Assembly: GCF_023897065.1 (NCBI RefSeq)
Contig: NZ_JAMHIV010000049.1
Location: 1-53,011 of the forward strand
From: Crossiella sp. SN42
GTDB taxonomy: Bacteria > Actinomycetota > Actinomycetes > Mycobacteriales > Pseudonocardiaceae
Direction of reading: 5' to 3'
Length of the DNA stretch: 53,011 bases
The notes under the pieces were generated by a model that saw nothing but the letters and a program-made list of their open reading frames with translations, searched no databases and was not told where the DNA came from. Below, in pieces: positions 1 to 53,011 of this stretch (the first letter of the stretch is position 1; each line of letters starts with the position of its first letter). A program made the position numbers and the translations under genes.

Positions 1-60
1 CCTCCCGGCCTCCCGGCCTCCCGGCCTCCCGGCCTCCCGGCCTCCCGGCCTCCCGGCCTC
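1..60. repeat. 8-bp tandem repeat (CCTCCCGG)
   Basis: Seven consecutive exact copies of CCTCCCGG followed by CCTC. The array touches the left edge of the window, so its true length is unknown. It looks like a simple-sequence expansion between genes; no coding role is seen. Confidence 0.95.
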
Positions 61-138
61 TGCCCCGCCCGCTCCGCTTCCCCTTGATCTTGGATTTGTC
101 TTCGGGTTTGGGGGTGTGGTCGCCGTAGGGTTTGGCTG

Positions 139-507
139 GTGGGGATGTATGTGTCTGTTCGTGGGTGGATTGAGGTTCGGCACGAGCAGTGGGATGTGTT
201 CAAGCGGATCGTGGCCAGTCATGGTCAGGAGCGGTACGCGGCTGGGTTTGTGTTTCCTTCGGGGTTCGCCTGGTCGCTTCCGGTCTGCTACGCGGCTGAT
301 GTTCGGGAGTGGGCGGTCAAGCCTCTTCGTTGGCTGGTGGCTGAGTTGGCTCGGATGGAGCCGGTGGATGAGGACCTGGACATGCCTGCGGGGTTCTTTC
401 TGCTGAGTGACGAGTGGCAGCAGTCGTTCTCGTGGACCGTTCGGGATGGTCAGGTGATCGACGGGCCTGCGCCTGCGGAGCTGCGGTGGTTCGCGGAGCG
501 GCCCTGA
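139..507 (+). CDS. Hypothetical protein, about 122 aa
   Basis: A compact soluble protein with no signal peptide or membrane segment. It is rich in Trp and acidic residues and has a PVDEDLDMPAGFFL stretch near the middle. I do not recognise a catalytic motif. The GTG start at 139 has TAGGG at 126-130 as a ribosome binding site with 8-nt spacing; an in-frame ATG at 145 is the alternative. Codon use is less strictly GC3 than in neighbours (several T-ending codons). It is followed 105 bp later by the nuclease gene on the same strand, with no sign of coupling. Function unknown. Confidence 0.6.
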   Translation: MGMYVSVRGWIEVRHEQWDVFKRIVASHGQERYAAGFVFPSGFAWSLPVCYAADVREWAVKPLRWLVAELARMEPVDEDLDMPAGFFLLSDEWQQSFSWTVRDGQVIDGPAPAELRWFAERP

Positions 508-576
508 GGTTGGGATGACCTGCGGCAATCGTTAGGGGAACGCCTACCAAAGTTCACTCGATCAGGGAAAGATTCC

Positions 577-600
577 TCCTCCCGACCCCGACCGGGAGGA
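577..600 (+). promoter_or_regulatory. Hairpin over the ribosome binding site of the nuclease gene
   Basis: TCCTCCCG at 577-584 pairs perfectly with CGGGAGGA at 593-600 across an 8-nt loop. The right arm contains the GGAGGA that serves the ATG at 613, so folding would hide the ribosome binding site. A role in translational control is inference. Confidence 0.45.
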
Positions 601-612
601 CCTGAGTTTCGG

Positions 613-3087
613 ATGAGCTACCGCCGCCGAATGTTGTTTCCGCTGTTGGCCGCCTCGTGTGTGGCCGCTGCCCTGCCTGTGGGTGCCGTTGCGGTGCCGT
701 CCCCCGATGTGCTGATCTCCGAGGTCTACGGCGGGGGTGGGAACTCCGGGGCGAGCCTGACCCATGACTTCGTTGAGTTGGCCAATCCGAGTGCCGTGGC
801 CGTCGACCTGACCGGGTGGAGCATGCAGTACCTGACCGCTTCGCCCTCCTCCGGGTCGCGGTGGCAGGCCACGCCGTTGGCTGGTGCTGTTGCCGCGGGG
901 AAGCGGTACCTGGTTGGGCAGGCGAAGGGGAGTGGGGGCAGCGTCGCGTTGCCCGCGCCGGATGCGGTGGGCACCCTGGCCATGGGGGGTTCTGGGGGGA
1001 CCGTCGCGCTGGTCAAGGGGACTGAGGTGCTGACCTGTCTGACCGCGCTTGACTGCGCGGCGGATGGGCGGATCCGGGATCTTGTGGGCTACGGCAATGC
1101 GGTGGTGCGGGAAGGTAACCCGGTTGGGGCTACCTCGAACGCCACCTCGGCGGCGCGGGGGGCGTTGACCGACACCGATGACAACGCCGCTGACTTCGTG
1201 GTCGGGGAGCCCACCCCGGTGAACAGCAAGGGGGAGGGGCCGGGGAGCGGGGAGCCTGGGCCGCAGCCGGTGGCGGCGCGGATTCACCAGGTGCAGGGGA
1301 CTACCCGGGTTTCGCCGTTGCGGGACAAGGTGGTTGTGCTGCCGGGGGTGGTCACCGCGGTGCGGGCGTTCGGGCCTGCGCGGGGGTTCTGGGTGCAGGA
1401 TGTGGTGCCGGATGGCGATCCGCGCACGAGTGAGGGGTTGTTCGTGCACACCGGGGGCACGACGCCTGCGGTGGCGGCCGGGGACGATGTGCTGGTCACC
1501 GGGACCGTGACCGAGTTCTACCCGGTGGCCAACGGTGAGGATCCGCGGACCACGCCGAACCAGTCGGTCACCCAGCTGACTAAGGCGACCTGGGTGGTGC
1601 GGGGGAGCGGGAAGCCGTTGCCCGAGGCGGAGGTGCTTGGGGCGGAGACCGTGCCTGCGGCGCTGACCGCCACGCCTGGTGGCAGCATCGAGGCGTTGGC
1701 GCTGGAGCCGGGGAAGTACGCGCTGGACTTCCTGGAGTCGCGGGAGGGCATGCGGCTGCGGGTGAGTGACGCTCGGGTGGTCGGCGCCACCGACGGGTTC
1801 AACGCGTTGTGGGTGACCAGCAAGCCGGCGCAGAACACCACCGTGCGCGGCGGGACCGTGTATCCGTCGTACGCCGACGCGAACACCGGGCGGCTGAAGG
1901 TGGAGTCGTTGTTGCCGTTCGCGCAGCGGCCCTTCCCCAAGGCCGATGTCGGGGACCGGCTCAAGGGCGTCACCGAGGGGCCGTTGGACTACAGCCGGTT
2001 CGGCGGTTACGTGTTGCAGGCCAGCGTTCTTGGCGAGCACGTCTCCGGTGGGCTGGTGCGCGAGGTCACTCGCAAGCAGCGGGAGCACGAGCTGGCGGTG
2101 GCCACCTACAACGTGGAGAACCTCTCGCCGGTGGACAAGCCGGAGAAGTTCGCCGCGCTGGCCAACGGTGTGGTCCGGCACCTGGCGAACCCGGATGTCG
2201 TGGTGCTGGAAGAGATCCAGGACGACAACGGGCCTGCCAACGACGCGGTGGTCGGCGCGGACGCCACGCTGACGAAGTTCACCGAGGCGATCGTGGCCGC
2301 CGGTGGGCCGAAGTACGACTGGCGGCAGATCAACCCCAACGACGACCAGGACGGCGGGCAGCCCGGCGGCAACATTCGGGTGGGCTTCCTGTTCAATTCG
2401 GCTCGGGTGTCCTTTGTGGACCGTCCGGGCGGGGATGCGGACACGCCGGTGCGGGTGGTCAAGCAGCACGGCAGGGCGGCGCTTTCGGTCTCGCCAGGGC
2501 GGATCGCGCCCGCGGACGAGGCGTGGCGGAACAGTCGCAAGCCGCTGGCCGGTGAGTTCCGGTTCCCGGCCCGTGGGCCGTTGAGCCGCACCGTGTTCGT
2601 GGTGGCCAACCACTTCGCGTCCAAGGGCGGGGACCAGCCGCTGCACGGCCGGTTCCAGGAGCCGCAGCGCAGCTCCGAGGTGCAGCGGCTCAAGCAGGCG
2701 AAGCTGTTGCGCGGGTTCGCCGACTCGCTGCGGGCGGTGGAGAAGGACGCCAACCTGGTGGTGGCAGGCGACCTCAACGACTACCTGTTCTCCCCGGCGC
2801 TGAAGACCCTGCTGGACGGTCCGGTGCTGCACGCGCCGATGAACGACCTCAAGCCCGGCGAGCGCTACAGCTACGTCTTCGACGGCAACTCGCAGACGCT
2901 GGACCACATCCTGGTCAACCGGAAGCTGGACCGGCGGGTGGACTACGACGTGGTGCACATCAACGCCGAGTTCCACGAGCAGGCCAGCGACCACGACCCG
3001 CAGCTGGTCCGGTTCCGCCCGCGCACCGGCCTGCCGCTGGTGGACGCGCTGGAGGACCTGATCGACTGTCTGGAACCCAAGGGCTGA
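613..3087 (+). CDS. Secreted ExeM/NucH-type endonuclease with lamin-tail domain
   Basis: An 824-aa extracellular nuclease. Residues 1-27 form a Sec signal peptide (Arg-rich n-region, hydrophobic core, cleavage likely after Ala27). Residues about 33-150 match a lamin-tail domain (SEVYGGGGNSG...FVELANPS), followed by an OB-fold-like middle region and then an endonuclease/exonuclease/phosphatase domain from about 495 to 805. Its metal and catalytic motifs are visible in order: TYNVENL, VLEEIQD, ANHFASKGGD, AGDLNDYL, LDHILVN and SDHDPQL (about 793). The domain order is that of the ExeM/NucH family, which degrades extracellular DNA. The start is ATG 613 with GGAGGA at 595-600; ATG 631 is in frame but would shorten the basic n-region. 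It appears to be monocistronic. Confidence 0.9.
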   Translation: MSYRRRMLFPLLAASCVAAALPVGAVAVPSPDVLISEVYGGGGNSGASLTHDFVELANPSAVAVDLTGWSMQYLTASPSSGSRWQATPLAGAVAAGKRYLVGQAKGSGGSVALPAPDAVGTLAMGGSGGTVALVKGTEVLTCLTALDCAADGRIRDLVGYGNAVVREGNPVGATSNATSAARGALTDTDDNAADFVVGEPTPVNSKGEGPGSGEPGPQPVAARIHQVQGTTRVSPLRDKVVVLPGVVTAVRAFGPARGFWVQDVVPDGDPRTSEGLFVHTGGTTPAVAAGDDVLVTGTVTEFYPVANGEDPRTTPNQSVTQLTKATWVVRGSGKPLPEAEVLGAETVPAALTATPGGSIEALALEPGKYALDFLESREGMRLRVSDARVVGATDGFNALWVTSKPAQNTTVRGGTVYPSYADANTGRLKVESLLPFAQRPFPKADVGDRLKGVTEGPLDYSRFGGYVLQASVLGEHVSGGLVREVTRKQREHELAVATYNVENLSPVDKPEKFAALANGVVRHLANPDVVVLEEIQDDNGPANDAVVGADATLTKFTEAIVAAGGPKYDWRQINPNDDQDGGQPGGNIRVGFLFNSARVSFVDRPGGDADTPVRVVKQHGRAALSVSPGRIAPADEAWRNSRKPLAGEFRFPARGPLSRTVFVVANHFASKGGDQPLHGRFQEPQRSSEVQRLKQAKLLRGFADSLRAVEKDANLVVAGDLNDYLFSPALKTLLDGPVLHAPMNDLKPGERYSYVFDGNSQTLDHILVNRKLDRRVDYDVVHINAEFHEQASDHDPQLVRFRPRTGLPLVDALEDLIDCLEPKG

Positions 3088-3100
3088 TCCGGGAGTGCGG

Positions 3101-3502
3101 ATGCGGGTACGGGCTCAGCTGGGCGTGGCCGGACTGCTGGTCCTGCTCGGGGTGCTGGTGATCGCCGCCCCGGCGGACGGGCCGATGGTGGTCGAGGGCG
3201 CGCTGATCGAGTTCGGCCCGCACCGCCCGGTGCCGACCATGATCGACCTGGCCGGGCTCGCGGTGTGCGCCGCGGGCCTGGTCTGGTTGCTGGTGCTGCT
3301 GATCCGCTACCTGCCCGCGGTCCGGCGCTGCCTCGGTGAGCGCACCGTCTTCGGCGCCGGACTGCTCGGCGGGTTCGGCTTCGGGCTGCTGCTGTGCGCG
3401 GTCGCCACCGGCCTGCCCGGCTGGTGGATCGTGGGCGGCGCGCTGGCCGGCACCGTGCTGGTGGTGCTCTCGGTCAGCCTGGCGCTCCGGGCTCCGGACT
3501 GA
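3101..3502 (+). CDS. Small four-helix membrane protein
   Basis: A 133-aa hypothetical protein. Hydrophobic stretches at the N-terminus (LGVAGLLVLLGVLVI), near residue 50 (IDLAGLAVCAAGLVW), near 85 and near 110 predict four membrane segments. No catalytic motif is recognised. ATG 3101 is preferred because GGGAG lies 5 nt upstream; the GTG at 3095 overlaps that site. The last 29 bp overlap tail-to-tail with the MazG-like gene on the other strand. Confidence 0.65.
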   Translation: MRVRAQLGVAGLLVLLGVLVIAAPADGPMVVEGALIEFGPHRPVPTMIDLAGLAVCAAGLVWLLVLLIRYLPAVRRCLGERTVFGAGLLGGFGFGLLLCAVATGLPGWWIVGGALAGTVLVVLSVSLALRAPD

Positions 3503-3863
3503 CCCCGGGCAGCCGGGTGTACTTGGTCAGCTCCGCCCGGCCCTTCACCAGCTCCACCGGGTACCGGGCCGCGTTCACCGCGCCCTTCTCCCGCACCGCC
3601 TCGACCAGGTCCACGTCGAGCACGTCGGCCAGCCGCAGCAGGTAGGACAGCACGTCGGCCAGCTCGTGCCGCACCTGCACGGCCCGGTCCGGGTCCCCCA
3701 TCACCTGCTGGGCCTCGGCGTCGGTGAGCCACTGGAAGATCTCCGCCAGCTCGCCCACCTCGCCGACCAGGGCCATGGCCAGGTTCTTCGGCGTGTGGAA
3801 CCGATCCCAGTCCCGCTCGGCGACGAACCTGGCCACCATCGCCTGCAGCTCGGAGATCTCCAT
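3474..3863 (-). CDS. MazG-like nucleotide pyrophosphohydrolase
   Basis: A 129-aa all-alpha NTP pyrophosphohydrolase. The MazG/RS21-C6 signature is present: GEVGELAEIFQW followed by the metal-binding ELADVLSYLLRLAD helix. Such enzymes hydrolyse (d)NTPs, often non-canonical ones, to the monophosphate and pyrophosphate. Length fits the short dCTPase-like members, a single domain rather than the two-domain MazG. ATG start at 3863. It converges with the membrane-protein gene and overlaps it by 29 bp. Confidence 0.85.
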   Translation of the reverse strand: MEISELQAMVARFVAERDWDRFHTPKNLAMALVGEVGELAEIFQWLTDAEAQQVMGDPDRAVQVRHELADVLSYLLRLADVLDVDLVEAVREKGAVNAARYPVELVKGRAELTKYTRLPGVSPEPGAPG

Positions 3864-3936
3864 CCGCCGAGTCTAGGGTTCTCCCCTCGGGGTCCTCCCT
3901 GATGCCCGGAAGCCCTTGTCGCGACAGGCTTTCCGC

Positions 3937-5106
3937 ATGAAGCCCACCCGCGCCGCACTCGCCGCCGCGCTGTCGCTGACCCTGCTCGGCGCGGCGGCCG
4001 CCCCGGCCGTCGCCGCCGAAGGCCGCACCGGCTGCCACGCGAGTGTCCCGCTCAACACCGCCCCGCTGGAGCAGGCCATCGCGGGCCTGCCGGACGCGGA
4101 GGCGACCAGCGCCATCGTGCGCGCCACCGGACCGGCCGGGTGCTGGACCGGCGGCTCCGGCGTGGCCGACCTGCGCACCGGGCGGGCGGCGCCGCCGCAC
4201 GGGCGGTTCCGGATCGGCAGCATCACCAAGGTGTTCGTGGCGGTCGTCGCGCTGCGACTGGCCGGGGAGGGCAGGCTGAGCCTGGACGACACCGTGCAGC
4301 GGCACCTGCCCGGCACGCTGCCCGCGGACTACCCGCCGGTGACCATCCGTCAGCTGCTCAACTACACCAGCGGCCTGCCCAGCCCCCGGCTGGCCGACGA
4401 GTCGCCGGAGTACCAGGTGGCGCACCGCTTCGACCGGCACACGCCGCAGGAGTACCTGCGCGCGGCCTTCCAGCACGCCAAGGAGTTCGAGCCGGGCGAG
4501 AAGCAGTCGTACACCAACATCAACTACAAGGTGCTGGGACTGGTGCTGGAGCGGGTCACCGGCCGCCCGTACGGCAAGGAGGTCGAGGACCGGGTGCTCC
4601 GCCCGCTCGGCCTGCGGCACACCACGGTGCCCGGCGAGGAGGTGTTCATCCGCGGCCCGCACGCCCGCGGCTATCAGCTGATCACCGTGGCCGGGCAGCG
4701 GAAGCCGGTGGACGTCACCGAGTGGAACCCCTCCGGCGACTGGGCCACCGGTGAGATGATCTCCACCCTGGCCGACCTGGACACCTTCGTGGCCGCGCTG
4801 CTGGGTGGCAGGCTGCTGCCGCCTGCGCAGCAGGCCGAGCTGTTCGCGGTGCCCGCGGTGTCCGACGTCAGCGGCCGCGCGGCGAGTTACGGCGGCGGGT
4901 TGCAGCGGCTGAAGGTGCCCGGCGTCGGCGTCGTGTGGGGCAAGACCGGTGCGCGGTACGGCTACACCGCGGGCATGGGCGGCACCCTGGACGGTCTGCG
5001 GCGCACGACGTACGCGGTGACCGCCAAGGACGCCAAGAGCAGCGTCAACTCGCCGGCCCTGCCGCAGCGGATCATCGTCCCGGCGATGACCCTCGCGGCC
5101 CGCTGA
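3937..5106 (+). CDS. Secreted serine hydrolase (beta-lactamase / D-Ala-D-Ala carboxypeptidase family)
   Basis: A 389-aa class C beta-lactamase-fold hydrolase. Residues 1-27 are a signal peptide ending AVAA. The three family motifs are present: Ser96-Ile-Thr-Lys99 (SxxK), Tyr192-Thr-Asn194 (YxN) and Lys336-Thr-Gly338 (KTG). Members include R61-like D,D-peptidases, esterases and beta-lactamases; sequence alone does not fix the substrate, but a secreted carboxypeptidase-like role at the cell wall is likely. ATG 3937 is chosen because it gives the signal peptide directly and has ACAGG upstream; a TTG at 3916 is less likely. The tRNA-Ser gene follows on the same strand. Confidence 0.88.
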   Translation: MKPTRAALAAALSLTLLGAAAAPAVAAEGRTGCHASVPLNTAPLEQAIAGLPDAEATSAIVRATGPAGCWTGGSGVADLRTGRAAPPHGRFRIGSITKVFVAVVALRLAGEGRLSLDDTVQRHLPGTLPADYPPVTIRQLLNYTSGLPSPRLADESPEYQVAHRFDRHTPQEYLRAAFQHAKEFEPGEKQSYTNINYKVLGLVLERVTGRPYGKEVEDRVLRPLGLRHTTVPGEEVFIRGPHARGYQLITVAGQRKPVDVTEWNPSGDWATGEMISTLADLDTFVAALLGGRLLPPAQQAELFAVPAVSDVSGRAASYGGGLQRLKVPGVGVVWGKTGARYGYTAGMGGTLDGLRRTTYAVTAKDAKSSVNSPALPQRIIVPAMTLAAR

Positions 5107-5115
5107 CCACCCGTT

Positions 5116-5145
5116 TTGTCGGGTGAATCCCGGCTGGAGTAAGCT
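5116..5145 (+). promoter_or_regulatory. Putative promoter of tRNA-Ser
   Basis: TTGTCG at 5116-5121 and TAAGCT at 5140-5145 are separated by 18 bp and sit just before the tRNA start, as expected for a housekeeping sigma factor promoter. Confidence 0.5.
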
Positions 5146-5152
5146 CCCCAGC

Positions 5153-5237
5153 GGAGGATTCGCATAGTGGCCTAGTGCGCACGATTGGAAATCGTGTTGG
5201 GATAAAACCCTCGGGGGTTCAAATCCCCCATCCTCCG
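5153..5237 (+). tRNA. tRNA-Ser (anticodon GGA)
   Basis: Acceptor arms GGAGGAT and ATCCTCC pair over 7 bp. The anticodon loop reads TTGGAAA (anticodon GGA), flanked by a 5-bp stem (CGATT/AATCG). A long variable arm typical of class II tRNAs follows, then the T-arm GGGGGTTCAAATCCCCC. CCA is not encoded. Confidence 0.96.
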
Positions 5238-5244
5238 CTCAGGC

Positions 5245-5281
5245 CAGCGGCCCCGGACGCCATCGACGTCCGGGGCCGCTG
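5245..5281 (+). terminator. Strong hairpin after tRNA-Ser
   Basis: 15-bp perfect arms (5245-5259 and 5267-5281) with a 7-nt loop lie 7 nt after the tRNA. There is no T-run, as is common for actinobacterial terminators. Confidence 0.75.
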
Positions 5282-5401
5282 CCGTTGCCGAGGAGTGCCG
5301 ATCCGGGACATGGGGAGAACACCCCATTGCCGTAGCGCCCGATGGGGTGATCGACTGCACCCGTCCGGATGACTGGGGTTCAGGCAGGAGGAGTGTCCCG
5401 G

Positions 5402-6043
5402 TTGCGCACCGAACACGTTGAGGACTGGTTGTCCCGGCTGGCCTCGGCCGGGCCCGCCCCTGGTGGGGGCGCGGCGGCCGCGATGCACGCGGCGATGGCG
5501 GCGGCGCTGGTGGAGAAGGTCTGCAACTTCACCATCGGACGGCCCAGTTACGCCGAACACGAGTCGCTGGTCCGGCGGGTGTGCCAGGAGGCGAGCGAGC
5601 TGCGGCGGCAGGCGGTCGAGCTGGCCGACGCGGACGCGCGGGCCTTCACCTCGGTGACCGAGGCCTACAAGCTGCCTGCGAATGGCGAGCACGAGCGGAT
5701 GGCGCGCAGCGCGGCGATCCAGGGCGCGCTGGTGATGGCGGCCGCGGTGCCGGTGCGCACCGCCGAGGTGGCCTCCAGGGTGCTGGAGCTGGTCGAGCGG
5801 ATCATCGGGCGGTCCAACACCGCGGTGCTCTCCGACCTCGCGGTCTCCGCCTCCTCCTCGGGAGCGGCGCTGGCCTCGGCCTCGGTGCACGTGGAGGTGA
5901 ACCGGGCCTCGATCAACTCGCCCGAGGTGGCCGAGCGGCTCGGGGACGCGGTGGCCAAGATCGAGGAAGCGATCGAGAACGCGCACCGGATCTCCGCCGA
6001 GGTGCGGGAGCGGATCAGTCGGGCAGCCCCAGTGGCGCGGTGA
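5402..6043 (+). CDS. Cyclodeaminase/cyclohydrolase family protein
   Basis: A protein of about 213 aa related to the C-terminal domain of formiminotransferase-cyclodeaminase and methenyl-THF cyclohydrolase-like proteins. The family hallmark SAGPAPGGGAAAAMHAAMAAAL, glycine-rich and helical, is near the N-terminus, followed by long helices and SNTAVLSDLAVSA. A folate C1 reaction is inferred from the family. TTG 5402 is preferred: AGGAGG at 5386-5391 is 10 nt away and the protein then begins MRTEHVEDWL as relatives do. GTG 5393 lies on top of the ribosome binding site, and ATG 5369 has none. The 3' end overlaps the convergent gene by 29 bp. Confidence 0.8.
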   Translation: MRTEHVEDWLSRLASAGPAPGGGAAAAMHAAMAAALVEKVCNFTIGRPSYAEHESLVRRVCQEASELRRQAVELADADARAFTSVTEAYKLPANGEHERMARSAAIQGALVMAAAVPVRTAEVASRVLELVERIIGRSNTAVLSDLAVSASSSGAALASASVHVEVNRASINSPEVAERLGDAVAKIEEAIENAHRISAEVRERISRAAPVAR

Positions 6044-6536
6044 TCCACAGCGACCAGTCCAGCAGCCGCGCCAGCTCCCCGGCCCGCTCCGGCGGCGCCC
6101 AGCCCCGCACCAGGCCCAGGAACCCGGTCAGGTCCTGCTGCACCGCCCGCAGCATCGCGGGCAGTTCGGCCGCGGGCAGGTCGATGCGGACCGGGACCGG
6201 GTCGCTGTCGCGGTGCACCTGGACCACGTCCTCGCTCAGCTCGGCCCAGATCTCCGGCGAGTGCCCGAAGTAGTGGCGTGTGCCCGCGAGCACCTGGGCC
6301 CAGCCCGGCCAGTCCTCGACCCCGCTGCAGCAGCCCGGCTCGATCACCACGCCGGTGGCCGGGTCGGTGACCAGCAGGCCGCCGGGCACGATGATCATGT
6401 CGGTGTCCAGCAGCGCGGTCAGCGGATCGGTCTCGTCGTCGAGGTAGCCGCCCATGCGGGTCAGCACCTGGTCCAGCTCGGCCGGGGTCAGGTCCCCGGA
6501 CAGCGGCAGGAAGCTCAGGTCGTCGAGCTCGATCAC
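6015..6536 (-). CDS. Hypothetical acidic protein, 173 aa
   Basis: A soluble protein with the distinctive stretch EPGCCSGVEDWPGW in the middle (around residues 70-85) and a C-terminal Trp-rich segment. I do not recognise an enzymatic motif; the architecture resembles small actinobacterial proteins of unknown function. The frame stays open upstream through the SRP RNA gene, so the real start must be inside; GTG 6536 (VIELDDL) is the most reasonable, though its ribosome binding site is weak. It converges with, and overlaps by 29 bp, the cyclodeaminase-like gene. Confidence 0.65.
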   Translation of the reverse strand: MIELDDLSFLPLSGDLTPAELDQVLTRMGGYLDDETDPLTALLDTDMIIVPGGLLVTDPATGVVIEPGCCSGVEDWPGWAQVLAGTRHYFGHSPEIWAELSEDVVQVHRDSDPVPVRIDLPAAELPAMLRAVQQDLTGFLGLVRGWAPPERAGELARLLDWSLWITAPLGLPD

Positions 6537-6639
6537 GGGACGCAGCACCGGGCCAGTCTGCGCCGGTTCGCTCCTTCGGGCACTCCAATTGCCGGTCCCC
6601 GGCGGCGGGGGAAGCTGGGTGCGCGGATCCGGGACACCG

Positions 6640-6671
6640 TTGGCGCACACCCCGGGTGAACCCGCTACACT
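6640..6671 (+). promoter_or_regulatory. Putative promoter of SRP RNA
   Basis: TACACT at 6666-6671 is a good -10 box placed 6-7 nt before the mature RNA; TTGGCG at 6640-6645 is a possible but widely spaced (20 bp) -35 box. Confidence 0.4.
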
Positions 6672-6675
6672 GAAC

Positions 6676-6770
6676 GTGGACCTCATGCGGCGTCCATCCT
6701 GTGAACCTCCCCAGGGCCGGAAGGCAGCAAGGATAAGCGGGCTCTGGCGGGTGCGTGAGGTCCCCTTTTT
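6676..6770 (+). ncRNA. ffs: Small signal recognition particle RNA (4.5S type)
   Basis: The universally conserved SRP apical core is present: CCAGGGCCGGAAGGCAGCA around 6710-6730, then GGGCTCTGGCGGGTG. The ends pair (GGACCTCA 6678-6685 with TGAGGTCC 6756-6763) and a CCTTTTTT run follows as terminator. It lies 46 bp before dnaX, the usual actinobacterial order. It binds Ffh for membrane-protein targeting. Confidence 0.95.
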
Positions 6771-6815
6771 TGCCCAAAACCGGACTGTCGGTGGCGGCCG
6801 GTAAGGTCTCGCCTC

Positions 6816-8873
6816 GTGGCACTCGCCCTTTACCGCAAGTACCGTCCGGCGACCTTCGCCGAGGTTGTCGGGCAGGAGCATGTCACCGAGCCGCTGCGCA
6901 CCGCGCTGGCCGCCGGCCGGGTCAACCACGCGTACCTGTTCTCCGGGCCGCGCGGGTGTGGCAAGACGTCCTCCGCCCGGATCCTCGCCCGCTCGCTCAA
7001 CTGCGCGCAGGGCCCGACGCCCGATCCGTGCGGGACCTGCAACTCCTGCGTCAACCTCGCGCCGGAGGGCTCCGGCAGCGTGGACGTGGTGGAGCTGGAC
7101 GCGGCCAGCCACGGTGGTGTGGACGACACCCGTGAGCTGCGCGACCGGGCCTTCTACGCGCCCGCCGAGTCGCGGTACCGGGTGTTCATCATCGATGAGG
7201 CGCACATGGTCACCACGCAGGGCTTCAACGCCCTGCTGAAGATCGTGGAGGAGCCGCCGGAACACCTGATCTTCATCTTCGCCACCACCGAGCCGGAGAA
7301 GGTGCTCGGCACCATCCGCTCCCGCACGCACCACTACCCGTTCCGGCTGATCCCGCCGGGCGCGATGCGGGCGCTGATCGAGCGCAACTGCGTCGACGAG
7401 GGCGTCTCGGTGGAGCCCGCGGTGTTCCCGCTGGTCATCAGGGCCGGTGGCGGTTCGGCCCGGGACACTCAGTCGGTGCTGGACCAGCTGCTGGCCGGGG
7501 CGGGGCCGGACGGGGTCACCTACGACCGGGCGATCGCGCTGCTCGGGGTCACCGACGTCGCGCTGATCGACGACGCGGTGGACGCGCTGGCCACCGGTGA
7601 CGGGGCCGAGGTGTTCGGCGTGATCGACCGGCTGGTCGAGGCCGGGCACGACCCGCGCCGCTTCGCCGCCGACCTGCTGGACCGGCTGCGCGACCTGGTG
7701 CTGCTGGCCGCGGTGCCCGAGGCCGCCCAGCGCGGCCTGATCGACGTGCCGGAGGAACAGCTGACCCGGATGTCGGCGCAGGTCGAGCGGCTCGGGCCGG
7801 GCACGCTGACCCGGTTCGCCGAGATCGTGCACAACGGGCTGACCGAGATGCGCGGGGCCACCGCGCCCCGGCTGGTGCTGGAACTGCTGTGCGCGCGGAT
7901 GCTGCTGCCCTCGGTCTCCGACACCGAGTCCGCCCTGCTGCAACGCCTGGAGCGGCTGGAGCGCCGGGCCACGGTCGCGCCGGTGGCCGCTTCGGTGGCG
8001 GAGGCCGGGATGCAGGCCGCGGTCGCCCAGGCGCCCGTCGCGCAGCCACCGGCCGCCGCGCAGGCGCCGGCGGGGGATAAGCCGACTTTCCAGCGCCGCT
8101 CGCAGGCCGAGCGCTCCTCGGCGCAGCCACCGGCCGCCGCGGCTCCGCAGACCGAACGGCCCGCGGCGCAGCCACCAGCCGCGCCCGCCCCGGCACCGCA
8201 GGTCGAGCGGCCCGCCGCGCCGGCCGCCACCGCACCTCCTGCCGCACCCCCGCCCGCCGCGCCGCCCGCCGCCGCGCCATCAGTGCCTGCCGCCGCGCCG
8301 ACCGTGGCCGCCGGTGGGCTGGACGCGGCCGCGATCCGGCGGGTCTGGTCCGAGCTGCTGGCCGCCGTGCGGGCCAAGAGCCGCAGCACCGAGGCGATGC
8401 TGACCAACGCCACCGTGCAGTCCGTGGACGGTGAGACCGTGGTGCTCACCCACACCGCGGAACCGCTGGCCCGCCGCCTGTCCGACAGCCGCAACGCCGA
8501 GGTCATCGCCGAGGCGCTGGGCACCGTGGTGGGCGGTCGCTGGCGGGTCACCTGCGTGCACGGCGACGCCGCCCCGCCACCGACGCCCAGCGGCGGCAAC
8601 GGCGGGTCCAAGCCCGCGCCCGCCCGGCAGCTGACCAGGCCCAGCCAGGGCAACCGGCCGGTGGCCGAGCCCGCGCCCGCCCCGGCGCCCGCGCCGCCGC
8701 CGGAGCCGGACATCCCGCTGCCGCCGGAGCCGGACGAGCCGGAGGACACCGAGGCGATGATCGCCGAGTCCACCGCGCTGGACGAGTCCGTGGTGATCCG
8801 CAACAACCACGAGGAAAGCACCATCGCGCTGGTCACCCAGCACCTCGGCGCCCGGCGGATCGAGAAGAGTTAG
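6816..8873 (+). CDS. dnaX: DNA polymerase III subunits gamma/tau
   Basis: A 685-aa clamp-loader ATPase. The start is GTG 6816, giving MALALYRKYRPATF, the classic N-terminus. Walker A is GPRGCGKTSS (about residue 44), the four zinc cysteines lie in CAQG...CGTCNSC, Walker B is VFIIDEAHM, and the SRC/arginine-finger region is TIRSRTHH. Domain III ends near 370. A Pro/Ala-rich linker from about 390 to 510 is followed by a C-terminal tau-like domain and an acidic tail. No slippery A-run for a gamma frameshift is seen. It is convergent with the amidase gene; the stop codons overlap by 4 bp. Confidence 0.97.
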   Translation: MALALYRKYRPATFAEVVGQEHVTEPLRTALAAGRVNHAYLFSGPRGCGKTSSARILARSLNCAQGPTPDPCGTCNSCVNLAPEGSGSVDVVELDAASHGGVDDTRELRDRAFYAPAESRYRVFIIDEAHMVTTQGFNALLKIVEEPPEHLIFIFATTEPEKVLGTIRSRTHHYPFRLIPPGAMRALIERNCVDEGVSVEPAVFPLVIRAGGGSARDTQSVLDQLLAGAGPDGVTYDRAIALLGVTDVALIDDAVDALATGDGAEVFGVIDRLVEAGHDPRRFAADLLDRLRDLVLLAAVPEAAQRGLIDVPEEQLTRMSAQVERLGPGTLTRFAEIVHNGLTEMRGATAPRLVLELLCARMLLPSVSDTESALLQRLERLERRATVAPVAASVAEAGMQAAVAQAPVAQPPAAAQAPAGDKPTFQRRSQAERSSAQPPAAAAPQTERPAAQPPAAPAPAPQVERPAAPAATAPPAAPPPAAPPAAAPSVPAAAPTVAAGGLDAAAIRRVWSELLAAVRAKSRSTEAMLTNATVQSVDGETVVLTHTAEPLARRLSDSRNAEVIAEALGTVVGGRWRVTCVHGDAAPPPTPSGGNGGSKPAPARQLTRPSQGNRPVAEPAPAPAPAPPPEPDIPLPPEPDEPEDTEAMIAESTALDESVVIRNNHEESTIALVTQHLGARRIEKS

Positions 8874-9739
8874 CTCAGGTACCGCAGCAGCCCCTCCGCG
8901 ATCGCGGACGCGTACTTCTGCCTGCCCTCGGGGCTGGCGGCCAGTGCGGCCTCGGTGGCATCGCGCATGTTCGCGCACTCGATCATGATCGCCGGGCGGG
9001 TGGACAGGTTCAGGCCCGCGATGTCGTCGCGGCCGTTGAGGCCGGACTGGCCGACGTAGTTGGACAGCGGGATGCCGCCGTCCCGCATGGCGTCCCGCAC
9101 CGTGGTGGCCAGCTTGGTCGACGGCGCGCCCTGGGCCGGGTTCAGCGGCGGGCTGGAGTAGATGATGTGGAAGCCGTGGTGCCCGGCGGTGGTCGAGCCG
9201 TCGGAGTGGATGGAGACCACCGCGTCCGCGTTCGCCCGGTTGCCGATCTCGGCCCGCTCGTTCACGCACGGGCCGACGCCGGTGTCGTTGGGCCTGGTCA
9301 GCTCGACCCGCACGCCCTTGGCGGTGAGCATGGCCTTGATCCGGTTGGCCACGTCCCAGGTGAAGGCGTGCTCGGTGTAACCGGAGCTCGTCTGGGTGCC
9401 GGTGGTGTTGCAGGGCTTGCCCTTGCCGCGGCCCGCGGGCACCGGCTTGTTGATCACGGCCGGGTTCTTGCTGTTGCCGCCGTTGTGGCCGGGGTCGATC
9501 ACCACCACCTTGCCCTTGGCCGGTGGTGGCGGCGACGGCGACGGGGAGGTGCTGGGCGGCGGGGGTGAGCTGCTCGGCGGGGTGGTGGCGGCCGGGGTCT
9601 CCGGTGGCGGGGTGGTGGCTTCCGTGCTCGTGGCCGGGGTGGCGCTGGAGGAGGCGGCCGGTTCGCCGTTGCCGCAGGCGACCAGGGCGGTGACCGCCAG
9701 CGCGAGGGCCAGTGGGGTCATCAGGGGGGCACGGTGCAC
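8870..9739 (-). CDS. Lipoprotein N-acetylmuramoyl-L-alanine amidase (Amidase_3)
   Basis: A 289-aa cell-wall hydrolase that cleaves the MurNAc-L-Ala bond. The N-terminus carries a lipobox LVAC, so it should be lipid-anchored. A Ser/Thr/Pro-rich spacer (about 30-72) is followed by an Amidase_3 domain with the zinc and catalytic residues in VIDPGHNGG (His), SGYTEHAF (Glu), VSIHSDG (His) and IMIECAN (Glu). GTG 9739 is preferred over ATG 9721 because it supplies the positive n-region HR before the hydrophobic core. A peptidoglycan amidase (Ami1) lies at the same place between recR/ebfC and dnaX in mycobacteria, so the linkage is likely ancestral. Confidence 0.92.
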
Positions 9740-9827
9740 ACCCCAACGGTGCCAGAAGCCGCGCGGCTACCCTGGTCACCACGCCAGAACGGCACGGGCG
9801 ACGGCCCGTGCAGCGAGAGGAGCCCCC

Positions 9828-10178
9828 GTGCTACCCGGCCAGCCGAACATGCAGCAGATCATGGAGCAGGCGCAGCGCATGCAGGAGCAGCTCATGACTG
9901 CCCAGCAGGAGCTCGCCGAGGCCGAGGTGACCGGCACCGCCGGGGGCGGCCTGGTGACGGCGATCGTCGCGGGCACCGGTGAGCTGAAGTCCCTCGACAT
10001 CGACCCGAAGGTGGTCGACCCCGAGGACACCGAGACGCTGGCCGACCTGGTGGTGGCCGCGGTGCGCGATGCCAACCGCGCGGTGGCCGAGCTGACCGCG
10101 GAGAAGATGGGGCCGCTGGCCGGCGGCCTCGGTGGCGGACTCGACCTGGGCGGCCTCGGCCTGCCCGGCGGCATGTAG
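9828..10178 (+). CDS. YbaB/EbfC family nucleoid-associated protein
   Basis: A 116-aa DNA-binding protein. The N-terminal helix [15 protein letters not shown] and the strand-rich core [23 protein letters not shown] are diagnostic; the C-terminus is Gly/Leu-rich. GTG 9828 has GAGAGGAG at 9815-9822, spacing 5. It is followed 16 bp later by recR, the conserved partner, and they probably form one operon. Confidence 0.95.
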
Positions 10179-10194
10179 CCGGAACAGGACGGCT

Positions 10195-10803
10195 GTGTAC
10201 GAGGGACCGGTACAGGACCTGATCGACGAGCTCGGGCGGCTGCCCGGGGTCGGGCCGAAGAGCGCCCAGCGGATCGCCTTCCACCTGCTCGCCGCCGAAC
10301 CCGCGGACATCTCGCGGTTGCAGGAGGTGCTGCAGAAGGTCAAGGAGGGCGTGCAGTTCTGCGAGGTCTGCGGCAACGTCTCCGAGGAGACCACCTGCCG
10401 GATCTGCAAGGACGCGCGCCGGGACGCCAGCCTGGTGTGCGTGGTGGAGGAGCCCAAGGACGTGCTCGCGGTGGAGCGCACCCGCGAGTTCAAGGGCCGC
10501 TACCACGTGCTCGGCGGCGCGCTGGACCCGTTGTCCGGCATCGGACCGGACCAGCTGCGCATCCGCGAGCTGCTGCGCCGGATCGGCGGCGACTCCGGCG
10601 GGGTGCAGGTCGCCGAGGTGATCATCGCGACCGACCCGAACACCGAGGGCGAGGCCACCGCCACCTACCTGGTGCGGATGCTGCGCGACTTCCCCGGCCT
10701 CACCGTGACCCGGCTCGCCTCCGGGTTGCCGATGGGCGGTGACCTGGAGTTCGCCGACGAGCTGACCCTGGGCCGCGCCCTCTCCGGCCGCCGCGCGATG
10801 TAG
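10195..10803 (+). CDS. recR: Recombination mediator RecR
   Basis: A 202-aa protein acting with RecF/RecO to load RecA at gaps. An N-terminal helix-hairpin-helix ([19 protein letters not shown]), a four-Cys zinc finger (CEVCG...CRIC, about 57-72), a Toprim domain beginning [12 protein letters not shown], and the C-terminal [16 protein letters not shown] are all present. The start is GTG 10195 ([10 protein letters not shown]). Its TAG overlaps by one base the GTG of the next gene, giving tight coupling. Confidence 0.97.
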
Positions 10804-11372
10804 TGGACCGGGCCGTCGAGCTGCTGCTGGCCGCCCCGCCGAGGCTCGGCGGGGTCCGGCTGGCCGCGATCGACGGCCCGTCCGGCTCCGGCAAGTCCAC
10901 CCGGGCGGACGCCCTGGTCGCCGAGCTGCGCGCGCGGGGCCATGACACCGGGCTGGTCCGCTCGGACGAGTTCGCCACCTGGGACGATCCGGTGTCCTGG
11001 TGGCCGAGGCTGGTCGCGGGCGTGCTGGACCCGCTGCGCCGGGGCGAACCTGGCCGCTACCGGCGCACCGCCTGGACCGATGGCCTGCCGCACCCCGGAG
11101 CCTGGGCGGAGCTGCCGGTGCCGGAGATCCTGGTGCTGGAGGGCGTGTCCACCGGCCGCCGCTCGGTCTCACCGCTGCTGTCCCTGCTCTGCTGGGTGGA
11201 ACTGGCCGATCCCGGCCGCAGGCTGGCACGCGCGGTGACCAGGGATGGCGACAGCTGTCGCAACGCGCTGCTCCACTGGCAGCGCTTCGAACAGGGGTGG
11301 TTCGCCGTGGACGACACGCGCGGGCGGGCGGATGTGCGGTGGAACACCGAAGGTGACCGCAAGATCGGGTGA
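10803..11372 (+). CDS. Uridine kinase-like P-loop protein
   Basis: A 189-aa protein with Walker A IDGPSGSGKST at about residues 23-33, then RSDEFATWDDP and VLEGVSTGRR, as in uridine kinase/phosphoribulokinase-like enzymes that phosphorylate small substrates. The substrate cannot be assigned. The start GTG 10803 shares its first base with the recR stop, so it is translated as part of the ebfC-recR operon. Actinobacterial relatives are usually annotated simply as uridine kinase or (d)CMP kinase-like. Confidence 0.8.
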   Translation: MDRAVELLLAAPPRLGGVRLAAIDGPSGSGKSTRADALVAELRARGHDTGLVRSDEFATWDDPVSWWPRLVAGVLDPLRRGEPGRYRRTAWTDGLPHPGAWAELPVPEILVLEGVSTGRRSVSPLLSLLCWVELADPGRRLARAVTRDGDSCRNALLHWQRFEQGWFAVDDTRGRADVRWNTEGDRKIG

Positions 11373-11518
11373 AACCCTTGTAAAACTCCGAAGAATTCAC
11401 TCGACCTGATGACGCCTGACGTGGCCGTATCGTGACCTTCGCATCGTCGGTAGGGCCACATGGACGGGTTAGTGTCGGCGACCACACCATGTGACATCGG
11501 ACCCATGAGGTGCGCGAG

Positions 11519-13207
11519 ATGCCCAAGATTGACATGACACGGGGGTCGACGCTGCGCAAGCTGACCATTGTCGGCGTCGCCAGTATGACCGCCCTGTCCC
11601 TGACTGCGTGCGTGCAGTCGCAGCGAGACCAGGGCAACCAGGGGGGCAAGACCGGCGGGACACTGACTTTCGGCGCCGAGGGCAAGCCGAGGCACTTTGA
11701 CCCGTTCTACGCCACCGACGGTGCCACGTTCCGCATTTCCCGCCAGATCTTCGAGGGTCTGGTGGGTTTCAAGCCGGGCACCGCGGAGGCAGGCCCTGAG
11801 CTGGCCACCAAGTGGGAGTCCAGCCCGGACGGCAAGTCCTGGACCTTCACCCTCAAGCAGGGCGTGAAGTTCCACGACGGCAGCGACTTCAACGCCGAGG
11901 CGGCCTGCTTCAACTTCAACCGCTGGTACAACCAGAAGGGCGCCGGGCAGAGCGCCTCGGTCTCCGAGTACTGGGTGGACAACTTCGGCGGCTTCGCCGA
12001 TGGCGCCAAGCCCTCGCTGTTCAAGTCCTGCACCGTCAAGGACGCCTCGAACGTCGTGGTCGAGCTGACCGGCCCGTCCTCGAAGTTCCCCGACGTGCTC
12101 GGGCTGCCGTCCTTCTCCATGCAGAGCCCGACCGCGATGCAGAAGTACAACGCGGACAACGTGGTCGCGCAGGGCGACAGCTTCGCCTTCCCCGAGTACG
12201 CGCTGAAGCAGCCGACCGGCACCGGCCCGTTCAAGTTCGTCAACTACGACACGACGAACAACCTGGTCGAGCTGGGCCGCTTCGACGGCTACCACGGTGA
12301 CAAGGCCAAGCTGGACAAGCTCAACTTCAAGATCATCCCGGACGAGACCGCGCGCAAGCAGGCGCTGCAGACCGGGGACATCGACGGCTACGACTACCCG
12401 GCCCCTGCCGACTGGGCGAAGCTGAAGAGCGACGGCTTCCAGGTCGTGCCCCGGGACGCGTTCAACCTGATGTACCTGGGCATCACGCAGAAGAACAACT
12501 CCAAGCTGCAGGACCTCCGGGTGCGCCAGGCGATCGCGATGGCGATCAACCGGGAGCAGCTGGTCAAGTCGCAGCTGCCGGAGAGCGCCACGGTCGCCAC
12601 CCAGTTCATGCCCAAGATCGTGCAGGGCTACAACCCGAACGTGAAGCCGATCGAGTTCAACCAGGCCAAGGCCAAGCAGTTGCTGGCCGAGGCCGGGGCG
12701 AGCAACCTCGAGGTCAACTTCTGGTGGCCGAGCGAGGTCACCCGGCCGTACATGCCGAACCCGCAGGACATCTTCGGCGCGATCGCGGCTGACCTGCGCA
12801 ACGTCGGCATCAAGCTGAACGTGGTGACCAAGCCGTGGAACGGTGGTTACCTCAGCGAGATCGACCAGGCCAAGGCGGACCTGTTCCTGCTCGGCTGGAC
12901 CGGTGACCAGAGCGCGGCGGCGAACTGGATCGGCACCTTCTTCGGCAACGCGGAGAACCGCTTCTGGACCAAGGGCTCCCCGTGGGGCGAGGACCTGGCC
13001 AAGCGGCTGGACGCGGCGGACGTGACCGCGGACAAGGCCCAGCGGGAGAAGCTCTACCAGGAGCTGAACCGGCAGATCGTGGAGGAGTACCTCCCGGCCG
13101 TGCCGCTGTCGCACTCCCCGCCCGCGTTCGTGCTGAAGAAGGACGTCAAGAACCTGACGCCCAGCCCGCTGACCGCCGAGGAGTTCAGCCCGGTTACCAA
13201 GGGCTGA
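11519..13207 (+). CDS. ABC transporter substrate-binding lipoprotein (family 5, peptide/nickel)
   Basis: A 562-aa extracytoplasmic binding protein. Basic residues, a hydrophobic core and a lipobox (LTAC, Cys31) mark a lipoprotein. The SBP_bac_5 body follows with typical motifs: FDPFYATDGATFRISRQIFE, WTFTLKQGVKFHDG, GTGPFKFV and RQAIAMAINRE. Family members bind oligopeptides, nickel or other solutes; the ligand is not predictable here. ATG 11519 is chosen with TGAGG 8 nt upstream; an in-frame GTG at 11510 overlaps that site. It is first of a five-gene transporter operon. The 146-bp upstream region is AT-richer and presumably holds the promoter, but no clear boxes were found. Confidence 0.92.
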   Translation: MPKIDMTRGSTLRKLTIVGVASMTALSLTACVQSQRDQGNQGGKTGGTLTFGAEGKPRHFDPFYATDGATFRISRQIFEGLVGFKPGTAEAGPELATKWESSPDGKSWTFTLKQGVKFHDGSDFNAEAACFNFNRWYNQKGAGQSASVSEYWVDNFGGFADGAKPSLFKSCTVKDASNVVVELTGPSSKFPDVLGLPSFSMQSPTAMQKYNADNVVAQGDSFAFPEYALKQPTGTGPFKFVNYDTTNNLVELGRFDGYHGDKAKLDKLNFKIIPDETARKQALQTGDIDGYDYPAPADWAKLKSDGFQVVPRDAFNLMYLGITQKNNSKLQDLRVRQAIAMAINREQLVKSQLPESATVATQFMPKIVQGYNPNVKPIEFNQAKAKQLLAEAGASNLEVNFWWPSEVTRPYMPNPQDIFGAIAADLRNVGIKLNVVTKPWNGGYLSEIDQAKADLFLLGWTGDQSAAANWIGTFFGNAENRFWTKGSPWGEDLAKRLDAADVTADKAQREKLYQELNRQIVEEYLPAVPLSHSPPAFVLKKDVKNLTPSPLTAEEFSPVTKG

Positions 13208-13244
13208 CCTGCTTCTCCCACCACCACGAAACAGGATCTGACAG

Positions 13245-14252
13245 GTGCTCCGCTACACCGTGCGGCGGCTCCTCCAGCTCATCCTCGTCGTCGGTGTGCT
13301 CTCGCTGCTGCTCTTCGCCTGGCTACGCGCACTTCCAGGAGGGCCGGTCTCGGCCCTCCTGGGGGAGCGTGGCACCGAGGAGTCGCGGCGGGAGCTCTCC
13401 GCGCTGTTGGGGCTGGACCAGCCGATCTACGTGCAGTACTTCAAGTTCCTCGGTCGCGCCCTCTCGGGTGACTTCGGCATCTCGCTCGGCGTGCAGCCGG
13501 GCACCTCTGCCTTCGACCTCTTCCTGGAACGCTTCCCGGCCACGCTGGAGCTGAGCTTCTTCGCGATCATCCTCGCGATCGTGGCCGGCATCCCGCTGGG
13601 TTACCTGGCCGCCCGTCAGCGCGGCCGCTGGTTCGACAACGTCGGCGTGATCGGCTCGCTGATCGGTGTGGCCGTGCCGGTCTTCTTCCTCGCGTTCGTG
13701 CTCAAGCACCTGTTCGCGGTGGAGCTGGGCTGGCTGCCCTCGGCCGGGCGGCAGGACGACATCGACGCCACCAGGATCACCGGCTTCTACGTGCTCGACG
13801 GGATGATCACCGGCGAGTGGGACGCGGTGTTCAACTCCCTCGAACACCTCATCCTGCCCTCGATCGCGCTGGCCACCATCCCGTTCGCGGTGATCTTCCG
13901 GATCACCAGGGCCGCGGTGCTGGACGTGCTGGACGAGGACTACGTGCGCACCGCCCAGTCCAAGGGCCTGACCGCGCAGACGGTGCGCCGCAGGCACGTG
14001 CTGCGCAACGCGCTGCTGCCGGTGGTCACCACGATCGGCCTGCAGACCGGCGCGCTGCTGGCGGGGGCGGTGCTGACCGAGAAGGTCTTCGCCTTCCCCG
14101 GCCTCGGCGAGGCGCTGGCGCTGGGCTTCGAGCGCAGGGACTACCCGGTGCTCCAGGTGCTGATCATCGTGGCCGCCATGGTCTACGTGTTCGTCAACCT
14201 GCTCGTCGACCTGTCCTACGCGCTGATCGACCCGCGCGTGCGGACCCGCTGA
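13245..14252 (+). CDS. ABC transporter permease, DppB/OppB type
   Basis: A 335-aa inner-membrane permease. The N-terminus MLRYTVRRLLQLILVV is typical of DppB. About six membrane segments, and a BPD_transp_1 domain with the EAA loop (DEDYVRTAQSKGL...LRNALLPV) that contacts the ATPases. GTG 13245. It follows the binding protein by 37 bp and precedes the DppC-type gene by 11 bp. Confidence 0.94.
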   Translation: MLRYTVRRLLQLILVVGVLSLLLFAWLRALPGGPVSALLGERGTEESRRELSALLGLDQPIYVQYFKFLGRALSGDFGISLGVQPGTSAFDLFLERFPATLELSFFAIILAIVAGIPLGYLAARQRGRWFDNVGVIGSLIGVAVPVFFLAFVLKHLFAVELGWLPSAGRQDDIDATRITGFYVLDGMITGEWDAVFNSLEHLILPSIALATIPFAVIFRITRAAVLDVLDEDYVRTAQSKGLTAQTVRRRHVLRNALLPVVTTIGLQTGALLAGAVLTEKVFAFPGLGEALALGFERRDYPVLQVLIIVAAMVYVFVNLLVDLSYALIDPRVRTR

Positions 14253-14263
14253 GAGGAGGAGAC

Positions 14264-15196
14264 ATGCCAAGCAAGACCAAGATCGACGATCTGGCTTCCT
14301 CCACCGCGGAGACGCAGGTGGACACCGGGGTCAGCCTGGCGGCCAGCGCGTGGCGGCGGCTGCGCCGCAACCCGGTCTTCCTGACCGGCGCGGGGATCAT
14401 CCTGCTGTTCGTGCTGGTCGCGATCCTGTCCCCGCTGCTGGCCCCGCACGACCCGGCCGACCGGATGCTGGCCGACCAGGTCATCAAGGCGCGCAACGAG
14501 ATCCCGCCGTCCCAGCCGGGGCACCCGCTGGGCGGCGACCTGCAGGGCCGGGACTTCCTCTCCCGCCTGCTCATCGGCTCCCAGCAGACCCTGCTGGTCG
14601 GCGTGCTGGCCACGATGATCGGCCTGGCCGGCGGCCTGGTCCTGGGCACGCTGGCCGGCGCGCTCGGCGGCTGGGTGGACTCGGTGGTCATGCGCGCGGT
14701 GGACGTCATGCTGTCCATCCCCAGCCTGCTGCTGGCGGTGTCCATCGGCATGCTGTTCGCCCAGGCCAACCAGTTCACCGTGATCCTCGCGGTGGCGATC
14801 GTGCAGATACCCATCTTCGCGCGGTTGCTCAGAGGGTCGATGCTGGCGCAACGGCACAGCGACCACGTGCTGGCCGCGCGGGCGCTCGGGGTGAAACCGG
14901 CCGCGATCGTGTTCCGGCACATGCTGCCCAACTCGCTCGGCCCGGTGATCGTGCAGTCCACGCTGGTGCTCGCGGTGGCGATCATCGACGCGGCCGCGCT
15001 GTCCTTCCTCGGCCTGGGCAACCCGGATGACAACATCCCGGAGTGGGGCCAGATGCTCGGCGGCTCGCAGACCGTGCTGGACAGCCACCCGTCCCTGGCC
15101 TTCTGGCCCGCCAGCTGCATCATCGTGGTGGCACTGGGCTTCACGCTGATGGGCGAGTCGCTGCGCGATGCCCTCGACCCGAAGAACAGGCGGTGA
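14264..15196 (+). CDS. ABC transporter permease, DppC/OppC type
   Basis: A 310-aa permease. An N-terminal cytoplasmic segment of about 35 residues leads to a first membrane helix (FLTGAGIILLFVLVAIL), then LLAPHDP and GGDLQGRDFLSRL, the standard DppC periplasmic motif, and the EAA loop (HVLAARALGVKPAAIVFRHML). GAGAGGAGG lies just upstream of ATG 14264. It would pair with the preceding DppB-type permease. Confidence 0.94.
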   Translation: MPSKTKIDDLASSTAETQVDTGVSLAASAWRRLRRNPVFLTGAGIILLFVLVAILSPLLAPHDPADRMLADQVIKARNEIPPSQPGHPLGGDLQGRDFLSRLLIGSQQTLLVGVLATMIGLAGGLVLGTLAGALGGWVDSVVMRAVDVMLSIPSLLLAVSIGMLFAQANQFTVILAVAIVQIPIFARLLRGSMLAQRHSDHVLAARALGVKPAAIVFRHMLPNSLGPVIVQSTLVLAVAIIDAAALSFLGLGNPDDNIPEWGQMLGGSQTVLDSHPSLAFWPASCIIVVALGFTLMGESLRDALDPKNRR

Positions 15197-15202
15197 ATCC
15201 CC

Positions 15203-16183
15203 ATGGCGCTGCTTGAGGTTCGTGACCTCAGCGTGGTCTTCCAGCGGCACGGCGAGGAGCCCTTCGCCGCGGTCGACGGGGTCAGCTTCGACGTCGCGCC
15301 CGGCCAGACGGTCGGGCTGGTCGGCGAGTCCGGCTGCGGCAAGTCGGTCACCTCGCTGGCCATCATGGGCCTGCTACCCAAGCGCGGGGCCAAGGTCAGC
15401 GGTTCGGTGAAGTTCGAGGACACCGAGCTGCTCTCACTGTCGGACCGGCAGATGCGGGACCGGCGCGGCCGGGACCTGGGCATGGTGTTCCAGGACCCGC
15501 TGTCCTCGCTGAACCCGGTGATCCCGATCGGCATCCAGGTCACCGAGGTGCTGGAGCGGCACCGCGGCATGGCGCGCAAGGAGGCCATGGGCGAGGCCAA
15601 GGACCTGCTGGACAAGGTCGGCATCCCGGATCCGACCCGGCGGCTCACCGAGTACCCGCACCAGCTCTCCGGCGGCATGCGGCAGCGCGCGCTGATCGCG
15701 ATGGCGCTGGCCTGCCGTCCCCGGCTGCTGATCGCGGACGAGCCGACCACCGCGCTGGACGTGACCATCCAGGCCCAGATCCTGGCGCTGCTGAAGGAAC
15801 TGGTGCAGGACACCGAGACCGCGCTGATCATGATCACGCACGACCTCGGCGTGGTGGCCGGGCTGTGCGACGAGGTCAACGTGCTCTACGGCGGCCGGGT
15901 GGTCGAGCGCGGGCGGCGGCACGAGCTCTTCGCCACACCCAAGCACCCGTACACGCACGGGCTGCTGGCCTCGATCCCGCGGCTGGACGCGCCGCGCGGG
16001 GAGAAGCTGGTGCCGATCCGAGGGTCGGTGGCCGACAACATCCCGTGGACGCACGCGTGCGCCTTCGCGCCGCGCTGCCCGAACGCGCTGGACACCTGCG
16101 TCGAGGTGACCCCGGCGATGGAGCTCGAGGCGGGCCGGTTGCTGCGCTGCCACAACCCGGTCCAGCAGGAGGTACCGGCATGA
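15203..16183 (+). CDS. ABC transporter ATP-binding protein, DppD/OppD type
   Basis: A 326-aa ATPase. Walker A GESGCGKS, signature LSGGMRQR, Walker [13 protein letters not shown] and switch His (MITHDLG) are intact. The C-terminus carries the oligopeptide/dipeptide extension with conserved cysteines ([12 protein letters not shown]). ATG 15203; its stop overlaps the next start as ATGA (16180-16183), so the two ATPases are translationally coupled. Confidence 0.95.
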
Positions 16184-17325
16184 CCGCCCCGGCCGAGACG
16201 ACCACCGGAGTGTCCACTGTGGACGATGCTCTAGTCACGGTCGAGGGACTGAAGGTGCACTTCCCGATCAAGCGCGGGGTGGTGCTGGACCGCACGGTGG
16301 GCTACGTCTACGCGGTGGACGGCGTCGACCTCTCGGTGCGCCGCGGCGAGACCTACGGCCTGGTCGGCGAGTCCGGCTGCGGCAAGTCCACCTTCGGGCG
16401 GGCGCTGCTCAAGCTCACCCCGCCCACCGCGGGCAAGGTGGTCTTCGACGGCGTTGACCTGTCCTCGCTCAAGGGCGAGCCACTGCGGCACATGCGCCGC
16501 CGGATGCAGATGATCTTCCAGGACCCGCTGTCCTCGCTGGACCCCCGGCAGTCGGTGGAGTCGATCCTGGTGGAGGGCCTGCGCGCGCACAACCTGGACA
16601 AGGGCAAGGCGCAGACCAGCAAGCGGCTGCGCGACCTGCTCACCTCGGTCGGGCTGCCCAGCACCTCGCTGCGCAAGTACCCGCACGAGTTCTCCGGCGG
16701 TCAGCGGCAGCGCATCGGCATCGCCCGCGCGCTGACCGTGGAACCGGACCTCATCGTGGCCGACGAGCCGGTGTCCGCGCTGGACGTCTCGGTGCAGGCC
16801 CAGGTGGTCAACCTGCTGGAGGACCTGCAGGAGCAGCTCGGGCTCACCTACCTGGTGATCGCGCACGACCTGGCCGTGGTGCGGCACATCTCCGACCGGG
16901 TGGGCGTGATGTACCTGGGCGGACTGGTCGAGGAGGCCGGTTCGGACACCCTCTACGCCGACCCGCAGCACCCGTACACCAGGGCACTGCTGTCCGCGGT
17001 GCCGGTGCCGGACCCGCTGCTGGAGGACCGCCGCGAGCGGATCCTGCTGGCCGGCGACCTGCCCTCGCCGGCCAACCCGCCGACCGGCTGCCGGTTTCAC
17101 ACCCGGTGCCCGTGGCGGCAGGCGACCCGCTGCGACACCGAGCGGCCGGTGCTCCGGGAGGTCGCGCCGGGTCACCGGGTGGCCTGCCACTACGCGGAGG
17201 ACATCAAGGCCGGGCGGATCCGGCCGCACGAGGTCGAGGCGGAGCTGGTGCAGGCCGACGACGGCATCTCGCCGGACATCAGCCTGACCGGTCCGGCGTC
17301 GGTCACTGAGGTGCTCGGGCCGTAG
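16180..17325 (+). CDS. ABC transporter ATP-binding protein, DppF/OppF type
   Basis: A 381-aa ATPase, partner of the preceding OppD-type protein. Walker A GESGCGKS, signature FSGGQRQR, Walker [13 protein letters not shown] and switch His (VIAHDLA) are present. A C-terminal oligopeptide-transporter extension ([13 protein letters not shown]) is followed by a tail of about 50 acidic residues without known function. ATG 16180 overlaps the stop of the previous gene. Last gene of the transporter operon. Confidence 0.95.
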
Positions 17326-17343
17326 CTCTGTCACCCTGTTCCC

Positions 17344-17994
17344 GTGCGATATCGGGCGCAGCGCGAGGCGATCGTGGCCACGTGCCGGCGACTGGTCGAA
17401 CAGCGACTGGTCGTCGGCACGGCGGGCAACGTCAGCCTCCGGGTCGATGACCTCCTCCTGGTCACCCCCAGCGGGGTCGACTACGACCAGCTCACTCCTG
17501 AGCAGGTCGGCCTGCACCGGCTGGACGGCAGAGCGGTCGAGGCGCCGCTGTCCCCGACCAGCGAGCTCCCCATGCACCAGGCGATCTACGCCGCCGGTCC
17601 GGCCAGGGCGATCGTGCACACCCACTCGGTGGCCGCGACCGCGCTGAGCTGCGTGGTCGAGGAGATCCCGCCGGTGCACTACTACCTCGGCATATTCGGC
17701 GGCGCGGTGCGGGTCGCGCCGTACGCGCCCTACGGCAGCCCCGAGTTGGCCGAGGCCACGGTGGCCGCGCTCCAGGGCTCCTCGGCCTGCCTGCTGGGCA
17801 ACCACGGCGCGGTGACCGTGGCAGGCACCCTGGCGCACGCCTTCCGCCGGGCCGCCTACCTGGAGTGGCTGGCCGAGGTGGCGCTGCGGGTGCTCTCCAG
17901 CGGGGTCACGCCGCGGCTGCTCTTCGCCGAGGAGCTGGCCGAGGTGACGCCGCGGATCCAGGAGTACGGGCAGCACCCCGGCGAGGAGATCTGA
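17344..17994 (+). CDS. Class II aldolase/adducin family protein
   Basis: A 216-aa zinc-dependent aldolase-fold protein. The family motifs are visible: GTAGNVSLR near 28, SPTSELPMHQAIY (catalytic Glu about residue 77), IVHTHS (two zinc His) and GNHGAV with a later His. Relatives include L-fuculose-1-phosphate and L-ribulose-5-phosphate enzymes and other decarboxylating aldolases; the substrate is unknown. GTG 17344 lies 18 bp after the transporter ATPase, so co-transcription is possible and may link it to the imported solute (inference). Confidence 0.85.
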   Translation: MRYRAQREAIVATCRRLVEQRLVVGTAGNVSLRVDDLLLVTPSGVDYDQLTPEQVGLHRLDGRAVEAPLSPTSELPMHQAIYAAGPARAIVHTHSVAATALSCVVEEIPPVHYYLGIFGGAVRVAPYAPYGSPELAEATVAALQGSSACLLGNHGAVTVAGTLAHAFRRAAYLEWLAEVALRVLSSGVTPRLLFAEELAEVTPRIQEYGQHPGEEI

Positions 17995-18055
17995 GTCTTT
18001 CGGGCCAGGCTGAAAAGCATGTCCGGCGACCGGGAACCGCTCCCACACTCCGGAC

Positions 18056-18847
18056 ATGACCAACTCCCTGCGCACCACCCTGGTCACCCTGCTCGTGACC
18101 GCCGCTTTGGGGGTCGGCCTGCCAGCGCAGGCTGAACCCGCGAACCACGCGATGGGCTCGCAGATCGCCAAGCACGAGGGCCGCTCGTCCCGGCCCGCCA
18201 CCTTCGACGCCGCGGCCACGGTGCCCGGCATGGACGTCAGCAGCTGGCAGGGCAACGTCGACTGGGCCAGGGCCTGGGCGAACGGCGCCCGGTTCGCCTA
18301 CGTCAAGGCCACCGAGAGCACCACCTACCGCAACCCGTACTTCACCCAGCAGTACAACGGCTCCTACAACGTGGGCATGATCCGCGGCGCGTACCACTTC
18401 GCCGCGCCCAACACGACCAGCGGCGCGGCCCAGGCGCACTACTTCGTGGACAACGGCGGCGGCTGGTCGGCGGACGGCCGGACGCTGCCGGGCGTGCTGG
18501 ACATCGAGTACAACCCCGATGGCGACACCTGTTACGGCGTCGGGCAGCGCGCGATGGTCACCTGGATCAGCGACTTCGTCAACACCTACCGGGCCAGGAC
18601 CGGGCGCTGGCCGGTGATCTACACGGCCACCAGCTGGTGGAACCAGTGCACCGGCAACCTCACCGACTACAGCCAGGTCAGCCCGCTGTTCATCGCCAAC
18701 TACGGCGGCTCGCCGGGACCGCTGCCGCAGCGCTGGCAGTACCACACGATCTGGCAGCACGCCGACTCCGGCGTGTTCCCAGGGGACCAGAACCTGTTCA
18801 ACGGGACCTACGACCGGCTGAAGGTGCTGGCCACCAACCGGGACTAG
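18056..18847 (+). CDS. Secreted GH25 lysozyme (Chalaropsis type)
   Basis: A 263-aa muramidase cleaving the MurNAc-GlcNAc beta-1,4 bond. A signal peptide covers about residues 1-26 (ends AQA). The GH25 core begins at GMDVSSWQGNVDW (catalytic Asp) and has KATEST, GAYHFA and GVLDIEYN (catalytic acids), with a Trp-rich C-terminus (RWQYHTIWQHAD). ATG 18056. The TAG stop is formed by the outermost bases of a long inverted repeat that begins at 18845. Confidence 0.93.
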   Translation: MTNSLRTTLVTLLVTAALGVGLPAQAEPANHAMGSQIAKHEGRSSRPATFDAAATVPGMDVSSWQGNVDWARAWANGARFAYVKATESTTYRNPYFTQQYNGSYNVGMIRGAYHFAAPNTTSGAAQAHYFVDNGGGWSADGRTLPGVLDIEYNPDGDTCYGVGQRAMVTWISDFVNTYRARTGRWPVIYTATSWWNQCTGNLTDYSQVSPLFIANYGGSPGPLPQRWQYHTIWQHADSGVFPGDQNLFNGTYDRLKVLATNRD

Positions 18848-19008
18848 GCCGTGTCGCCACAGCCCCGCCCGCGGTAGCCGCGCCGGTTCGGCCGCTGGCG
18901 GCACGGCCGGAACGCCCGAATACACCCGGTATGAGGGCGTCCCGGCCGCACCGCCAGCGGCCAAACCGATCACGACTCCCGCAGGCGGGGCTGTGGCGAC
19001 ACGGCCTA
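18845..19008. repeat. 164-bp inverted-repeat (MITE-like) element
   Basis: The outer arms 18845-18869 and 18984-19008 are perfect 25-bp inverted repeats. A second inner pair of about 34 bp (left around 18884-18917, right around 18934-18967) matches at 30 positions. The tip is GAATACACCCGGTATGA. No transposase is inside. The outermost TAG of each arm is the stop codon of the GH25 gene (plus) and of the DedA gene (minus). It could act as a bidirectional terminator. Similar palindromic intergenic repeats are known in Pseudonocardiaceae-type genomes (from memory, unverified). Confidence 0.85.
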
Positions 19009-19617
19009 GGCGACCAGGGCTTCCAGCGCCTCGCGTTCGAGCCTCTCGGCCTCGTCCGCGCGGCGCTGGGCCCGCCGGACCAGCAGCGCCACGGTCAGGC
19101 TGAGCACCGCGGCCATCGCGATGGACAGCAGCAGGCCGAGCACCGGGTCGGAGGTCAGGCGGCCGCCGGTGTAGCCCAGAAGCGAGGCGTAGGTGGCCCA
19201 CAGCGCGGAGCCGATCACCGCGGCCACGGTGAACCGGCGCGGGCCCATCCGGAAGGTGCCGGCCAGCATCGCGCCCGCGATGCCGCCGCCCGGCACGAAC
19301 CTGGCCGCGACCAGCACTGGCTCGCCGTGCTGCTCCAGCCGGGCCCGCACCCAGCGGACCGAGGCGGGCGTGCCGCCCTTGCGCCGCTCGAAGCGGTGCA
19401 GCGCGGGCGGGCCGAACTTGTAGCCCACCCGGTAGTTGATCAGGTCGGAGATCAGGCAGCCGACCGCGGTCACCACGATCACCACCGGCAGCGAGAGCTG
19501 TCCGGACGCGGCGAGCAGACCGGAGCTGATCACGAACGCCTCGGTGGGCGCCAGCGGAACGACCGCGACCACGAAGGTCGCCAGCAGCAGCAGCTCAGGC
19601 ACAGCGGTGAAGTTCAC
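19006..19617 (-). CDS. DedA/VTT family membrane protein
   Basis: A 203-aa protein with about five hydrophobic segments. The family core is visible: PLAPTEAFVISSGLLAASGQL, DLINYRVGYKFG and ARFVPGGGIAGAMLAGTFRM, where FVPG is the DedA hallmark. DedA proteins act in membrane homeostasis and as lipid flippases or transporters. GTG 19617, with GGGCGAGA upstream. The C-terminal tail is charged and helical (RRAQRRADEAERLERE). Its TAG stop lies inside the right arm of the inverted repeat. Confidence 0.85.
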   Translation of the reverse strand: MNFTAVPELLLLATFVVAVVPLAPTEAFVISSGLLAASGQLSLPVVIVVTAVGCLISDLINYRVGYKFGPPALHRFERRKGGTPASVRWVRARLEQHGEPVLVAARFVPGGGIAGAMLAGTFRMGPRRFTVAAVIGSALWATYASLLGYTGGRLTSDPVLGLLLSIAMAAVLSLTVALLVRRAQRRADEAERLEREALEALVA

Positions 19618-19687
19618 ATCTCGCCCAACGTAGGGAACACGGTCGTGGATCCGGTCCGGCCCGGTCCTTCAGTGACTCTTCAGCTGC

Positions 19688-20713
19688 TCAACCCAGCTCA
19701 CGACGGGCCTTGCGCAGCAGCCGCAGCACTGAGCGTTCGATGGTGTCGCGTGTTTCCGGCATGGTCAAATCGGTGCTCCTGATCCGCAGGACGGTCGGCC
19801 GGATGGTGAGACCGTGGTCATAGGCGTCGATGACGTGCGGATCGATGTAGGAGCGGCGGCAGACCGCGGGGGTGTTGCCGATCTCCTCGGCCACCTCCCG
19901 GACCATCCCGGCCACCGCCCGCTTGCGCCCGGTCTTGCTCGCCGGCCGCTCCTCGGCCCCCAGCGCGGTGGCCGCCAGCACGGTGGCGTTCCAGGTCCGC
20001 AGGTCCTTGGCGGAGAACCCGTCCCCGGCCAGCTCGCGGAGGAACTCGTTGACCTCCTCGGCGCGCACGTTCCGCCAGCCCTGCCCGTTGCGGTAGGCGA
20101 AGAGCTCCGGGTTGTCCTCCTCCCGCCGCAGCAGCCCGCGAACCACGGAAAACGCCTGGTCATCGGCCACCGACAGCTCCCGCTGCTGGCCGCTCTTGGC
20201 CAGGTAGCAGACGTGGATCCGGCCCTTGCGCAGCGCCACGTGCTCGCGCCGCAGGGTGGCCAGTCCGTAGCTGCCGTTCTCCTTGGCGTAGCTGTGCCCA
20301 CCGACCCGGAACGCGCCCAGCTCCAGCAGCCGCAGCGCCGCCGCCAGCACCCGTTCCCGGCCCAGTCCCGGCTGCTCGATGTACTCCGCGATCCGGGTGC
20401 GCACCTTGGGCAGCCGGGCGGCCAGCCGGAGCACCCGGTCGAACTTCTCCGCGTCCCGCCGGGCGGTCCAGGCCGGGTGGTAGAGGTACTGCCGCCGCCC
20501 GGCCTCGTCCACCCCGACGGCCTGGATGTGGCCGTTGGGGTGTGGGCAGATCCACACTTCCCGCCAGGCAGGCGGGATCACCAGTTCCTTGATCCGGGTG
20601 AGGGTGGCGGCGTCCACCGGTTCGCCGCGCGCGTCCAGGTAGCGGAACCCCCGGCCGTGCCTGGCCCTGGTGAGTCCCGCTGCCCCTGGGTCACTGCGCC
20701 GGAGCCTGGTCAC
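19688..20713 (-). CDS. DNA topoisomerase IB
   Basis: A 341-aa poxvirus-type topoisomerase IB that relaxes supercoils through a 3'-phosphotyrosine. An N-terminal domain (GRGFRYLDARGEPVD...IPPAWREVWICPHPNGHIQAVG) is followed by a catalytic domain with RVGGHSYAKENGSYGLATL, the KDLRTWNATV segment and the nucleophile Tyr in SYIDPHVIDAY. The frame is open further upstream, but GTG 20713 (VTRLRRSDPGAAGL) gives the normal length. Separate from leuA by 37 bp on the same strand, so weak read-through is possible. Confidence 0.9.
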   Translation of the reverse strand: MTRLRRSDPGAAGLTRARHGRGFRYLDARGEPVDAATLTRIKELVIPPAWREVWICPHPNGHIQAVGVDEAGRRQYLYHPAWTARRDAEKFDRVLRLAARLPKVRTRIAEYIEQPGLGRERVLAAALRLLELGAFRVGGHSYAKENGSYGLATLRREHVALRKGRIHVCYLAKSGQQRELSVADDQAFSVVRGLLRREEDNPELFAYRNGQGWRNVRAEEVNEFLRELAGDGFSAKDLRTWNATVLAATALGAEERPASKTGRKRAVAGMVREVAEEIGNTPAVCRRSYIDPHVIDAYDHGLTIRPTVLRIRSTDLTMPETRDTIERSVLRLLRKARRELG

Positions 20714-20750
20714 CCGGAGCGGATACCCACTCCGCTCCGGGTGATGCGGC

Positions 20751-23115
<2,365 letters not shown>

Positions 23116-23116
23116 G

Positions 23117-23527
23117 TCAGACCCCGACCACGGTGACCATGTCGTCCAGCCCGGCGAAGTCGTCCACGTTGCGGGTGTAGAGCGGCAGATCCCGGGACGA
23201 GGCGATGGCGGCGATCATCAGGTCCAGGCGGCGCGGCTTGGGGCTGCGATTCGCCTCCAGGGTCAGCGCGACCAGCGTGCCGTAGCGGGCCGCGGCCTCG
23301 CGGTCGAAGGGCAGCGGCTCGAACTCCACGATCGCGGCTCCGAGCTTCTCCGCCCGGGCCGCCCTGCTGGCGGCCGTCTTGGCCATGGCCACGCCCTGGT
23401 GCAGTTCGGCCAGGGTGATCGCGGTGATCTCCGGGAACTCGGGCAGGGCGGCCGCGTCGAGCCGGTCGAGGTCGATGAACGCGCAGGTGTCCAGGAGCCC
23501 TGTCTCGGGACGGTCAGCCACCGGCAC
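23117..23527 (-). CDS. PIN-domain toxin (VapC-like)
   Basis: A 136-aa PIN ribonuclease. The acidic active site is visible: [10 protein letters not shown] (Asp13), TLAELHQGV (Glu), [11 protein letters not shown] (Asp) and RNVDDFAGL (Asp). It would cleave RNA when freed from its antitoxin. GTG 23527 lies within the antitoxin gene, an overlap of 14 bp, so translation is coupled. The pair sits downstream of the nitroreductase gene on the same strand but has its own operator. Confidence 0.88.
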
Positions 23528-23792
23528 GCGTCCACGGGTCGTCGTCGTCCACCCGGTCCTGGGTGCCGAAGAACTCGTCAGCCTCCTGCCGCAGCTGTGC
23601 GGCGTCCACCCTGGGCAGCTTCCGGTGCCGTGCCACCAGCTCCTCGGCGCTGAGCCTGCGCCTGCGGGAGAGCGGACGCAGCTCCGCCACCGGCACCCCG
23701 CTGCGGGTGATGTGGTAGGTCTCGCCTGCCTCCACCGCGTCCATCACGGCAGCGGAGTTGTTCCGGAACTCCCGCTGGGTGAGGATCTTCAT
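23514..23792 (-). CDS. Phd/YefM-type antitoxin of the PIN toxin
   Basis: A 92-aa antitoxin. The N-terminal DNA-binding fold is typical of Phd/YefM ([38 protein letters not shown]). The acidic, probably disordered C-terminus ([18 protein letters not shown]) should occupy the toxin active site. ATG 23792. It lies first in the operon and should repress it by binding the palindrome upstream. Confidence 0.88.
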
Positions 23793-23808
23793 GGGGCCAG
23801 TGTAGCAC

Positions 23809-23831
23809 CGCGTAGCACGACGAGCTACGCG
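23809..23831. promoter_or_regulatory. Palindromic operator of the toxin-antitoxin operon
   Basis: CGCGTAGC and GCTACGCG form perfect 8-bp arms around ACGACGA, 17 bp before the antitoxin start and directly after the nitroreductase stop. A further half-site TGTAGCA lies at 23801-23807. Autoregulation by the antitoxin is inference. Confidence 0.65.
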
Positions 23832-24434
23832 TCAGAACGCCGGTTCACCCCACTCGGTGAACACCAGCTCGTCCAGCGCCTTCCGCGTCCTCGGCCGCGC
23901 GTCCCGCTCCAGCAGTCCCTGGTCCGCGCTCGCCGGATCGGCCAGCCTGCCCACCGCGATCACCACCACCGGGTCCAGGTGCTCCGGCAGCGAGAACACC
24001 GCCTTCGCGCCCGGCCTGCTGAACCCGGCCATCTGGTGCGCGACCAGGCCCTCGGCCACCGCTTGCAGCACCAGGTTCTGCGCGGCCAGCCCCAGCCCGT
24101 ACTCCGCGTACGGCATCGGCTTGCCCTCCTCCAGCTCGGTCACCGCGAGGCCCAGGACCAGCGCGGCGGACACCGCGGCCCAGCGCTTGTTGCCCTCGGT
24201 CAGGGTGTCCACGATCTTGCCGAAGGTCTCGTCCCCCCGGCGGCCGAGGATGAACCGGGCCGGTTGGGTGTTGCCCCAGGACGGGGCCCAGCGGGCCGCC
24301 TCGAACAGCGCGCGCAGCTGGGGTTCGGTGACCTCCGCGGCCGGGTCGAGGGCGCGCGGGCTCCAGCGGGTGGCGATCAGGTCGTGCACCGGGACGCTGG
24401 TGGTGGCCAGGGGGTGCGCCGCGGTCTCGGTCAA
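23832..24434 (-). CDS. Nitroreductase family protein
   Basis: A 200-aa FMN-dependent oxidoreductase. Family motifs: TRWSPRALDP near the N-terminus (Arg/Ser FMN contacts), RWAPSWGNTQPARFI (FMN-binding Ser/Asn), and GLAAQNLVLQAVAEGL in the dimer helix. It would reduce nitro, quinone or related substrates with NAD(P)H. TTG 24434 is chosen because GGAGG lies 6 nt upstream and no ATG or GTG fits. The 15-bp distance to the mannosyltransferase upstream suggests co-transcription. Confidence 0.85.
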   Translation of the reverse strand: MTETAAHPLATTSVPVHDLIATRWSPRALDPAAEVTEPQLRALFEAARWAPSWGNTQPARFILGRRGDETFGKIVDTLTEGNKRWAAVSAALVLGLAVTELEEGKPMPYAEYGLGLAAQNLVLQAVAEGLVAHQMAGFSRPGAKAVFSLPEHLDPVVVIAVGRLADPASADQGLLERDARPRTRKALDELVFTEWGEPAF

Positions 24435-24449
24435 GGAGGGCCTCCGGGG

Positions 24450-25748
24450 TCAGATCGCGTAGGGCCAGGCGGTGATCGAGTAGGCGCCGAACCAGGAACC
24501 GAACAGCAGCAGCAGGCCCAGCACCGTCACCATGGTGCCGGGACGCCTGCGGGCCAGCAGCACCGCGGCAGGGAGCAGCAGCGTGATGGCCGGCACCAGC
24601 AGCCTGGCCTTGGAGTTCATCAGGCCGTTGGAGCCGATGCTGAGGAACATCACCCCCGCGGAGTAGACCATCAGCGGCCAGGGCAGCCGGTGGTGCAGGC
24701 CGAGCGCGAACAGCACCAGGGTCAGCACGATGATCCACACCGTCGCCACCTCCAGCACCGACCTGGCCGAGGACAGCACGTCCAGGCTGAACCGCACGGT
24801 GGCCAGGCCGCCGTCGAACTGGGAGTCCCAGCCACGGGCCTGCAGCGCCAGCCAGCCGTCCCAGCGGCCAGTGCGGCTGCCCACCCAGGTCAGGTAGCCG
24901 AGCAGGCCGGCCGGGGCCAGCAGCAGGGTCACCCAGGGCCGCCAGCCGTCCCGCCCGCGGATCACCGCGACCAGCGCGGCCAGGCAGACCGCGGCCACCA
25001 GCGCCGCGCTGGTCGGGCGAACCAGGCCGGCGGTGGCACAGCCCAGCGCGGCCAGCAGCCACTCCCGGTCGATCAGCCACAGCAGGGTCCACACCGCCAG
25101 CGCGCAGAACAGCGCCTCCGAGTAGGTCATGGACAGCACCACCGACATCGGCGAGACCGCGAACAGCGCCAGCAGCACCATCCCGCAGCGCCAGCTGCCG
25201 CCGATCCGCTCACCCAGCCGGACCAGGCCGTACGCGCACACCACCCCGGCCACCACGTTCACCGCGAAGGCCGCCGCGACCAGGCCGACCCCCGGCAGCT
25301 CGCCGACCGCGCGCACCAGCATCGGGTAGCCGGGAAAGAAGGCCAGCGGCGTCTCCTCGCCGCGCCGCCCGAAGGCGTCCACCAGCGAGACGGGCACCTT
25401 GTCGTAGCCGCTGGCGCTGATCGAGAGGTACCACTGCCCGTCCCACGAGGTGAGCGCGCCGGTCACGCTGATCCGGTTCCGCCCGGCCATCCACTGCACC
25501 ACCCACAGCCCGACCTGCCGGATGAGCAGGTAGAGCAGGGCGGGCGCGAACAGCCGGACCCACCTGTTCCGTTCCCAACGGGCGGGATCACGCCACAGTG
25601 GGCGGCGGCGCGGCCCAGATGTGACCGATCCCACCGGAGCAGCCTCCTGCTCGGTTCCCACCTGCGCAGCCGACACAGATTTCCTCCGTCCCAGTGCTTC
25701 CGGACCAGGTGCGGGGGACCACGCGTCCCCTGAATGGCTACCGGACAC
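24450..25748 (-). CDS. PIG-V-like mannosyltransferase, integral membrane
   Basis: A 432-aa protein with about ten membrane helices. After a 60-residue variable N-terminus come a first helix and the luminal-type motif LTSWDGQWYLSISASGYD, then TPLAFFPGYPMLVRAV, which are marks of GPI mannosyltransferase II (PIG-V)-like bacterial proteins that use polyprenyl-phosphate mannose. The acceptor may be a lipoglycan (inference). GTG 25748 is the longest start; a shorter one within the variable N-terminus is possible. Divergent from ask. Confidence 0.8.
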   Translation of the reverse strand: MSGSHSGDAWSPAPGPEALGRRKSVSAAQVGTEQEAAPVGSVTSGPRRRPLWRDPARWERNRWVRLFAPALLYLLIRQVGLWVVQWMAGRNRISVTGALTSWDGQWYLSISASGYDKVPVSLVDAFGRRGEETPLAFFPGYPMLVRAVGELPGVGLVAAAFAVNVVAGVVCAYGLVRLGERIGGSWRCGMVLLALFAVSPMSVVLSMTYSEALFCALAVWTLLWLIDREWLLAALGCATAGLVRPTSAALVAAVCLAALVAVIRGRDGWRPWVTLLLAPAGLLGYLTWVGSRTGRWDGWLALQARGWDSQFDGGLATVRFSLDVLSSARSVLEVATVWIIVLTLVLFALGLHHRLPWPLMVYSAGVMFLSIGSNGLMNSKARLLVPAITLLLPAAVLLARRRPGTMVTVLGLLLLFGSWFGAYSITAWPYAI

Positions 25749-25840
25749 CCTCGCGCGCGCGGGTAGGCTGCTCGCGAGTGTGGACCTGCGTCCTCGCAGG
25801 TTAGTGCTGGTGTGTGCGGCTTCGTGGGAGGTGCGGTTCG

Positions 25841-27106
<1,266 letters not shown>

Positions 27107-27108
27107 AC

Positions 27109-28179
27109 ATGACGAACACCAACGGCCCCGTGCTCGCCCTGGTCGGCGCGACCGGCGCGGTGGGCACGGTCATGATCGACATCATCAACGGCAGGGAGTC
27201 CGTGCCGTGGGGTGAGATCCGGCTGATCGCCTCGGCCCGCTCGGCGGGCAAGAAGATCACCGTGCGCGGGGTGGAGCACACCGTCATCGCGCTGGCCCCC
27301 GAGGCCTTCGACGGCGTGGACGTGGCCATGTTCGACGTGCCGGACGAGGTCTCCGCGGAGTGGGCGCCGATCGCGGCCGGGCGGGGCGCGGTCGCGGTGG
27401 ACAACTCCGGCGCGTTCCGGATGGACCCGGACGTGCCGCTGGTGGTGCCCGAGGTCAACGCCGACCAGGTCGGCAACCGGCCGCGCGGGATCATCTCCAA
27501 CCCGAACTGCACCACCCTGTCCATGATGGCCGGGCTGGGCGCGCTGCACCGGGAGTACCAGCTCACCGAGCTCGTGGTGGCCAGCTACCAGGCCGTCTCC
27601 GGCGCGGGCCAGGCCGGCGTGGACCGGCTCTACGCCGAGATCGCCGCGGTCGCGGGCAAGGCGGTCGGGGAGAAGGCCGGCGACGTGCGCGCCGCGCTGG
27701 AGGCCGCCGGGCTGGTCCAGGCCGACTCGCCGTTCCCGGCGCCGATGGCCTTCAACGTGGTGCCGTGGGCGGGTTCGCTCAAGGACGACGGCTGGTCCAG
27801 TGAGGAGCTGAAGGTCCGCAACGAGGCCCGCAAGATCCTCGGTATCCCGGACCTCAAGGTCTCCGCGACCTGCGTGCGCGTCCCGGTGGTCACCACGCAC
27901 TCGCTGGCGGTGCACGCCACCTTCGCCCGCGAGGTCACCGTGGAGCAGGCCAAGAAGCTGCTCGGCGCGCAGCCCTCGGTCGTGGTGGTGGACGACCCGG
28001 CCAACGGCCAGTACCCCACCCCGGCCGACGTGGTCGGCGGCGACCCGACCTACGTGGGCCGGATCCGCCAGGCGCTGGACTTCCCGAACACGCTGGAGCT
28101 GTTCGTGTGCGGGGACAACCTGCGCAAGGGCGCGGCGCTGAACACCTACGAGATCGCCGAGGTCATCGTCACCCAGTAG
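27109..28179 (+). CDS. asd: Aspartate-semialdehyde dehydrogenase
   Basis: A 356-aa NADPH enzyme reducing aspartyl phosphate to the semialdehyde. The Rossmann motif GATGAVG is at the N-terminus, the catalytic Cys134 lies in [10 protein letters not shown], and the substrate-binding segment reads [15 protein letters not shown] 27109, 2 bp after ask, the usual ask-asd operon. Confidence 0.97.
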
Positions 28180-28189
28180 GTTCGGTGAC

Positions 28190-29653
28190 ATGACTCTGGG
28201 CGACGGAGTGGTGCTGGGCATCGACCTGGGCACCACTGCGACCAAGGTGGTGGCCGCGGACCGGCGGGGGCGGGTGCTCGCCCTCGCCGAACGCGGCTAC
28301 CCCATGCGCACCGACCAGCCCGGCCTGGCGGTGCACGACCCGGACCGGGTGCTGCACGCGGCCCTGGCCGCGGTGCGCGAGTGCGTGCAGACCTGCCAGG
28401 ACCCGGTGCGGGGGCTGTCCTTCACCGGCGCCATGCACACCCTGATCGGGTTGGACGCCGACTACCGCCCGATCACCCCTTCGCTGAGCTGGGCGGACAA
28501 CCGGGCCATCGAACAGGCCGCCCGGCTGCGCAGCGATCCGGCCTCGGCCGGCCTGCACCGGGCCACCGGCACCCCGGTGCACCCGTTCGCGCCGCTGAGC
28601 AAGCTGGTCTGGTTCGCCGAGCAGGACCCGGACACCAAGCCCGCGTACTGGTGCGCGCTCAAGGACTTCGTGCTGCGCCACTTCACCGGCCGCCTGGTCA
28701 CCGAGCACTCCTACAGCTCGGGCAGCGGGCTGATGAACATCCACGAGCTGGCCTGGCACCAGCCCTCGCTGGAGCTGGCCGGGATCACGGCCGAGCAGCT
28801 GCCCGAACTGCTGGCCCCCACCGACACCCTGCCGCTGCGCGACGGCGTGGCCGACGACCTGGGCCTGCCCCGCGGCCTGCCGGTGGTGGCCGGAGGCGGT
28901 GACGGCCCGCTGGCCAACCTCGGCGTGGGCGCGGTCCGCCCCGGCATGGCCGCGCTGTCACTGGGCACCAGCGGCGCGCTGCGGGTGGTGCGCACCGAGC
29001 CCGGCATCGACGAACGCGGCCGCACCTTCTGCTACGGCATCGCCGAGGGCTACTGGGTACTCGGCGGCGCGGTCAGCAACGGCGGCGTGGTCAGCCAGTG
29101 GGCCGCCGAGCTGGTCGGCGAGGAGGACATGGCCGACCTGCTGGCCGAGGCCGCCCTGGTGCCGCCCGGCGCGAACGGCCTGTTCGCGCTGCCCTACCTG
29201 CTCGGCGAGCGCGCCCCCTGGTGGGACCCGGACCCGCGTGGCCTGCTGCTCGGCCTGCGCCGCGACCACGGCAGGGCCGAGCTGACCCGCGCCATGGTGG
29301 AGGGCGTGGCCCAGCAGCTGGCCCTGGTCAGGGACGCGGTGCGGGACACCGGTGCCGAGGTCTCGCCGGTGCGGGCCACCGGCGGCTCGTTCCGCTCGGC
29401 GCTGTGGGGCCAGCTCATCGCGGCCGCGCTGGACACCGACCTGGAGATCACCGAGGACAGCGAGGGCTCCGGCCTGGGCGCCTGCCTGCTCGGCTGGCGG
29501 GCGCTGGGCGTGCTGTCCTCGCTGGAGGACGCGGCCGGGCTGATCACCCCGACCGAGACGGTGCACCCGGACCCCGAGCTGGCCGAGCACTTCGCCGCGG
29601 CCCGGCCCAGGGTGGAGCGGGTCTACCTGGCGCTGCGCGAGCTCATGAGCTGA
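28190..29653 (+). CDS. FGGY-family carbohydrate kinase, probable gluconokinase
   Basis: A 487-aa sugar kinase. The N-terminal phosphate motif GIDLGTTATKVV, SLSWADNRA, FALPYLLGERAPWWDP and the adenosine motif LSLGTSGALRVV are typical of the GntK (FGGY) type, which makes 6-phosphogluconate from gluconate. Substrate assignment is by family resemblance. ATG 28190, 10 bp after asd, so possibly read with it. The last 11 bp overlap the convergent SDR gene. Confidence 0.85.
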   Translation: MTLGDGVVLGIDLGTTATKVVAADRRGRVLALAERGYPMRTDQPGLAVHDPDRVLHAALAAVRECVQTCQDPVRGLSFTGAMHTLIGLDADYRPITPSLSWADNRAIEQAARLRSDPASAGLHRATGTPVHPFAPLSKLVWFAEQDPDTKPAYWCALKDFVLRHFTGRLVTEHSYSSGSGLMNIHELAWHQPSLELAGITAEQLPELLAPTDTLPLRDGVADDLGLPRGLPVVAGGGDGPLANLGVGAVRPGMAALSLGTSGALRVVRTEPGIDERGRTFCYGIAEGYWVLGGAVSNGGVVSQWAAELVGEEDMADLLAEAALVPPGANGLFALPYLLGERAPWWDPDPRGLLLGLRRDHGRAELTRAMVEGVAQQLALVRDAVRDTGAEVSPVRATGGSFRSALWGQLIAAALDTDLEITEDSEGSGLGACLLGWRALGVLSSLEDAAGLITPTETVHPDPELAEHFAAARPRVERVYLALRELMS

Positions 29654-30557
29654 GCAGGTCCACCGAGACCTCCCACAGCCGCTTGGCCGCGGCGGCGTCC
29701 AGCGCGTAGGCGGCGACGCCCCGGCGGATCTCACCCGGCACGCTCGGCAGCGCCTCGTTGACGTCCTCGAAGTAGCGGCCGCTGAGCCCGGCCACCAGCG
29801 GCGAGGCGGCCAGCAGCACCGAGGTGGCCGCGCCCTGCTCGGTGGTCTTCCACCGCAGACCCGAGCCGGCCACCATGGCCTCGAAGCCAGGGTCGTTCGC
29901 CACGTGCCGCTGGAGCCCGGTGCGGATGCCGCCCGGCATCAGCGCGTTGACCTCGATGCCATCCGCGGCCCAGCGCTGCGCGGCCTCCACCGCGAAGAGG
30001 ATGTTGGCGGTCTTGCTCTGGCCGTAGGCCACCCACGGGTCGTAGGGACGGCGCTCGAAGTGCAGGTCGTCGAAGTCCACCGTGCCCATCAGGTGCGCGG
30101 AGGAGCTGACCGAGACCACCCTGGCCCCACCGGCCTCGGCGAGAGCGCGGTGCAGGCCGAGGGTGAGCCCGAAGTGGCCGAGGTGGTTGGTGGCGAACTG
30201 GAGTTCCCAGCCCTCCGGCGTGCGGGTCAGCGGCGAGGCCATCACCCCGGCGTTGTTGACCAGGATGTGCAGCGGCCCCTGCCAGTCCGCGGCGAACTTG
30301 GCCACCGAGGTCCGGTCGGCCAGGTCCAGGTGCGCGGCCAGCGCGCCGACCTCGGCGCCGACCTGCTCCGCCGCGGCCAGGTTGCGCGCGGCGATGGTGA
30401 CCTCGGCGCCCGCGCTGGCGAGTGCCCGTGCGGTCTCCACGCCGATGCCGGAGGCGCCACCGGTGACGATGGCGCGCTTGCCGGTCAGGTCCACGTCGGC
30501 GATGACCTCGGCCGCGGTGGACTCGTGGTTGAAGGGGGTGGTGAAGCGAGTGGCCAT
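29643..30557 (-). CDS. SDR family oxidoreductase
   Basis: A 304-aa short-chain dehydrogenase of the retinol-dehydrogenase-like group. The NAD(P) motif TGGASGIG, NNAGVMA, the catalytic Ser in VSVSSSAHL and YGQSK (Tyr, Lys) are present. The substrate is unknown. ATG 30557. It is divergent from a TetR repressor with two palindromes between them, and is probably the repressor's main target. Confidence 0.92.
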   Translation of the reverse strand: MATRFTTPFNHESTAAEVIADVDLTGKRAIVTGGASGIGVETARALASAGAEVTIAARNLAAAEQVGAEVGALAAHLDLADRTSVAKFAADWQGPLHILVNNAGVMASPLTRTPEGWELQFATNHLGHFGLTLGLHRALAEAGGARVVSVSSSAHLMGTVDFDDLHFERRPYDPWVAYGQSKTANILFAVEAAQRWAADGIEVNALMPGGIRTGLQRHVANDPGFEAMVAGSGLRWKTTEQGAATSVLLAASPLVAGLSGRYFEDVNEALPSVPGEIRRGVAAYALDAAAAKRLWEVSVDLLSS

Positions 30558-30587
30558 GACAGCGTCCTGTTCTGCGTCTAAGCTCTA

Positions 30588-30634
30588 ACCGGAGGAGCCT
30601 CCGGTGACTCCAAGCTAACCGGAGGAACCTCCGT
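30588..30634. promoter_or_regulatory. Two tandem TetR operators
   Basis: ACCGGAGG-AG-CCTCCGGT at 30588-30605 is a perfect palindrome. A second near-copy, CCGGAGGAACCTCCGT, lies at 30619-30634. The centres are 30 bp apart, about three helical turns, between the divergent SDR and TetR genes. Binding by the adjacent TetR is inference. Confidence 0.8.
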
Positions 30635-30670
30635 TTAACAGGTGATGCGGGTCACAGGAGTGGAGCGGGC

Positions 30671-31219
30671 ATGCGCGCGGACGCCCAGCGCAACCGGGAG
30701 AAGCTGCTCAAGTGCGCGGTCCGGCTGTTCTCCGAACGCGGCCCCGAGGCCACCCTGGACGCGGTGGCCAAGGCGGCCGGCGTCGGCATCGGCACGCTCT
30801 ACCGGCACTTCCCGACCAGGGAGGCGCTGATCGAGGCCGCCTACCGCAACGAGCTGGCCCAGGTGTGCGCGGCCGCGGCCGACTTGCTCGCCGAGCTGCC
30901 GCCGGAGCGGGCGCTGCGCACCTGGATGGACCGGTTCCTGGACTACTGGACCACCAAGCACGGCATGTCCGACGCGCTCAACGCGGTGATCGCCAGCGGC
31001 GCCGACCCGTACGAGCAGAGCCGTGACTCACTGCTCTCGGCGGTCCAGTTGCTGCTCGCCCCGGCCGCGGAGTCCGGCGCGCTGCGCGCCGACGTGCCTG
31101 CGGAGGACGTGCTGCTGGGCATCGCCGGGGTGGCGCTGGTCGCGGGCGCGAGCGACCAGCGCGAAGCCGCGGGCCGTCTGCTCGACCTGCTGCTGGACGG
31201 CCTGCGCCACCGGCCCTAG
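30671..31219 (+). CDS. TetR family transcriptional repressor
   Basis: A 182-aa regulator. The N-terminal HTH reads REKLLKCAVRLFSERGPEATLDAVAKAA...GTLYRHFPTREALIEA, a standard TetR domain; the C-terminal ligand domain is helical and resembles SbtR-like members. It probably represses itself and the divergent SDR gene through the two palindromes. ATG 30671 with AGGAG upstream. Its end overlaps the convergent MFS gene by 4 bp. Confidence 0.93.
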   Translation: MRADAQRNREKLLKCAVRLFSERGPEATLDAVAKAAGVGIGTLYRHFPTREALIEAAYRNELAQVCAAAADLLAELPPERALRTWMDRFLDYWTTKHGMSDALNAVIASGADPYEQSRDSLLSAVQLLLAPAAESGALRADVPAEDVLLGIAGVALVAGASDQREAAGRLLDLLLDGLRHRP

Positions 31220-32400
31220 GCCGCCACCTTCGCTGCTGTCCGCTTCGCTGAGGCGCGGAACAGCACGAAGGCGATCACCGCCGCGAGCAGTCCGGCCCCG
31301 CCCACCGCGGCGAAGCCCCACGGCGGCCCGAACAGGTCGATCGCCGCCCCGGCCAGTGGCGCGCCCAGCGCGGTGCCGGTGGTCAGCGCCGAGCCGTGCA
31401 GGCCCAGCGCCTCGCCGCGCACCGACTCCGGGGCCAGCTTGCTGACCTCCTCGGAGGTGGCCGCGATGGTCGGCGCGCAGAGCAGCCCGGCCGGGATGAT
31501 CATCAGGGCGATCAGCCACCAGGTGTCGGCCAGCGCCACCGGGATGGTGCACAGGCCGAGCAGGCCCATCAGCACCAGCGACGGGTAGGAGCGCTTCAGC
31601 GAGCCGTAGACGAACCCGCCGACCAGCGAGGCCAGGCACCAGATCGGGATCACCGCGCTGGTCCACGGCAGCTCGCCGGCCTCGCGCAGCACGCCGATGA
31701 TGGCCAGGTCGCTGCCGGCCAGCACCAGCACCGCGCCGGCGGAGGCGACCAGCACCGCGACCATCCGGGCGGTCAGCCAGCTGGAGCGCGGCGGGCGCGG
31801 GCCGGTGGCCACCGACTCCGGGCCGCGCATGACCGGGTTGAGCAGGAACAGCCCGGCGCCGGCCAGCACGATGCAGGCGCCGATGCCGACCATCGCCACG
31901 TGCCCGGACACCGTGGTCACCACCAGCACGCCGAGCGCGGGACCGGCCATGAACGCGCCCTCGACCACCATCGAGTCCAGCGAGAACGCGGTCCGCCGCT
32001 GCTCCTCCGGCACCAGGGCGGCCATCGCCTGCCGGGAGATCGAGTGCACCGGCAGCGCGAACAGGCCGCCGAACAGGGCCGTGGCCAGCAGCCCGGTCAG
32101 GCCCAGCCACGGGCTGGCGAACCAGAACACGCCCTCCACCACCGTGGTCAGCACGACCACCGGGCGCAGGCCGACCGAGTCCACCATCCGGCCCAGCAGC
32201 GGCGAGCCCACCGCCAGCCCGACGGTCACCGCCAGCGTCACCAGCGCGGCCCAGGTGTAGCTCTGGCCCAGGTCCTGCAACACGTGCAGGTTCAACACGA
32301 TTGGCCCTGCCGCGATCGGGGTCCTGGCCAGCAGGGTGACAACGACCAGGGAACGGACGCCAGGCAGCGCGAACAGACGGCGGTAGGGCTCGATCGGCAC
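31216..32400 (-). CDS. MFS transporter
   Basis: A 394-aa major facilitator with about 12 membrane helices. GSPLLGRMVDSVGLRPVVVLTT is the loop 2-3 motif (Gly-x-x-x-Asp-x-x-Gly-x-(K/R)). Domain organisation suits a drug or metabolite exporter of the DHA1-like group; the substrate is unknown. GTG 32400 (VPIEPYRRLFALPGVRS) is the best start, although the open frame continues upstream across the Fur gene start. Convergent with TetR. Confidence 0.85.
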   Translation of the reverse strand: MPIEPYRRLFALPGVRSLVVVTLLARTPIAAGPIVLNLHVLQDLGQSYTWAALVTLAVTVGLAVGSPLLGRMVDSVGLRPVVVLTTVVEGVFWFASPWLGLTGLLATALFGGLFALPVHSISRQAMAALVPEEQRRTAFSLDSMVVEGAFMAGPALGVLVVTTVSGHVAMVGIGACIVLAGAGLFLLNPVMRGPESVATGPRPPRSSWLTARMVAVLVASAGAVLVLAGSDLAIIGVLREAGELPWTSAVIPIWCLASLVGGFVYGSLKRSYPSLVLMGLLGLCTIPVALADTWWLIALMIIPAGLLCAPTIAATSEEVSKLAPESVRGEALGLHGSALTTGTALGAPLAGAAIDLFGPPWGFAAVGGAGLLAAVIAFVLFRASAKRTAAKVAA

Positions 32401-32481
32401 CCGTGCATGGTGACTGGCGGCACCGACGGCCGTCCAAGCGGTTTCCCGCGCCTGGGCACCGACGCACCGGAGGGAGTGGTG

Positions 32482-32898
32482 GTGAACCCGCAGACCCCCG
32501 CCCGCGACCAGCTCCGCTCGGCCGGACTCCGGGTCACCCAGCCGCGGATCGCGGTGCTCGAATGGCTCGCCGGACACCCGCACTCCACCGCCGACCAGGT
32601 CGCCACCGCGGCGCGGGCCCGGCTCGGCGCGGTGTCCACCCAGGCCATCTACGACGTGCTCAGCGCCTGCACCTCGGCTGGCCTGCTGCGCCGGATCGAA
32701 CCGGCCGGGCACCCGGCCCGGTTCGAGACCAGGACCGGGGACAACCACCACCACCTGGTGTGCCGCCAGTGCGGGCTGACCGAGGACGTGGACTGCGTGC
32801 GCGGGGAGAAGCCGTGCCTGGAGCCCGAGGACACCGCGGGCTTCGCGGTGGACGAGGCCGAGGTCGTCTTCTGGGGCCGGTGCCGGAACTGCCGGTAG
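32482..32898 (+). CDS. Fur family metal/peroxide regulator
   Basis: A 138-aa repressor. A winged-helix domain (RVTQPRIAVLEWL...STQAIYDVLSACTSAGLL) is followed by the metal site DNHHHLVCRQCG and a C-terminal CRNC, giving two CxxC pairs. It resembles CatR/FurA, which control catalase-peroxidase, but no catalase gene is adjacent. Three GTG codons occur in a row; GTG 32482 is chosen since GGAGG at 32469-32473 is 8 nt upstream. Divergent from the MFS gene. Confidence 0.9.
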   Translation: MNPQTPARDQLRSAGLRVTQPRIAVLEWLAGHPHSTADQVATAARARLGAVSTQAIYDVLSACTSAGLLRRIEPAGHPARFETRTGDNHHHLVCRQCGLTEDVDCVRGEKPCLEPEDTAGFAVDEAEVVFWGRCRNCR

Positions 32899-32946
32899 TG
32901 GGCCAAGTGGGCCCATCGGGTCACCGGGCCTACTACCCTCGGCCTG

Positions 32947-33537
32947 GTGACACTGCCCGGCCAGGACCCGTTAGAGGACACCAAACGCGCCACCCAGACC
33001 GCGCTGGAACGCGCGGTGGGCGAGGGCAGGCTGACCCTGGAGGAGTTCGCCGCGCGCGCCGACACGGTGTGGCGCGCGGACACCCCGGCCGAGATCGCCA
33101 GCGCGGTGGCCGACCTGCCCGCGCCGGTCGCCCCGGTCCTGCCCGCCACCGAGGGCGCGGTCAAGGTCAGCATCAGCTCGATCTTCGACGACGTGCGCCG
33201 CAGCGGCCGGTTCACCCTGCGCTCGGGCACCAAGGTCAGCGCGGTCTTCGGCGACGCCAAGGTGGACCTGCGCCAGGCCGTGATCAGCGAGCCGGTGGTG
33301 GACCTGACCGTGTTCAGCTGCTTCGGCGACGTGGTGGTCACCGTGCCCAAGGGGGTCCGGGTGGAGGTCGACGGCTCGGTGGTCTTCGGCTCGGAACGGG
33401 TCGAGCTCTCCGCCGAGCCGCCGCTGCCGGGCAGCCCGCTGATCCGCCTGCACGCGCGCTCGATCTTCGGCGATGTCAAGGTGCGCGACCAGCACTGGAC
33501 CGAGCGGGTGAAGGGCTGGCTGGACCGGCTCGCTTGA
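32947..33537 (+). CDS. DUF1707 and LiaF-like C-terminal domain protein (copy 1)
   Basis: A 196-aa cytosolic protein. Residues about 8-60 (KRATQTALERAVGEGRLTLEEF...) form a DUF1707/SHOCT-like helical domain. Residues 75-185 repeat the beta pattern SIFDDVRRSGRF, AVFGDAKVDL, CFGDVVVTVP and SIFGDVKV, as in LiaF/cell-wall-active antibiotic response proteins. No membrane helix. Function unknown; a link to envelope stress is by family only. GTG 32947. A close paralogue lies 700 bp downstream. Confidence 0.85.
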   Translation: MTLPGQDPLEDTKRATQTALERAVGEGRLTLEEFAARADTVWRADTPAEIASAVADLPAPVAPVLPATEGAVKVSISSIFDDVRRSGRFTLRSGTKVSAVFGDAKVDLRQAVISEPVVDLTVFSCFGDVVVTVPKGVRVEVDGSVVFGSERVELSAEPPLPGSPLIRLHARSIFGDVKVRDQHWTERVKGWLDRLA

Positions 33538-33601
33538 CCTCCAGCTAGGTAGAGGTCGTAGCGTGCGATCCGGGTCGGCCGAGGGAAGGAAGTTGTAGGA
33601 G

Positions 33602-34207
33602 ATGACGGTCACCGTGGTGGGCATCGGCGGGTCACTGCGCGCGGACTCGCAGTCGCAGCGCGCGCTGGACCTGGTACTGGCCGGGGCCCGCGAGGCAGGC
33701 GCGAAGACGGTCGCCTTCACCGGCCCCGAACTGGTGCTGCCCTTCTACGACCCGGCGGTGCCGGAACGCCCCGAGCACGCGGTCCGGATGGTGGAGGCGC
33801 TGCGCGCGGCCGACGGCGTGGTGCTGGTCTCACCCGGCTACCACGGCACCGTCTCCGGCCTGGTGAAGAACACCCTGGACTACATCGAGGACCTGCGCGG
33901 CGACGAGCGCCCGTACCTGGACGGCCGCGCGGTCGGCTGCGTGGCCACCGCGATGGGCTGGCAGGCCGCGGTCACCACGCTCACCGCGCTGCGCTCCATC
34001 GTGCACGCGCTGCGCGGCTGGCCCACCCCGCTGGGCGCCGCACTCAACTCCCGCGAGGTGCGCTTCGACCCCGAGGGCGGCTGCACGGACGCCCAGGTCA
34101 GCGACACCCTGCGCACCATCGGCCAGCAGGTGGCCGAGTTCGCGCTGCGCGGCCGCCATCAGCCTGAGGGCCGACCTGACGTGCTACTCCGTGCCGATGA
34201 GGACTGA
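33602..34207 (+). CDS. NADPH-dependent FMN reductase
   Basis: A 201-aa flavodoxin-like oxidoreductase. The flavin phosphate loop is GSLRADSQSQRAL and the second motif is SPGYHGTVSGLVKNTLDYIEDL. It would reduce FMN or quinone-like substrates with NADPH. ATG 33602 with TAGGAG just upstream. It stands between two DUF1707 paralogues on the same strand. Confidence 0.9.
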   Translation: MTVTVVGIGGSLRADSQSQRALDLVLAGAREAGAKTVAFTGPELVLPFYDPAVPERPEHAVRMVEALRAADGVVLVSPGYHGTVSGLVKNTLDYIEDLRGDERPYLDGRAVGCVATAMGWQAAVTTLTALRSIVHALRGWPTPLGAALNSREVRFDPEGGCTDAQVSDTLRTIGQQVAEFALRGRHQPEGRPDVLLRADED

Positions 34208-34233
34208 CCGGCCCGCTGGCTAGCGTGGACGGC

Positions 34234-34794
34234 GTGACTGAGCCAAGCGCCATCCCCGCCGTACCGGCCGGACCGGAGCTCGACGGTGTCCGCGACCGCG
34301 CCCAGGCCGCGCTGGAACGCGCGGTCGGCGAGGGCAGGCTGACCCTGGACGAGTTCACCGACAAGGTCGACCTGGTGCTGCGCGCCGGGTCCGAGGCCGA
34401 GGTCAACGCCGTGCTCGGCCAGCTGCCCGCCCCGGTCACCGCGCCCGCGGCCAAGGTGGTCAGCCGCCAGTCCGTCTTCGACGACGTCTCCCGCAGCGGC
34501 CGCTTCGCGCTGCCCACCGGGGCCACCGTGTCCTCCTTCTTCGGCGACGTCGAGCTGGACCTGCGGCACGCGGTGATCACCGACCCGGTGGTGGAGGTGC
34601 GCACCTGGACCTGGTTCGGCGACATCGTGGTCACCGTGCCGGAAGGGGTCGAGGTGGAGGTCAAGAGCGGCCTGGTCTTCGGCGACGAGGAGGTCGAGCT
34701 GGCCGACGTGCCGCCGGTGCCCGGCGCGCCGAAGATCCGGATCAAGGCCTGGACCACCTTCGGCGACGTGCGGGTGGCCAGCCAGCCGGGGTGA
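34234..34794 (+). CDS. DUF1707 and LiaF-like C-terminal domain protein (copy 2)
   Basis: A 186-aa paralogue of the gene at 32947. It shares RAQAALERAVGEGRLTLDEF, SVFDDVSRSGRF, FFGDVELDLRHAVI, WFGDIVVTVPEGV and TTFGDVRV. An N-terminal extension (EPSAIPAVPAGPELDG) precedes the helical domain. Two starts are possible, GTG 34225 and GTG 34234; neither has a clear ribosome binding site, so a leaderless message is possible. Function unknown. Confidence 0.82.
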   Translation: MTEPSAIPAVPAGPELDGVRDRAQAALERAVGEGRLTLDEFTDKVDLVLRAGSEAEVNAVLGQLPAPVTAPAAKVVSRQSVFDDVSRSGRFALPTGATVSSFFGDVELDLRHAVITDPVVEVRTWTWFGDIVVTVPEGVEVEVKSGLVFGDEEVELADVPPVPGAPKIRIKAWTTFGDVRVASQPG

Positions 34795-34868
34795 ACCCCC
34801 GCACATCGCGTTTCCCGCCCCTGAACAGCGGAAAACCCCATCACGCACCCACCACACAAGGAGGCGTG

Positions 34869-35345
34869 ATGACCACCAGCCCGATCAAGAGCCCGCTCGG
34901 CGCCGCCGAACGCGACGCCACCGGGGCAGTGTTGCAGGCCGCACTGGTCGACCTGATCGACCTGTCGCTGATCGCCAAGCAGGCGCACTGGAACGTGGTT
35001 GGCCGCCAGTTCCGGGACGTGCACCTCCAGCTCGACGAGCTGGTCGCCGCCGCCAGGACCTACACCGACCAGGTCGCCGAGCGCGCTTCCGCGATCGGCA
35101 TCTCCCCGGACGGCCGGGTGGCCACCGTGGCCGAGACCTCCGGCGTGCCGGCCTTCCCGGAAGGCTGGCAGAAGGACACCGACGTCATCGGCGCGATCGT
35201 GACCACCCTGGACACCCTCATCCAGCGGATGCGCGCCCGGATCGAGGCCACCGACAAGACCGACCTGGTCACCCAGGACCTGTTCATCGAGATCACCGGC
35301 AAGCTGGAGGAAGCGCACTGGATGTGGCAGGCCCAGCTCGCCTGA
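34869..35345 (+). CDS. Dps-family ferritin-like DNA protection protein
   Basis: A 158-aa Dps monomer. The ferroxidase motif is AKQAHWNVVGRQFRDVHLQLDEL (His, Asp, Glu), and the C-terminus reads LEEAHWMWQAQLA. It would form a dodecamer, store iron and shield DNA from peroxide. ATG 34869 with AAGGAGG 5 nt upstream. The spacer before it (34,795-34,868) is its likely promoter region. A strong hairpin follows. Confidence 0.95.
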   Translation: MTTSPIKSPLGAAERDATGAVLQAALVDLIDLSLIAKQAHWNVVGRQFRDVHLQLDELVAAARTYTDQVAERASAIGISPDGRVATVAETSGVPAFPEGWQKDTDVIGAIVTTLDTLIQRMRARIEATDKTDLVTQDLFIEITGKLEEAHWMWQAQLA

Positions 35346-35366
35346 GCCGGACCTGCCCGCGCCTGC

Positions 35367-35394
35367 GCGGCGGCCGCGATCACGCGGCCGCCGC
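35367..35394. terminator. Bidirectional hairpin between dps and the S9 peptidase gene
   Basis: Perfect 12-bp arms GCGGCGGCCGCG and CGCGGCCGCCGC enclose ATCA. It lies between two convergent genes and can serve both. Confidence 0.8.
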
Positions 35395-35403
35395 GGCGCT
35401 GGC

Positions 35404-37230
35404 TCACCCGGCGGCCAGCACCCGCCTGGCGAAGTCGATCTCGGCCGCGGTCTGCCTGGTGGTCTCGGCGATCACCAGCGAGCCGTGGCCGGCGTTGTAC
35501 CGGTAGACCCGGTACTCCGCGCCCCGCTCGGCCAGCCGGTCCAGGTAGTTCTCGATCTGCCGGATCGGGCAGCGCGGGTCGTTCTCCCCGGCCAGCACGA
35601 GCACCGGCGCGGTCACCTTGTCCACGTAGGTGATCGGCGAGGACGCCTCGTAGCGCTCGGGCAGCTCCTCCGGCGAGCCGCCGAACAGCGCCCGGTCGTA
35701 GGCCCGCAGCGGCTCCATCTCGTCCTCGTAGGCAGCCACGTAGTCCGCCACCGGCACGCTGGCCACCCCGGCCGCCCACAGCTCGGGCTGGGTGCCCAGG
35801 GCCAGCAGGGTCAGGAACCCGCCCCAGGAGCCACCCGCGACCACGCACTTGGCCGGGTCGGCCAGGCCGGAGCCCACCGCCCAGGCATGCACCGCGGCCA
35901 CGTCCTCCAGCTCGGTCAGGCCCGGCCTGCCCTCGATCGCGTCCCGCCACACCGAGCCGTAGCCGGTGGAGCCGCGGTAGTTGACGTGCACCACCGCGAA
36001 CCCGGCGTCCACCCAGGCCGCGCGGTAGGCGGAGAACCGGTCCTCATCCGCCGCGTGCGGCCCGCCGTGCAGGTCGAACACGGTCGGGAACGGCCCCTCG
36101 CCCTCGGGCCGGGCCACCAGCGCGTGCACCGTGCCGCCGGGACCCTCCACGAACGCGTCGTCCAGCGGCACGCTCTCCGGGGCCCGCTCGCCCTGCGGCT
36201 CCAGCAGCACCCGGTCCACGCCGTCCGGCCCGATCGCGCGCACCGCGGGCGGCCGGCCGGAGAAGGACCAGGAGTACTCCACGGTGCCGTCCGGGCGCAC
36301 CTCGGCCGAGCTGACCACACCCCGTGCAGTGTCCACAGTAGACAGTTCGCCGGTGGCCAGGTCGTAGCGGTGCAGGGTGTTGCGGGCCTGGTAGGTGTGC
36401 GAGATCAGCAGCGCGCTGCCGTCGGGGTACCAGTCGCCGACGATCTCACCCGGCAGGTCGATGCTCAGCTCGACCTCGGTGTCCTTCTCGACATCCCACA
36501 GCAGCAGCTCTTCCTTGCCGCGGCGCTCGTGCAGGATGAGCACCCGCTGGTCGCCGGGCACCGGGCTGAAGGCCAGCGCGTCCAGGCCCTTGCCCTTGCC
36601 GTCCCACTTCTCCGCCACCGTGCTGCCGTCGTCGGTGCGCAGCACGCGCAGCGCCGGGTGCCGGGAGTCGCCGTGCTCGGAGTGCGAGATGACCAGGAAC
36701 GTCTCGTCCTTGGCCAGCGAGCCCACCCCGCCGTCGTGCTCGTTCTGGTACACGATCTCCGAGGGCCCGCCGTCCCTGGAGATCCAGATGGTGGTGCCGT
36801 CGTCGGTGGCGGTGCCCAGGGCCACGATCCGGCTGCCCAGGGCCAGCCCGGCAGGGTAGGCGTCCGGGGTGCCGGGCAGCGCGGGCACCGGCGCCGCGCC
36901 GCCGCCGTAGGGCTCGCTGACCCAGTGGCCGAACTCGTCGCCGTCGGTGTCGGCGAACCACCAGATGTGCTCGCCGTCGGGGGTGAGCGTGGCGCTGGTG
37001 GTCCCGTTCTTGCGGTTGGTCACCTGCCGGTGCGTGTCGCTGTCCCGGTCCCAGGCGTAGACCTCCCACACGCCGCCGAGGTTGGAGAGGTAGAGGCTGC
37101 GCTGCGGCGCGTCCTCGGCCCAGCCCGGCCGCGACACCCTGGGCGCCGCGAACCGGGCTCGCCACCTCGCCTCGGCCACCGGATCGGGGAAGAGCTGGTC
37201 GGGGACCTGTGCGGTCGGATGCTGGCTCAC
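35404..37230 (-). CDS. S9 family peptidase (prolyl oligopeptidase/acylaminoacyl type)
   Basis: A 608-aa cytosolic serine peptidase. An N-terminal beta-propeller (about 40-350) with WD-like strands (TPDGEHIWWFADTDGDE) limits access to an alpha/beta-hydrolase domain. The triad is Ser468 in GGSWGG, Asp551 in GENDPR and His582 in NAGHGS. It would cleave short peptides. No signal peptide. Stop at 35404-35406 just after the hairpin; ATG 37230. The acylase gene lies 20 bp upstream on the same strand. Confidence 0.92.
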   Translation of the reverse strand: MSQHPTAQVPDQLFPDPVAEARWRARFAAPRVSRPGWAEDAPQRSLYLSNLGGVWEVYAWDRDSDTHRQVTNRKNGTTSATLTPDGEHIWWFADTDGDEFGHWVSEPYGGGAAPVPALPGTPDAYPAGLALGSRIVALGTATDDGTTIWISRDGGPSEIVYQNEHDGGVGSLAKDETFLVISHSEHGDSRHPALRVLRTDDGSTVAEKWDGKGKGLDALAFSPVPGDQRVLILHERRGKEELLLWDVEKDTEVELSIDLPGEIVGDWYPDGSALLISHTYQARNTLHRYDLATGELSTVDTARGVVSSAEVRPDGTVEYSWSFSGRPPAVRAIGPDGVDRVLLEPQGERAPESVPLDDAFVEGPGGTVHALVARPEGEGPFPTVFDLHGGPHAADEDRFSAYRAAWVDAGFAVVHVNYRGSTGYGSVWRDAIEGRPGLTELEDVAAVHAWAVGSGLADPAKCVVAGGSWGGFLTLLALGTQPELWAAGVASVPVADYVAAYEDEMEPLRAYDRALFGGSPEELPERYEASSPITYVDKVTAPVLVLAGENDPRCPIRQIENYLDRLAERGAEYRVYRYNAGHGSLVIAETTRQTAAEIDFARRVLAAG

Positions 37231-37250
37231 GCCCCCGATCCTAGATACCG

Positions 37251-39602
37251 CTACTCGGCGATGACGTCGGTCCGCAGCCCCGGCGCCTTCAAGATCTCCG
37301 TTCGCGTGAACCGCTCCGGCACCCAGCCCTTGCGCACGTACAGCTCGGTCTGGTCGAAGTGGTGCGGCGAGGTCGGGTCCGCCGCCTGCGAGTAGGTCAG
37401 CACGGTCTGCGTGCGCGGGCCGTTCCTACCCAGCTGAACAGCCATGATGAAGCTGGACCCCATCTCGACCTTGCCGTACGTGCCGTCCGCCCCGAGCTTG
37501 GTGGTGGTCGGCTCGGTCACGTTGAAGCAGCCCTCGAAGCCGGTGCAGCCCTGGATCGGCAGCAGCTTGCGCGAGGGGATGTCCCGCTGCGCCTTGCCGA
37601 GCTCCAGCGTCAGCGGCAGGCCGAGCCCGGTCAGCCGCTGCACACCGTCCGCGATGGCCGTCTTGACCTTGGGTTCGGCGGTGTTGAGCGTGTGCGGGGT
37701 GCGCACCGGGTCCTTCGGGTCGAAGGGCACCGCGAACTTGTTCCGCAGCGGCACGATCCCCGCGTAGACCTCCCGCCACAGCACCGAGCCCTGGCTGCCG
37801 GTGTCCATCCGCAGGTCCCACTTGGCCAGCACCGCCCCGGCCGCGCGCACGTCCACCTGGGCGCCGTCGGAGGCGGTCAGCACCGGGTTGGCCTCGATCA
37901 GCCCGACCACCGCGTCCCGGAACAGCTCACCGGTGAGCGCCCGGTTGCCCAGCATGGTCTGCTGCAGGCTCGGCAGGTCGAACCCGGCCGGACCGAACCC
38001 GTCCGTGCCGTTGCGCCGCTGCTCCACCATCAGGTGGGACAGCCGGTCCCGCGGCGAGCGGGGGCCTGCCTGCTCGCCGTACATCCGCGGGTAGCCGGTC
38101 AGCGGCGCGGTGGCGTTGGTCAGCCAGGCCGACTCGTTGGAGTTGTGCACGTAGTCCGCACGCTGCTGCGCGGGCTGCTGCTTCGGCCCGAACACTCCCG
38201 GCGTCACCGCGTCCGGATCACTGCCCCAGCCGCACTCGGCCCGCGAGCCGTTGAGGATCACCCGGTTCGGATAGGCGGCCCGGCCGGCCGGGGTGTCCAC
38301 GCAGCGCTGGGCGTGCTCGTCGGTGACGTGCGGCACCAGCGAGGCGTCGGTGTAGTAGCTCTCGCCCTTGCTGTCCGCGGCGATGGTGTTGATGAACGAG
38401 GACCCCTGCACCCGGTGCAGCGCCTCGCGCACCCCGGCCACGTCCTTGGCCCGGCCCAGCGCCAGCTCCTGGTCCACCGCGCGCATGTTGTCCTCATTGG
38501 ACCCGCGCACCGCGAAGGCCGAGCCGGCGGTCCACCCGTCGGCCAGCACCGGCCCGTACCGCGAGCGGTACAGCACACGCTCCACAGTGGACAAGGCACC
38601 GTCCGCGCCACGCACCTGGACCCGCACGGCCTGCCGGGTCATCGGCTCGGTCTTCCCGTCCACCACATAGGAGGTCGGGTCACCGGGCGCCAGCTTCAGC
38701 TCGAACATGGTGAACCGCCTGGCGAAGGACACGGTGTGCGTCCACGCCATGGACTCGTTGTGCCCCAACGCGATCATCGGCAACCCGCTCAACGACGCAC
38801 CGGCCACGTTGAGCTTGCCCGGCACCGTCAACTGCGCCTGGTACAGCCGTTTCGGCCCGGCCCACGGGAAGTGCGGGTTGGCCAGCAACATCCCGCTGCC
38901 GTCCCGGGTCGCCGCCCGCCCCAGCCCCCACGCGTTACTGCCCACCGGCTGCATCTCCGCCGCCGCCGGCACCCCCGGATTCCCTTGTCCCACAGGCGGT
39001 TTCGCGTTCGCGATCTGCCCGGCGAAGGAGGACACCCCGGTCAGCTGGCTGGTGTCGTAGACGTTGCGCCACACGTCCAGCTCGGTCAGCGGCCGCACCC
39101 ACCCCTTGCCCCGGCAGGTCGGATCGGGCAACCGCTCCACCCCGGTCTCCCGCAACCGCCGGTTGAACCCGGCCACATACCCGCGCACGGTCTCCCTGGC
39201 CTCCGCCGACGGCCCACCCGGCGCCGCCAGCACCCGCTCCAGGCGCCCGGAGTCGTTGAACGCCTGGAAGTAGAGGTCGCTCTCCAGGTTGGTGAAGCTG
39301 CCGGCCCCGGTGTTCACCCGCCCGTCGGGCCCGAAGTGCGCCGCCCGCTCCCCGGCCAGCGTGGTCACGTAGTCGGCCATCAGGCACAGGTTGTCCTGCG
39401 CGTAGGCGTAGCCGAACCCGTAACCAGCCGACCCCATGTCCACCCCGGTGATGTGCGGCACCCCGTACTCGGTCCGCTGGATCACCGCCGCATACCGCTG
39501 CCCATCCCGCAAAGCCAGCTCCGGTTCCGCCGACGCGGGCGTCACCAGCACGGTGCTCGCCAGCGCGGTGACAACCGCCCCCAGTACAAGTCTTCTTCGC
39601 AT
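37251..39602 (-). CDS. Secreted penicillin acylase family amidohydrolase
   Basis: A 783-aa Ntn hydrolase precursor. Signal peptide 1-25 (MRRRLVLGAVV...PASA). The alpha chain starts RYAAVIQRTEYGVPHI. A self-cleavage site precedes the N-terminal nucleophile Ser222 in PVGSNAWGLG, and the beta chain carries PHFPWAGPKRLY and HNSNESAWLTNA (Asn). Relatives include aculeacin A and acyl-homoserine-lactone acylases; the substrate (lipopeptide, AHL, beta-lactam side chain) is open. The frame runs upstream, but ATG 39602 gives the signal peptide; its ribosome binding site is weak. Confidence 0.92.
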   Translation of the reverse strand: MRRRLVLGAVVTALASTVLVTPASAEPELALRDGQRYAAVIQRTEYGVPHITGVDMGSAGYGFGYAYAQDNLCLMADYVTTLAGERAAHFGPDGRVNTGAGSFTNLESDLYFQAFNDSGRLERVLAAPGGPSAEARETVRGYVAGFNRRLRETGVERLPDPTCRGKGWVRPLTELDVWRNVYDTSQLTGVSSFAGQIANAKPPVGQGNPGVPAAAEMQPVGSNAWGLGRAATRDGSGMLLANPHFPWAGPKRLYQAQLTVPGKLNVAGASLSGLPMIALGHNESMAWTHTVSFARRFTMFELKLAPGDPTSYVVDGKTEPMTRQAVRVQVRGADGALSTVERVLYRSRYGPVLADGWTAGSAFAVRGSNEDNMRAVDQELALGRAKDVAGVREALHRVQGSSFINTIAADSKGESYYTDASLVPHVTDEHAQRCVDTPAGRAAYPNRVILNGSRAECGWGSDPDAVTPGVFGPKQQPAQQRADYVHNSNESAWLTNATAPLTGYPRMYGEQAGPRSPRDRLSHLMVEQRRNGTDGFGPAGFDLPSLQQTMLGNRALTGELFRDAVVGLIEANPVLTASDGAQVDVRAAGAVLAKWDLRMDTGSQGSVLWREVYAGIVPLRNKFAVPFDPKDPVRTPHTLNTAEPKVKTAIADGVQRLTGLGLPLTLELGKAQRDIPSRKLLPIQGCTGFEGCFNVTEPTTTKLGADGTYGKVEMGSSFIMAVQLGRNGPRTQTVLTYSQAADPTSPHHFDQTELYVRKGWVPERFTRTEILKAPGLRTDVIAE

Positions 39603-39728
39603 GGAGGCAGTCAACCCGGTCACCGGATCGCCGCACACCCGGAGAAACCCTGGGACAGGGCGAATAACCACCTAGGTGACAGCCAGCCCGGCGAGCGGGG
39701 GTCCGGGGGCGGAGCCCGCCGGCTGGGG

Positions 39729-39749
39729 TGTGGGGGCTGGGCCCCCACA
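39729..39749. terminator. Short hairpin beside the att region
   Basis: TGTGGGGGC and GCCCCCACA form 9-bp perfect arms with a 3-nt loop. It lies just left of the larger tRNA terminator and may belong to it. Confidence 0.5.
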
Positions 39750-39759
39750 AATGCCAAAA

Positions 39760-39799
39760 GGCCGATGTGGCCCGCGTTTTCTGCGGGCACACATCGGCC
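39760..39799 (-). terminator. Terminator of the original tRNA-Pro gene
   Basis: Long arms GGCCGATGTG...GCCCGC and GCGGGC...CACATCGGCC enclose a T-rich loop, and on the minus strand a TTTT run follows. The position, 12 bp past the tRNA 3' end, indicates that it terminated the chromosomal tRNA-Pro transcript before the element inserted. Confidence 0.8.
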
Positions 39800-39809
39800 A
39801 ATCGGACTT

Positions 39810-39852
<43 letters not shown>

Positions 39853-40013
39853 GGAAAGTTGTCGCCGCATCAACCTGCCGAGATCGGCTGCTCAGCGGTG
39901 GTGCGCCTTCCACTCACGCCCGTGGTCGTTCGCCGATGAGCGGGTCGGTTGTCACCCGCTTCGTCACTCACCAGCTCTGCCGGCATCTGTCCGGCTTCCC
40001 GTGCAGAATGATC

Positions 40014-40043
40014 GCTGTAGCCGGAGGGGGCACCGGCTACAGC
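40014..40043 (-). terminator. Hairpin after the HTH-PP2C operon
   Basis: GCTGTAGCCGG and CCGGCTACAGC are perfect 11-bp arms with loop AGGGGGCA. It lies 36 bp past the phosphatase stop on the minus strand. The rest of 39,853-40,079 shows no gene. Confidence 0.6.
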
Positions 40044-40079
40044 TGATCGACGACGGTGCTGGGACAGGTGGGATCACCT

Positions 40080-40922
40080 TCACTTGCGGGCGGAGCCAGC
40101 CGCCGCGTTGAGCCGCACATAGGCCGCGGCCGCGTCATCGAACGCCTTCCCACGCGGCCACCTCTGGCCGTCCTCGTCGCTCTGCTCAGCCTGCCGTGTC
40201 CGCCGAATCAGTTCCTCTGGTCCCTCCTGATCCAGCAGGGACAGCAGGCCATTCCAGTCCAGCAGTCCGAAGCGATCCACCAAGCGCGTCGCGCCGTCGC
40301 TCAACAAGGCGAGTGCCCTGATCTGTCGAACTTCGGCCCGCCCAACAATCGATTCGTCTGCGGCGTCAGGATTGGCGCTGGCAACCCAGAAACCATTGGA
40401 TCGATTTCGGTGGTTGCGCATCTGTTCAATGAATCTCTTGAGTGCGAGCGCATGCTCTTCTGATCCATTGGGGATGGCGTCCATGTCGCGCCGATAGATT
40501 CTTGCGAAATCATCTTCGCGTGCGTCTGTAACAACCTCGATGTGGCTGGAGGATTGAAGTAGGAGAACTGAATCGGCGAGCGCAAGGTAATCAATCTCAT
40601 GATTCCCGATTCGGGCGATCAGCACTGTAGCGGATGGGGTTCCTGGGTGGTTCAGATCGCACTCGTCCTTGTGCATGTCGGCAACCGCTGATATCGAACT
40701 GCGCAACACCGACCGTAGGTCATCATGCGGAGAGGTCAGCAGGTTTGCTAGCAGTTGAGCGCCGAGTTGGTGTGAATACCAGGCCACGCCGTGTCTACAC
40801 CCACTATCGGCTCCGGCGGAACCTGCGCCGTCCAGAAGAACAGCAGCGCCCGGCACCACGCCGACGAAATCTTCGTTTGCGCGATCGGTTCGGGCTGACT
40901 CCGTTGCGATGCTGACCTGCAC
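40080..40922 (-). CDS. PP2C-family protein phosphatase
   Basis: A 280-aa metal-dependent Ser/Thr phosphatase. Motifs: RANEDF (16-18), VLLDGAGS (Asp31-Gly32), a mid-chain ALADSVLLL, ALLSDGATR and, near the C-terminus, KAFDDAAAAYV, so the metal-binding aspartates are all present. No membrane segment. The gene is AT-richer than the chromosome (about 50-57 per cent GC by eye in parts), a sign of separate origin. It starts (ATG 40922) 2 bp after the HTH gene and should be co-translated. A phosphorylated target is not known; no kinase is nearby. Confidence 0.85.
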   Translation of the reverse strand: MQVSIATESARTDRANEDFVGVVPGAAVLLDGAGSAGADSGCRHGVAWYSHQLGAQLLANLLTSPHDDLRSVLRSSISAVADMHKDECDLNHPGTPSATVLIARIGNHEIDYLALADSVLLLQSSSHIEVVTDAREDDFARIYRRDMDAIPNGSEEHALALKRFIEQMRNHRNRSNGFWVASANPDAADESIVGRAEVRQIRALALLSDGATRLVDRFGLLDWNGLLSLLDQEGPEELIRRTRQAEQSDEDGQRWPRGKAFDDAAAAYVRLNAAAGSARK

Positions 40923-40924
40923 TC

Positions 40925-41767
40925 TTACCCCTCAGTGTGTAGGTACATGGGCGTAACGAGATCGACCTTCAGGGGCTCGCGGGTGTCAAAATCGTACTCA
41001 GTACGAACAAGAGTCGAGAAGTTCTTGTCCCTGACCTCTCCGTACATTTCAGCAATCCTGGTCGACAGCATTTTGACGACTCCTAGGCTGCCCGGAGGGT
41101 GAATCCCTGTGAATACAATCAGAGACCCATCTCCGTCTGGGCGGTTCAGGCGACCAAGGTATGCGAAGTCGTACGGCTCATGAGGGTCCCGATCCCATCC
41201 GGAGCGATATGCTGCCCCAGTGGTGCTATCCCGGATAGTCCAAGGGCCATTTTCCTCGCGCTCAAACTGCAAGAACGGATCGGACGCGAGAACGGAGGCC
41301 ACAGGTTGGGAAATTCGTGGACCGCAAATCACGACCAAGTTGCCTCGGTTTAGATTGACTGCGCCGCCAACTGGAATGTGCTCAGAGGTGAAGCCGAGTC
41401 CTAGGGACTGTGCCAGCTCCCCAAGTTTCTGTGTGGCCGCAACATCCTCCATCGCAACAACGGGACGGCCTTGAATGGTGTCTTGCTTAAGCGGTGTGAG
41501 TACTGTGAAGGAGCCGATTCCAAGAAACGCACCTTCGGGTGGTGGCCCTGCGCGTCGAACCTGGTGAATACGCGCTTTGCTGAGGCCAACCTCTTCGGCA
41601 ATTGCTGCAAGGGAAACCCCTTGTTCGTTTAGCTCTTGGATCTTCCGTCGACGAAGTTGGGCTAGCTGAGTGACCTCCTCCTGAGCGGCATTCAGCCTGA
41701 CTGTGGCGGCCCTGATCAGCTCGTAGGGGTCCCCGATACGCGAAATTCTCTCAACTTCGTTGCTCAA
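40925..41767 (-). CDS. HTH regulator with C-terminal sensor-like domain
   Basis: A 280-aa protein. A long N-terminal helix (about 18-48) leads to a sigma-4-like HTH (GVSLAAIAEEVGLSKARIHQVRR, 50-72). A linker is followed by a domain from about 100 to 270 with RGNLVVICGPRISQPVASVLASD (Rossmann-like beta-loop-helix, 141-163) and FAYLGRLNRPDGDG...VFTGIHPPGSLGVV (201-231). I do not know this domain; ligand sensing is inference. It is first in a two-gene unit with PP2C and is divergent from the element's main promoter, which carries repeats it may bind. ATG 41767. Confidence 0.75.
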   Translation of the reverse strand: MSNEVERISRIGDPYELIRAATVRLNAAQEEVTQLAQLRRRKIQELNEQGVSLAAIAEEVGLSKARIHQVRRAGPPPEGAFLGIGSFTVLTPLKQDTIQGRPVVAMEDVAATQKLGELAQSLGLGFTSEHIPVGGAVNLNRGNLVVICGPRISQPVASVLASDPFLQFEREENGPWTIRDSTTGAAYRSGWDRDPHEPYDFAYLGRLNRPDGDGSLIVFTGIHPPGSLGVVKMLSTRIAEMYGEVRDKNFSTLVRTEYDFDTREPLKVDLVTPMYLHTEG

Positions 41768-41791
41768 CAGCTTCTCCTCTCCGGGGCCAGT

Positions 41792-41896
41792 CTAGCCCCC
41801 TAGACGCACCCGGATACCCCCCCTTGACACCGGGTGGCGGCGCTGCGTACCTTCTGTCGTGTACCCCCCCTAGACGAAACCGGATCGTCAAGGGGG
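41792..41896. promoter_or_regulatory. Repeat-rich divergent control region of the element
   Basis: A 20-bp direct repeat beginning CCCCCTAGACG and ending CCGGAT occurs at 41796-41815 and 41866-41885 (18 of 20 identical, 70 bp apart). An inverted pair CCCCCTTGAC (41819-41828) and GTCAAGGGGG (41887-41896) is nested with it. The first inverted arm contains the -35 box of the rightward promoter. These look like operators for a regulator, most simply the adjacent HTH protein (inference). Confidence 0.65.
41824..41853 (+). promoter_or_regulatory. Putative main rightward promoter of the element
   Basis: TTGACA at 41824-41829 is a consensus -35 box; TACCTT at 41848-41853 is a fair -10 box, with an 18-bp spacer. 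It points into the long rightward operon. Confidence 0.6.
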
Positions 41897-42405
41897 ACTA
41901 CTCGAACCGCTGGTCCCGTACCGGGCCAGCGATACGCAGCACCGCCGCTCACGCGGCATCAGGCGGTCGCCCCTAGTGCTGGGGCCAGTGCGCACGACTC
42001 CGGTCCTGCATGCGTACTCGCCACGTGAGATAAGGCCCCGTTTTCGGGGCCACACAGTGGAAACACGGTCCGGACGTTCCGCGGTCAACCACCGCGTCGC
42101 TGCGCAACCGCGAAGACCTCACCCCGGTGAGCGAGCGTGACCAACGGCCCCACACGGCGGGTCAGCGGCAGCACCAATCCGCGCAACGTCCGGCACCGCA
42201 AGGACACGTTTTCCCAGCTCACCACCCATCGCGGTGGTTGGCGTGTCCACCGGCCGGCATCGGCTCCTCAACGAGTCCGGCCCAGAAGCTGCCAAGCCCC
42301 ACCCGTGTTCGTGGCTTGCCGGTCGCGCACCACCGAGTTCGACGGTGCGCGATCGCGGGAGGCCCACGAGCCCCACCCCCAACTCGTCTACCTGGAGGTT
42401 TCGTT
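41897..42405 (+). other. Untranslated leader of the element operon
   Basis: About 500 bp without a convincing gene. It holds two hairpins: CGCTGG-CCCG at 41908-41918 pairing to 41922-41931 (one-base bulge), and GGCCCCG-TTTT-CGGGGCC at 42034-42051. A weak open frame is reported separately at 42137. It may be a structured leader RNA, an origin-like region or both; nothing in it decides. Confidence 0.4.
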
Positions 42406-42409
42406 GTGA
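42137..42409 (+). CDS. Doubtful small ORF, 90 aa
   Basis: A GTG-initiated frame rich in Arg and Pro whose TGA overlaps the next start as GTGA, the same geometry as genuine neighbours. Against it: only a weak GGTGA ribosome binding site, a looser third-position GC bias, and no recognised motif. It could be a non-coding leader. Confidence 0.25.
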   Translation: MTNGPTRRVSGSTNPRNVRHRKDTFSQLTTHRGGWRVHRPASAPQRVRPRSCQAPPVFVACRSRTTEFDGARSREAHEPHPQLVYLEVSL

Positions 42410-42702
42410 GCAGCACACCCACCGCCAGGCAGCTTCATGCGTTCTGGCTGGCCAGCGATGACGCCGCCGCGCGGTACAAGGAGGCCGCCCAGCAGGCCCG
42501 GGTTCTGGCCGAACGCGCCACCGCGCTGGCGCGGCTGGTCGCTCAGCACCCCAGCCGCGTGGACTACCGCGCCGCCTTCCGCAAGACCCTCACCGACTCC
42601 GCCGCCGCCGCGCAGCGCGCCCAGAGCGCGCACCGCAGCTGGCAGGCCACCACCTTCCGCGCTGACTCGGCGTGGACCAAGACCCAGGCAGGTGCCGCGT
42701 GA
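42406..42702 (+). CDS. AICE hypothetical helical protein, 98 aa
   Basis: An alanine-rich protein predicted to be almost fully helical (AARYKEAAQQARVLAERA, AAAAQRAQSAHRSW). No motif is recognised. GTG 42406 with TGGAGG 7 nt upstream; the open frame extends left but without a better start. It ends in a GTGA overlap with the next gene and opens the chain of coupled small genes. Confidence 0.7.
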   Translation: MSSTPTARQLHAFWLASDDAAARYKEAAQQARVLAERATALARLVAQHPSRVDYRAAFRKTLTDSAAAAQRAQSAHRSWQATTFRADSAWTKTQAGAA

Positions 42703-42968
42703 ACGACTTCCCTTACGTCCCGGATTTCCTCTCCTTCACCGAACTCAGGTTCGCCCCGGACGGCCTGTTCGAGGCCGACGTTGATGCGCTGCTGGCCGAG
42801 GTCACCTCGGACCTGGCGGAGCACCCGGAGCCGACCACCGCGGTGCAGGACGGCACCGCCCGCGCCAAGCGGGACCGCCGCATTGTGCAGCGCCAGCTTG
42901 GCGCGACCGTCCGTGTTCTCCGCGTCTACCAGCCGGTGACCGGCCAGGCCGGGACGGAGGCTGCGTGA
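42699..42968 (+). CDS. AICE hypothetical protein, 89 aa
   Basis: An acidic N-terminus (NDFPYVPDFLSFTELRF), then a charged helical middle (RAKRDRRIVQRQL). Unknown function. GTG 42699 overlaps the previous stop, and its own TGA overlaps the ATG of the DUF3307 gene, so all three are coupled. Confidence 0.7.
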   Translation: MNDFPYVPDFLSFTELRFAPDGLFEADVDALLAEVTSDLAEHPEPTTAVQDGTARAKRDRRIVQRQLGATVRVLRVYQPVTGQAGTEAA

Positions 42969-43405
42969 TGTCGACCGCCGCGATCACCTTCGCCACCGTC
43001 GCCCCGGCCCTGCTGGCCGCGCACCACGTTGGCGACTACTGGTTGCAGACCACCCACCAGGTTGAGCACAAGGGCTGCCCCGGCCGGTCCGGCTGGCTGG
43101 CCGCCGCCCGGCACGTCGCCTCCTACACCGCGGCCACCGCCGCGTTCGTCGGCATCGTCTGGGTCGCCTTCGGCCTGGACATCACGCCGCTGGGCTTCCT
43201 GCTCGGCCAGCTGGTCTCGGCGGGGACGCACCTGGTCATCGACCGCCGGACCCCCTTGCGTGCCTTCGCCGCTCTGCTGGGCCGGATCGTGCCCGGCAAG
43301 CTCGGCTACTACGACAACGGGGGAGCCCCGCACCTGGACCAGGCCGCCCACCTGGTGTGGCTGTTCGTCGCCGCGCTGCTGACCTCACTGGTCGGGGGTG
43401 CGTGA
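42968..43405 (+). CDS. DUF3307-like membrane protein
   Basis: A 145-aa protein. The pattern LLAAHHVGDYWLQTTHQVEHKG, an early His/Asp/Gln motif next to a membrane helix, followed by three more hydrophobic segments and the conserved HLVIDRRT, is that of DUF3307 proteins, which recur in AICEs and phages. Function unknown. ATG 42968 with GGAGG 7 nt upstream; stop and next ATG overlap by one base. Confidence 0.75.
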   Translation: MSTAAITFATVAPALLAAHHVGDYWLQTTHQVEHKGCPGRSGWLAAARHVASYTAATAAFVGIVWVAFGLDITPLGFLLGQLVSAGTHLVIDRRTPLRAFAALLGRIVPGKLGYYDNGGAPHLDQAAHLVWLFVAALLTSLVGGA

Positions 43406-43608
43406 TGGGCGTGCTCCGCTGGCTGACCACTACCGCCGAAAGCCCGACCTTGACCGCCAAGGCCAAGAAAGCCGCCCGGACCAAGCTCGATGACGTCGAA
43501 CTGGCCATGGGCAACGGGCTGCGCTGCCAGATCTGCGACAAGCCGCTGGTCAACAGGTCTCAGCGCTCCAACGTCCACCCGCGCTGCGCCCGGGGCGGAG
43601 GTCTGTGA
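43405..43608 (+). CDS. AICE small zinc-ribbon-like protein, 67 aa
   Basis: A basic N-terminal helix (AKKAARTKLDD) precedes a CQIC...HPRC set that could bind zinc. Unknown function. ATG 43405 overlaps the previous stop and TGA 43606-43608 overlaps the next ATG. Confidence 0.7.
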   Translation: MGVLRWLTTTAESPTLTAKAKKAARTKLDDVELAMGNGLRCQICDKPLVNRSQRSNVHPRCARGGGL

Positions 43609-43787
43609 TGGCCAAGCCCAAGCAACTGGTGCACGAGAGCGTCAAGTACAGCTGGTGGAACGGCAAGGTCACCATGGCCTGCGGCCTGGTGTTCGAGCCT
43701 GGCACCTCTGCCCCGTACCTCTTCGTCAGCGTGACCTGCCCCGGCTGCCTGGCCGCCCGGCGCAAGAAGTCGGGCTGGTGGTCGTGA
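43608..43787 (+). CDS. AICE small protein with CxxC, 59 aa
   Basis: Contains Trp pairs and a single CPGC knuckle near the C-terminus (VTCPGCLAARRKK), plus one Cys upstream. Unknown function. ATG 43608, one-base overlaps with both neighbours. Confidence 0.65.
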   Translation: MAKPKQLVHESVKYSWWNGKVTMACGLVFEPGTSAPYLFVSVTCPGCLAARRKKSGWWS

Positions 43788-44218
43788 TGGCCCGCCAGTA
43801 CCCGCTGCACGAGATCGTTCTTCCCTGGAACGGCCAGACCGCGTTCTGCCGCGGTCGCCTGGACGGCCTGCCGGTCTTCGGCTGGCGCGGACGCCCCGGC
43901 GCGGTCCCGCCCGGCTTAGCCACCTTCCGCCAGCTCCGCGCGGTCGGCCTGCGCCCCGGTGGAGCGGACCCGGTGGCCCTGCTGGTCTTCCGCCACCGCA
44001 AGGCATTCCGCCGCGAGGAAGTCTGCTCGCTCTGGCTGGTCGCCAAGGCCAAGCCGGTGCGGCCGATGACCGCCCGCAAACAGTTCGCCCTCGAGAAGGC
44101 CCTCGCGGCACTGCGCTTCTGCCCGCAATGCCGGCAGGACGCGGGCTACCGCCTCCCCACCTCCTACGGCAAGTGCTGGAACTGCTTCACCACCAACGAG
44201 ATCGGAGCCGCAGCATGA
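43787..44218 (+). CDS. RRQRL-motif-type zinc-binding protein
   Basis: A 143-aa protein. FGWRGRPGAVPPGLATFRQLRAVGLRPGG corresponds to the PxGLATRRQLRxxGLRPGG core of the AICE zinc-binding family, here with FRQLRA instead of RRQLRA. VRPMTARKQFALEKA and a C-terminal zinc ribbon CPQC...CWNC follow. The family is common in actinobacterial mobile elements; its role is unknown. ATG 43787. Confidence 0.75.
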   Translation: MARQYPLHEIVLPWNGQTAFCRGRLDGLPVFGWRGRPGAVPPGLATFRQLRAVGLRPGGADPVALLVFRHRKAFRREEVCSLWLVAKAKPVRPMTARKQFALEKALAALRFCPQCRQDAGYRLPTSYGKCWNCFTTNEIGAAA

Positions 44219-44424
44219 ACACCAGGCAACTGCCCGCCAGCAGACTCACCCACGGCACCTGGGTCCACTACAACGGCACGGACTACCAGATCACCGAGAT
44301 CGAGACGGAGTTCGCCGGGGAGTTCAACGGCAGCTTTCAGGAGTTCGACTACATGTTCTACCTGCGCGGCGGACCGCGCATCGGCGCGGCCTACAACGCC
44401 CTGTTCACCGTCACGAAGTGGTGA
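44215..44424 (+). CDS. AICE hypothetical protein, 69 aa
   Basis: A small beta-rich protein (GTWVHYNGTDYQITEIE...FYLRGGPRIG). No recognised motif. ATG 44215 overlaps the previous TGA as ATGA. Confidence 0.65.
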   Translation: MNTRQLPASRLTHGTWVHYNGTDYQITEIETEFAGEFNGSFQEFDYMFYLRGGPRIGAAYNALFTVTKW

Positions 44425-44431
44425 GGCAGGC

Positions 44432-44494
44432 ATGGCACGCCCCTACCTCCACTCGGCCCTGCTGGCCGTCCTTCGCGGCCACCCTTGCCGATGA
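44432..44494 (+). CDS. Possible 20-aa peptide
   Basis: An ATG frame reads MARPYLHSALLAVLRGHPCR with GAGGCAGG upstream. It lies in the 130-bp gap between two genes of the operon. Too short to judge by codon use. Confidence 0.25.
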   Translation: MARPYLHSALLAVLRGHPCR

Positions 44495-44554
44495 GACCAG
44501 CACAGCAGCCTAAGAACCACATCTCGACTATCCAAAAAGGACGGTGCCAGATCC

Positions 44555-44707
44555 ATGATGGTCGACTGCGACGCCTGTGACGGCCAGTACCGCGACCGCG
44601 ACGACCCCAACTACTGCGGACGCTGCTGCGGCTACGGCTACCTGGACCTGAACGACTTCAACCAGCCCGAGCGCGACAGCGAGCCTCCCGGGGACTGGGA
44701 CTACTAA
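44555..44707 (+). CDS. AICE Cys-rich small protein, 50 aa
   Basis: The protein has CDAC...CGRCC, a probable zinc knuckle, and a very acidic C-terminus ending GDWDY. Unknown function. Two ATG codons occur in tandem at 44555 and 44558. Upstream AAAAAGGA is a possible but distant ribosome binding site. Confidence 0.6.
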   Translation: MMVDCDACDGQYRDRDDPNYCGRCCGYGYLDLNDFNQPERDSEPPGDWDY

Positions 44708-44734
44708 CCACCTGCAACACCGAAGGGGCACAAC

Positions 44735-44899
44735 GTGATCACCATGAATTGCCTGGGCTGCGGCCAGATCCGGGACTGCGACGGCGCGGGCTACTGCGAC
44801 TGGTGCGCGGGAGATCCGGAGATCGACCCCCGCGCGGACCTCGACGCCTGCGAGGACTGCGGCGAAGACAGCTTCGACTGCGTGTGCGACGAGAACTGA
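44735..44899 (+). CDS. AICE Cys-rich zinc-ribbon protein, 54 aa
   Basis: Three cysteine pairs (CLGC, CDWC, CEDC) plus a final CVC in an acidic sequence suggest one or two zinc ribbons. It resembles the preceding small protein in composition. GTG 44735 with GAAGGGG 6 nt upstream; ATG 44744 is the alternative. Confidence 0.6.
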   Translation: MITMNCLGCGQIRDCDGAGYCDWCAGDPEIDPRADLDACEDCGEDSFDCVCDEN

Positions 44900-44988
44900 A
44901 CGATCGGCCCCGGACCGGTGGTCTCCGACCAAGAAGCCCCACCGGCCCGGGTCTCCCAACCGACACATGATCACTCAGGAGACCCCAA

Positions 44989-45207
44989 ATGCTACGGCCC
45001 ACCAAGATGACCGCCACCGCCCTGATCGTGTGGCTACTGCTGACCGTGCTGTCCCCGCTGGCAAAGACGCTGGCCATCACCGCCGGACTGCTCGCCGCAG
45101 TTCTTGACGGGATTGCCCAGGCATCTGCCCGTGGCCGCACCCACGTCCGCACCGCGCCCCACCTCAGCAAGCAGGCCGCCTCGGCCGCGGTGGGGAGCAT
45201 CCAATGA
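44989..45207 (+). CDS. AICE small membrane protein, 72 aa
   Basis: One or two membrane helices (ALIVWLLLTVLSPLAKTLAITAGLLAAVL) and a basic C-terminal tail. It could be a spread (Spd)-type protein, which in conjugative actinomycete plasmids are small hydrophobic proteins; this is inference. ATG 44989 with AGGAGA upstream; ATGA overlap with the next gene. Confidence 0.65.
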   Translation: MLRPTKMTATALIVWLLLTVLSPLAKTLAITAGLLAAVLDGIAQASARGRTHVRTAPHLSKQAASAAVGSIQ

Positions 45208-45419
45208 CCGCGCTCAACCACAACGCCGCCTGTAGCGGCTACAGCGCTGGCTCCCTGGAGCGCTGCGCGTTCCGGTCGGCGTTCTGGGTTCGGCACGCCG
45301 CGGACACCGACTGGGGCACCCACGCCTGCGCCGCGCACTTGGCGCAGATCGTGCGGTGGGTGGCCAGCGGACACGACAACTGCGACCCGATCGTGCGCGT
45401 GCTGGCAGGTGCCCGATGA
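45204..45419 (+). CDS. AICE hypothetical protein, 71 aa
   Basis: Contains scattered Cys and His (CSGYSAGSLERC, HACAAHLAQIV) that might bind metal. Unknown function. A 15-bp palindrome CTGTAGC-G-GCTACAG lies at 45230-45244 inside the frame. ATGA overlaps at both ends. Confidence 0.65.
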   Translation: MTALNHNAACSGYSAGSLERCAFRSAFWVRHAADTDWGTHACAAHLAQIVRWVASGHDNCDPIVRVLAGAR

Positions 45420-45652
45420 ACACCGACACCATCCCCACCGGCACCAGCCTGCTCAGGCTGATGTGCCACCTGCTCGCCACCCAGCCCGCCTGGGACGCGC
45501 CGGACACGGCCAAGGCCGACTGGTTCGACGAGAAGGCCCGCGTGCTGGAGCTGATCGCGGCCACCGACCGGCCGGATGCCACCTACATCGCCCAGCGCGC
45601 CCAGTTCGCCCGCGAGATGGCCGCGGAGTGCCGCAAGGCGGGTGAGCAGTGA
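45416..45652 (+). CDS. AICE hypothetical protein, 78 aa
   Basis: A soluble helical protein (SLLRLMCHLLATQPAWDAPDTAKADWFDEKARVL). No motif recognised. ATG 45416 overlaps the previous stop. Confidence 0.65.
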   Translation: MNTDTIPTGTSLLRLMCHLLATQPAWDAPDTAKADWFDEKARVLELIAATDRPDATYIAQRAQFAREMAAECRKAGEQ

Positions 45653-45822
45653 TGGCACTGGAGATCACCACCCAGGGCACCTGCCGCCACTGCGGCAGTG
45701 ACCTCGCGCAGGCCGTCGAGTCCGGCCGTACCCGCCACTGGGTCCACTACCTCACCCGCCTGATCCGCTGCGCCTCCGGCGAGACCACCGCTGAGCCCGT
45801 GACCCTGGAGGTTGTGCGATGA
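45652..45822 (+). CDS. AICE small CxxC protein, 56 aa
   Basis: CRHC near the N-terminus, a His-rich middle (RTRHWVHYLTRL) and one further Cys give a possible zinc site. Unknown function. ATG 45652; one-base overlap with the previous gene and ATGA overlap with the next. Confidence 0.6.
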   Translation: MALEITTQGTCRHCGSDLAQAVESGRTRHWVHYLTRLIRCASGETTAEPVTLEVVR

Positions 45823-46706
45823 CCAGCGCCTACCCCGCCCCCATCGATGACCTGCTGCCCCGGGCACAGCGGCTGGCCGCCGAGTCCGGCCGGACCCCGT
45901 CCCGCAACCACCTCATGCGCGAACTCGGCATCGGCGCGAAGAAGGCCACCGCGCTCCGGGAGAAGCTGACCGGCGAGACCGGACAGCCCACCGGAGCGTC
46001 CACCGCCCCGGACCCGGCACCCCGGCTCTACGCCCTGCGCGCCCCGGAGTCCGAGGCAGCGCAGGCCGAGGCCAGCGAGCCTGCGGCCGATCACGAGCCG
46101 ACGGCGACCACGCTGGTCAGCACGGTCGCGAACCCGGAGCCGACCACCCCGGCCCCGCCGGTGACCGCGCCGGTCGCGCCGACGCTGGCCCAGCGCATGC
46201 GCGGCTGGTTCGCCCCCACCGCGCCGACCACCCCGGCGGCCCCGGCCCCGGGTGCGCGCCCGGTCCGGCGGGTCCGCTCGTGGCCGGTGCTGCTGCTGGC
46301 CCTGCCCGCCTTCGTCGCGATCTGGGGCGGCTGGGTCGGCCTGGGCAAGCTCACCGGGTTCGGCCCGGTGGACTTGCTCCCGGGGATCGCGGGCGGGTTC
46401 GTCCTCAACACCGCGATCACGCTGCCCATCGGGGTGGAGGCGTACGCGGCCTTCGCCCTGCGGGTCTGGCTCTCCGGCGCGACCCGCAGCGCCAAGGCCC
46501 GCCGCTTCGCCAAGTTCTCGGCGGTGGGCTCGCTGCTGCTGGGCATGGCCGGACAGGGTGCCTACCACCTGATGACCGCCGCCGGGATGACCCAGGCGCC
46601 GTGGCAGATCACGGCGTTCGTCTCCTGCCTGCCCGTGGTCGTTCTCGGCTGTGGCGCGGCCCTGGCCCACCTGCTCCACCACGACGAGGAAGGGGACAAC
46701 CAGTGA
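45819..46706 (+). CDS. Membrane spread-like protein with N-terminal winged-helix
   Basis: A 295-aa protein. Residues 10-50 (RAQRLAAESGRTPSRNHLMRELGIGAKKATALREKL) resemble a winged-helix seen in AICE proteins. A Pro/Ala/Thr-rich linker (about 55-150) leads to three or four membrane helices (SWPVLLLALPAFVAIWGGWVGLG, FVLNTAITLPIGVEAYAAFALRV, SAVGSLLLGMAGQGAYHLM, ITAFVSCLPVVVLGCGAALAHLL). The position just before traB and the topology suit a DNA-transfer or spread partner. The GTGA overlap with traB supports this. Confidence 0.7.
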   Translation: MTSAYPAPIDDLLPRAQRLAAESGRTPSRNHLMRELGIGAKKATALREKLTGETGQPTGASTAPDPAPRLYALRAPESEAAQAEASEPAADHEPTATTLVSTVANPEPTTPAPPVTAPVAPTLAQRMRGWFAPTAPTTPAAPAPGARPVRRVRSWPVLLLALPAFVAIWGGWVGLGKLTGFGPVDLLPGIAGGFVLNTAITLPIGVEAYAAFALRVWLSGATRSAKARRFAKFSAVGSLLLGMAGQGAYHLMTAAGMTQAPWQITAFVSCLPVVVLGCGAALAHLLHHDEEGDNQ

Positions 46707-48946
46707 CCAGCACCGACACCACGACCCTCGTGGGCACCCCCGACCCCGACGAGTCCGCGCTGATCCTCGCCGCCGCCGACCCGGCCACCGGCACCGTGGA
46801 GAAGGCCCCGGCCGTCTCCAACATGGTGCCGCCGCACCGCAACCCCGTCCCGGCCGAGGCCGAGGCGGAGGTGCTGGAGGGTGAACTGCTCCCCGGCCGG
46901 GCGGTCGCGGTCGACCAGCCCGACACCACCGGCCGCCCGATCTGGGAGGGCTACCGCAATGCCAAGCGGCAGCCGCTGATCGCGCCGTGGCTGCGCTCGT
47001 GGGAGACCTTCCAGGGCACCGCGGCCTTCGCATGCCGGCATTACCTCCACACCGCCGCCTACCACGCCCTGCGCGTGCCGCTGTATGCCCTGCATCTGCT
47101 CACCCGCGCCCCGCGCGGCCTGGGCCGGGCACTGGGTGCGGCGTGGCGGTGGCTGGCCGATGCCGAGGCAAAACCGTTGCGCGCCAGCGCTGTTGCCCGT
47201 GATGACGCCGCGGAGTACTTGCGGTTGTCCTTGCAGCGCAACCTCCGCGTGGCCACCCGGCTCGGCCTGCTGGGCGCGGCGCTGCTGGGGGTGCTCATCG
47301 GCTGGTGGATGCTGCCGGACCCCGTCCCGGTGTGGGTGCGGTGGGGGCTGTGGGCGCTGGTGGCCGGGGGCATCGCCGCCCTGGGCCTGGCCGGAACCCC
47401 GGCCGACAAGCCCTTTGCCACCCGCGCGGTGGTCTCCACCGAGGTCGCCAAGCTCACCAGCGACATCGTGATCCGGGCCTTGTCGGCGGTGGGCATCTCC
47501 GCGATGAACCCTGCCCGCGGTACTGCGATCACCTTCCCGGCCCCGATCACCCGCGACGGCCCCGGCTGGCGGGCCGATGTCGACCTGCCCTACGGGGTGA
47601 CCGCGGTCGACATCATCGAACGCCGGGACCGCCTGGCCTCCGGTCTGCGCCGCCCGCTGGGGTGCGTGTGGCCTGAGCCTGCCAGCGAGGAACACGCCGG
47701 ACGCCTGGTGCTCTGGGTCGGCGACCAGCCGATGAACAAGGCCCGCCAACCGGCGTGGCCGCTGCTGCGCGGCGGGGAAGCCGATGTGTTCAAGCCGCTG
47801 CCCTTCGGCAACGACCAGCGCGGCCGGGCGGTGTCCATCCTGCTGATGTTCGGCAACATCCTCATCGGCGCGATGCCCCGCTACGGCAAGACCTTCGCCC
47901 TGCGGGTGCTGCTGCTGGCGCTGGCGCTGGACCCGCGGGTGGAGATGCGGACCTTCGAGCTCAAGGGCACCGGTGACCTCTCGCCGCTGGCCAAGGTCTC
48001 CCACCACTACGCCTCCGGTGCCGATGACGGCACGATCGCGGCCTGCGTGCAGTCGCTGCGGGAGGTCTACAAGGAGCTGGAGCGGCGGGCGAAGACGATT
48101 TCCGGGCTGCCCAAGGACATCTGCCCGGAGAACAAGGTCACCCCGCAGTTGGCCAGCAACCGCAAGCTGGGCCTTCACCCCCTGGCGGTGTCGATTGATG
48201 AGTGCCAGGAGCTGTTCTCCCACCCCGACTACGGCAAGGAGGCCGGGGAGCTGGCCACCGCGATCATCAAGCGCGGCCCGGCCATGGGCATCATCCTCAT
48301 CCTGGCCACCCAGCGCCCGGACAAGGACTCCCTCCCCACCGGGGTGAGCGCGAACGTGGGCATCCGGTTCTGCCTGCGGGTGATGGGCCAGGTCGAAAAC
48401 GACATGGTGCTGGGCACCTCCGCCTACCGCAACGGTGTCCGCGCGACCATGTTCACCCAGTCCGACAAGGGAATCGGCTACCTCGTCGGTGCCGCCGATG
48501 ATCCGCAGATCGTGCGGTCGTCCTATCTGGACGGTCCCGCCTCCGAGCGAGTTTCCGAGCGGGCGCGCGCCCTGCGGGCACACGCGGGCACCCTCACCGG
48601 CCACGCCGCCGGGGAAGACACCGCGCTGGGTGAGGGCGAGCGGCGGGACACCTTGCTGGCCGACGTCGCCGCGGTGCTGGGTGGCGATGAGGCCAAGGTG
48701 TGGAGCGAGACCGTGGTGACCCGCCTGGTCGAGCTGCGCCCCGCGGTCTACGGGGCGTGGGCAGAGCTGGACGGCGGTGGCAAGGCCGCCGCGCTCTCGG
48801 CCGCGCTCAAGCCCTACAGCATCTCCACCGGCCAGGTCTGGGGCACCGACCCCGCCACCGGCAAGGGCGCGAACCGGCGCGGCATCGACCGCTCCGACAT
48901 CACCACCGCGATCGCAGAGCGTGACCGAAAGGCGATCGCGACCTGA
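46703..48946 (+). CDS. FtsK/SpoIIIE-type DNA translocase (TraB-like)
   Basis: A 747-aa ATPase that moves double-stranded DNA between mycelial cells. Two membrane helices lie near 186-232. The motor has Walker A GAMPRYGKT (389-397), Walker B VSIDECQELF (Asp499-Glu500) and a RecA-like TQRPDKDSLPTGVSANVG segment. The C-terminal part (about 640-747) should be the DNA-recognition domain; it ends in a winged-helix-like TDPATGKGANRRGIDR stretch. The clt site this family binds is often next to the gene. GTG 46703 overlaps the previous stop. Confidence 0.92.
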   Translation: MTSTDTTTLVGTPDPDESALILAAADPATGTVEKAPAVSNMVPPHRNPVPAEAEAEVLEGELLPGRAVAVDQPDTTGRPIWEGYRNAKRQPLIAPWLRSWETFQGTAAFACRHYLHTAAYHALRVPLYALHLLTRAPRGLGRALGAAWRWLADAEAKPLRASAVARDDAAEYLRLSLQRNLRVATRLGLLGAALLGVLIGWWMLPDPVPVWVRWGLWALVAGGIAALGLAGTPADKPFATRAVVSTEVAKLTSDIVIRALSAVGISAMNPARGTAITFPAPITRDGPGWRADVDLPYGVTAVDIIERRDRLASGLRRPLGCVWPEPASEEHAGRLVLWVGDQPMNKARQPAWPLLRGGEADVFKPLPFGNDQRGRAVSILLMFGNILIGAMPRYGKTFALRVLLLALALDPRVEMRTFELKGTGDLSPLAKVSHHYASGADDGTIAACVQSLREVYKELERRAKTISGLPKDICPENKVTPQLASNRKLGLHPLAVSIDECQELFSHPDYGKEAGELATAIIKRGPAMGIILILATQRPDKDSLPTGVSANVGIRFCLRVMGQVENDMVLGTSAYRNGVRATMFTQSDKGIGYLVGAADDPQIVRSSYLDGPASERVSERARALRAHAGTLTGHAAGEDTALGEGERRDTLLADVAAVLGGDEAKVWSETVVTRLVELRPAVYGAWAELDGGGKAAALSAALKPYSISTGQVWGTDPATGKGANRRGIDRSDITTAIAERDRKAIAT

Positions 48947-49083
48947 CCGGCCGGGCGCGCTGGGTCTAGCAGCGACCCCCGCTAGACCTAGCGCCCCCGC
49001 TAGCAACCCACATGCCCGCTGATCAGCGCCCTAGTTCCTAGCGGCGTCGGCCGAGGACGGCCGAAAACAGCCCCGGAGGACCT
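48947..49083. other. CTAG-rich spacer after traB
   Basis: Six CTAG tetramers occur within 76 bp (48966-49041), including CGCTAG-AC-CTAGCG (palindrome) and two copies of CCCCCGCTAG. CTAG is otherwise rare at this GC content. The spacer could be an operator cluster, a transfer (clt) or replication-origin site. GGAGGA at its end serves the next gene. Confidence 0.55.
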
Positions 49084-49395
49084 GTGAACCCCCGCAGACC
49101 CGCTATGCCCTTGATCGCCACCACCCTCACCATCGTCACGTTCAGTGATATTGCGCCGCGGCTTTCCGGCTACACCGGGGCCGCGCTGGGCGCACTCGGC
49201 GGTGGCTACGTGCTGGCCTGCACGGCCTTCCCGTTCCGGCCCTGCCGGGCCTGCAAGGGTATGGGCCGCCACCTCAACCGCGGCGTCTTCGGCGGCATCC
49301 GCCTCTGCACCGCGTGCAAGGCCACCGGCCTGAAGCTCCGCGCCGGACGCAAGGCGTGGAACTACCTGCGCCGCACCCGCCGCAACTCGCGCTGA
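49084..49395 (+). CDS. AICE membrane/zinc-ribbon protein, 103 aa
   Basis: Two hydrophobic segments (AMPLIATTLTIVTF and ALGALGGGYVLACTAF) are followed by CRACKGMGRH...CTACKATGLK, a double CxxC ribbon of DnaJ-like type, and a basic tail. Function unknown. GTG 49084 with GGAGGA upstream. Confidence 0.7.
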   Translation: MNPRRPAMPLIATTLTIVTFSDIAPRLSGYTGAALGALGGGYVLACTAFPFRPCRACKGMGRHLNRGVFGGIRLCTACKATGLKLRAGRKAWNYLRRTRRNSR

Positions 49396-49418
49396 TCACC
49401 CTGACCAAGGAGCACGCC

Positions 49419-49694
49419 ATGTCCAGCACCACCCTGTTCAGCGCTGCGGCCCTCGTCCTGGCGGCCGTGGCCGGTCCCACCTCGTGCCAGCCGGGCCAGG
49501 GACGTCCCGCGCCTGCACCGACTGCCCCCACGACCCGGCCGCACCACACCGCGGTTAACCCCGGTGAGTTCGCCACCTCCTGCGACGGGCACGGCCGACC
49601 CTTCAACGTCCGGCCGAACACCCCCGCCGCCCGCGCCTGGGCGGCCAAGGCATGCGCGCACCTCGAACGCGGCCTGAACGATGCGGGCTGGTGA
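49419..49694 (+). CDS. AICE putative small exported/lipoprotein, 91 aa
   Basis: The N-terminus (MSSTTLFSAAALVLAAVAGPTSC) looks like a signal with a possible lipobox at Cys23, although no basic n-region is present. A Pro/Thr-rich linker and a small domain with two Cys (FATSCDG, AKACAHLERG) follow. Unknown function. ATG 49419 with AAGGAG upstream. Its end lies inside the region of possible starts of the primase gene. Confidence 0.6.
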   Translation: MSSTTLFSAAALVLAAVAGPTSCQPGQGRPAPAPTAPTTRPHHTAVNPGEFATSCDGHGRPFNVRPNTPAARAWAAKACAHLERGLNDAGW

Positions 49695-49698
49695 CGTC

Positions 49699-50706
49699 AT
49701 GCACAAGCACACGCGCAACCTGCTGGCCGCCGCCCTGGACACCGCCGCCCGCGGCTGGCCGGTCTTCCCCCTCGCGCGGCGCAGCAAGAAACCCGCCCTG
49801 CACTCCGAGCAGGACTGCCACCGCACCGGGCTGTGCGCCAGCGGGCACCTCGGCTGGGAACAGCGCGCCACCACCGACCCCGACCGCATCCGCACCTGCT
49901 GGACCGCCGGAGACTGGAACATCGGGCTGGCCACCGGCCCGGCCGGGCTGCTGGTCATCGACCTGGACATGCCCAAGTCACCGGATGAGGTCCTTCCGGA
50001 CGGCTGGAACCGGAGGGGGGTTCGCACTGGTGAGGACGTCTTGGCCCTGGTGTGCGAGCGGGCCGGGCAGCCCATGCCGGCAGAGACCCGGACTGTGGCC
50101 ACACCCTCCGGTGGGCTGCACCTGTACTTCGCCCTGCCCAAGGGCGTGCAGCTGCGCAACACCCAGGGCGAGAAGGGCGCCGGTCTCGGCCCGCTCATCG
50201 ACACCCGCGCCGGGGGCGGCTACGTCATCGCACCCGGCTCGACCACGCCGAACGGGACCTACGAGCTGGTCTCCGATCACCCAGTGGCGCAGGCCCCGGG
50301 CTGGTTGGTCCAGGCCCTGACTCCCAAGCCGCCTACAGCCATCTCAGCGGCCTCCCAGGTCGCCGCAGACCGCATGCCGAGCTACGTCCGGGCTGCCGTG
50401 GCCGGGGAGTGCACCAAGGTACGAGCGGCCCAACGGCACGCCCACCAGAACACCCTCTACTGGGCCGGGATCGCACTCGGACAGCTCGTCGGCTCCGGGG
50501 ATCTCCCTGCGGCTACAGCCGAATCTGCCTTGTTCGCAGCCGCAGGCCACATCATCGGAGGCCCGTGCCGGTGCACCGCGGCCATGGTGATCCGCAACAT
50601 CCAGAACGGCCTGCGCGACGGCCAGAAACGCCCCCGCGTCCGGCGGGAAAAGCCTCCGGCCGAGACCAGCGCGCTGTTTGCTGCGCCGGATCGGGGTGCG
50701 GCATGA
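49699..50706 (+). CDS. Bifunctional DNA primase/polymerase (Prim-Pol)
   Basis: A 335-aa archaeo-eukaryotic-type primase-polymerase. Catalytic motifs are visible: WNIGLATGPAGLLVIDLDMPK (Asp88, Asp90), PSGGLHLYF (His141) and DTRAGGGYVIAPGS (170s). A C-terminal helical extension (about 215-335) is of the AICE kind. It would prime or copy the excised element. ATG 49699 is preferred (GGTGA close upstream); ATG 49681, in frame, overlaps the previous gene. It is coupled to the DpdA-like gene by ATGA. Confidence 0.9.
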   Translation: MHKHTRNLLAAALDTAARGWPVFPLARRSKKPALHSEQDCHRTGLCASGHLGWEQRATTDPDRIRTCWTAGDWNIGLATGPAGLLVIDLDMPKSPDEVLPDGWNRRGVRTGEDVLALVCERAGQPMPAETRTVATPSGGLHLYFALPKGVQLRNTQGEKGAGLGPLIDTRAGGGYVIAPGSTTPNGTYELVSDHPVAQAPGWLVQALTPKPPTAISAASQVAADRMPSYVRAAVAGECTKVRAAQRHAHQNTLYWAGIALGQLVGSGDLPAATAESALFAAAGHIIGGPCRCTAAMVIRNIQNGLRDGQKRPRVRREKPPAETSALFAAPDRGAA

Positions 50707-51542
50707 GCGAGCCGACGTTCCTGCTGGGCACCCATCAGCCCAGCTGGTTCCCTCGCGCCGGGGTGCCGCTGTTTGTCTCCGACAGCCGCTTGCGCGCCCG
50801 GCGTACCTTTCCCCGCGCAGCTGCGCCCTGGTGCCTGGACTCTTCGGGGTTCACCCAGCTCCAGCAGCACGGCCGGTGGACGTTCACGCCCCAGCAGTAC
50901 ATCGACCGCGCGCTGCGCTACAGCGAGGAGATCGGCCGCCTGCGCTGGATCGCTCCCATGGATCACATGTGCGAGTGGATCGTGCGCCATGGTGGCCGCC
51001 TGGGGCGCATGGTCTTCGCTGGGACCGGACTGTCCACCGAGGCCCACCTGAACCTGACCGTGGACAGCGTCGCGCAGCTGCGCGACCTCGCCCGCGGCCG
51101 GGTGCACGTCATTCCCGTGGTGCAGGGCGACCAGCAGGAGGACTACGAGCGCTGCGCGCTGTTGTACGAGCGGGCCGGGTTCGACCTGACCCGCGAACCG
51201 GTTGTGGGGCTGGGGTCTGTTTGCAGGAGGCAGGGAACGGTTGAGGCGCATCGGATCATCCAGGCACTGCACGCCCACGGCATCCGCAACCTCCATGGCT
51301 TCGGCGTCAAAACCCTCGGCCTGCTCCGCTACGGGCATCTGCTCACCTCCGCAGACTCCCTGGCCTGGTCCGACGATGCTCGCCGTAAGCAGCGCCCGGC
51401 CTGCGGTCAGGTCCATCCCCGTGGAGCCAAGAACTGCGCCAACTGCCTGCCCTACGCCCTGTCCTGGCGCACCCGCCTGCTCGCCCGGTTGGCCGGGCAG
51501 GCACGCCAAGGCGACCTATTCGACTACCAGGAGGCGGCATGA
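50703..51542 (+). CDS. DpdA/TGT-like putative 7-deazaguanine DNA transglycosylase
   Basis: A 279-aa protein resembling the catalytic barrel of tRNA-guanine transglycosylase and its DNA-acting relative DpdA. CLDSSGFTQL (Asp46) matches the TGT SDSGGFQ motif, VVGLGSVCRRQGT matches the substrate loop, and HGFGVKTLGL...LTSADSLAW places a candidate nucleophile at Asp218. A zinc site is formed by Cys234, Cys245 and Cys248, with His238 nearby. DpdA exchanges guanine for a 7-deazaguanine in phage and genomic-island DNA. Start ATG 50703; both ends overlap neighbours. No preQ0 synthesis genes are in the window. A role in modifying element DNA is inference. Confidence 0.68.
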   Translation: MSEPTFLLGTHQPSWFPRAGVPLFVSDSRLRARRTFPRAAAPWCLDSSGFTQLQQHGRWTFTPQQYIDRALRYSEEIGRLRWIAPMDHMCEWIVRHGGRLGRMVFAGTGLSTEAHLNLTVDSVAQLRDLARGRVHVIPVVQGDQQEDYERCALLYERAGFDLTREPVVGLGSVCRRQGTVEAHRIIQALHAHGIRNLHGFGVKTLGLLRYGHLLTSADSLAWSDDARRKQRPACGQVHPRGAKNCANCLPYALSWRTRLLARLAGQARQGDLFDYQEAA

Positions 51543-51910
51543 CCACGCCCCGCATCCTCATCACCGGTAGCCGGGACTGGAGCGACGTCCGCACCATCCG
51601 GCTGGCCCTGACCAAGGCCCGCAAGCAGTTCCCCGGCGCGGTGCTCGTCCACGGCGCATGCCGCGGCGCGGACCTGCTCGCCGCGCACCTGTGGTGCACC
51701 TGGGGCCTAGCCACCGAAGCACACCCGGCTGACTGGCACGGCCACGGCCGGGCCGCCGGACCGATCCGCAACCGGCACATGGTCGCCCTCGGTGCAGACC
51801 TCTGCCTGGCGTTCCTGCTGCCAACTTCCTGCGGCTCACTCGGCTGCGCCGAACTGGCCGAGGCTGCCGGAATCCGCACCATCCGCATCCAGCCGGGAGA
51901 CACACGATGA
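51539..51910 (+). CDS. SLOG-family protein (YspA/DUF2493-like)
   Basis: A 123-aa Rossmann-fold protein. ILITGSRDWSD at the N-terminus and VLVHGACRGADLLAA in the middle are the SLOG/YspA signature; IRNRHMVALGADLCLAF completes it. SLOG domains bind nucleotides or their derivatives; related proteins occur with mobile-element and conflict genes. Start ATG 51539 overlaps the DpdA-like stop, and its own stop overlaps the next gene, so it is translated with both. Confidence 0.85.
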   Translation: MTTPRILITGSRDWSDVRTIRLALTKARKQFPGAVLVHGACRGADLLAAHLWCTWGLATEAHPADWHGHGRAAGPIRNRHMVALGADLCLAFLLPTSCGSLGCAELAEAAGIRTIRIQPGDTR

Positions 51911-53011
51911 CCGCCATCAACGGCGCAGACCTGCTCAACGAGCTGCACGCCGCGCTGACCCGGTACGTCATCCTCCCGACCCCGCAGGCCGTGGACGCCG
52001 TAGTGCTCTGGATCGCGGCCACCCACGCCCAACCGGCCTGGGCGCACGCCGCACGGCTGGTCATCCGCGCCCCGGAGAAGCGGTGCGGCAAGTCTCGCCT
52101 GCTGGATGTGGTCGAAGCCTGCTGTCACGCGCCGTTCATCACCGTCAACAGCTCGCCCGCGGCGGTCTACCGCTCCATCACCGAGGACCCGCCCACCATG
52201 CTGGTCGACGAAGCCGACACCATCTTCGGCCCCAAGGCCGGGGACAACGAAGACCTGCGCGGGCTGCTCAACGCCGGGCACCAGCGCAACCGGCCCGCCA
52301 AGCGCTACGACGCGGCCAGCGGCGTGGTCGAGTCCATCCCGACCTTCGCCATGGCCGCGCTGGCCGGGATCGGCGCGATGCCCGACACCATCGAAGACCG
52401 CGCCGTAGTCATCCGCATGCGCCGCCGCGCCCCCGGGGAAACCGTTGCGCCGTACCGGCACCGCCGCGACCGGCCGCAGCTTCAACGCATTGCCCGCCAA
52501 CTGCGCGAATGGCTGCGCGCTGATCTGAAGACCTTGGAGGAGGCCGTGCCCGAGATGCCCGTAGAAGACCGCGCCGCCGACACCTGGGAACCGCTGATCA
52601 TCGTGGCCGACCACGCCGGAGGCGACTGGCCAGAACGCGGCCGGGCCGCCGTACTCGCGCTGACCGCCGAATCCAGCGACAACGACAAGGGCTCACTCGG
52701 CATTCGCCTGCTCAAGGACTGCCGCACCGCCTTCGGCCCGCATTTCGCCCTGCCTACTGCGGCACTGCTGGGCAGGCTCAACGGCGACCTCGAAGCGCCC
52801 TGGGCGGAAATGGGCAACAACGGCCTGACCGCCGCCAAGCTCGGCAAGATGCTCGCCGAGTACGGCATCAGCTCCGGCAACGTCCGCTTCGAGGACGGCA
52901 CCCAGCTCAAGGGCTACGAGAAAGCCAAGTTCACCGACGCGTGGGCGCGGTACTGCCCGCTCCCACTCGCTGCGGTTCAGGGCACGGGGGAGAGGGACCC
53001 CCGTCCCAGCC
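51907..53011 (+). CDS. DUF3631 ATPase (partial, runs off the edge)
   Basis: At least 368 aa, open to the last base. A P-loop (RAPEKRCGKSRLLDVVE) and Walker B (PTMLVDEADTIFG) precede a sensor-like region (IEDRAVVIRMRRRAPGE), then the DUF3631 C-terminal helical part (WRADLKTLEEAVPEMPVEDRAADTWEPLI is split over this zone). In AICEs these proteins follow the Prim-Pol and probably act as the replicative helicase-like partner. ATG 51907, ATGA overlap with the SLOG gene. The 3' end is missing. Confidence 0.85.
   Translation, partial: MTAINGADLLNELHAALTRYVILPTPQAVDAVVLWIAATHAQPAWAHAARLVIRAPEKRCGKSRLLDVVEACCHAPFITVNSSPAAVYRSITEDPPTMLVDEADTIFGPKAGDNEDLRGLLNAGHQRNRPAKRYDAASGVVESIPTFAMAALAGIGAMPDTIEDRAVVIRMRRRAPGETVAPYRHRRDRPQLQRIARQLREWLRADLKTLEEAVPEMPVEDRAADTWEPLIIVADHAGGDWPERGRAAVLALTAESSDNDKGSLGIRLLKDCRTAFGPHFALPTAALLGRLNGDLEAPWAEMGNNGLTAAKLGKMLAEYGISSGNVRFEDGTQLKGYEKAKFTDAWARYCPLPLAAVQGTGERDPRPS

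Follow-up and report, generated by a model that had tools for sequence, protein, structure and literature searches.

A DpdA-family gene within the replication operon of an AICE from Crossiella sp. SN42 and its possible dependence on host preQ0

So far, 7-deazaguanine has been described in the DNA of phages and in connection with chromosomal dpd islands, the latter having been surveyed in PMC11888242 (available text). Among phages, activity has been shown for the dpdA genes of 9g and CAjan, CAjan without dpdA loses both its dPreQ0 and its restriction resistance, and phage nt-1 carries a DpdA2 (PMC6884629). Phages with dpdA alone are also known and two of them have been tested: mycobacteriophage Orion, whose host is without preQ0 genes, had no 7-deazaguanine in its DNA, and Salmonella phage 7-11 had a little dADG (PMC6884629); both enter the present comparison by their published description only. 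AICEs replicate in a plasmid-like manner after excision and transfer unprocessed double-stranded DNA, as given in the available text of PMC3218068 and, for the double-stranded transfer, in that of PMC6540685. A direct test of the restriction sensitivity of AICE transfer was not found in a literature search that included the available text of the latter. The word “ribosyltransferase” is absent from the main text of the AICE survey PMC3218068, and the available part of that survey yielded no mention of dpdA between replication genes. Neither queuine nor ribosyltransferase was found in the available part of the AICE cargo survey PMC9513070, and no description of a DpdA in an AICE was found among the matches listed (titles and beginnings of abstracts, with the subscription literature outside the scope), which is not proof of absence.

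The window, that is, the whole stretch of DNA analysed here, is an entire contig (C44; 53,011 b) of the 9.72 Mb genome of Crossiella sp. SN42, a soil-type actinobacterium whose assembly comprises 82 contigs (genome G000). Its element shares with the RepAM/Prim-Pol AICEs described in the available text of PMC3218068 the Prim-Pol and RepAM proteins, a tyrosine integrase and an att site at the 3' end of a tRNA gene, and it has a candidate for their Tra protein. The features of the element are as follows, with G, C and L numbers being our labels for genomes, contigs and loci.

39810..39856, no strand: attL, marking the left end of the AICE; a 47-bp stretch with 98% identity to the tRNA-Pro(CGG) 3' end
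45819..46706, + strand: presumed SpdB-like membrane protein of the AICE transfer module, an open reading frame with homologues in L048, L078 and L114
46703..48946, + strand: TraB-like FtsK/SpoIIIE translocase (PF01580, E 9.9e-5, 22.3 bits, slightly below the 24-bit cut-off)
49084..49395, + strand: small Cys-containing protein, an open reading frame with relatives in L048, L114 and L119-L121
49681..50706, + strand: Prim-Pol, bifunctional primase/polymerase (PF09250, 3.5e-44)
50703..51542, + strand: DpdA-family protein, predicted DNA base-exchange enzyme (PF23859, 3.8e-67; phrog_1279, 3.1e-69; AlphaFold2 pLDDT 94; nearest solved fold 7ui4)
51539..51910, + strand: YAcAr-type SLOG protein (PF10686, 1.3e-16)
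51907..53011, + strand: DUF3631 / RepAM replication protein (PF12307, 1.1e-70), cut by the contig end

The name SpdB-like is our assumption, and the Pfam search returned no match for this protein. Relatives of the TraB-like protein occupy the equivalent position in most other AICE-type loci of the context scan described below. The reading frame of the dpdA gene was confirmed, with an ATG start and 279 aa, and the start-stop overlaps previously claimed with the Prim-Pol and SLOG genes proved to be 4 bp each; a 4-bp overlap is found at every junction in the run Prim-Pol, DpdA, YAcAr/SLOG, DUF3631. Taken as sequence matches, the Pfam assignments of these four proteins are far beyond chance. The YAcAr/SLOG gene, situated between dpdA and repAM, occurs elsewhere among the AICE-type loci only in L048, at another position.

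The preliminary description had placed this operon in an AICE, a reading borne out by att ends in tRNA-Pro, by the presence of Prim-Pol, RepAM and an integrase, and by a genome of the same species in which the site is empty. The chromosomal flank in the window matches that genome (G055) at 97% up to 39646, and the 47-bp piece at 39810-39856 falls within tRNA-Pro(cgg) of G055. The 42-bp att core has one further exact copy in the host genome, located within an intact tRNA-Pro(cgg) at G000:C49:1788-1829. This second copy is directly preceded by an Xis-like HTH_17 protein and a tyrosine integrase (G000:C49:512-1681; PF00589, 1.5e-17), and the chromosomal sequence that follows it matches that of G055 at 97.9%. 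Since both att ends were found and their flanks match G055, the AICE comprises 39810-53011 plus C49:1-1829, and the corresponding site in G055 is empty. The element is thus about 15 kb in size plus the gap between C44 and C49, with its integrase end on C49, and is integrated at the 3' end of tRNA-Pro(CGG).

By HMM comparison the protein is DpdA-like, as had been proposed from its motifs, with a match to PF23859 of 226.7 bits (E 3.8e-67, cut-off 27) and no closer match to another barrel. The TGT-type DS-x-GF motif is present, as DSSGF (D46) in the window protein and mostly as DSGGF in its relatives, and so is a candidate nucleophilic Asp, D218 in SADSLAWS, which is invariant in relatives and is put forward from the alignment together with TGT chemistry. 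We assume for the window protein the catalytic roles of this Asp, of the DSGGF Asp and of the His in the HGFG motif. D46, H198 and D218 are invariant in a 51-sequence alignment, and D46, S47, D87, E91, Q141, G142, G171, C174, R175, H198, G201, D218, S219, W222 and S223 in a 99-sequence one, each including the window protein. The Cys-rich zinc site of the preliminary description stands only in part: the cluster C234-H238-C245-C248 exists and C248 reaches at least 90% conservation in each alignment, but C245 appears in neither conserved list and the zinc models match weakly (Zn_ribbon_3 at 9.7 bits with a cut-off of 27, HVO_0416 at 20.7 bits with a cut-off of 80). The closest named relatives of the protein are from Saccharothrix and other Pseudonocardiaceae.

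Profile comparison with a 7-sequence alignment of 9g-type DpdA gave a probability of 96.4 (E 1.3e-9), and a second comparison 95.3 (E 2.1e-8), against 0.2 (E 0.29) for the control, an integrase alignment. The profile alignment pairs D46, H198 and D218 of the window protein with D72, H196 and D215 of 9g. The AlphaFold2 model (pLDDT 94.0, pTM 0.90) has a sole Foldseek match in the PDB at E<=1e-3, namely 7ui4, the DNA preQ0 insertase DpdA (E 5.5e-7; sequence identity 13%; TM 0.56 when scaled to the query and 0.40 when scaled to the target). An unrelated TIM barrel was rejected, other barrels in the PDB beginning at E 3.3e-3; with no closer unrelated barrel and the Asp kept in relatives, the DpdA/TGT barrel reading holds on both counts. 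PDB sequence searches with the protein or its profile gave chance-level matches only, and those of NCBIfam and PADLOC nothing usable. Family, motif conservation and predicted fold together identify the protein, at the level of sequence, as a member of the DpdA family, and base insertion is its predicted activity.

Among viral models, Foldseek returned 29 matches at E<=1e-3, several of them named queuine tRNA-ribosyltransferase, and also R9TGF0 of Vibrio phage nt-1, which we infer to be the DpdA2 of that phage. Such annotations, together with membership of the superfamily, are what a tRNA-guanine transglycosylase acting on tRNA would lead one to expect, but the best solved fold is that of a DNA enzyme, 7ui4, the gene lies within a DNA replication operon, and queuosine is reported absent in streptomycetes, a family other than the host's (PMC9262613, available text); action on tRNA therefore deserves scarcely any weight. 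As an identity for the protein, the tRNA enzyme was rejected, PF01702 giving no match up to E 1.

The nearest phage counterparts are the mycobacteriophage DpdA proteins of PF23859/phrog_1279 (OSmaximus, Murucutumbu, Larva), which belong to the same family with mostly 42-48% identity among the matches listed, the Pfam assignment having been checked for OSmaximus; they are phage-borne, whereas the window DpdA is encoded in an AICE operon. OSmaximus serves as a stand-in for Orion, both presumably of cluster B1, and Ares, of the same genus as Rosebush, as one for Rosebush. DpdA of the 9g/CAjan/Rosebush group is homologous to the window protein by profile; unlike the latter, however, the 9g, CAjan and Ares proteins are not matched by PF23859, so that the window DpdA looks like the que-less mycobacteriophage type. 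In 9g and Ares que genes adjoin dpdA, whereas the AICE copy is without them. The bacterial dpd islands provide the nearest solved fold (7ui4), and the host of the element has such a DpdA, encoded beside preQ0 genes. Island DpdA is longer (a 436-residue chain in 7ui4) and accompanied by dpdB, in contrast to the AICE copy of 279 aa with neither dpdB nor que genes alongside.

The survey of AICEs that had been proposed established that the gene recurs. An HMM-based context scan located 22 AICE-type loci, spread over 19 genomes from Pseudonocardiaceae, Micromonosporaceae and Streptomyces (genomes fetched twice merged before counting). A locus was taken as AICE-type if Prim-Pol, DUF3631 or DUF3987 was present within 9 kb, in most cases together with TraB and integrase. 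As AICE-like copies had served to build the search query, the counts should not be read as prevalences, and the class is assigned by gene content for every element but that of the window, which has att ends. The replication partner of the AICE-type dpdA is DUF3631 or DUF3987, the exact 4-bp Prim-Pol/DpdA overlap occurs in 10/22 loci, and, among the 19 AICE-type loci covered by a tRNA scan, 17 have a tRNA gene past the integrase, the exceptions being L118 and L120. Three of the 22 loci have a cytosine-5 methylase-like gene, plausibly another anti-restriction gene, within 2.5 kb of dpdA (Pfam-checked in L048). Across 150 genomes of Pseudonocardiaceae dpdA lies within 3 kb at 3/71 DUF3631 loci, and it is therefore optional.

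AICE copies occupy three places in a quick tree of 87 rows, from which short rows (4), duplicates (8), the four twice-fetched loci L055, L061, L078 and L080, as well as L264-L272 and 67 of 80 viral loci, were left out. Seventeen fall within a 20-row group (support 89), a second group consists of 4 Streptomyces rows (support 98, starred), and L048 stands among VUT-type rows (support 97, starred), a place that is unsure because its branch is long. A single origin of the AICE dpdA was rejected, the tree needing 6 label changes of which at least 4 are forced by starred branches. Given these three places, AICEs probably acquired dpdA on more than one occasion.

Elsewhere in the family the gene has other neighbours. 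VUT genes (PF02592) are taken here to be the YhhQ family, following a queuosine-salvage note on plasmid VUT genes. Of 85 classified genome loci, a figure that includes re-fetched duplicates, 39 have a VUT gene immediately upstream of dpdA, and none of these 39 has TraB or AICE replication genes within 9 kb. E. coli YhhQ (COG1738) has a part in preQ0 transport (PMC5372724, available text). Conversely, VUT is found within 9 kb of dpdA in 0/22 AICE-type loci; the split is not absolute, since two viral VUT loci (L155, L168) have a TraB-like match. For the best 80 of 202 IMG/VR loci, the neighbours within 2.5 kb of dpdA are VUT in 21, que genes in 5 and neither in 54. PF23859 dpdA lies beside que genes in viral contigs L181, L193, L197, L216 and L221, and hence does co-occur with preQ0 synthesis genes, and VUT or que neighbours across PF23859 tie the family to 7-deazaguanine metabolism. 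The AICE copies themselves appear, within 9 kb, to have no precursor supply of their own.

Two observations concern VUT-dpdA loci. In L052, L065, L070 and L073 (G016, G022, G044, G108) a QueC gene is situated some 47-52 kb away, possibly as part of one large element using a late precursor; the QueC of G044 (L089) keeps the canonical signature and has no QueE or QueD within 18 kb. A Nocardia plasmid DpdA directly after a VUT gene (L095 6007-7272) bears a C-terminal helix-turn-helix-like extension (weak matches).

That preQ0 would have to come from the host had been anticipated in the preliminary description, which proposed a check for queCDE and folE homologues. The searched part of the element (38000 on) has no que gene, no que or VUT gene having been found near dpdA in window 38000-53011, and the homologues are present on host contig C56 as a folE2-queDEC locus. 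It comprises folE2 (4.1e-59), queD (2.7e-39), queC (6.3e-73), a VUT-family (VUT-type transporter) gene and queE, the last matching radical SAM at 9.3e-7 and named from motif and place. Divergent from these genes, two DndB-like dpdB genes flank a dpdA whose product matches 7ui4 at 2.1e-118; dpdA, dpdB and preQ0 genes at one locus, the mark of a dpd island, are thus found on C56 and not in the AICE. The host genome has no PF01702 match above the cut-off, that is, no canonical TGT, as against 14/14 control genomes which have one, and its only TGT-like gene is the host dpdA, below that cut-off; preQ0 there is therefore unlikely to serve tRNA. PF23859 dpdA occurs at five places in this genome, C44, C32, C12, C25 and C56 (L003, L048, L046, L047, L045), in two AICE-type, one VUT-type and two other contexts. 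A gene of ~312 aa adjoining the host dpdB-dpdA-dpdB (L044 8888-9826), with no Pfam match at E 0.01, is a candidate for a further part of the actinobacterial dpd locus. At L044 15511-18001 a repeat-like reading frame runs into a Cas3-like protein, by eye a possible CRISPR array near the dpd locus.

Chromosomal dpdA/dpdB plus queCED-folE2 are carried by 7/19 AICE-type genomes, namely the window's host and six more (tblastn; the merged span of dpdA in one of the six, L250, contains a stop codon). This would suit an active enzyme with another target or use than general anti-restriction, either marking host or competitor DNA or adding the host's mark so that the AICE passes a chromosomal dpd system as self. 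We consider this unlikely, for in 12/19 AICE-type hosts no such dpd locus was found, and by eye no dpd restriction genes were recognised adjoining the locus of the window's host within 18 kb. Base-exchange chemistry is reversible in principle and the host possesses its own DpdA, so that the enzyme might instead strip a host mark from element DNA by replacing host-made preQ0 with guanine, or might use another purine. Relatives that adjoin a preQ0-type transporter or que genes are a better fit to insertion, however, and such reverse use seems very unlikely.

QueE was used as the marker of preQ0 supply across hosts. QueC alone was rejected as a marker, PF06508 also covering defence paralogues (PMC13329287, available text); most of the lone QueC proteins that were checked retain the canonical signature, so some genomes scored as without preQ0 may be misjudged. 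A queE match is found in 9/19 AICE-type dpdA genomes (8 without the weak one in G167, 4.8e-10) and none is detectable in the remaining 10/19, absences which could be overcounted because genes may be missing from draft assemblies. Within the 25 genomes of the genus to which G059 belongs, queE is present in 4/4 genomes with AICE-type dpdA vs 3/21 others, the latter including G200 and G204 with dpdA fragments only (p 0.0028; ancestry uncorrected). The corresponding figures for the Pseudonocardiaceae sample are 3/7 vs 6/143 (p 0.0047; ancestry uncorrected), two of the three positives being from one species, that of G000 and G055, and for any PF23859 match 5/34 vs 4/116 (p 0.029; ancestry uncorrected). 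The difference between AICE hosts (9/19) and VUT-class hosts (2/12) is not significant (p 0.086).

The ten hosts without a queE match would be expected if dpdA were an idle passenger, a carried gene inactive where preQ0 is absent, for which Orion offers a precedent (PMC6884629) and with which broken copies agree (L133 frameshifted, L053 also broken). Against this, dN/dS is 0.15-0.55 across 5 pairs of AICE dpdA copies, the motif residues are invariant, the 4-bp overlap is kept in 10/22 loci and the window's host has preQ0 genes; idleness is quite unlikely.

We regard it as fairly probable that the dpdA gene encodes a DNA base-exchange enzyme of the AICE, serving self-marking against restriction with host preQ0. 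The sequence-level basis consists of family, fold, motifs, the 4-bp overlap, the AICE ends, the host preQ0 pathway and recurrence, and each step past homology and context is inferred. With the preQ0 pathway encoded by the host, the element may be able to evade restriction by marking its own DNA. Weighing against this reading are the 10/19 hosts with no queE match, the optional nature of dpdA at DUF3631 loci, the unmodified DNA of Orion and the failure of PF23859 to match the 9g, CAjan and Ares proteins. Upon excision and replication of the AICE, Prim-Pol, DpdA and RepAM would be produced together. D218 of DpdA would then displace guanine in element DNA, preQ0 from the host pool would go in, and the modified double-stranded DNA would resist restriction in the donor or the next host. 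Having no transporter gene nearby, AICE copies would depend for their function on a host that synthesises or takes up preQ0. The fuller proposal, that the AICE hypermodifies its own DNA through a DpdA translationally coupled to the primase and loading host preQ0 into freshly synthesised AICE DNA, and that AICEs are in this way parasites of the precursor pool belonging to host dpd loci, is put forward tentatively, at somewhat less than an even chance.

Here the gene for the enzyme forms part of the replication operon in conjugative elements that transfer their DNA double-stranded, a form which restriction enzymes could cut. An AICE dpdA in a preQ0-encoding host without canonical TGT offers a natural system for the question of dpdA alone, which Orion left in a host without preQ0 genes. 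If true, the proposal would provide a conjugative counterpart to phage 7-deazaguanine anti-restriction, and would bear on how actinobacterial gene flow passes restriction barriers.
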